From an uncultured Verrucomicrobia subdivision 3 bacterium (GTDB lineage Bacteria; Verrucomicrobiota; Verrucomicrobiia; Limisphaerales; UBA11358): a stretch of 34,075 nt of DNA. The stretch lies in assembly GCA_903944085.1 (NCBI GenBank), contig CAJAQO010000004.1, forward strand, positions 1-34,075, in the 5' to 3' direction. A program made the translations under genes and the position numbers. The notes beneath the pieces are model-generated. The model worked only from the letters and a program-made list of their open reading frames with translations. It had not been told where the DNA came from and ran no database searches. Below, piece after piece: positions 1 to 34,075 of this stretch (within the stretch, counting starts at the first letter, position 1; every line of letters begins with the position of its first letter).

Positions 1-285
1 ACGGGCATTTCATGATGTGCCTTTCCGAACGGCTGCCGCCCGGTCTCCGCAGCGAAGAGGGAACGGACTTTTGATTCGTAATTATTTATGCGCTGGCCAC
101 CAAAACTTGCAAGCAAAAAGGTGCGGTTCTGATTTGGCGTGCGGCGACACGTCGCCGTTTTTCCACTGGAAGACATGTCTCCCAGTTGCAAAGCGCGGAC
201 ATGTCCGCGCACTCCAAATTAGAACATTGGCGCTGAGTCAGCGTGCAGGAATGATTAACCACGAAAGCGTCATTCGCCTTCGGGT
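1..285. other. Gene-free left edge
   Basis: No convincing gene is seen here; the short open frames are arginine-rich shadows. The stretch lies downstream of the giant minus-strand gene ending at 286 and holds one copy of a triple-hairpin palindromic repeat (139-223). A 10-bp inverted repeat (235-244 with 313-322) and a 7-bp stem (281-287 with 300-306) lie across the stop codon of the giant gene. They are not followed by a T-tract on either strand, so a terminator is not claimed. Confidence 0.6.
139..223 (-). repeat. Triple-hairpin palindromic repeat, copy 1
   Basis: The 74-bp core (139-212) is built of three consecutive palindromes, each centred on GACAnGTC: 143-156 (6-bp stem), 166-185 (one mismatch) and 193-210 (a perfect 18-bp palindrome). 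The core begins GTGCG and ends CGCAC. Read on the minus strand it aligns without gaps to the core at 16556-16629, with about 14 differences. The similarity continues about 11 bp beyond the core (TCTAATnTGGA). It is an intergenic REP-like or MITE-like element; no transposase is nearby. Confidence 0.85.
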
Positions 286-3200
286 TCACGGTAATAATCG
301 AACCCGGAAGAAACGCTGACTCGAAGCATCAAGGCTGTTCGTGACGCTGATGTTCGCGCCCGTGCCGGCGATGGAGCTGCCCACCGGTGCCCAGCCAGAA
401 ACCGTTAGGTCATCACTGTATTCCAGTTGGTAGTTCAAACCCGCATAACTCAGCCAGGTGAAAATCAACTGGTTCGCGCCGAGGCTGACGCCGCCAAGCT
501 GCGGCGGCAACACTACGGTCACGAGAAATGTCTGCGTCGCGCTCAAGCTGGGCGTGCCGTTGTCGGTGACGATCAAGCTGATCAAGTTGGTGGCCGGCGC
601 GTTCGTTGGCGTCCAAGAAAAATTTCCGCTGAAAGAATTGATGAACGCTCCGGCGGGCGCGTTGGTGCCGAGACTGAACGTGAGCGTTTGCGCCGGAAAA
701 TCGGCGTCGGTGGCGCTGGCGGTCAGAGATAATGTTTGGCCCAAAACCACCAACTGATTGCTGACGACATTCCACACTGGCGGCGTGTTGGGCACAATGT
801 TGTTCGTGCGCGGCGTGGCCGTGGGCATGAAATAAAGATTCGCCGCGCCGTCGGGATAGCGGCCTTCGCTGATGTCGCTGGATTGCGCGCCGAAGGTGAC
901 GTAATCCACGAGATTGCTGCTGGCGTTGTAGAGGGCGATGCTTGTGCCGCTCTTGCTCAATTTGAAATTGACGTGCAAATCACCGCTGCCGGTCGGCGAT
1001 TTTTTGTCGGCCCAAACCAGCAGGAAGCCCTGCGGCGGGATCGTGTAGCCGGCGGGAATTTGCGAGCCGGAATAAAGCGTGCTGCTCAAAGCGTTGGTCA
1101 GGAAACAGCCGGCGAGATTCACGGTGTTGCTGCTGGGATTGTAAAGCTCGAACCAGTCGTCGTATTTGTTGCTGTCGAGCGGGTCTGGCAGCGTATGCGT
1201 GTTGCCGGCCATCCATTCGTTGATGAACACCGTCAGCGGCGCGCTCGCGGCGTTGTTGGTCTCGCCGGGCGTGGGATAGAAAAAGTCCTGCCGCGAAAAA
1301 CTCTGGCCGTCGGGATATGAGCCGTAAGAGTGATTGACGCCGAGTCCGGCATAATCAATGAAATCGAGCACCTGCGGCTGGCCGTTGAACAGCCGGCTCA
1401 ACGCGAGCGAACCGGTGCCGCTCGGCAAAATGAAACTGGTGTGCAATTCATTCGTCGTCGAAAGATTCGTCTGGCCGTCGGCAAAAATAATTTTGAACTC
1501 ACCGGCGTTGATGCTGGCGTTGGTCGGAAACGTCCACGCGGTCAAATTCGTGTAATTATTGGCAAGATATAGATTCGTCAGCGCGACGATATTCGTGGTC
1601 GGATTGTAAAGTTCCAGCCACGCGGTGCGCTGGCCGGCGCGGTTGGTGATGCCGGTCAAGTTGTCGGCCTGAAGCTCATTGAGCCACAGCGGCGCAAACG
1701 GCGGCAGATTGGTGAAAACGGCATTCGTCGCGCCGGGCGTGACGGTCGCGCCGCTCCAGTTGCCGGCGCGCCAGTTGTCCTGCTGCGGATCGAGCAACTG
1801 CAGCGAAAGGCCGGTGCCGTTGGCGTTAGTCGGCCACGGCAACGCGCCGGCATATTTCACTTTGGTCACGGTCACGTCGCTCGCGGAATTGGTGCCGGGC
1901 TGCACCAGCGAAAGCGTTTCGCCATTCAACTGCAAGGTGCCGGGAAAAATGTCGAACACCGGATTCGTCGCGCCATAAGCCGCAGCATAAGCCGGCGAGT
2001 TCGCCGCCAGCACCAAGAATGTGTTTGGCACAATCAACGAGCCGGACGGAAATGTGTAAGCCAGTCCTTTGAAATCCCAGCCCGACAAATCGAACGCGGT
2101 GTTGGTGGAATTGTTGTAAAGCTCGACAAACTGCGCGTTGGGCGCGAATGGATTGAACATGATTTCGTTGATGACCACCGAGCCGACCGGCGACGGCGCG
2201 GTGCCGTTGAAATTCACCAGCAGATTTGTGCTGTCGCCCGGCAGCGGCTGATTGTTCTTGTCCACGCCGACCACGCTCAACGCATTTGTGCCCGGCTTCA
2301 GCGGAATGGTCGCCACCCAATTCGTCGTCGTGGTCCACGTCACCGGCCACGCCGCGCCGTTGATCCAAACCGTGTCCACGTTCACCGGCGCGATGCCGCT
2401 GACATAGGCCACGTCGTTGCTCACGATCACGTTCGGATTGACGTTGAAATTCGTGGCGTTTTCCACCGCGAGCTGCGCGGCGATGCTCGTCTGCGCTTGC
2501 GACAACCACGGCTTGATATTCGTGTTTGGATCTTCCACCGCTTGGCCGTTCGCGACGAACGAATTGTATTTCGCGTCGAGCAACGGGCCGGTATTGGCCA
2601 AACCGAGCGGGCCGTTCACGAGTTCCTGCAATGCGCGCCAATACATCCGGCGGAAAACCGGCGTGGTAAATAATTTTCCGGTGATGGGATCGGTGACCTT
2701 GAAAATATTTGATCCCGGTCCCCACGAGCCGCCGTTGCCGAGCACGATGTTGAAATCCCACATCAGCAGCGAATACTTCGTGCCGAGCGCACCGAGATAG
2801 CCGTAAAGATTCTGGCCATTTTGCGCGCCGAACGAATCCCAGTTGCCGGCGGTGTGGTTGGCCGCAAACACGCGCATCCAGTTATTGATATCGGCGAGGT
2901 TTTCCATGTTCGCGACGTAGTTCGGCGAGTTGTAGGAATTGGCCGCGCCAATCAGCGAGAAGACATTGGTGAAATCATTCGCCGAAGCCGGGGTGCGGCG
3001 GATTTCAAAATTGTAGCGGTAGCGCGCCACTTTCTTGACGCCGCCGGTCGTGACGTAATTTGACAACGTGCACCAGGCGTCGTTCACAAACGGAATGGAC
3101 GCGCTGCCCGGCGCGGGACCAAATTCAAACCACGGCTGCATTTTGTAAAGCCAGCCGTCGGCGTCGTTCGGAAAATGTTCCTTCACCACGTCGCCGTCGG

Positions 3201-6200
3201 GACATTGCGCGTCTTCCATGAGCGTGCCCCGGCGGTTGCCGTTGACATAGACTGCAATGTAACGGCGATTCAACCACGGCACGCCAAGCGCGCGAAGAAA
3301 AGTATTTGCCGTCTGTTCGCGTTGAATACTCGCATCGTCGCCCGCGCCGTTGCCGGGCTGATGAATTTTGTTGAACGACGTCGCGCCGAGAAACTCGTCG
3401 TCATCCTGAAAAGTCCATTTGTAATGGCACAGCGCGCCGGTGGGCGTGGTGAATCCCTGATGATACGGACTGCCGGCGAAACGCGCCTGCGCGTTGTAAA
3501 TGATGCGGTTATTGTTGACCATCGTGCAGTCCCACGACTCGTTGCTCAAATCCGACAGCGCCGACCAGCGCGTCGCGTTCGTCTGCGTGATCCACAAATG
3601 ATAGACACTGAAGCTGCCGCTGGGGTTGCTGTCGCCGAACATCACCACGCATTCCGGCGGGATGCCATTATTGTTCAGTAGCGCTGGGAAACGCGTCGCG
3701 GCTCCGCGCGTGTCGGTCGCGGAAATATAAAACGCGACAATCGCGTTGCTGCTCGTTACGGGCGCGGGAATCGTGGCGCTGAAAATCCCGTCGTTCGCCA
3801 GCGCGTCGCCGCCGGTGCCGTCATCTTTCATTAGCACGGAAGTGTAATTCATCGAGGGATCAATCCGGTAATTGAGCGTCAGATTTTGCACGCCGTCGGG
3901 ATCATGCACGCGCGCCGTCACCACGACCGGCTGGTTCGTGGCCGGCACAGCGGGCGAATGACTGACTTCATAAACCGCCGGCCCGGCGTTCGTGGCGTAA
4001 CGGCTGTTAGGCATTCCCGGCGTGCCAAGATTCGGCGGCACCGGCAGCGTGCCGGAGGCTTCGAGCCAGTTGCCGTTGAGCCGCATCAACACTTCCGGCC
4101 AGCCGCGCAGCCAGCGGGCTTTGAACCGCAGCGTCGCCATTTGTCCGGCGACCATTTGATTTGTCGTCAAAGCCATTTCGCAGGAATTGTCGCCGGGCCA
4201 GATGCGGTCGCTGCAACGAATGTGCAAGGAATGGCTGCTGTTGTAGCCTTCGTTTTCCTGGCTCGAACGCACTTCGCAGCCTTGAAAAGTCCAATTCGTG
4301 CTGCCGCTTTCAAAATCAGGATTGGCGACGAGATTGATGGAACTCGAATTGGAATGAACTTCGATGTTGTCCACCAGACATTCGCCCACGTCGAGAATTC
4401 CAATTTGCGCGTAATCTATGGACGGATCGTAGTTTTTGCCGAGATCCAAAACGCCGGTGTTTTCAATGTCGGTCCAGGACGATTTATGCGTTTCGTCGCT
4501 GTCGCCCCAGTTCGCGGCGAGGCGATGGTTCGCGCGCGGGTCGAGCAATTCCAAACTGCTCCCGCCGCCGGATGACCATTGGCCCCAGCGTCCGCCGGTG
4601 CCGTAAGTCACTTCGTCCTCGACGACGTAAATGACATTCGTGGCCAGACCGTGGCTGTTGGTGACGGTCAGGTTTTGCGGCATCGCCAGCGCCACGCGCT
4701 CGCCGTTGTGCGACAAACGGCCGCCAAAATTTCCGAGCGTATTGGAGGAATTCAGATTCGGATATTTCGCAAACAGATTCGTCATGTTGGCCGCGAGGAC
4801 AAGATAGCCGTTCGCCGCCAGCGTGGTGTTCGTCGGAAACACAAACGTGACGCCGAAAGTAAACTGCCAGTTGGACAAATTCACCGCATTTGTGCCTTGG
4901 TTATAAATTTCGATGTATTGGTCGGCATCGTTGCCGCTGATCGGGTCATACATCAATTCGTTGATGACGACTGTGCCGATCAAAATCGGCGCATTGCTCG
5001 CGCCCGGCGTGCGCGCGCTCAGCGGATAAAACGCGTTGGCTCCGTCCGGCCAGCGGCCGAGCGAAACACCGTCAGCTTGGGCTTCGTATTGCACCGCGTC
5101 CAAGATGCGGCTGCCATCCGGCTTGATGAAATAAATCGTCGAGCCGGAGCCGTCGGGAATAAAACCGAGTTGGTTTTGATCGAACGAAATAAATCCGCTT
5201 GGCGCAATCGTCGTGCCGTTCGGAATGACAAATTTATTTGTAGTCGTGTCGTCGGTGAGGATGCAGCCGGAAAGGTCGTTGGTCAGGCTGCTGTGGTTGT
5301 AAAGCTCGACAAATTCAAGCACGGCGGGATTTTCCGAGTGCGCCAAAATTTCGTTGATGACGACGCTGCGCAGCAGGCTGGGGCGAAAACTTTCCATCGC
5401 GCCGGGCGAGCCGCCGACCACGTCGCTGATGTCCCACGCGCGCGGGCCTTCCTCGCCGTAAGTCGGATTGGCGAGCACGATGGAATGGCCAGAGCCGTCG
5501 GCTGCAACCGGCCACGGATACACGTTGGAATACGGCACGGTCAGTAGCACCGCGCCGACTTCGTCGAGCAGTTGGAGCGTGCCGGATTTTTTCAGGCTGC
5601 CGGTGTAACCGACCACATTCGTGACTCCGTAAACCGCCGTGATGTCCGCCGGCGACGCCGCAAGACAAATAAATCCGCCGCCGGGAATCGTCGTGTTGGT
5701 CGGAAACGTGTAGCTCATGTTGTCGCCGACAACTTGATAGCTGCTGATGTCCTGGAAAAACGGATTGGAATTGTAAATTTCCAAAAATTCCAGATTGCGG
5801 CCGTCCGTGCGCGGCGCGGGTTTATACATGATTTCCGAAATCGCAATCGGACTCTTGCGGCTGGACGGCCCGAGCTGGTCGTGCGGATTGACGATGGTCG
5901 CCACCACGGCGTTCGTGCTCGTGTCAGAAACGTTGCTGAATTGCGCGGTCGTGGTCAGGCTGCTGTTGTGGCTGCTGACAAACAGGCCGAAGTAAATTTG
6001 CGCCGGCATCGAAATGGTGACGCTGCCGAGTGGCGTCCAGTTCACGCCGTCGTAGCTGCCGAAGCCGGTGAACACGTTGCCCGCGCGTTTGAGCCGCAGC
6101 CAGGTGTTCGGATAATTCGCCGGAAAATTTCCCGTGACGACATTCGTCGAATAGGCCAAGCCGCGATATTCAAAAAACGTGTCGTTCATGTCCGGCGTGG

Positions 6201-8571
6201 CGACGCTGGCGGCGAAACGGCTGCCGGGATCGAGCGTTTCGCGCGCGAGCAAACCGGCCTTGGCCCACAAATCCGACAAACCGAGGCCGGCCAATCTCGC
6301 GGTGACATCGAAATCGCCGGTGCGCAGTTGATACTGAAAACTGAATTGATCCGCCACGCCGCCGAGATCACTTCCCGCCGCCGTCACATTCACGCCGTTG
6401 CTGACGACGGTAACGACGGACGGAATTTGTCCGCTGCCGATGTCCTGCGAGGCGAATTGCGTGGCGACAAAACTGGCCAGCGTGTTTGTGGCAATCGTGT
6501 TCGGCGTCGCGGCGAGATCGCGGACATTGTTGATGACGACTGCATAATTGCTGCCGTTAACCAGCGGCGCGGTGGTGAGCAAAATTGTGTTGTTCGTTCC
6601 GTAAAACGCCGCGCCGGTGACGCCGATGCCGTTGGTGAAAACATAATTTGCAAAGTTTGTCGCGCTCGCCGCCTCGACGGGCTGGGAGAAAACAATTTGC
6701 ACATTGGTCGGGCCGAGATTGAAAATTTGCGCGACGGTCGGCGGCACGGTGTCCACCGACACGGTGAGCACGGCGTTGCTGCTGAACTGCGCCTTGCCGG
6801 GCACCATCACCACCGCGCGATAAACCGCGCCGCTGTTGTTGGTCGCCAGCGGCGGCGTGGTGTAGCTCGCGCCGTTCGCGCCGGCAATGTCGAAGCCGTT
6901 CAACTGCCACTGGTAGCTGACGTTGGTGGTGAGGCTCGAATTGCCCGTGCCGGCGACCGTGAACGTGGCGGATTGTCCGGCGAGCACGCTCGCGTTCGCC
7001 GGTTGTTGCGTGATGGCCACCGAAGCGTTGGTGCCGTTCAAATAATTGCCGAGAAATTGTCCGGGGATAACGATCCATGTCTGGTTCGTCGGCGTTTTCC
7101 AAGCCGCGTAAAAATAATCGCTGCCGGTGTTCTCCTTCATCAAGCCCTCGATGTAATATCGCTGGCCCGCGTTGAGCGTGACGGCGACGGACGTGTGCGA
7201 ATCGAAGCTGCCGCCGGCGCCGGTTTCCTGCGAGAGCAAAACTTTGCCGGTCGGACTGTCGTTGGTGCTCAAAAACAATTGCGAATTGTCGTCGCTGTGG
7301 ACGGCAAAATAATATTGGCCGGTGAGCGGCGGCATCAGCCAGCCCCACATCCGGCCGCCGTAATAGTTGGTGATATTTTCCACCGGCCAGCCCATGCTCG
7401 GCGGAAAATCCACCGCGCCGGGATTGTTCGGAAAAGCGGCGTTCGTTGTCAGATTGATCACCGCCGCGCCGGTGATGTTGAAATATAACTCGCGTTCCAT
7501 GTAGCCAGACGCGAAGCCGATGTTCGTGAAAACGGTCTGCGAATTGGTGGCGATGAATTGCAGTCCGGTCGCCGCGTCGGCCACGCCATTGACCGTCAAC
7601 CAATGCGGCGCGAACGGCAACTGGCTCGCTGTGGTGAGTTGCACCGTTTGATTATTGGTGCCAAACGCCGCACTGAAAATCGTCAGCGTGCCCGTGGAAT
7701 TGGTCAGCTTGTAGTTGGCGAGATTCGTCGCGCCGGCGGCTTGAACCGGCATGGAAAACACCACCTGCAATAAATTATTTCCGCTGTTGGTCACCGCAAT
7801 CACCATCGGCGCATTTGTGTTGGTGGAGGCGAATTCCTGGAGCCGCAGGCCGTTCAGCGCATAGCAATACGGCCCGTTGGCGAGGCCGACGCCGGGAATC
7901 GTGTTCGTGTATTGTGTCGTTTTCACCGCAAAAGTGCCGCTGGTGCCGGGAATAATATTTTCCCAATCCGCCATGTCGCCGTTGGTGTTGATGCCGGTGC
8001 AGACGGCAACTTGATTTGTCGCGAGGCCGTTGGTGTAACAGCCGCTGGTGTGTGCGCTGGTGAAAGAAACCGCGCCGTCAATTTCAAAGAGCGACCAGCG
8101 ATTCGTGTAAGTCGAAACTCCGCGCACGGCGCTGCCTTTGAAACTGTAAGTCTTGTAAGGATTCAGCCCGGTGAACGTGTAAGTCACCGTTGCGCTACCG
8201 GTCACATGGGCCACCGCGTCGGTGTTGGTGCCGCCGGAAAAATCCACGTAACCGTTGAATACATTATAGAGAGGCGTGCCCGCAGCGGGATTGGCACCCG
8301 GTGACGACGCCGCGACCGTGCCGGTGCGGGTGATGGTGACGACGACCGGCAGGTTCGTGCCCGCAATGATGTCCTTCAACGCGCCGCTGGCTCCGGGGCT
8401 GTTGCCAAAAATGTTCCACGTCGTCGCATTGGAAGAGGTCGTCACGCCGATGGTGCCGGGCGCGTGATCGTTGAAAGCAATAAATTGTGCCTGTGCCGGG
8501 CCGGAGAGAAGCAGCGCCCAAACCAGGCAAGCCGGTTGAAGCCAGAGCGATGGCAGGAGTTTTGGTTTCAT
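286..8571 (-). CDS. Giant exported multidomain protein: PA14, Ig-like, lamin-tail and CotH-kinase domains
   Basis: This 2761-residue protein is predicted to be secreted. ATG 8571 is chosen because it begins a signal peptide (MKPKLL, hydrophobic core, cleavage near AQA/QF, about residue 28) and has GAAAG upstream; the frame stays open to 8763 but those codons look non-coding. Approximate order: N-terminal beta region 30-345; PA14 350-494; Ig-like 519-604; SbsA-type Ig-like 604-702; laminin-G/DUF1349-like sandwich 704-884; three lamin-tail domains 903-1334, each opening with an I-x-E-I/L-M-like motif; carbohydrate-binding-like module 1400-1517; CotH-kinase domain 1650-2032 with HTAGNWD and LMWDFN; three more lamin-tail domains 2127-2590; putative Ig domain 2594-2685; C-terminal YQLEYSDDL...FFRVRLLP module typical of verrucomicrobial exoproteins. 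PA14 and sandwich domains suggest carbohydrate binding. CotH family members phosphorylate proteins in spore coats; the target here is unknown. It appears monocistronic. Confidence 0.95.
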   Translation of the reverse strand: MKPKLLPSLWLQPACLVWALLLSGPAQAQFIAFNDHAPGTIGVTTSSNATTWNIFGNSPGASGALKDIIAGTNLPVVVTITRTGTVAASSPGANPAAGTPLYNVFNGYVDFSGGTNTDAVAHVTGSATVTYTFTGLNPYKTYSFKGSAVRGVSTYTNRWSLFEIDGAVSFTSAHTSGCYTNGLATNQVAVCTGINTNGDMADWENIIPGTSGTFAVKTTQYTNTIPGVGLANGPYCYALNGLRLQEFASTNTNAPMVIAVTNSGNNLLQVVFSMPVQAAGATNLANYKLTNSTGTLTIFSAAFGTNNQTVQLTTASQLPFAPHWLTVNGVADAATGLQFIATNSQTVFTNIGFASGYMERELYFNITGAAVINLTTNAAFPNNPGAVDFPPSMGWPVENITNYYGGRMWGWLMPPLTGQYYFAVHSDDNSQLFLSTNDSPTGKVLLSQETGAGGSFDSHTSVAVTLNAGQRYYIEGLMKENTGSDYFYAAWKTPTNQTWIVIPGQFLGNYLNGTNASVAITQQPANASVLAGQSATFTVAGTGNSSLTTNVSYQWQLNGFDIAGANGASYTTPPLATNNSGAVYRAVVMVPGKAQFSSNAVLTVSVDTVPPTVAQIFNLGPTNVQIVFSQPVEAASATNFANYVFTNGIGVTGAAFYGTNNTILLTTAPLVNGSNYAVVINNVRDLAATPNTIATNTLASFVATQFASQDIGSGQIPSVVTVVSNGVNVTAAGSDLGGVADQFSFQYQLRTGDFDVTARLAGLGLSDLWAKAGLLARETLDPGSRFAASVATPDMNDTFFEYRGLAYSTNVVTGNFPANYPNTWLRLKRAGNVFTGFGSYDGVNWTPLGSVTISMPAQIYFGLFVSSHNSSLTTTAQFSNVSDTSTNAVVATIVNPHDQLGPSSRKSPIAISEIMYKPAPRTDGRNLEFLEIYNSNPFFQDISSYQVVGDNMSYTFPTNTTIPGGGFICLAASPADITAVYGVTNVVGYTGSLKKSGTLQLLDEVGAVLLTVPYSNVYPWPVAADGSGHSIVLANPTYGEEGPRAWDISDVVGGSPGAMESFRPSLLRSVVINEILAHSENPAVLEFVELYNHSSLTNDLSGCILTDDTTTNKFVIPNGTTIAPSGFISFDQNQLGFIPDGSGSTIYFIKPDGSRILDAVQYEAQADGVSLGRWPDGANAFYPLSARTPGASNAPILIGTVVINELMYDPISGNDADQYIEIYNQGTNAVNLSNWQFTFGVTFVFPTNTTLAANGYLVLAANMTNLFAKYPNLNSSNTLGNFGGRLSHNGERVALAMPQNLTVTNSHGLATNVIYVVEDEVTYGTGGRWGQWSSGGGSSLELLDPRANHRLAANWGDSDETHKSSWTDIENTGVLDLGKNYDPSIDYAQIGILDVGECLVDNIEVHSNSSSINLVANPDFESGSTNWTFQGCEVRSSQENEGYNSSHSLHIRCSDRIWPGDNSCEMALTTNQMVAGQMATLRFKARWLRGWPEVLMRLNGNWLEASGTLPVPPNLGTPGMPNSRYATNAGPAVYEVSHSPAVPATNQPVVVTARVHDPDGVQNLTLNYRIDPSMNYTSVLMKDDGTGGDALANDGIFSATIPAPVTSSNAIVAFYISATDTRGAATRFPALLNNNGIPPECVVMFGDSNPSGSFSVYHLWITQTNATRWSALSDLSNESWDCTMVNNNRIIYNAQARFAGSPYHQGFTTPTGALCHYKWTFQDDDEFLGATSFNKIHQPGNGAGDDASIQREQTANTFLRALGVPWLNRRYIAVYVNGNRRGTLMEDAQCPDGDVVKEHFPNDADGWLYKMQPWFEFGPAPGSASIPFVNDAWCTLSNYVTTGGVKKVARYRYNFEIRRTPASANDFTNVFSLIGAANSYNSPNYVANMENLADINNWMRVFAANHTAGNWDSFGAQNGQNLYGYLGALGTKYSLLMWDFNIVLGNGGSWGPGSNIFKVTDPITGKLFTTPVFRRMYWRALQELVNGPLGLANTGPLLDAKYNSFVANGQAVEDPNTNIKPWLSQAQTSIAAQLAVENATNFNVNPNVIVSNDVAYVSGIAPVNVDTVWINGAAWPVTWTTTTNWVATIPLKPGTNALSVVGVDKNNQPLPGDSTNLLVNFNGTAPSPVGSVVINEIMFNPFAPNAQFVELYNNSTNTAFDLSGWDFKGLAYTFPSGSLIVPNTFLVLAANSPAYAAAYGATNPVFDIFPGTLQLNGETLSLVQPGTNSASDVTVTKVKYAGALPWPTNANGTGLSLQLLDPQQDNWRAGNWSGATVTPGATNAVFTNLPPFAPLWLNELQADNLTGITNRAGQRTAWLELYNPTTNIVALTNLYLANNYTNLTAWTFPTNASINAGEFKIIFADGQTNLSTTNELHTSFILPSGTGSLALSRLFNGQPQVLDFIDYAGLGVNHSYGSYPDGQSFSRQDFFYPTPGETNNAASAPLTVFINEWMAGNTHTLPDPLDSNKYDDWFELYNPSSNTVNLAGCFLTNALSSTLYSGSQIPAGYTIPPQGFLLVWADKKSPTGSGDLHVNFKLSKSGTSIALYNASSNLVDYVTFGAQSSDISEGRYPDGAANLYFMPTATPRTNNIVPNTPPVWNVVSNQLVVLGQTLSLTASATDADFPAQTLTFSLGTNAPAGAFINSFSGNFSWTPTNAPATNLISLIVTDNGTPSLSATQTFLVTVVLPPQLGGVSLGANQLIFTWLSYAGLNYQLEYSDDLTVSGWAPVGSSIAGTGANISVTNSLDASSQRFFRVRLLP

Positions 8572-8994
8572 TATTTTCTTTCGGTAATCAACGGTGAAAA
8601 TCGGGGCACCAGGGCGCACGAGTTTGGGGACGGTTGAGGCATTCGTAATGCCAGACGTTCTGGATGGCAAAAAGGAATCATGCAAAACCATGAGTTCAAA
8701 GCATCGGCCAGCGGCCGGCCTTAAATCCATTGGGTTACTCAGGTATTTAAAGGCTGCTTCCATCGGGTTTCAAGCGGTATTTTCCACCAGCCATCGCGAC
8801 CGGCCATTCGCGGACACGGTTTCACCGGCCATCGCCCGGCGAGATTTCGGCTGGCGAAATCATCCGTCGGCGCGATTAATCAGCATGAGCATCTCCATTT
8901 GCCGAAGCCCGGTGTGGCCTGCCTCTTTTCCACGCGGCGATTGACACGCGCAAACTTTTTTGCGGAAATAAGCAAAACCAATTTCCAACATCAG
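8572..8994. other. Divergent intergenic region between the giant exoprotein and acs
   Basis: This 423-bp spacer holds the upstream regions of two divergent genes and no convincing ORF. On minus, TTGAAA (8768-8773) and TTAAAT (8745-8750) are separated by 17 bp, a plausible sigma-70-type promoter for the exoprotein that would give a leader of roughly 170 nt. On plus, a consensus TTGACA lies at 8941-8946, just ahead of acs, but the -10 hexamer is unclear. A small inverted repeat CCAGA-CGT-TCTGG sits at 8651-8663. Confidence 0.5.
8745..8773 (-). promoter_or_regulatory. Possible promoter of the giant exoprotein gene
   Basis: Minus-strand TTGAAA (8768-8773) and TTAAAT (8745-8750) are 17 bp apart, close to the housekeeping consensus. 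This is pattern matching only. Confidence 0.35.
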
Positions 8995-10968
8995 ATGCCG
9001 CACCAAACTATTTCCACCGAATCGCTGCAGCCGGAAGGCCGCACGTTCCCGCCGTCGCCTGCCGTCATTGAACACGCACTCATCAACGCCGCGCAATACG
9101 ATGCCTTGTATCAGCTTTCCCTTCGTGAGCCGGAAAAATTCTGGCTGGAACAGGCGCGCGCGCTGGAGTGGTTCAAGCCGCCCCAGCATGCGCTGAAATA
9201 TGACTGGGACACCAACGCGCGGAAGATTGAGCACACCTGGTTTGAAGACGGCCAGCTCAATCTCACTATCAACTGCCTTGACCGCCACCTCAAAACGCGC
9301 GGCGACCAAACCGCCATCATCTGGCAGGGCGAGCCGGAAGAAGATGTGAAGCGCATCACCTACGCGGAGTTGCACGCGGAAGTTTGCAAATTTGCCAACG
9401 TGCTGAAATCGCTCGGCGTCCAAAAAGGCGACCGCGTGGCCATTTACATGCCGATGATTCCCGAAGCGGCTGTCGCGATGCTGGGCTGCGCGCGCATCGG
9501 CGCGATTCATTCCGTGGTGTTCGGCGGCTTCAGCTCGGACGCGCTCGCCGGCCGCATCAACGATTCCGAATGCAAATTGCTCGTCACGGCCAATGTCTCT
9601 TTGCGCGCCGGCAAACACGTTCCGCTCAAGGAACTCGCCGACGCCGCGCTCAAGCACACGCCCAGCATCCAGCACGTCATCGTGGTCCAGCGCAACGCCG
9701 AACCGTGCAACTTTGTTCCTGTCCGCGACAAGTGGTATCACGAATTGATGGCGAAGGCTTCGGCGGATTGTCCGGCGGAAAAACTGAACGCCGAGGATTA
9801 TCTTTTCATCCTCTACACCTCCGGCTCCACCGGCAAACCGAAAGGCGTGGTTCACAGCACCGCCGGTTATTTGCTCTGGTGCGCGCTCACGCACAAATAC
9901 GTTTTTGATATCCACGAAGGCGACGTTTATTTCTGCACGGCCGACATCGGCTGGGTCACCGGCCACAGCTATGTGGTTTATGGCCCGCTTTGCAACGGCG
10001 GCACCACCGTGATGTTTGAAGGCGTGCCGACTTATCCTGACGCTGGACGGCTTTGGCATATTGTCGAGAAGTTCAAGGTGAATTCCTTTTACACCGCGCC
10101 CACCGCCATTCGCGCGCTCATCCGCCTCGGCGATGAATGGCCGGCGAAATATGATCTCAGCTCCCTGCGTGTCCTCGGCACCGTCGGCGAACCCATCAAT
10201 CCCGAAGCGTGGCTCTGGTATCACAAACACATCGGCCGCGAGCGCTGCCCCATCGTGGACACTTGGTGGCAGACCGAGACCGGCGGACATCTCATCACCG
10301 CCCTGCCCGGCGCGCATACGTTGAAACCCGGCAGCGCCAACCGCGCGTTCTTTGGCGTGGAGCCGGTGGTCTTGCGCGACGACGGCACCGAATGCAAGCC
10401 CAACGAAGGCGGCAAACTCTGCATCAAAAAACCCTGGCCCGGCATCATGCGCACGACCTGGGGCGATCATCACCGCTTCATCAACACCTATTTTTCCACG
10501 TTCAAGGACATGTATTTCACCGGCGACGGCTGCCGCGTGGATGCCGACGGCGATTACTGGCTCCTTGGTCGCGTAGATGACGTGGTGAACGTCTCCGGTC
10601 ATCGCATCGGCACCGCGGAAGTCGAGAGTGCGCTCGTGAGCCACGCGAAAGTCGCCGAAGCCGCCGTCGCGCCCATGCCGCACGACATCAAAGGCCAGGC
10701 GCTCTACGCCTTCGTGACGCTCAAGGACGGCATCGCCGAGAGCGAAGATTTAAAGAAAGAACTTGCCGCGCACGTCCGCAAAGAAATCGGTGCCATTGCC
10801 GTGCCGGATAAAATCCAGTTCGCGCCCGGTCTGCCGAAAACGCGTTCCGGCAAAATCATGCGCCGCATCCTCCGCAAGATCGCCGAGAACCAGACCGACC
10901 AAATCGGCGACATCACGACCTTGGCCGATCCCGGTGTGGTGGATGCGCTGGTGAAGGGGAAACAATGA
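8995..10968 (+). CDS. acs: Acetyl-CoA synthetase, AMP-forming
   Basis: The enzyme makes acetyl-CoA from acetate, ATP and CoA through acetyl-AMP in the cytoplasm, the high-affinity route for acetate use. From ATG 8995 it has 657 residues, close to E. coli Acs (652). The frame is open to 8899, but the extra 32 codons have no family counterpart, so 8995 is preferred; no strong Shine-Dalgarno is seen at either. Visible motifs are the adenylate-forming P-loop [12 protein letters not shown] (residues 274-285), [28 protein letters not shown], and the C-terminal [11 protein letters not shown], whose K620 matches the catalytic lysine that is acetylated in many bacteria. The usual GGRKIP-type stretch reads [11 protein letters not shown] consensus TTGACA lies just upstream. 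The next gene starts 12 bp after the stop. Confidence 0.97.
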
Positions 10969-10980
10969 TTACCAAAATCA

Positions 10981-11811
10981 GTGAACTATAACCTCACAAA
11001 ACAGCAAAAAGATTTGGCACGATGGATTGTGGGAGAAGTGCGGGCTGAAAAATTCTCTGAAAGTTTCACCGTCTTTTGGCTCCTCAATGGTGCTGCGATT
11101 GTAGGAACGAACGAAGCATCTCGCAATGGATTGCAGGTCCAAGGTCTCAACCAAGGAGAGCTAGACGCACTCTTTGAAGCGAAGCTAATTGTGCAAGCCA
11201 TAAAGTATCGTGAGTCGGGTTTGGAGGAATCACGCCGATGCACACTCACCGAGCGGGCATATCGCGGCGTTGATACAAATTTTGCAGAAGAGGAGGAAAT
11301 CGCGCCTGTTTCGACACTCGCACAACCACATCCGCCTGAAATCGCAATGTCATTGGATCGTTTGCGCGCAAAATATCCAGATCCCAAAAAGGTCGGTTTT
11401 TTAGTAATGCGTTTTACAGCAGCCAAACCCTTCGCGAAGATTGTCGAAATCATCAAACAAACGGGCGAGCAGCACGGGTTGACAATTATACGCGCTGACG
11501 AGAATGAATTTCATGCCGACCTGTGGGGCAACGTCCGCACACATTTACACGGTTGTGGCTTTGGAATTGCGGTTTATGAACGAATTGAAACCAATGAGCC
11601 AAACGCAAATGTCGGCCTTGAAGTTGGATATTTGATGGCAATGAACAAGCCCGTTCTTTTGTTTAAGGATAAAACGGTAGAAACACTCCCAGCCGATCTT
11701 GCAGGAAAGCTTTACAAACTATTTGATCCTCATGATCCCGAAGGGACAATTCCAACTCAATTGACTAAATGGCTGGAGGATTACGGCATTGTCATTCCTA
11801 AACATTCGTAG
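10981..11811 (+). CDS. Winged-helix plus TIR/nucleoside-deoxyribosyltransferase-like protein
   Basis: This 276-residue protein is not confidently named. Residues 1-110 look like a winged-helix region, ending in the phrase RRCTLTERAYRGVDTNF. Residues 133-276 look Rossmann-like: VGFLVMRFT, a helix, TIIRADENEF, a strand with CGFGIAVYERI, then NANVGLEVGYLMAMNKPVLLFKD. The conserved Glu in GLEVGY is placed as in TIR NADases and nucleoside 2-deoxyribosyltransferases, so nucleotide or NAD binding or cleavage is inferred. Similar proteins turn up in defence-type settings, but that is recollection, not shown here. Start is GTG 10981; the ATG at 10965 is out of frame and closes at once. The gene is visibly more AT-rich than its neighbours and is followed by a repeat field, both consistent with horizontal acquisition. 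Co-transcription with acs is possible given the 12-bp gap. Confidence 0.88.
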   Translation: MNYNLTKQQKDLARWIVGEVRAEKFSESFTVFWLLNGAAIVGTNEASRNGLQVQGLNQGELDALFEAKLIVQAIKYRESGLEESRRCTLTERAYRGVDTNFAEEEEIAPVSTLAQPHPPEIAMSLDRLRAKYPDPKKVGFLVMRFTAAKPFAKIVEIIKQTGEQHGLTIIRADENEFHADLWGNVRTHLHGCGFGIAVYERIETNEPNANVGLEVGYLMAMNKPVLLFKDKTVETLPADLAGKLYKLFDPHDPEGTIPTQLTKWLEDYGIVIPKHS

Positions 11812-11824
11812 TCATTTTGAAAAT

Positions 11825-11967
11825 AGCCCAGAACTTTAGTTCTGGGTTGTGGGCATCCATGTGTCATAAGTCCCATCGGGACGAAAGAAAGCCTCTGTCG
11901 TCCCTGCCTATGAATCGGTCGTGCCGTTTTCCCAGCCTTGAAAGGCTGGGCAATTTTCAGGGTCAAC
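11825..11967 (+). repeat. Composite hairpin repeat, copy A
   Basis: Copy A is a module of about 140 bp: CCCAGAACTTTAGTTCTGGG hairpin (11827-11846), then GTCCC-ATC-GGGAC (11870-11882) followed by GAAAGAA, a GTCGTCCCTGCC segment, and a CCCAGCC...GGCTGGG hairpin (11931-11950). Its third hairpin is degenerate compared with copy B, lacking the GGGAC arm. Confidence 0.85.
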
Positions 11968-12364
11968 TTGCCGCCATCCTGAAAGGATGGCCATCATTCA
12001 GCCCGGCGTTGCCGCGCAGCGGCTACGCCGGGTAACGCGCCAAAACGAAATCAATCCTGAAGGGATTGAATCACCGCCGGATCGCACCGCGATTCAACGC
12101 CGGTGGCGTAGAATTATTTTCCAACCGCAAACCCAAGGTAGCGCCGGCGGCGCAACCTTGGGCTGAATGATTGAATCCCGTTGGGATTCACCCGCCAATT
12201 TCAGCGCCGCAGGCGCGGCATCTTTGTAGCCATCCAAACCCAAAACCCCTCCAGCCCCGTCGGGGCGGCATATTTTGTTGGTGTGGATGTCGCTCCTACG
12301 GAACTAAAATCATTTATCCTTCCACAAACTACAAAGATGTCAGCCCTACGGGCTTCCCCGAAAA

Positions 12365-12505
12365 TAGCCCAGAACTTTAGTTCTGGGTTATGGGCGTCAA
12401 TCTGCCCTGAGTCCCGTCCGGGACGAAAGAACGCCGCTGTCGTCCCTGCCGGGACTATGAATTGGCCGGGCCGTTTTCCCAGCCATGAATGGCTGGGCTA
12501 TTATC
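12365..12505 (+). repeat. Composite hairpin repeat, copy B
   Basis: Copy B has the same order as copy A, about 540 bp downstream and in the same orientation. The first hairpin is identical (12368-12387), the second is GTCCCGTCCGGGAC (12411-12424), the third, GTCCC-TGCC-GGGAC (12442-12455), is intact, and the last (12478-12497) differs from copy A by a compensated pair (CCAT/ATGG against CCTT/AAGG). Confidence 0.85.
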
Positions 12506-12512
12506 GGGAATC

Positions 12513-12965
12513 TTACCCAGTGCCGTAGGCGCTGGCATATTTGCATCCACCCCCAAACCTCGATACGAACGGCAAAGGTCTGCGCGCGACTGGCAAAGAC
12601 GGAATTCTGCCGGAATTCCCGGTATCAACAGTGGTTCGTTTGATCCGGCCAAGAAAGCCCAGGTCACGGGTGACGTTTTTTACGGGTTTGACAACCTTGC
12701 TTGAGCCTTTGACGACGTTTCCCAAGACATCGGCAATGTTTCTTTCCTCGTTGACGACGTTTCCAAACATTTCGGCGACGTCTCTTTTCACTTCGGCGAC
12801 GTCTCTTTTCATTTCGGTGACGATTCTTTTCATTTCGGTGACGATTCTTTTCATTTTGGCGACGCTCCGGAATGCGTTGGCGGGACGGTTCGGCGCGTTG
12901 ATGCCATTGCTTGCTTTCACGGAATCGTCCGCAGTTGATTGAATAGCTTGCGTGAAACAATGCAT
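12513..12965 (-). CDS. Possible small coiled-coil protein encoded by the 21-bp repeat
   Basis: An open frame of 150 codons on minus spans the minisatellite. From about residue 38 to 85 it reads as continuous heptads with hydrophobic residues at a/d-like spacing (MKRIVTE twice, MKRDVAE, VKRDVAE, MFGNVVN, EERNIAD, VLGNVVK). The 21-bp period preserves frame, as expected for a real coiled coil, but a 21-bp repeat does so in every frame, and the plus strand is also open across it. No convincing ribosome site is seen and the C-terminal part runs into the hairpin field. No family is recognised; it may be non-coding. Confidence 0.3.
   Translation of the reverse strand: MHCFTQAIQSTADDSVKASNGINAPNRPANAFRSVAKMKRIVTEMKRIVTEMKRDVAEVKRDVAEMFGNVVNEERNIADVLGNVVKGSSKVVKPVKNVTRDLGFLGRIKRTTVDTGNSGRIPSLPVARRPLPFVSRFGGGCKYASAYGTG
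12672..12864. repeat. 21-bp minisatellite
   Basis: A GACG tetramer recurs in strict 21-bp phase at 12672, 12714, 12756, 12777, 12798, 12819, 12840 and 12861, with degenerate units at 12693 and 12735. The units from 12777 to 12860 are nearly identical. On minus, one frame reads the units as coiled-coil-like heptads (MKRIVTE, MKRDVAE and so on). Confidence 0.9.
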
Positions 12966-12982
12966 TCGCTAAACTTGCGCCG

Positions 12983-13138
12983 ATGAAATTTACCCTGGCC
13001 ATTTTTGTATTTTTGCTGTTCGCCTTCTTCATCAGTTGGGGCGTCATTGAAATGCTCAAGGGCCGCCCGTGGCTGCTGCTCGCGGCGGTGGGCGTGTTTC
13101 TCGGCTCGTTCATCAAGTTTGGCTGCCAGTCCCATTGA
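12983..13138 (+). CDS. Small two-helix membrane protein
   Basis: This 51-residue ORF starts at ATG 12983 (MKFTLAIFVFLLF). It has two hydrophobic segments, about residues 3-22 and 30-47, split by a short charged turn (EMLKGRP), and ends FGCQSH. No family is recognised. Compact composition, GC-rich third positions and a position 44 bp ahead of the CcsA-like gene on the same strand suggest a real inner-membrane protein, possibly co-transcribed with it. A structural or assembly role in the cytochrome/haem group would be a guess. Confidence 0.7.
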   Translation: MKFTLAIFVFLLFAFFISWGVIEMLKGRPWLLLAAVGVFLGSFIKFGCQSH

Positions 13139-13139
13139 T

Positions 13140-13167
13140 AATTTGAAATTTCAAATTTGAAATTTCA
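13140..13167 (+). repeat. 28-bp AT-rich repeat of 7-bp period ahead of the CcsA-like gene
   Basis: Four 7-bp units alternate AATTTGA and AATTTCA, giving two perfect copies of a 14-mer; the first 18 bp form a perfect palindrome. It fills most of the gap between the small membrane ORF and the CcsA-like gene, 15 bp before the latter's ATG, so it may affect translation or transcription there. Confidence 0.85.
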
Positions 13168-13182
13168 GATTAAGCTGTCCCC

Positions 13183-14004
13183 ATGGCTTGGTTCACCGAC
13201 CGACATTTTTTCCTGCTGGCCGTGACGTTTTACGGCTTGAGCACCATCTACTCGGTTTTTCTCTGGCGCAAAGGTTTCCGCCGGGACGACTGGGTCAACT
13301 ACCTGCTGCTGGCGGGTGGCGTGGCGCTGCACACACTGGCCATGACCAAGCGCGGCTTGACGCTGCATAGTTGCCCCGTCAACAATCTCTACGAAGCCAC
13401 GACCTTCCTGCTCTGGGCGCTCGGCCTCGCGTGTCTGGTTTATTCGCTGCTGCCGCGCTTCAAATTTCTCGCCGCGTTCACCGCGCCGGTATTGTTCACC
13501 ATCGGCGTGTTTGCGCTCATGCCGTCGCTCGATCCGCCGCACGGGCCGAAGCCGGAATTTTCCGGGGCGCTGCGCAGCTTGCACGCGGCGACGATCCTGC
13601 AAGCTTACGGCGCGTTCGGCCTCGCGGCGGTGGCGGCGGGCATGTTTCTGATGCAGCACCACGACCTGAAATTTCACAAGCTCCGCGCCATGCTGTCGTT
13701 GCTGCCATCCATCCAGCGGCTGGAACTCATCACGCGGCGGCTCACGTTCGTCGGCTTTGGCCTGCTGACCATTGGCCTCGTCGCCGGGGAACAACTGCCG
13801 CGCCAGGCTGGCATGCCGTATTTTTCGGATGCCAAAGTCATCTGGTCCGCCCTGCTCTGGCTTGTGTATCTGGAGTTGCTCGCGGCGCGGACGTTCTTCG
13901 GGCGCTCCACCCGGCGCTTTACCATCGGCGTCATCATCGCCTTCGCGGCGTTGCTCCTGACGTTCTGGATCACGAACCTTTATTCCGGTCTGCACAACCA
14001 ATGA
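13183..14004 (+). CDS. Cytochrome c assembly protein, CcsA/HemX-like
   Basis: This 273-residue integral membrane protein has about eight hydrophobic segments, the layout of the cytochrome C assembly (CcsA/HemX) family, which handles haem export or holocytochrome c assembly, or in HemX modulates HemA levels. Family-like features are YEATTFLLWALGLACLVYSLLPRF in segment three, LHAATILQAYGAFGLAAVAAGMFLMQHH, and a late WSALLWLVYLELL segment. The classic WWD haem-binding motif is not evident, so the HemX side of the family is more likely. Start ATG 13183 is followed at once by the first hydrophobic segment. The gene ends 106 bp before the preferred hemA start, the usual HemX-HemA order, supporting a haem-linked role. 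Confidence 0.88.
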   Translation: MAWFTDRHFFLLAVTFYGLSTIYSVFLWRKGFRRDDWVNYLLLAGGVALHTLAMTKRGLTLHSCPVNNLYEATTFLLWALGLACLVYSLLPRFKFLAAFTAPVLFTIGVFALMPSLDPPHGPKPEFSGALRSLHAATILQAYGAFGLAAVAAGMFLMQHHDLKFHKLRAMLSLLPSIQRLELITRRLTFVGFGLLTIGLVAGEQLPRQAGMPYFSDAKVIWSALLWLVYLELLAARTFFGRSTRRFTIGVIIAFAALLLTFWITNLYSGLHNQ

Positions 14005-14082
14005 AACTGCGGTGCCGAGTGACAATTAATGATTGGCGTCCGGCGCAAGCCGGCGGCCGGCGGATTGTGCGGCGGGGTTCCG

Positions 14083-14110
14083 TTCAACCTTCAACCTCCA
14101 ACTGGCAACC
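14083..14110 (+). repeat. 28-bp repeat of 7-bp period immediately before the hemA start
   Basis: Four 7-bp units lie end to end: TTCAACC, TTCAACC, TCCAACT, GGCAACC. The block ends on the base before the preferred TTG start of hemA, so it occupies the place where a Shine-Dalgarno would be expected; none is visible. Confidence 0.8.
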
Positions 14111-15157
14111 TTGATTTCCGTTGTTGTCATCGGTTTGAGCCACCGTTCCGCGCCCGTGGAGTTGCGCGAGCGTTTCGCCTTTGCCGGCGAAACGATTCCC
14201 GGCGCGCTCCAGGCCTTGCGCGACGCCGGCCTCGCCACCGAGGCCACGATTCTCTCGACCTGCAACCGCGTGGAACTTTACGTCGCCACGCCGCTCGCGG
14301 CCGAAACGGCGTTTGTGGAATTGAAAAAATTCCTCGTCGCGCATCACGCGTTCGACGGCGCGCTAGGCGATGAACTTTACACCTTCGCCGAGCCGCAGAG
14401 TTTGCATCATCTTTTCAAAGTCGCCAGTGGACTCGACTCCATGGTCATCGGCGAGACGGAAATTTTCGGCCAGCTCAAGCAGGCTTACGAACTCGCCTTC
14501 ACGCACAAGTTCACCGGCGCGCGGCTGAACAAAGCTTTCCAGCGCGCCTTCAACGTCGCCAAGCACATCCGCACCGAAACGAACATCCAGCGTGGCAGCG
14601 TGTCCGTGATGTCCGCCGCCGTGGAGCTGGCGGAAAAGATTTTCACCTCGCTCGCCGAGCACGAAGTCCTCGTCATCGGTGCCGGCGAAACCAGCGAAAA
14701 GACCGCCCGCGCCCTGCTCTCGCGCGGTGCGCGCGGCGTGGTGGTGACCAACCGTTCGCCCGAACGCGCCGCCGCGCTCGCGGCGGAACTCGGCGGCCGT
14801 TCCGTGCCGTTTGAGCAATGGCCGGACGAGTTTGAGAAAATTGACATCGCCGTCAGCAGCACCGCCGCGCCGCATCACATTCTTGACCGCGCGACGCTGG
14901 CACCGTTGATGAAGCGCCGCAAAAACCGGCCGCTGCTGCTCATTGACATCGCCGTGCCGCGCGACATTGACCCCGCCGTGAACGAGCTGGACAATGTCTA
15001 TCTCTACAACGTGGACGACCTGCAAAGCATCGCCAACGAATATCTGAATCTGCGCCGGGAAGAAGTGGCCCGCTGCGAACAAATCATCGCCGAGAAGGTC
15101 GCCGCGCTGCTCGCGGCCAATCAGGCTGCCGGCGCGCATCGCCACGGCGAAACCTAA
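14111..15157 (+). CDS. hemA: Glutamyl-tRNA reductase
   Basis: The enzyme reduces glutamyl-tRNA with NADPH to glutamate-1-semialdehyde, the first step of C5 haem synthesis. TTG 14111 is preferred because it gives VVVIGLSHRSAPVELRERF, the usual N-terminus; the frame is open to TTG 14033 but the extra codons are not family-like. Seen are the catalytic cysteine in STCNRVELY, GLDSMVIGETEIFGQLKQAY, the NADPH-binding VLVIGAGETSEKTARALL, VVVTNRSPERA, and VYLYNVDDLQSIANEYL. At 348 residues it is about 70 shorter than E. coli HemA (418): it stops early in the C-terminal dimerisation helices. No frameshifted remainder is seen after the stop. The start is flush with a 7-bp-period repeat and lacks an obvious ribosome site, suggesting weak or regulated initiation. 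Confidence 0.94.
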   Translation: MISVVVIGLSHRSAPVELRERFAFAGETIPGALQALRDAGLATEATILSTCNRVELYVATPLAAETAFVELKKFLVAHHAFDGALGDELYTFAEPQSLHHLFKVASGLDSMVIGETEIFGQLKQAYELAFTHKFTGARLNKAFQRAFNVAKHIRTETNIQRGSVSVMSAAVELAEKIFTSLAEHEVLVIGAGETSEKTARALLSRGARGVVVTNRSPERAAALAAELGGRSVPFEQWPDEFEKIDIAVSSTAAPHHILDRATLAPLMKRRKNRPLLLIDIAVPRDIDPAVNELDNVYLYNVDDLQSIANEYLNLRREEVARCEQIIAEKVAALLAANQAAGAHRHGET

Positions 15158-15290
15158 CGTGCGCCGGACAAAAGCCGGTCAGTCTTACCGGCAGCGGGGT
15201 CGGGAGTTGCAGCCGGCGGAGCGGTTCTTTCTCGACATCGTCCACCCCAAGCTGCCTTTGGCCGTAAAGGGGGCAGTCCTAATTTCATTT

Positions 15291-15324
15291 AAAAATAGAA
15301 GGAGCCGGACTTGCGTCCGGCTCC
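15291..15324 (-). terminator. Rho-independent terminator (minus)
   Basis: The hairpin GGAGCCGGAC-TTGC-GTCCGGCTCC (15301-15324) has a 10-bp perfect stem. Read on minus it is followed by TTCTATTTTT; on plus there is no T-run. It would end the RNA candidate, and possibly the HDOD transcript 257 bp upstream. Confidence 0.8.
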
Positions 15325-15500
15325 CTTGGTGATGAGGTATATACGCCTTCACCCAGACGTTCAGTTGGCGGCGCGGCCAACCTTAATCGCTGTCCAAACC
15401 GCGCCACAAGCAAAACCTCTGTGCCAACCCTAAACGGACAGCGAAATTATTTATGTGCTTACGTTGCCTCAGATGCCGCCATTGGCAAGGGCGTATATTG
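15295..15500 (-). ncRNA. Candidate structured RNA with nested helices and a terminator
   Basis: On minus, three nested helices lie in order. The closing stem pairs 15490-15498 with 15339-15347 (9 bp); after a C/A mismatch it can continue UUGCC with GGUGA. A second pairs 15475-15481 with 15366-15372 (7 bp). An apical stem pairs 15436-15444 with 15387-15395 (9 bp). Between the last two is a large asymmetric bubble (about 30 and 14 nt). A terminator follows within 15 nt. Alternative pairings exist: 15364-15369 with 15376-15381, and 15370-15376 with 15399-15405, both exclusive with the nested form. A TTGACA lies at 15520-15525, but the -10 is unclear. Closing stem, bubble and apical stem in about 160 nt recall 6S RNA; this is architecture only, not an identification. 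It could also be the 3' UTR of the HDOD transcript. Confidence 0.45.
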
Positions 15501-15580
15501 CGAGACATCAACTTTATTTTGTCAATCGGTCGCGCTGTGCTCCCCGGCTCTGCCGGCGGTGCGGGATTGTGCCACCGCTT

Positions 15581-16432
15581 TCAGACCTGCATCTGCAAGA
15601 GACTCGACACCCGTTCGAGCGCCCGGTTGACCTCTTGCACCACTGCCGGCACTTCTTTGGGCGTCAACTCCACCAAAGCCATGGCTTCCGGACAAGCTTC
15701 CACGGCCGGGGATGCGCCGACGGAATCCGCCATTAGCTGGTGTGCCAGGCTGTTGGCGAAATTCACCGTCGCCGCCAAACGCTTATGCTCGCCGGCCAGG
15801 GCGGGCGATTGATGATGCAATTGCACGGCGAGACAGATGCTGGCCGGCAGCCCCCAGCGGGCCAGCAACCGGCCCCCCAGCGCGGCGTGGCTGAAGCCAA
15901 TGGTCTTTTCCTCGAACGCCGTCAGTTCGGGACCGGTCCGGCGGGTGTTGTGCAGCATCTCGGCGTAAATGACACCTTCCAGCGAAACGAAAATAAGCTT
16001 GCCGATATCATGCAGCAGGCCGGCGGTGAACGCCACCGAGTCCATCACCTGCACCCGCCGGCCAAGCACGGAGGCGGCCACGGCCGTGGTGACCGAATGC
16101 CGCCACAGTTGCGTGGCATTCCAGGTATATTTGGAGCGCACCTCGCGCATTGTGCGCGAAGCCAGCAGGCCAATCACGATGGTGTAGATCTCGTATAAGC
16201 CAAGCCGGCTCACCGCCTCGAACATGTCTTCGGCGGGGTTCGTGCCTTGGAAATAGCCGCTGTTGCACCGTTGCAGCGTGGCGGCGGTCAGCGACGGGTC
16301 GTATTTGATCAGCTTGACGATGCGGTCAATGTCGCGGTCAGGATCGCTGAAGAGTTCAAGCAGTTGAACGGCCACTGTCGGGGCCGGCGGCAGGTTCTGC
16401 ACGTTGTCCAAGTAGCGGTCAATTATATTCAT
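15581..16432 (-). CDS. HDOD-domain signalling protein (first of two)
   Basis: This 283-residue cytoplasmic protein carries one HDOD domain, about residues 10-215, an HD-related helical domain found in bacterial signalling and gene regulation, usually without proven phosphohydrolase activity. Visible are LPPAPTVAVQLLELFSDPDRD, DPSLTAATLQRCNSGYF, LWRHSVTTAVAASVL and GLLHDIGKLIF, in which the HD pair is retained. The tail (residues 215-283) is helical. ATG 16432 has TGGA a few bases upstream. It is a paralogue of the next minus-strand gene, sharing domain order, the opening D-x-L-PPAP phrase and nearly the same length. It is the last gene of the chemosensory cluster, with its own 373-bp upstream region. 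Confidence 0.92.
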   Translation of the reverse strand: MNIIDRYLDNVQNLPPAPTVAVQLLELFSDPDRDIDRIVKLIKYDPSLTAATLQRCNSGYFQGTNPAEDMFEAVSRLGLYEIYTIVIGLLASRTMREVRSKYTWNATQLWRHSVTTAVAASVLGRRVQVMDSVAFTAGLLHDIGKLIFVSLEGVIYAEMLHNTRRTGPELTAFEEKTIGFSHAALGGRLLARWGLPASICLAVQLHHQSPALAGEHKRLAATVNFANSLAHQLMADSVGASPAVEACPEAMALVELTPKEVPAVVQEVNRALERVSSLLQMQV

Positions 16433-16805
16433 AGCACATTCCAGTGTTTGGCCGTTTCATTTCCTCAATTTGCTCTGAGTTTTCTAATGGTCCATGAAAG
16501 ATCAAGCTGAGGCAACTCGAATCACCCCATTTGGTGAAAACATCTCTAATGTGGAGTGCGCGGACAAGTCTGCGCTTTGGAACGGGGAGACACGTCTCCC
16601 CGTCGGAAAGCGACGAAGTGTTGCCGCACTCAAAAAACAACGGTGCTGTCGCCGGCCTGCCGGCGACGGTCGCGAATTCAAATGATCGTCGAATTCTTGG
16701 CGATTTCTCCGCGAGCAGCCGGCCGGGCCGGGTTCTAGGAATTGTGCTGCCCGGATTGCTGGAAGTGCCCAGATGAACTGATGGCATCGGATTGCGATAT
16801 ATGAT
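16433..16805. other. Spacer between the two HDOD genes
   Basis: No convincing ORF is seen here. The stretch holds copy 2 of the triple-hairpin repeat (16545-16629). A promoter for the downstream HDOD gene on minus would be expected, but no clear hexamer pair is seen. GCCGGC-C-TGCCGGC lies near 16655-16668. Confidence 0.5.
16545..16629 (+). repeat. Triple-hairpin palindromic repeat, copy 2
   Basis: The 74-bp core (16556-16629) is in inverted orientation to copy 1 (139-223). Its three palindromes are 16558-16575, 16584-16601 (GGGGAGAC-AC-GTCTCCCC, perfect) and a degenerate 16610-16627. Relative to copy 1 the middle stem replaces a T-A pair with G-C, a compensatory change. The TCTAATGTGGA flank is shared. 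Confidence 0.85.
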
Positions 16806-17678
16806 TCAGTTCGACTGGTTAAACTGGTTAAAAGTGAGCTTCGAGAATCCCTGGACATGCCGCAGGCCGTCATCAATTTGCTGGATCAGTTCGGGCAATT
16901 CCTTATCGGTCAAACCCAGCAGTGGCAGCGCGTTGGGATTGCAACGCGTGGTGTCGCACATCTGCGCCGCGTCAATGGACAGGAAATGGGCCAGATTATT
17001 TGCCAGTTTAATGATGGCCACCAGCCGCCCGGGAGCGGCGACGGAACTGGATGCGCTGTGATGGTGCCGCACGGCCGCCACAATAGTGTCGGGCAATCCC
17101 CAGCGCGCCAGCAACTCGGCCCCCAGCGCGGCATGTTCCACGCCGAAAACTTCCTGTTCCGCCCGGTCTAGCTTTAAATGGCAAACGCCATGCAGCCGCA
17201 CCAGCTCGGCATAGTGCGAATCCTCGACGGATGCCAAAATCAGCTTGCCGATGTCATGCAGCAGCCCGGCGGTGAAGGCGACCGCTTGAGGTTCATCCAC
17301 CCGTTTCGCAATGGCGCCCGCCGCCACCGCGCTGATCACGGAATGACGCCACAACTTGTTCAGGTCCATTCCGCCGAAAGTTTTCAGCCGGGTGAACGTG
17401 CTGGCGGTGACCAGCGCGACCACCGTGTTATACACCTCGTGGAAACCGAGGCGGGTGACGACTTCAAAGATGTCCGTTGCTGGCAGTGCGCCGCTGAAAT
17501 GCGCGCTGTTGCAGCGATTCAATACCTTGCCCGTCAGCGACGGATCATGCCGGATCAGCTCCACCACCCGGTGAATGTCCCGGTCAGGATCACTGAACAG
17601 GTCGAGCAGCTTGGTCGCCACAATCGGCGCCGGCGGAAGGTCCTTGACGGCGTCAATGTATTGGTCAGCGGATTGCAT
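16806..17678 (-). CDS. HDOD-domain signalling protein (second of two)
   Basis: This protein has 290 residues from ATG 17678 (MQSADQYIDAVKDLPPAPIVATKLL), which has GGGA about 8 bases upstream; the frame extends 18 codons further to 17732 without family support. One HDOD domain spans about residues 10-225: DPSLTGKVLNRCNSAHFSG, LGFHEVYNTVVALVTAS, LWRHSVISAVAAGAIAKRV, GLLHDIGKLI. The tail, with LPELIQQIDDGLRHVQGF, parallels the paralogue at 15581-16432. It lies 81 bp downstream of an MCP gene on the same strand, suggesting co-transcription and a role downstream of chemosensory signalling. The last codons (FNQFNQSN) derive from a 9-bp tandem repeat near 16811-16831. Confidence 0.92.
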   Translation of the reverse strand: MQSADQYIDAVKDLPPAPIVATKLLDLFSDPDRDIHRVVELIRHDPSLTGKVLNRCNSAHFSGALPATDIFEVVTRLGFHEVYNTVVALVTASTFTRLKTFGGMDLNKLWRHSVISAVAAGAIAKRVDEPQAVAFTAGLLHDIGKLILASVEDSHYAELVRLHGVCHLKLDRAEQEVFGVEHAALGAELLARWGLPDTIVAAVRHHHSASSSVAAPGRLVAIIKLANNLAHFLSIDAAQMCDTTRCNPNALPLLGLTDKELPELIQQIDDGLRHVQGFSKLTFNQFNQSN

Positions 17679-17759
17679 AATGATTATTCCCGGATGGCCG
17701 GTGGAGCCGCGACGGCAGCACCCAGCGGTCAAAATGTTTTACCGACCGACTTCAATGTT

Positions 17760-19775
17760 TCAAAAATCCTTGAAATCTCCGTCCAGCGGGATTTCGCTCC
17801 GGCGGCCGTTTGCCGCCGTCAAGCTCGGAGCCTGCGGCGCATGGCCGTTGCCATTGCCATTATGCCCGTTGGCGCTGAAGGCCGGCAGCCGGGAAGCGGC
17901 GGCCTTGGCCGGCTGCGATTCCTGTGTGCGCCCGAGGTTGGCGGCCGATGGCCGGCGCACCGGGGCTTCGCTCTTGCCGCCCACGAGCTGCAACAAATCC
18001 GCGACGGAATGTTTCATGACCTCGGCCTGTGAATTCAATTCTTCGGCGGCGGCGGCGCTCTCCTCGGCGGTGGCCGCATTGCTCTGCGTCACCTTGTCCA
18101 TCTGTCCTACAGCGGTGTTGATTTGCGTGATGCCCTCGGTTTGCTCGCGGGAAGCGTTGGCCACTTCGGTCACCAACTCATCCACCTGCCGCACCTTGGT
18201 GACAATCTCATTCAAAGCCGCCGCCACCTTGCCGGTGATTTCCACGCCCTGGCCGGTCTTGATGATGGCACCCTCGATTTTGCCGGACGTTTCCTTCGCC
18301 GCCTGCGCGCAGCGTTGCGAGAGGTTGCGGACTTCATCCGCCACCACGGCAAAGCCCATGCCGGCCTCACCGGCGCGCGCCGCTTCGACGGCGGCGTTGA
18401 GCGCGAGAATGTTCGTTTGAAACGCGATTTCATCAATGGTCTTGATGATCTTGGCAATGTCATCGCTCGACACCTTGATGGCGGCCATCGCGGCGGCCAT
18501 GGTTTGCATGTCGCCCACGCCCTTGTCGGCGGCGTCGCGGGCTTCCTTGGCGAGGTCATTGGCCTTCCGGGCATTCTCAGAATTGCGTTTGGTCATCGAA
18601 GCCATTTCCTCCAGCGAAGAACTGGTTTCTTCCAGCGACGACGCCTGCTGGCTGGAGCCTTCCGCCAGCGTCTGGCTGGCGGCGGAAACCTGGCCGGACG
18701 CGGCGGAAACCTGGTTGGAACCGTCATCCAGCGCATGAGCCACGGCGGTCAGCACCCGGTTGGAATTGCGGATGATGAAAAACGCCACGGTGAAGCCGAC
18801 CGCGAGCGCGACGACGAGTCCGAGAATCATCGTCCACGAAGCGGAGGTGAGTTTCTGGGTGGAGACATTGGCGGCCTCCACGGTGCGTTTCATGCCGGTG
18901 TCCTGGGTATCGTTAAGCAGTTCGTTCACCCGGCTAATCGCTTCAAGGCGTTTCATCGCCACATCGGAGAGCGCCTCATCGTCTGCCATGATTTGCTTCA
19001 TGGCCTCACGGTAGGCATTGGCGCTGACTTTGACGCGGGCCATCTGGTCAATGTTTTCCTGGGTATGAAGCAGCGGGGACAACACCTCGAACTTTTTGTT
19101 CATTACGTCGAAGTTGGTCAAACCTTCTTCAATGAGTTGGGAATCGCGGAGCGCCTGCGATTTGAAGGCCGCGATGCGCGCGGCATTCCCCGCCCCGCGA
19201 ATGTCATTCGCCAGCGCCAGCTGGTTGGCGCGCTCCTGCAACTTGGCCGGCTCGGTGTTGGTCTTGAGTTCGCTGGCGAGCTTTTCTTGCTCAGAAACAA
19301 TCAGCGTGTCAATGTAGGCAATGAAGTCCGCCGCCAGTCCATTCATCTTCTCCCGCGTGGCGGCGATATCCTTGTTCTTGGTTTCGGTCTGGGTAATCAG
19401 CTCCTCATAACTTTGCAGCGCCGGGTCCAGCGCTCGGAGATTCTCCTGCAACTTGACCAGCTCCGGATGCGCCTCCGAAAGTTTCTGGGCCAGCACCTGC
19501 TGGTGATGCACCTCCTCCAAAGCCTTGCGGGCGGCGTCCAGAAAAGCCGGCTCCGCCGTGTAGCCATAGCTGCGGGCGGCCAGCGCGGCTTGCGCGAAAG
19601 CACCCTGCAAATCCGTGGCGATCTGCGTCTCCGGCACGAAACTCTCCGCCAGCGTCTGCGCCTGGCCGCGCACCGACTTCATGCTGAAGACGGCCATGCC
19701 ACCCAGCAAAGCGGCGATGAAGATCAACGTTCCGAAACCGAGCGCGATTTTTTTTCCGATGGTCATGTTTTGCAT
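17760..19775 (-). CDS. Methyl-accepting chemotaxis protein 1
   Basis: This is a 671-residue inner-membrane chemoreceptor. A first TM lies at about residues 8-30, a large helical periplasmic sensor at about 31-312, and a second TM at about 314-335. A cytoplasmic signalling rod follows with its conserved tip [23 protein letters not shown] (about 448-470). Only about 25 residues separate the second TM from the rod, so no complete HAMP domain is apparent. The rod is nearly identical to that of the MCP at 21515-23164, indicating recent duplication or conversion, while the sensors differ. Residues 590-660 form a Gly/Asn/Ala-rich linker, and the protein ends [11 protein letters not shown] exactly like the other MCP. 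The gene follows cheW by 42 bp. ATG 19775 is used; ATG at codon 4 is an alternative. Confidence 0.95.
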   Translation of the reverse strand: MQNMTIGKKIALGFGTLIFIAALLGGMAVFSMKSVRGQAQTLAESFVPETQIATDLQGAFAQAALAARSYGYTAEPAFLDAARKALEEVHHQQVLAQKLSEAHPELVKLQENLRALDPALQSYEELITQTETKNKDIAATREKMNGLAADFIAYIDTLIVSEQEKLASELKTNTEPAKLQERANQLALANDIRGAGNAARIAAFKSQALRDSQLIEEGLTNFDVMNKKFEVLSPLLHTQENIDQMARVKVSANAYREAMKQIMADDEALSDVAMKRLEAISRVNELLNDTQDTGMKRTVEAANVSTQKLTSASWTMILGLVVALAVGFTVAFFIIRNSNRVLTAVAHALDDGSNQVSAASGQVSAASQTLAEGSSQQASSLEETSSSLEEMASMTKRNSENARKANDLAKEARDAADKGVGDMQTMAAAMAAIKVSSDDIAKIIKTIDEIAFQTNILALNAAVEAARAGEAGMGFAVVADEVRNLSQRCAQAAKETSGKIEGAIIKTGQGVEITGKVAAALNEIVTKVRQVDELVTEVANASREQTEGITQINTAVGQMDKVTQSNAATAEESAAAAEELNSQAEVMKHSVADLLQLVGGKSEAPVRRPSAANLGRTQESQPAKAAASRLPAFSANGHNGNGNGHAPQAPSLTAANGRRSEIPLDGDFKDF

Positions 19776-19817
19776 AAAAGAATGTTGGTGGTTGTGATTG
19801 GCGATTGTGCTTGGAGA

Positions 19818-20330
19818 TTAAATGGATTGGGTCATGGATTGGGAAACCTGACGCGGAGCCGGACTGAGCACCCGCTCGAGATTCAGCAGCACTTTGACGC
19901 CGCCGTTGAGTTTGGCCACTCCCAGAATGAACTGGGTGGAAATTTCGGTGCCAAACTCGGGCACCGGTTCGAGCTGAGTCGCCGCGATGTTGACCACTTC
20001 CTCCACGGTGTCCACCACCAGGCCCAACTGGCTCGCGTTGCCATCCGACCAAGTCACCTTCACCACGATAATGCAGGTTTGCGTGGTGGTCGCCGACGGG
20101 GCCAAACCGAAGCGCCGGCCCAGATCCATGACGGGAATGATCTTGCCGCGCAAATTGACCACGCCGCACACATGCGCCGGCATCTGCGGCATGGCCGTGA
20201 TCCGCGTCCACTGGATGATCTCGCGCAGCTTGAGCACCGGCAGGCCGTAGGTTTCTTTTTGCAGGGTGAACGTCAGGTATTTGCCCGCAAGGGCAGCGGT
20301 GTCCACCGGCGCAGCGAGTTCAGCAGTCAT
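19818..20330 (-). CDS. cheW: Chemotaxis scaffold protein CheW
   Basis: This 170-residue cytoplasmic adaptor couples chemoreceptors to CheA. The CheW fold is seen in KYLTFTLQKETYGLPVLKLREII, MPQMPAHVCGVVNLRGKIIPVMDLGRRFGL, and LGLVVDTVEEVVNI. The start is ATG 20330 (MTAELAAPVDTAALAGKY); the frame runs 27 codons further but through the upstream terminator region, which argues against the longer form. It is the first gene after a strong terminator (20381-20446), so it likely has its own promoter or is reached by read-through. It leads cheW-mcp1-HDOD in the same direction. Confidence 0.92.
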   Translation of the reverse strand: MTAELAAPVDTAALAGKYLTFTLQKETYGLPVLKLREIIQWTRITAMPQMPAHVCGVVNLRGKIIPVMDLGRRFGLAPSATTTQTCIIVVKVTWSDGNASQLGLVVDTVEEVVNIAATQLEPVPEFGTEISTQFILGVAKLNGGVKVLLNLERVLSPAPRQVSQSMTQSI

Positions 20331-20380
20331 AGTTCGCAATTTTCCATGGTTCCAGAGCCGCCCATCGCCGGGGCCGTTGC

Positions 20381-20446
20381 GGCAAACAAAAAAGGCACAA
20401 CTGGAAACCATTCTCTCAGCGAGAGAAATCGTTCAGTTGTGCCTTT
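20381..20446 (-). terminator. Strong rho-independent terminator in front of cheW
   Basis: A 13-bp perfect stem pairs 20391-20403 with 20434-20446, enclosing a 7-bp hairpin TTCTCTC-AGC-GAGAGAA (20411-20427). On minus it is followed by TTTTTTGTTT. It lies 51 bp upstream of the cheW start, so it either ends the upstream response-regulator transcript, or acts as an attenuator, or is the 3' end of a small RNA. Confidence 0.85.
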
Positions 20447-20567
20447 ATCTGACAGGCCCAAAGTCCTGTCCGCAAAAGCTCCCGCAACAATTGCGGGTCA
20501 AATTCAATTCTTCATCGGCCGCTCCGGAGAAAGCTTTAGAAATATTTTTTGAAGCCCATCCACCCAT
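20445..20567 (-). CDS. Possible 40-residue leader ORF ending at the cheW-leader terminator
   Basis: Minus-strand ATG 20567 opens 40 codons whose stop overlaps the foot of the terminator stem. The product begins MGGWASKNISKAF and includes NLTRNCCGSFCGQDFGPVR. GGCGG lies upstream and a stop codon directly precedes the ATG. No family is recognised. The frame crosses two hairpins (20481-20497 and 20451-20470). It may be a chance ORF, or a leader peptide for attenuation. Confidence 0.25.
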   Translation of the reverse strand: MGGWASKNISKAFSGAADEELNLTRNCCGSFCGQDFGPVR

Positions 20568-20599
20568 TTACATGCCGCCGCCCATTGCTCAAATGTCAC

Positions 20600-21346
20600 C
20601 TAGCGGAGCAGATTCTCGAGTTCCTTCCGCAGTTCGCCCAGCTCCTTGCTTTTAAAATGATCCTTGGTGTGGCCGAGGACGCTGATGGTCTTGCGCACAG
20701 CGTTGATCAATTCCTGCTTTTCCACCGCCGTATCCGTGCCCAGCCGTTCGCCGTCGTGAATCAACAAGTGTTCCAGATCCATCAAGCCGACGACAAGTTG
20801 GCGCAGCGTCAACCGCACATAGCTCTGCATCGTGGCCTGCCGGTTGGCCGGCGTGACCTGCTGGAGCAGCGCTTGAATGCGGCCGATTTCCCGCTCCCAA
20901 TCTTGCAGCCGTTGCCGGCTATCCTTCAGCACGCGCAAGTTCCGGCGTTCCGCCACCGCCGCGTCGAGCAGGCGGCAAAGCTCGTCCATGTCCGGCGGCT
21001 TGGTCAGATAGGCCATCACCCGCAGGCGCACCGAACGCGAAGCCGTCTCCACCGTGGGGCTGCCCGTCAGCAGGATTACCGGCAGCCCTTCGCTGACGCC
21101 CGGCATTTTTTCAATCAACTCCAGTTGAGAATTCCCCGGCATGTTGATGTCCGAAAGCAGCACGTCATACTCTTTCGTTCCCAGTGCCTCGGCGGCTTCG
21201 GCTCCGGAACTGGCAAAATCGCAGGCGAAGCCCGCGCGGATGAGACATTGGCCCACGCCGCTGCGCACTTGCGCATCATCATCGGCAAACAGGATGCTGC
21301 CACGGGCGGGCGGTTCAGGCGTGACGACGGTGTCGGGTTTGGTCAT
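20600..21346 (-). CDS. Response regulator with receiver domain
   Basis: In this 248-residue cytoplasmic protein, residues 16-125 form a receiver domain: acidic cluster D22-D24, phosphoacceptor D66 in LLSDINMPG, T94 in LLTGSP, and K116 in YLTKPP. The rest (about 130-248) is helical and charged, with coiled-coil-like stretches and no recognised DNA-binding or enzymatic domain, so an interaction or scaffold output is likely. ATG 21346 is used. It lies 168 bp downstream of an MCP on the same strand and is followed by the cheW-leader terminator. Its kinase is presumably a CheA encoded elsewhere, or another histidine kinase. Confidence 0.92.
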   Translation of the reverse strand: MTKPDTVVTPEPPARGSILFADDDAQVRSGVGQCLIRAGFACDFASSGAEAAEALGTKEYDVLLSDINMPGNSQLELIEKMPGVSEGLPVILLTGSPTVETASRSVRLRVMAYLTKPPDMDELCRLLDAAVAERRNLRVLKDSRQRLQDWEREIGRIQALLQQVTPANRQATMQSYVRLTLRQLVVGLMDLEHLLIHDGERLGTDTAVEKQELINAVRKTISVLGHTKDHFKSKELGELRKELENLLR

Positions 21347-21514
21347 GCGGCATTTATCGTTTTGCGACAGCGGTTCCCTAAAAGTTTGTTGAACTCGGTG
21401 ATATTGGAATCAAGCTACACGAAGCCCGCCGCGTTGGCTAGGCTGGTTTGTCGCCAGCAACATTTACTTTGAGCAAGCCAAAAGGGCGAGCGTTCACCAA
21501 AGCCGGCCCACCGT

Positions 21515-23164
21515 CTAAAAATCCTTAAAATCGCCGTCCAGCGGAATTTCACCCCGGCGCTTGGCGGTCGTGGACCAGCCGGCGGCGGCTGGAGCTTGGC
21601 CGTTGCCATTCGCATGGCCATTGGTCGGTGCGGGCCGTTTTGACTGCGGCCTGGCGGCCTGAAAATTTTTGTTCTCCACAGAGTGAACATTCGGCTGCCA
21701 GCCGGCAGCGGCAGGCTGGCCATCCACCAATTGCAACAGTTCGGCCACGGACTGCTTCATGAGTTCGGCCTGCGAGTTCAGTTCCTCGGCGGCGGCGGCG
21801 CTTTCCTCGGCATTGGCGGCGTTGCTCTGCGTCACTTTGTCCATCTGTCCCACGGCCGTGTTGACCTGCGTGATGCCGTCGGTCTGTTCGCGAGTGGCTC
21901 CGGCCACTTCGGTCACCAACTCATCCACCTGCCGAACTTTGGCGACGATGTCATTCAAGGCCGCCGCCACTTTGCCGGTGATTTCCACGCCCTGGCCCGC
22001 CTTGGTAATAGCGCCTTCGATTTTTCCGGAAGTCTCCTTCGCCGCTTGCGCACAGCGTTGCGCAAGATTCCGCACCTCGTCGGCTACGACGGCAAAACCC
22101 ATGCCGGCTTCGCCCGCGCGCGCCGCTTCCACGGCGGCATTCAGCGCGAGAATGTTCGTTTGAAACGCGATCTCATCAATGGTCTTGATGATCTTGGCAA
22201 TGTCGTCGCTCGACACCTTGATGGCGGCCATCGCGGCGGCCATCGTCTGCATGTCGCCTGCGCCTTTGTCGGCGGCGTCGCGGGCTTGCTTGGCAATGTC
22301 ATTGGCCTGGCGCGCATTCTCGGCATTGCGTCTGGTCATCGAAGCCATTTCTTCCAGCGAAGCACTCGTTTCTTCCAGCGACGAGGCCTGTTCGCTGGCA
22401 CCTTCCGCCAGCGTCTGGCTGGAGGCGGAAACCTGCGCGGCAGCGCTCGCCACCTGCCGGGAACCGTCGCTGAGGGAACTGCTGATGCCGCGCAAAATGC
22501 GCGCGGTGCTCCGAATGATGGCGAAGGCGATTCCGATCCCGGCCAGCGTGGCCAGACTTAAGCCGATCAAAATGCCCGCCTGGGACGTAACCACAGCCGT
22601 TTGAATATTCTTCGAGGTGCCATCGGCGTCCGCTTTGATGAAGTCAATGAACGCATCCAGCGCGGCAATATACTGGGCGTGGGCCGGATCAAATTCGCGG
22701 CGGCCAAGCAAATAGGCTTTCGCGCTGGCGTCGGTGTTGGTGGTGCCGGCGCGGCTTAAATCCATCACCAGCGCACGAACCCGGTTGTTTTCGGCACGGG
22801 CGATTTTGACTTTGTCCAGCAAGGCGCGGCCATTGGCATCCGTGATGAGCCGGTCCAGCGCGTCGTAAAGTTTTCCGTTGTCCACCGAACCAGCTGCCAT
22901 GGTGGCCTCCAGTTGCGCCATGTCCGCCTTGTCCACGCTGCCGATGTGCTTATAAATGAGTTGGACCTGGTCCTTGGCGTTACGCTGCACCTGATAAACC
23001 ATCTCGATGGCGGGGAGCGACTGTTTGGCAATGCGGTCGGAATGGCCGCTGATGGCAATCAAGCGGGTGAAGGCAAAAATGCCGAGCGCCAGGGCGATGA
23101 TAATCACGCTGGCAAAGCCGAACGTGATGCGTTTTCCAATAGTCAGGTTTTTTATAATTTGCAT
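21515..23164 (-). CDS. Methyl-accepting chemotaxis protein 2
   Basis: This is a 549-residue inner-membrane chemoreceptor. A first TM lies at about residues 13-33, a four-helix-bundle-like periplasmic sensor at about 35-190 (much smaller than in MCP 1), and a second TM at about 195-217. A signalling rod follows with [23 protein letters not shown] at the tip. As in MCP 1, no complete HAMP domain is visible after the second TM. The C-terminus has a Gly/Asn/Ala/Gln-rich linker and ends [14 protein letters not shown] 23164 starts the phrase [17 protein letters not shown]. Being first in the minus-strand cluster, its upstream region is the likely main control point and holds paired AT-rich palindromes. 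Confidence 0.95.
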
Positions 23165-23466
23165 GTTTTGGTCAGGCTGAATTAATTTCCGCCGCCACGT
23201 GAAAACGAGACGCTAGCCCGCCAAAATTTGGCTGGCAGCGTGGCTTCAAGCAACGGTTCTGACAGAATTAATTCAAGATGACTGGCTTCAGAGTCATCCA
23301 AAGTCAGCAATGATATATCGGCGAACGGAGCCGCAACTTGAGCAGATTATGCCCGCAAAATCTGGCGAGGAGTTGCCGTAAAATTGTGGCACCGCGATCC
23401 ATCCCAAAACGCATGAGATCGCCTGCCTGCGGATATTCTCCGAACAATGATCCTTGGTCAGCCGGC
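23165..23466. promoter_or_regulatory. Upstream region of the chemosensory cluster, with AT-rich palindromes
   Basis: No ORF is supported in this 302-bp spacer. It contains GAATTAATTC (23265-23274, a perfect palindrome) and GAATTAATTT (23179-23188). With flanks they form a 10-bp inverted repeat (23178-23187 with 23266-23275). A further hairpin has a 7-bp stem, 23277-23283 with 23292-23298. The two AT-rich sites lie within 115 bp of the MCP 2 start and could be operators. Nothing recognisable is seen from 23300 to 23466. Confidence 0.4.
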
Positions 23467-24345
23467 TCACGCCAGCGCCCGCAGCCACGGCAAAATGACG
23501 AGGAGGGCGAACAGAATTCCGGCAGCGAGATTAAGCCATCGGCGATGCGCCAGCCGGGGCACCCAGGTCAGCAGCGAACCCAGCAGCAGGCCGGCCACAA
23601 ACCCACCCACGTGGGCCAGCACATCCGCTTCCGGACTCGTGCCCACAAATACAAACAGCAGCAGCCCGCCGATGATCGCGCCGGTAAATCGCCGGAACGA
23701 GATAGGATTTCGTTGCGTCAGCAGATGCAACGGCTGGATGGTGAGCATTCCCAACGCACCCATCACCATGCCCGAGGCGCCGAGGCCGAGATGCGATTCG
23801 CCATAGCCCAGCCAAGTAACGACGTTGCCGGCCGCGCCAGCCAAATATGCGGCCAACAAACCGACACCCGAACCGTAGCGGCCCATCGCCAGCCCCAGAA
23901 ACACCAGCCCAAAAACGGCATTCATCGCCAGATGCGAGAGATCAGCGTGCAACCAAACGGCGGTGAACAGTCGCCACCATTCGCCATGCAGCAAAGCCAT
24001 TCCGTCCATCCGGCCCAAGTTCCGCAAATCTGGCCGGACCTCGCTCCACCAAAAAAAGAGCACGATCAGCAAAATCCAACTCGCGCAACTCCAGTCAAAA
24101 AACAAACCCGGTTGGAAAACGGTTCGACGCCAGCGCCAGCGGGCATTCTCCAGCCGGTATTGGTGAATGGCCTGAAGCGCTTTTTCGTGATCCTCTGGCG
24201 CGACGGCCAAGGCCCAGCCGGTTTCTGCCGACTGCTCAATGACGTGTTCGATGGCCTGACTGTAAAGCACCAGACTCCAATCCATGGCCTCGCGCCGCGT
24301 GCGGGCGGAAATGCGGCTGACCGGCGCTGGCGTGGTTTCGGGCAT
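23467..24345 (-). CDS. Rhomboid-family intramembrane serine protease
   Basis: This 292-residue protein cleaves substrates within the membrane. An N-terminal cytoplasmic region (about residues 1-80) is followed by six to seven hydrophobic segments. Visible are HGEWWRLFTAVWLHADLSHLAMN (H133, H138, N142), the catalytic serine in GLGASGM (S191), and the catalytic histidine in LAHVGGFVAG (H245), so the Ser-His dyad is intact. ATG 24345 (MPETTPAPVS) is chosen; ATG 24285 (MDWSLVLYSQ), preceded by GAGG, is a real alternative, and the frame also extends to 24408. It is divergent from the TauE gene across 146 bp. Its substrate is unknown. Confidence 0.92.
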   Translation of the reverse strand: MPETTPAPVSRISARTRREAMDWSLVLYSQAIEHVIEQSAETGWALAVAPEDHEKALQAIHQYRLENARWRWRRTVFQPGLFFDWSCASWILLIVLFFWWSEVRPDLRNLGRMDGMALLHGEWWRLFTAVWLHADLSHLAMNAVFGLVFLGLAMGRYGSGVGLLAAYLAGAAGNVVTWLGYGESHLGLGASGMVMGALGMLTIQPLHLLTQRNPISFRRFTGAIIGGLLLFVFVGTSPEADVLAHVGGFVAGLLLGSLLTWVPRLAHRRWLNLAAGILFALLVILPWLRALA

Positions 24346-24491
24346 GGATCGGCTGTCCGTTTGAATACCGCAAGCCGGCTCCGGACGCAACTGCCGTCGC
24401 GCCGGCAAAATAACTTTTAGCGGCGTTGCCGCCGCCGGCGCTGCGTTTTTCCCTCGCTTTTTGGACGGCTTGACCTACACGATGGCGCGGC

Positions 24492-25289
24492 ATGGATTGG
24501 CCTTCACTTTTGCTCGCCAGTTTCGCGGTGCTGTTTATCGGCGTCGCGAAGGCGGGCTTTGGCGGCGGGCTGGGTATGTTGGTCACGCCGCTGTGCGTGC
24601 TGGCGTTCGGGCCAAAGACGGCCATCGGCATCCTGCTGCCGTTGCTGTGCGCGGGCGATGCTTTTTCGATTTACCATTACTGGCGACGATGGCGCGCGGA
24701 GAATTTGAAATATCTCCTGCCCGGCGTGGTGGCGGGCGTCGTGATCGGCGTGCAGCTCATCGGCCGTTTTTCGCCGCGCCAGCTCAACATTGCCATCGGC
24801 CTGATCGCAGTGCTGTTCGTGGGATTTCACTTCTTCAAGGACCGGCTCTTCCGGGCGGAAAAAGTGTTCACGCCAAATCACTGGGTCGGCGTGCCGTGCG
24901 GCGTCGGCATGGGCATCACCTCGACATTCGCCCACGGCGCGGGACCGGTGGCAACGATTTTCCTGATGCCACAGCGGCTCTCGCGGGAAATGTTCGTGGG
25001 CACGAGCGTCTTGCTATTCACGTTCGTGAACTGGATCAAGCTGCCGTTTTTTTGCGTGGATCGGTCGGTGCTGGACTGGCCGGTGTTTGCGGCGCACGCG
25101 TTGATCACGCCGGCCACGCTGCGGACGAGCGCAAAGTTTTTTCCGCTGGTGCCGTTCGGCGTCTGGCTGGGCGTGTGGCTCAACCGCCGTTTTTCCGAAG
25201 CGGTTTTCGTGCGGGTGATTTACGCAATCTTGCTGCTCACCGGCCTGCAACTCATTTTTAATTTCGATCTCACCGCGCCGTTCCGATGA
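24492..25289 (+). CDS. TauE/SafE-family membrane transporter
   Basis: This 265-residue integral membrane protein has about eight hydrophobic segments and the family's internal repeat. Repeat one opens FIGVAKAGFGGGLGMLVTPLCVLAFGPKTAIGILLPLLCAGD; repeat two has VGVPCGVGMGITSTFAHGAGPVATIFLMPQRLSREMFVGTSVLLF. Members are proposed exporters of sulfite, sulfoacetate or related anions; the substrate cannot be read from sequence. ATG 24492 opens directly into the first hydrophobic segment. It ends 22 bp from the convergent esterase gene and shows no sulfur-metabolism neighbours. Confidence 0.92.
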   Translation: MDWPSLLLASFAVLFIGVAKAGFGGGLGMLVTPLCVLAFGPKTAIGILLPLLCAGDAFSIYHYWRRWRAENLKYLLPGVVAGVVIGVQLIGRFSPRQLNIAIGLIAVLFVGFHFFKDRLFRAEKVFTPNHWVGVPCGVGMGITSTFAHGAGPVATIFLMPQRLSREMFVGTSVLLFTFVNWIKLPFFCVDRSVLDWPVFAAHALITPATLRTSAKFFPLVPFGVWLGVWLNRRFSEAVFVRVIYAILLLTGLQLIFNFDLTAPFR

Positions 25290-25311
25290 ACCGGCACCGC
25301 CATTAAAAAAC

Positions 25312-26235
25312 TCAGGATTTCTTGCGCGCCAGCCAACCTTGCGCTCGCAGCCATTCCTCCGCGCGTTTGGGCCAACTGGTGACCATCTTTTCCGTCGGGC
25401 GAAGACCGTAGCCATGGCCGCCATTTGGATACAGGTGCATTTCAACCGGCACCTTGGCGTTTTTCAAAGCGAGATAATAATACAGGCTGTTCTCGACATG
25501 AACTCCGTCGTCTTCAGCTTGCACCAAAAACGTCGGGGGCGTGTTGGTCGTCACTTTCAGTTCCGGCGCGAGCGTATTGTTCTGATCCTTGAGCACCAGG
25601 TAGGCGGGATAAATCGGCAGGGAAAAATCCGGGCGGCAACTGACCGCGTCGGCGGCATCCACCGGCGCATAAACGCGCGGTTCAAACTGGTTGCTCAAGC
25701 GCGCCGTGAGATGTCCGCCGGCGGAAAAACCGAGGACGCCGATGCGCTGCGGATCAAGCTTCCAATCCTGCGCATGGAACCGGACCAGACCCAGCGCGCG
25801 TTGTGCGTCTTGCAGCGGCAGAAGATGCTGGTGATCATCCGGACGAGTTGGCACGCGGTATTTCAGCAGCACACCGGTGACGCCGATGGAATTTAGCCAC
25901 GCGCAGATTTCCGTGCCTTCGAGATCCCACGCCAAAATTCCATAGCCGCCGCCCGGACAAACCAGCACCGCCGTGCCGTTGGCTTTTGCTTTCGGTGGAC
26001 GATACACGGTGATGGTCGGCGTGCTGACATTGGTCAAGCGGATCACCGGTTTGCCGGCCACCAAACCTTCGTTGGGTTTGGAAACGTCATGCTCCGCGCC
26101 GAGTTGCCCTTTTTCGTCCGGCACCGCGTTTGGCCAAAGGGGAATCGGTTCGGAAATCTTCGGAACGGCCGCAAAGACACTGGAGCCAAACATCATCAGA
26201 CACGAAAGCCCGCAGGCGAAAAATGTTGTGTGCAT
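25312..26235 (-). CDS. Exported alpha/beta-hydrolase, esterase/lipase type
   Basis: This 307-residue serine hydrolase has a signal peptide (residues 1 to about 23, ending VFAA). The oxyanion-hole phrase CPGGGY is at 93-98, the nucleophile S171 is in GFSAGG, the acid is in QAEDDGVHVENS (D242 or D243), and the histidine H274 is in NGGHGYG. This is the BD-FAE/acetyl-xylan-esterase-like group, often removing acetyl or feruloyl groups from plant polysaccharides; the exact substrate is inference. It is divergent from the propeller sensor kinase across 177 bp, so that sensor could control it. ATG 26235 is used. Confidence 0.9.
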   Translation of the reverse strand: MHTTFFACGLSCLMMFGSSVFAAVPKISEPIPLWPNAVPDEKGQLGAEHDVSKPNEGLVAGKPVIRLTNVSTPTITVYRPPKAKANGTAVLVCPGGGYGILAWDLEGTEICAWLNSIGVTGVLLKYRVPTRPDDHQHLLPLQDAQRALGLVRFHAQDWKLDPQRIGVLGFSAGGHLTARLSNQFEPRVYAPVDAADAVSCRPDFSLPIYPAYLVLKDQNNTLAPELKVTTNTPPTFLVQAEDDGVHVENSLYYYLALKNAKVPVEMHLYPNGGHGYGLRPTEKMVTSWPKRAEEWLRAQGWLARKKS

Positions 26236-26412
26236 GGCGCGATGAAACCCGAAATTGGTCTCGCGCGCAAAGAGAAATGATTGACAAATTGAAGGTTAGG
26301 AACGTGATTGAGAATCCCGGCGCAATCTTTGACCGCGTTAATAATCTCGACGGCGCAAGTTTTTTACGTCTAAACTAACGACCATTTTCATCAGTGTTTC
26401 AATTCACGACTC

Positions 26413-29400
26413 ATGAGCAAAAAGCAGACAGCCGGCGGCGCTGGTAAATCTCGCAGTTGCCGGCTGCGGTTTCGCCTCCGACGACTCGCGGTGATCGGTG
26501 TCGCACTGCTTATTCTGGCCGGCACGGGTCAAGGTTGGGGAAAGAATTCCGACTTTTTGATTGAAACCTGGCAGGATCATGAAGGCATTCCGGAAAGCTC
26601 CGTGCTGGCCATCGCGCAAACCCCGGACGGCTATCTGTGGGTGGGTTCGTCCGGCGGATTGCTGCGATTCAACGGCGTCAATTTCACCAAGGCCGACCAG
26701 TTTTGCGATTTGAACCGGTTGATGGGCATCGTCGCTTTTCTTCATACTGATCATTCTGGTCGCTTGTGGGCCGGCTCGGAATCCGGACTCGCGCTTTATG
26801 ACCGGGGCGACTGGCGGCGCATTCAGGGCACGAATTATTCCTTCCGTTCCGTGGCCGAAGATCTCAACGGCCGCGTCCTGCTTGGCGGCTCGCTCGGCCA
26901 GCTCTACACCGTCAAGGACGATCAAGTGGAACTTTTTCAGCCGCCCGCCGGGCTGAAACCAAGCGGCGTGTTTTGCGTCACCGACGCCAAAGACGGACAT
27001 GTCTGGCTGGCGAACCGCGGCTTCATTGGCCGGCTGAACAGCAGCGGCTGGATGCGGGTGGAACCAACCAACTCCATCGCCAAGTCGCTGCTCGCCGCGC
27101 CGGCCCAAGCGGGCGGCCTCTGGGTTTATTTGCCGGGCGAACTCCGACATTATCAGGCCAACGGCAGCATTGACCATTTCCCCGCGCCAGATTTTGACCA
27201 ACCGCGCGAGTTGATGGAAGACCGGTCGGGAACCATTTGGATCGCCTCCGTTTCCAGCGGCTTGGCGCATTTCCGGCCCGGCGGACGCGCCTACTCGATC
27301 ACCACGGCCACGGGACTGGCGCATATCGCCGTCCGCTGCGTCATGCAAGACGCGGAAGATAACATCTGGGCCGGCGGCAGCCTTTGCGGCCTGAACCGCT
27401 TGAAACCGAAACAATTTGTCACTCTCGGCATGGATGACGGCTTGCCGGACAACATCGTGCGCACGGTGGCGGAAATTGCGCCCGATCAAATCCTCGTCGG
27501 CACGCACGGCGGCGGCATCGCACGAATCCAGCAAGGCCAGGTCGAAGCCGCATCGGATGCGCGCAGCCAATATGTCTGGAGCCTGCTGCCGGATCGGACG
27601 GGCCGGCTTTGGACCGGCACTTATGGCGACGGACTCTTCGTTCAAGAAAATGGCGAGGGCGTCAAAAGTCCGTTCCCGCTGCCACCGGCGTTAGGAAATA
27701 CCGTTGTGTGTCTGCTGGAAGATGTTCGCGGTCGTATCTGGGTGGGCACTTCCATCGGCCTCGGTGTGATCGCGGGCCACACGTTGCTCGCCTGTTTCAC
27801 CAATTCGCCCATCGCTAACTTCGCCATCACCGGCCTCGCGGAAGATGCCAAGTCCGACACTATTTGGATCGGCACCTATGCCCACGGCGTGTTCCGCTTA
27901 AACGTCAACAATTTTACCAACATTACCGAGTTGCCCGGACTGCCGGGGAAACGGGTATGCTCGCTCACGATGGATCACCAAGGTTATCTCTGGGTTGGTC
28001 TTTACGAGCATGGCCTGGTCGGTTTCCACGATGGCAAAACAACCCTTATCGGTTCCGCGCAAGGTCTGCCTTCCGACACCGTCGGCGCGATCCTTGATGA
28101 TGGTCGCGGCTCGTTCTGGCTGGGCACCACGCATGGCATTCTCCGGGTCGCGCAGGATGAATTGCACCGCGTGGCGCAACACACGACCGAACGCGCGGCC
28201 TTCAATGTGTTCAATACTTTTGACGGCCTTGGTTCCGAATATTGCACCGAAGGCTATCAGCCCTGCGCGCTGCGGGATGCCGCCGGCCAACTGTGGTTCG
28301 CCACCGAGCGCGGAGTCGTGAGCGTGGACCCGGCCCGGCTGCGCCTCAACACCAATCCGCCGCCGGTGCTCGTGGAGCATGTTCGTTTCACCGACCGCGC
28401 CGACTCCAACCATGTTTGTCTGCCGCCGGTCGCCGGCTCGCTGGTGATCCCCGCCGGCAGCCGCGAGTTGGAATTTGATCTTGCCGCCTTGAGTTACACC
28501 GCGCCGGAAAAGGTCAGTTTCGCCTACCGGCTTGCGGGAGTTGCGCCGAATTGGATCAGCCTGGGCAACCATCGCGAACTGCATTTTCGCGAACTGCCGC
28601 CCGGCAGTTACGTGCTGCAAATCAAAGCCGCCAACAATGACGGCGTTTGGAATGAGGCGGGCACGGCGCTGGCCTTCACCCTCCAGCCGTTCCTCTGGCA
28701 AACGCTTTGGTTCCGGCTCTTCACCCTGCTGGCGGTGGCGGGCGGCGGCGCCTTCGCCGTCTGGCGGGTGACGCGCAATCAGTTTCAACGCCGGCTGGAA
28801 CAGTTGCAACAGCAGCGCCGGCTGGAACATGAACGCGCGCGGCTGGCCACGGTCATGGAAACGACCAGCGACTTCGTGGTGTTCGCGGATCATCAGGGCG
28901 GCGTGCTGCATATCAACCTGGCCGGACGCAAATTGATCGGCCTCAGTTCCGACGCCGACTGCCATACGCTCAAGCTGGCGGAGTTGCAGCCGCCTTGGGC
29001 CGCCGAACTGGTCGCCAAGGAAGGCATTCCTGCCGCCCGGTTGCACGGCACCTGGGAAGGTGAGACCGCCCTGCGCCATCGTGACGGCCATGAGATTCCG
29101 GTTTCCCAAGTCATCATCGTCCATCGGGATTCGGCGGAGGGCGACACGTTTCTGTCCACCATCGCGCGCGATATCACCGGCCGCAAACACGCGGAAGCGG
29201 AATTGCAGCGGCGTGAGAAATATTTCCGCTCGCTCATCGAACATGCGTCCGACAGCATCACGGTGGTGAACGAACAAGCCGTGGTTTCCTACCAAAGTTC
29301 CTCTGGCGAGCGCATTCTGGGTTATCCGGCCGAAGCGATGCTGGGGCGCGGCTTGCTTGATCTCGCCCACCCGGATGATTTGCCCAAAGCGCAAGTCGCG

Positions 29401-30723
29401 CTGAAACAATGCGCGGCCCACCTCAACACTCCCACCACGTTGACCGCCCGCCTGCGCCACAAGAACGGTTCATGGCGCACGGTGGAAGCCGTGGGCACCT
29501 GCATTCTGAATGACGCCGGGGAAAAGGAAATTATTCTGAACTCCCGCGACCTCACGGATAATTTGCAACTGGAGGAGCAATTCCGGCAGGCGCAAAAAAT
29601 GGAGGCGGTGGGGCGGCTTTCCGGCGGCGTGGCCCACGACTTCAACAACATCCTCACCGTGATTCAAGGCAACGTGGGCCTGCTCCAGGAAAGCACCACG
29701 CTGCTGCCGCTGGAGCGCGAATCGCTCGCCGACATTCGCGACGGGGCCGAACGCGCCGCCGCCCTCACCCGGCAATTGCTCGCCTTCAGCCGCCGCCAAG
29801 CCATGCAGCCCGCCGACTTGGATCTGAACGCCGTGGTGGCCAACATGACGCGCATGATCAAGCGCATCGTGGGCGAAGACATCCTGATCACGCTGAATTA
29901 CGCCCCGCTGCCGCTCTTCGTCCGCGCCGACGCGGGCATGATGGAGCAAATCTTTTTGAACCTGGTGGTCAACGCGCGCGACGCCATGCCCGGCGGCGGC
30001 CGCGTGGTCATTGAAACCAGCACCGTGGCATTGGACGAACCCGCCGCCGCCGCCGTGCCGGGCGCACGCCCCGGCGCGTTCGTCTGCTTCAGCGTGAGCG
30101 ACACCGGCTGCGGCATTCCCGCCGCAGTATTGCCCCGTATTTTTGAACCCTTCTTCACCACGAAAGACGTGGGCAAAGGCACCGGCTTGGGATTGGCCAC
30201 CGTTTACGGCATCGTCCAGCAACACCAAGGCTGGGTGACGGTTGCCAGCGAAATCGGCCGGGGCACCAACTTCCGCATTTACCTGCCCCGCCTCGCGGGC
30301 ACCGAAATTTCCTCCGCCCGGCGGCCGCCCGGCGGCAGCATCCAGGGCGGCGCGGAAATGATTCTGCTGGTCGAGGACGAACCAGCGCTGCGCTCACTCG
30401 CAAAAAAACTGCTGACGCAATTCGGCTACCGAGTGCTGGAAGCTGGCTCCGGCCCGAAAGCCCTCGAAATCTGGGCCGAACACCGCGATGAGATTGCGCT
30501 GCTGGTGACCGACTTGGTGATGCCTGATGGCATGAGCGGACGCGCGCTGGCGGAGCAACTGCTCGCGCTGGACCCGCACCTCAAAGTCATTTATACCAGC
30601 GGATACAGCGCGGAAATTGCCGGCCAGAATTTTCCGCTGCAAACCGGCGTGAATTTTTTGCCCAAGCCGTTCAACCCGCAGGCGCTGGCAGAGATCGTGC
30701 GCCGCGCGCTGGATGCCGCGTAA
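26413..30723 (+). CDS. Hybrid two-component sensor with regulator propeller, PAS, kinase and receiver
   Basis: This 1436-residue membrane protein has an N-terminal signal/anchor at about residues 25-43, then a periplasmic regulator-propeller region at about 48-640 with some 14 blades of the DxxGxLWxGTxxGL kind, consistent with two seven-bladed propellers. A Y_Y_Y domain follows at about 690-760 and a TM at about 766-788. The cytoplasmic part has two PAS domains (about 809-930, 933-1050), HisKA with H1075 in GVAHDFNN, an HATPase domain with DTGCGIP and GKGTGLGLATVYG (to about 1300), and a receiver at about 1315-1436 with D1367 in VTDLVMPDG and K in LPKPF. This resembles Bacteroidetes hybrid systems sensing polysaccharide fragments, but lacks their AraC output, so a separate regulator is needed. 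No clear Shine-Dalgarno precedes ATG 26413. Confidence 0.96.
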   Translation: MSKKQTAGGAGKSRSCRLRFRLRRLAVIGVALLILAGTGQGWGKNSDFLIETWQDHEGIPESSVLAIAQTPDGYLWVGSSGGLLRFNGVNFTKADQFCDLNRLMGIVAFLHTDHSGRLWAGSESGLALYDRGDWRRIQGTNYSFRSVAEDLNGRVLLGGSLGQLYTVKDDQVELFQPPAGLKPSGVFCVTDAKDGHVWLANRGFIGRLNSSGWMRVEPTNSIAKSLLAAPAQAGGLWVYLPGELRHYQANGSIDHFPAPDFDQPRELMEDRSGTIWIASVSSGLAHFRPGGRAYSITTATGLAHIAVRCVMQDAEDNIWAGGSLCGLNRLKPKQFVTLGMDDGLPDNIVRTVAEIAPDQILVGTHGGGIARIQQGQVEAASDARSQYVWSLLPDRTGRLWTGTYGDGLFVQENGEGVKSPFPLPPALGNTVVCLLEDVRGRIWVGTSIGLGVIAGHTLLACFTNSPIANFAITGLAEDAKSDTIWIGTYAHGVFRLNVNNFTNITELPGLPGKRVCSLTMDHQGYLWVGLYEHGLVGFHDGKTTLIGSAQGLPSDTVGAILDDGRGSFWLGTTHGILRVAQDELHRVAQHTTERAAFNVFNTFDGLGSEYCTEGYQPCALRDAAGQLWFATERGVVSVDPARLRLNTNPPPVLVEHVRFTDRADSNHVCLPPVAGSLVIPAGSRELEFDLAALSYTAPEKVSFAYRLAGVAPNWISLGNHRELHFRELPPGSYVLQIKAANNDGVWNEAGTALAFTLQPFLWQTLWFRLFTLLAVAGGGAFAVWRVTRNQFQRRLEQLQQQRRLEHERARLATVMETTSDFVVFADHQGGVLHINLAGRKLIGLSSDADCHTLKLAELQPPWAAELVAKEGIPAARLHGTWEGETALRHRDGHEIPVSQVIIVHRDSAEGDTFLSTIARDITGRKHAEAELQRREKYFRSLIEHASDSITVVNEQAVVSYQSSSGERILGYPAEAMLGRGLLDLAHPDDLPKAQVALKQCAAHLNTPTTLTARLRHKNGSWRTVEAVGTCILNDAGEKEIILNSRDLTDNLQLEEQFRQAQKMEAVGRLSGGVAHDFNNILTVIQGNVGLLQESTTLLPLERESLADIRDGAERAAALTRQLLAFSRRQAMQPADLDLNAVVANMTRMIKRIVGEDILITLNYAPLPLFVRADAGMMEQIFLNLVVNARDAMPGGGRVVIETSTVALDEPAAAAVPGARPGAFVCFSVSDTGCGIPAAVLPRIFEPFFTTKDVGKGTGLGLATVYGIVQQHQGWVTVASEIGRGTNFRIYLPRLAGTEISSARRPPGGSIQGGAEMILLVEDEPALRSLAKKLLTQFGYRVLEAGSGPKALEIWAEHRDEIALLVTDLVMPDGMSGRALAEQLLALDPHLKVIYTSGYSAEIAGQNFPLQTGVNFLPKPFNPQALAEIVRRALDAA

Positions 30724-30873
30724 CGGGAGCTTTTTTCCGAATGGCGGATTTGCGCCACAATCCCGGCGCACCAAACCGCGCTGGACACTGGACAATCCGC
30801 CGCCTACGGTGTGTCCAAGAAATCGGACGGCTGGCAGGCCCGCCGTCCATTATTCGCCAAGCCTTCGCGCGTC

Positions 30874-31119
30874 ATGAAAAATATGCGAGTATCATTGATG
30901 GCATTTTGGGCGGCTGCCAGCGTGTGCCTTTTCTCTGGCTGCGCCACGCCCAGCCAAAATTCATCCGCAGCCACGAATGCCCCGATCAGTTTCGAAAAAA
31001 AGCCGCCAGCGCCCACCGAAGATATGACGGCCATTGAAAAAACCGGCTATTATCTCGGTTGGTTTTCGTTGGCTCTGCTTTACGATTGGGCCGGCAGCGC
31101 CCCGTCATTCTCACCTTAG
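30874..31119 (+). CDS. Small putative lipoprotein
   Basis: This 81-residue protein starts at ATG 30874. It has a basic start, a hydrophobic core, then the lipobox LFSGC with the lipidated cysteine at C23. The mature part has a Ser/Ala/Asn linker and a C-terminal half with GYYLGWFSLALLYDWAGSAPSFSP that could be a short membrane or surface helix. No family is recognised. It lies 150 bp downstream of the hybrid kinase on the same strand. Confidence 0.7.
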   Translation: MKNMRVSLMAFWAAASVCLFSGCATPSQNSSAATNAPISFEKKPPAPTEDMTAIEKTGYYLGWFSLALLYDWAGSAPSFSP

Positions 31120-31243
31120 GCGAGCGCCTTAACCGGGCGCTGCGACCGGTCGCCAAAAAACAGTCGCCACACTTCTGTTCACCGCCACTGGAGCTGGCAC
31201 GGATTTCGCTGGTGTTCGGGCGGCGACAATTTATTTTTGCAGC

Positions 31244-31912
31244 ATGGTTGCAGCCGTCATTCAAAAAACAACTCCGTGGTGGCAGCATTTCGCGTTCAAC
31301 TGGTTTGACGTGGCGCTGATCCTCGCGCTCGCGCTCGGCTTTTGGCGCGGCCGCAAGCGGGGCATGACCAAGGAACTGCTGTCGTCCACACAATGGCTGG
31401 CGGTGCTGCTCGGCGCGGGCTTCGGCCACGTGTTCGTGGCCGACTGGCTCACGCAGCAAGGGCTGATCAAATATTGCTTCGGAAATAATTTCAAGGAACG
31501 CACGGCGGCGCTGATCTCCGGCTATGTGCTCATTCTGCTGGCCATCAGCATCGTGTTCACCGGGCTGAAACGAAAGCTGAACCCCAAGCTGGAAGGCAGC
31601 AGTTTTTTTGGCGGAAATGAATACTATTGGGGCGTGGTCGCCGGGCTGATCCGTTACATCTGCATGGTTTTGGTGGTGCTGGCATTACTGAATGCGCCGG
31701 TCTATACGCTGGCGGACATCGCGGCCCAGAAAGCCTACAACAACCGGGTTTATGGCGGCGGGCTGGCGGGCTACAGCGGCGATTTTCTGCCCAGCGTGAA
31801 CGACATTCAGGACAACGTGTTCAAGCAGTCGCTCATCGGGCCGTTCATCAAAGAGAACCTGTCCATGCTGCTCATCAACACGACACCGACGGCTCCGGTC
31901 AGGAGACACTGA
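31244..31912 (+). CDS. CvpA-like membrane protein
   Basis: This 222-residue protein has four hydrophobic segments. The first carries the CvpA-like opening FNWFDVALILALALGFWRGRKRGMTKEL; the others lie near 47-60, 85-105 and 128-147, after ISGYVLILLAISIVF and the GVVAGLIRYICMVLVVLALL stretch. CvpA-type proteins are linked to colicin V production and stress in other bacteria; the molecular role is unknown. ATG 31244 is used. It ends 12 bp before dnaG, so the two are probably co-transcribed. Confidence 0.78.
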   Translation: MVAAVIQKTTPWWQHFAFNWFDVALILALALGFWRGRKRGMTKELLSSTQWLAVLLGAGFGHVFVADWLTQQGLIKYCFGNNFKERTAALISGYVLILLAISIVFTGLKRKLNPKLEGSSFFGGNEYYWGVVAGLIRYICMVLVVLALLNAPVYTLADIAAQKAYNNRVYGGGLAGYSGDFLPSVNDIQDNVFKQSLIGPFIKENLSMLLINTTPTAPVRRH

Positions 31913-31924
31913 ACGCATCGCAGC

Positions 31925-33802
31925 ATGGCCGGCTTCCTTTCTCCCGCCACGCGCGAACAGATTCGCGCGGCCAGCGACATCGTGGACGTCATCGGCTCCT
32001 ATCTGCCGCTGAAACGCGCCGGCGCCAATTTCACGGCGCTCTGTCCGTTCCACAAAGAAAAATCACCCAGCTTCAACGTCAATCCGCAGAAGCAAATCTT
32101 TCACTGCTTTGGCTGCCACGTGGGCGGCGACGTGTTCACGTTCGTCGAGAAATATGAAAACATCGGTTTCATGGACGCCGTGCGCCGGCTGGCCGAGCGC
32201 GCGAAAATTCCGCTGGAATTTGAAAACACACCCGGCGCGCAGGAGTCGCGGCACATCAAAGAACAGTTGCTCGACATCCACGACCAGCTTGCGACGCGCT
32301 GGCAGAATTGTCTCGCCAACGAAGCCGCCGGCCAGCTCGCGCGCGATTATCTCGCCCAGCGCGGCGTGTCGGCGGACGCGATAAAATTATTTCGCATCGG
32401 GGCCGCGCCGGAAAGCTGGGACGACACGGTGAATTGGGCGCGCAGCAAAAAATTTGATCTCGCCACCGTCGAAAAGGCCGGGCTGATTATCGGCAAAGAA
32501 CTGGACGTGCCGCCCACCGCCAGCAGCGACGACGAAAGTTCAAAATCCGCAATCCGCAATCCGCAATCCGCAGTTCGCTACTACGACCGTTTTCGCGGGC
32601 GGCTGATGTTTCCTATTTGCAACGAGCAAGGCCGCGTGATCGGCTTCAGCGGCCGCGTTTTGACCGGCGACGAAAAAACGGCGAAATATGTCAACTCGCC
32701 GGAGACGCCGATTTTCACCAAGAGCAAAATTTTCTTCGGCCTCGACAAATCCAAGCGCGCGATTCTCGACGCCGGTTTTGCCATCATCTGCGAAGGTCAG
32801 CTTGATTTGATCGCGTGCTTCATGAACAGCGTGCAGAATATCGTCGCGCCGCAAGGCACGGCGTTCACCGAGCAGCACGCGCGGATGCTCAAACGCTACG
32901 CCGACGAAGTGGTGCTGTGCTTTGATTCCGACAACGCCGGCCAAACGGCGACCGTGCGCGCGCTCGATCATCTGCTCGCCGCCGGCTTCGCGGTGCGCGT
33001 GGCCGTGGTGCCCGCACCGCACGATCCGGACAGCTTCATCAAAGCCAATGGCGGCGCGGCGTTTAATGAAGTCATCAAAAATGCCGAGGGATTTTTTGAT
33101 TACTTTTTGAACCGACTTTGCGCCACGAATGAAATCACCAGCGACAAAGGCCGCCTGGCGATTTTGCGCGCGATGGCCGAGGCGGTCCACAAGACTGGGA
33201 ACGGCGTTTTGATTGACACCTACGCGCAAAAAACCGCGCTGCGGCTGGGCGTGGCCACGGAAGCGGTGCGCGCCGAGTTCAGAAAAATTCCCGCGCCCAG
33301 CGCCACAAAGCGCGAAGACGAAGAGGAATCTTTTGAATCCGCCGAGCCGGTGGCGGAAATCGCCCCGCCTTCGCCTATCGAATTGCATCTGCTCAAATTG
33401 CTGTTCCTGCACGATGAACTGGTGGCCACCGCCGCGATGAATCTGGATGCGAACTGGATTCTGCATCCGCATGTTCGACAGCTTGTGGATTTGCGGCTCG
33501 CCGCGCAGGAGCACGAGACCTGGCACAGCCTCGCCGAGTTTCTTGACAGTTGCGAATCGGCGGAACAGCGCAGCCTCATCACCGAGGCCGCCGCCGCCGA
33601 CCGGAAAATTCCCAACCCCGAAACGCAGCTCGCCGACATGACGCTGAAACTACGCAACCAGTTTCTTGACCGGCAGATTGGCGCGCTCACGCAAAAGGCC
33701 AGCCAGCCGGAAATCGGCGAGGCGGAAAGAAACGCGGCCTTGATGGCGCGGGAAAAATTGCGGGCGCAAAAACGCGCGCCGCTCGGGCCGTTGGAAAAAT
33801 AG
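31925..33802 (+). CDS. dnaG: DNA primase
   Basis: This 625-residue primase makes RNA primers for replication. The N-terminal zinc site is C40, H43, C61, C64 (CPFH...CFGC). The RNA-polymerase part has YYDRFRGRLMFPI and VIGFSGRVL; the TOPRIM acidic residues are E290 in CEGQLD and D334/D336 in FDSDNAG. The C-terminal helicase-binding region (about 440-625) is divergent, as usual. An insert of about 18 residues sits just before YYDRFR, and part of it is encoded by four perfect AATCCGC heptamers. E. coli DnaG has a short loop here. ATG 31925 is 12 bp after the CvpA-like gene. Confidence 0.97.
   Translation: MAGFLSPATREQIRAASDIVDVIGSYLPLKRAGANFTALCPFHKEKSPSFNVNPQKQIFHCFGCHVGGDVFTFVEKYENIGFMDAVRRLAERAKIPLEFENTPGAQESRHIKEQLLDIHDQLATRWQNCLANEAAGQLARDYLAQRGVSADAIKLFRIGAAPESWDDTVNWARSKKFDLATVEKAGLIIGKELDVPPTASSDDESSKSAIRNPQSAVRYYDRFRGRLMFPICNEQGRVIGFSGRVLTGDEKTAKYVNSPETPIFTKSKIFFGLDKSKRAILDAGFAIICEGQLDLIACFMNSVQNIVAPQGTAFTEQHARMLKRYADEVVLCFDSDNAGQTATVRALDHLLAAGFAVRVAVVPAPHDPDSFIKANGGAAFNEVIKNAEGFFDYFLNRLCATNEITSDKGRLAILRAMAEAVHKTGNGVLIDTYAQKTALRLGVATEAVRAEFRKIPAPSATKREDEEESFESAEPVAEIAPPSPIELHLLKLLFLHDELVATAAMNLDANWILHPHVRQLVDLRLAAQEHETWHSLAEFLDSCESAEQRSLITEAAAADRKIPNPETQLADMTLKLRNQFLDRQIGALTQKASQPEIGEAERNAALMAREKLRAQKRAPLGPLEK
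32544..32571 (+). repeat. Four tandem AATCCGC heptamers inside dnaG
   Basis: Four perfect 7-bp copies, with a degenerate fifth (AGTTCGC), code for SAIRNPQSAV at about residues 206-216. The unit length is not a multiple of three, so gain or loss of one copy would shift the frame of an essential gene. Confidence 0.93.
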
Positions 33803-33817
33803 ACCGGCCGGCGGATC

Positions 33818-34075
33818 ATGAAAATTCTCTTCTCCGAACAAAAGTCCGACTACGCCAGCTACCAGTTTCCTTATGCCGTCTGGGCGTTTCCGGAGGCGGG
33901 CGAAAAACCATCGGATATTTTCAACGCGGGCTTCCTGCCGTCGTCGCATCAGCTCGACCGTTTTTATCTGTGCCGGCAAATCCGCGTGAATCTCGCGCGA
34001 TTTGAATTGTCGTCCGAGAACCGGAGGATTCTCCGCAAAGGCGCAGGCATCAACGTGGAACTTGTGCCGCGCGAA
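33818..34075 (+). CDS. GNAT/arginyltransferase-like protein, N-terminal part
   Basis: The first 86 codons are present; the gene runs off the window. It starts at ATG 33818, 15 bp after dnaG, and reads MKILFSEQKSDYASYQFPYAVWAF, then LPSSHQLDRFYLCRQIRVNLARF and SSENRRILRKG. The Y-x-x-R-x-x-R-V and RR-x-L-R-K phrases resemble the conserved region of bacterial arginyl-tRNA-protein transferase-type GNAT proteins. Family assignment is tentative because the remainder is missing. It is probably co-transcribed with dnaG. Confidence 0.75.
   Translation, partial: MKILFSEQKSDYASYQFPYAVWAFPEAGEKPSDIFNAGFLPSSHQLDRFYLCRQIRVNLARFELSSENRRILRKGAGINVELVPRE

Follow-up and report, generated by a model that had tools for sequence, protein, structure and literature searches.

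A predicted pseudoknotted RNA of the Limisphaerales and its paralogous copy between hemA and an HDOD gene

The locus and the conserved RNA unit

The window analyzed in this study is a stretch of 34,075 nucleotides from an uncultured Verrucomicrobia subdivision 3 bacterium. Between hemA and an HDOD-domain gene it contains, on the minus strand, a conserved unit of approximately 145 nt, terminator included, which by its sequence is a duplicated paralogue of an RNA present elsewhere in the same genome. The unit, its predicted helices (P1 to P5), and its neighbors are listed here; pairs described as double-changed have substitutions on both sides among the aligned copies.

14033..15157, plus strand: hemA (glutamyl-tRNA reductase; Pfam GlutR_N, 3.3e-46), convergent
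15299..15447, minus strand: paralogous copy of the conserved RNA, beginning with AUUUCGC and ending with the terminator stem; 167.1 bits with model R1 across 15291-15449; also supported by alignments A2 and A5
15299..15326, minus strand: intrinsic terminator, a 12-pair stem and then U-rich CTATTTTTAA; 9 of 9 counted pairs double-changed
15328..15332, minus strand: P4 3' strand, UCACC; same covariation test as its partner
15334..15340, minus strand: P5 3' strand, AUACCUC; same covariation test as its partner
15343..15348, minus strand: P3 3' strand, AGGCGU; same covariation test as its partner
15349..15353, minus strand: P4 5' strand, GGUGA, inside the P3 loop; pseudoknot with 15328-15332, 99.8% paired, 4 of 5 pairs double-changed
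15355..15360, minus strand: P3 5' strand, ACGUCU; partner 15343-15348, 98.8% paired, 3 of 6 pairs double-changed
15368..15377, minus strand: P2 3' strand, GCCGCGCCGC; same covariation test as its partner
15387..15396, minus strand: P1 3' strand, UGGACAGCGA; same covariation test as its partner
15398..15407, minus strand: P2 5' strand, GUGGCGCGGU; pseudoknot with 15368-15377, 99.8% paired, 9 of 10 pairs double-changed
15413..15419, minus strand: P5 5' strand, GAGGUUU; long-range partner 15334-15340, 6 of 7 pairs double-changed
15420..15434, minus strand: unpaired loop, UUUAGGGUUGGCACA; 12 of 15 columns at least 90% conserved (103 rows, A5)
15435..15444, minus strand: P1 5' strand, UCGCUGUCCG; partner 15387-15396, 95.1% of cells paired, 10 of 10 pairs double-changed
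15469..15473, minus strand: TCTGA, apparent -10 remnant of an ECF-type promoter (upstream regions compared by eye); the GAAC -35 box is missing
15581..16432, minus strand: HDOD-domain gene upstream of the window copy, same strand (Pfam HDOD, 3.2e-49)

Elsewhere in the window, lamin-tail (LTD) stretches occur six times in a 2825-aa open frame (286-8763, minus strand) that also has a CotH kinase domain. Two HDOD and two methyl-accepting chemotaxis genes lie on the same strand at 15581-23164 (minus), and 26413-30723 (plus) encodes a hybrid two-component protein that combines a regulator propeller with PAS, kinase, and receiver domains.

The original prediction was of a noncoding RNA with its own terminator, extending up to 15525 and built from three nested perfect helices around a bubble. 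All of the described elements were found on the minus strand:

15490-15498/15339-15347, minus strand: outer helix, 9 bp, perfect arms
15475-15481/15366-15372, minus strand: middle helix, 7 bp, perfect arms
15436-15444/15387-15395, minus strand: inner helix, 9 bp, perfect arms
15475-15498, minus strand: 5' arms of the 7-bp and outer 9-bp helices, outside the conserved RNA

When the 231 nt were shuffled 2000 times with dinucleotides preserved, no nested 9/7/9 set occurred. Nine-bp helices had a shuffle mean of 0.115; the real 231-nt sequence had four nine-mer matches, two of which probably come from a 10-bp terminator stem. The folding z-score was -3.5 for the 231-nt region and -5.0 for the conserved unit (15295-15447).

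A noncoding RNA with its own terminator was borne out by the terminator at 15326-15299 and by covariation in relatives. The boundaries and the bubble did not hold up: the conserved 5' edge in the alignment was 15447 instead of 15525, and of the described elements the inner 9-bp helix and the terminator alone were conserved, the two outer 5' arms lying upstream of the conserved block. The block that recurred in blastn comparisons, from window position 15447 to 15304 (minus strand) at roughly 72-86% identity, contained the inner helix and the terminator; both outer helices had their 5' arms outside it. In the 80 nt upstream, 8 nt complementary to the GGCGU strand were found in only 1 of 101 rows. 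Complementarity between the upstream region and the RNA was otherwise near the shuffle level (mean longest match, 6.37 vs 6.16), and reached 9 in three of the 101 rows.

Two other identities for the block were considered and rejected. The longest start-to-stop frame of each row, which may extend past the end, measured between 11 and 56 aa (median, 38), and so no conserved open reading frame was seen. Nor was the RNA found on phage or plasmid elements, in searches of viral_contigs with the exact pattern and of plasmids and phages by blastn with the other copy of the same genome (C63).

Fold and covariation

The two-page structure consisted of 47 pairs in five helices (P1-P5) and the terminator. 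The 3' part of the loop of P1 (consensus UCGCUGUCCG/CGGACAGCGA) pairs with the segment after P1 to give P2, and the GGUGA loop of P3 (consensus GCGCCU/AGGCGU) pairs with UCACC to give P4. P5 joins GAGGUUU in the P1 loop to a segment between P3 and P4 with the consensus AAACCUC; in the window copy this helix has one U-U mismatch. Comparison of the copies showed P1 and P2 to make up one predicted H-type pseudoknot and P3 and P4 a second, with P5 tying the P1 loop to the loop of the second pseudoknot.

Alignment A2 contained 30 oriented copies, and its column pairs were ranked by corrected mutual information. When the ranking was confined to column pairs able to pair in 90% or more of the rows, eight of the ten highest belonged to P1, P2, P3, P4, or the terminator; P5 ranked lower, and a few high-ranking pairs matched no helix. 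In this alignment 99.1% of cells paired, and 19 pairs were double-changed, compared with 6.3 in shuffles (0/500) and 6 or fewer in slid versions. RNAalifold alone gave P5 (6 of 7 pairs), P2, P3, and the terminator nearly whole, and placed other local pairs where P1 and P4 would be.

Alignment A5 contained 103 matches in 99 distinct rows, taken from 100 chosen sources rather than from every locus; L136 and L165 (cut by contig ends), L190 (a pattern hit without a model match), and L132 (by threshold) were left out. In the 99 distinct rows 98.0% of cells paired. Double changes were found at 41 of the 47 pairs, compared with 22.3 in shuffles (0/500) and at most 15 in slid versions, and in 525 cells, compared with 121 in shuffles. 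The weak pairs were the outermost pair of P1 (unpaired in 32 of 99 rows) and the last pair of P5 (unpaired in 24 of 99). The model used for search and alignment held the pairs of P5, P2, P3, and the terminator, so that the support from A5 for these leans toward the structure; P1 and P4 were absent from it as pairs. That G-U types are frequent points to RNA and not DNA as the paired molecule. Covariation among relatives, on which the original prediction depended, was thus clear.

Two mutually exclusive hairpins had been proposed for the 3' half of the RNA, GCGCCU/AGGCGU and GGUGA/UCACC, as the basis of a two-state switch. Judged by their sequences, these hairpins are P3 and P4, that is, the second pseudoknot. 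The alternative pairings are therefore real, and because both covary and can coexist as an H-type pseudoknot, two-state behavior is not needed to account for them, though it may occur.

Distribution, gene neighborhood, and promoter

By blastn (E < 1e-7) the RNA was found in 33 of 35 same-genus relatives and in 8 of 23 relatives from other families; a broader tally of 54/59 includes short matches at chance level (E <= 1). The own genome had two strong copies by model R1, the C63 copy (192.4 bits) and the window copy (167.1 bits), and four further matches of 18-24 bits that were taken as chance. Across the order, R1 had matches in 150 of 293 sampled genomes (97 of the 153 good ones) and in 68 of 118 genera, a list that includes a few weak matches with E between 1e-5 and 1e-3, which may be chance. 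Because 143 of the 293 genomes gave no match, the RNA is not universal in the order. A search of the class under stricter filters (completeness at least 80) matched 43 of 385 genomes, all within the same order. In the phylum, model R2 matched 4 of 387 genomes: the own genome, which was the only strong match, and three others at 25-28 bits that were taken as chance.

Named records yielded 99 core-pattern stretches, 80 of which were analyzed as loci. The titles among these 80 were mostly Verrucomicrobia, Verrucomicrobia subdivision 3, Limisphaerales, or Pedosphaera, and point to the Limisphaerales (Verrucomicrobiota) as the bearing order. Single stray titles (Patescibacteria, Methylacidimicrobium, Granulicella, and Akkermansia; the Granulicella record had no model match) are probably errors of binning or naming.

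The usual gene order, all on one strand, was zwf - pgl - RNA - accA - manA; in the own genome the neighbors were identified by Pfam as G6PD, Glucosamine_iso/6-phosphogluconolactonase, ACCA, and PMI_typeI_cat. The tally of neighbors covered 79 of the 80 named loci, which together hold 80 RNAs. Where there was room, zwf or pgl lay upstream of 44 of 69 RNAs and accA or manA downstream of 46 of 75; where both sides had room, both flanks were present for 32 of 65 and neither for 17. Tandem copies approximately 245-255 nt apart, each with promoter, RNA, and terminator, were found in two genomes. These arrays, three copies in L076 (4607-5263) and two in L077 (4741-5142), have a glutathione peroxidase gene beside them instead of pgl/accA.

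Upstream of the usual copy was the sequence TTGAAC-N18/19-TCT, which has the layout of ECF promoters; the portions of PMC8103513 that deal with such promoters give AAC in the -35 box and CGT in the -10 box as their hallmark. The pattern TGAAC-N17-20-TC[TAC] was present in 81 of 106 distinct upstream regions, compared with 1.2 in mononucleotide shuffles. The other 25 lacked it, including the window copy, where TCTGA alone remains. The 106 regions pool the named loci and the G loci, with identical 100-mers merged and a 26-bit plus-strand match (L132) excluded. Close relatives remain among them, so that the sequences in the promoter counts are related and hence not independent, and since the patterns were drawn up with the sequences already in view, comparison with shuffles makes the counts look more surprising than they are. 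By eye, the -10 box in other families reads more like TATCT. Most copies thus carry an ECF-type promoter, as expected of RpoE/sigmaE-dependent small RNAs, and the window copy lacks it.

In the own genome TTTGAAC-N18/19-TCT occurred 31 times, compared with 14 for the reversed control, and one of these sites lay 40 nt before an HtrA/DegP-like gene, whose protein has trypsin and PDZ domains. The gene htrA/degP is described as a classical RpoE target (PMC8103513, in the same portions). All 16 of the best same-genus htrA loci had TTGAAC-N18-20-TC[TAC] within 120 nt before the start (14 with TC[TA]; shuffled, 0.06), mostly 37-49 nt before it. By eye, the htrA -10 box is mostly GTCA, compared with GTCT in the RNA, and the -35 box and spacing are common to both. 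The htrA locus of another family (L259) also carried the pattern. Of the remaining htrA-like loci, 13 paralogues or members of other families, ten had no match and three had one further up only (L267, L268, and L272); the promoter type shared with this envelope-stress gene was thus found in the same genus and not near the start in those 13.

Of the 23 Sigma70_r2 loci in the own genome, 22 were examined; 20 were without the strict upstream pattern, and one had it only at -313. The one remaining candidate, an ECF sigma gene (L291/L300), was rejected as the regulator: it has a different -10 box, and of 30 relatives 17 lacked it (E <= 1e-25), including several that bear the RNA. As a separate observation, a near-invariant block, TTGAACCTTTGCTCGCYTCGCGCATTCC, stands a short distance ahead of the start of an ECF sigma gene (L300-L313; C123:25327-25869 in the own genome, and relatives) in 11 of the 14 loci matched, and the spacer between the boxes of this block is unusually conserved.

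Interpretation and comparison with known RNAs

The neighborhood raises the alternative that the RNA is a riboswitch-like cis attenuator of accA-manA, in which the pseudoknotted part would sense a ligand and the terminator would decide on read-through into accA. The knotted, sequence-conserved core followed by a terminator fits such a device, as do the frequency of accA or manA downstream and an accA start that often lies approximately 40-60 nt downstream on the same strand. We nevertheless consider an attenuator improbable. Boxes resembling a -35 and -10 of accA followed the RNA terminator, near the accA start codon, in 35 of 41 distinct cases (0.65 in shuffled sequences; this pattern, too, was written afterwards), and promoter, RNA, and terminator also occurred in tandem copies and where accA is not downstream, as in four copies (L079, L091, L094, and L112) with pgl upstream. 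Judged by sequence only, dependence of accA on terminator read-through was not found. Because accA has promoter-like boxes of its own and the RNA with its terminator occurs without accA downstream, the RNA is most likely a stand-alone transcription unit. By eye, accA is almost leaderless in appearance at several loci (L106, L107, L138, and others), with a -10-like box approximately 10 nt before the start codon. A 6S-like RNA that binds RNA polymerase, as the size argument of the original prediction had it, can hardly be correct: size and an own terminator are all that speak for it, RF00013 had no match at the site, the fold is pseudoknotted instead of forming a single long hairpin around a central bubble, and the 6S RNA of the genome is on another contig (C239, 59.2 bits; cut-off 46.4). 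As a whole, the earlier description was partly supported, being right on the RNA and its terminator and wrong on boundaries, fold, and 6S.

A trans-acting antisense RNA of the MicA/RybB kind, whose exposed conserved loop UUUAGGGUUGGCA would pair with mRNAs of envelope proteins, would suit the long unpaired conserved loop and the stress-type promoter, with its -35 box and spacing common to htrA in the genus of the window. A search for Hfq (PF17209), however, was negative in all 59 genomes of the order, some of which are incomplete, and positive in 5 of 14 control genomes, so that the Hfq expected for the RpoE-dependent small RNA class was not seen. The elaborate conserved fold is unnecessary for antisense action, and a conserved 5' seed is missing, the sequence ahead of P1 being variable. 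We consider this alternative unlikely. Three unpaired segments, AGGGUUGGCA, GUUG, and UCUGA, rank with the most conserved. Together with the lack of Hfq and the variable stretch before P1, they favor a stress-controlled RNA that would act by shape, with one conserved partner, rather than an antisense RNA of the seed type. Whatever the family does, the window copy could be a decaying duplicate without function, a possibility that we take seriously while leaning against it. The copy lacks the ECF -35 box, differs from the C63 copy at 32 positions, and has one broken P5 pair; against decay, 46 of the 47 pairs are kept, two terminator pairs have changed on both sides, and the terminator is intact. 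Since the -35 box is missing and a scan between the HDOD gene and the RNA found no terminator-like site, read-through from the HDOD gene is possible, and the window copy may be transcribed in this way or from an unrecognized promoter.

The reading we favor, with moderate confidence, is that of a free-standing, Hfq-independent regulatory RNA of the envelope-stress type with one conserved partner, the window copy being a paralogue. An ECF sigma factor of the RpoE type would switch the RNA on under envelope stress and would probably also read htrA/degP in the genus of the window. Without Hfq, the compact fold would keep the RNA stable and would expose its conserved segments AGGGUUGGCA and UCUGA to a single conserved partner. 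This partner would more likely be a protein than many mRNAs, and the RNA would titrate or guide it. The window paralogue would have kept the fold and lost the -35 box of its promoter. More tentatively, and with less than even confidence, an order-wide RNA whose interlocked architecture would be without precedent (two H-type pseudoknots with a loop-loop helix connecting them, and a highly conserved unpaired core) might act by its three-dimensional shape, whether protein-sequestering, ligand-binding, or catalytic, and might head an Hfq-free envelope-stress response in Verrucomicrobiota. A family with much covariation, a recurrent neighborhood, and a stress-type promoter offers a handle on RNA regulation in bacteria in which Hfq was not found, and on the way in which five mutually entangled helices are accommodated in 145 nt of RNA; models R1 and R2 allow it to be added to annotation.

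The comparison with 6S and riboswitch models that had been suggested for the RNA gave no Rfam family above threshold over it. In Rfam 15, searched with the whole window and 12 of 40 relative loci, no family exceeded its gathering score; the best matches below threshold were ftsZ-DE (21.9 of 72.2 bits, E 0.065), suhB/mmgR (25.3 of 41 bits, E 0.0022), and CC0196 (23.3 of 35 bits, E 0.0025). Apart from the 2017 survey of 224 motifs, which stood outside the comparison, the literature searched for Verrucomicrobiota RNAs yielded nothing relevant and at most an unrelated review on protein-only RNase P, and Verrucomicrobia are not mentioned in the main texts of PMC2864571, PMC8632094, and PMC6429828. 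The family is apparently undescribed, and an earlier description outside Rfam is possible.

Among known systems, 6S RNA (RF00013) resembles the Limisphaerales RNA in being a stand-alone RNA of similar length, and differs in its fold, in the lack of a model match, and in being present separately in the same genome. By definition, 6S RNA is a single long hairpin with a large central bubble and no pseudoknot. MicA and RybB are Hfq-dependent and have a 5' seed. In contrast, the Limisphaerales RNA is approximately 145 nt long, with interlocked pseudoknots, a variable 5' end, and no Hfq found. HDV-like and pistol ribozymes are compact pseudoknots, as is the Limisphaerales RNA, and their strand order, like that of STAXI, is other than in this RNA. 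The Limisphaerales RNA has no match over an Rfam threshold and is not known to cleave. STAXI shares with it the compact pseudoknots and, according to a section of PMC2864571, the occurrence in tandem repeats. The sigmaE-dependent MicA and RybB of enterobacteria, described in a portion of PMC1804206 as approximately 70-80 nt long, are like it stand-alone small RNA genes behind a conserved ECF-type promoter.
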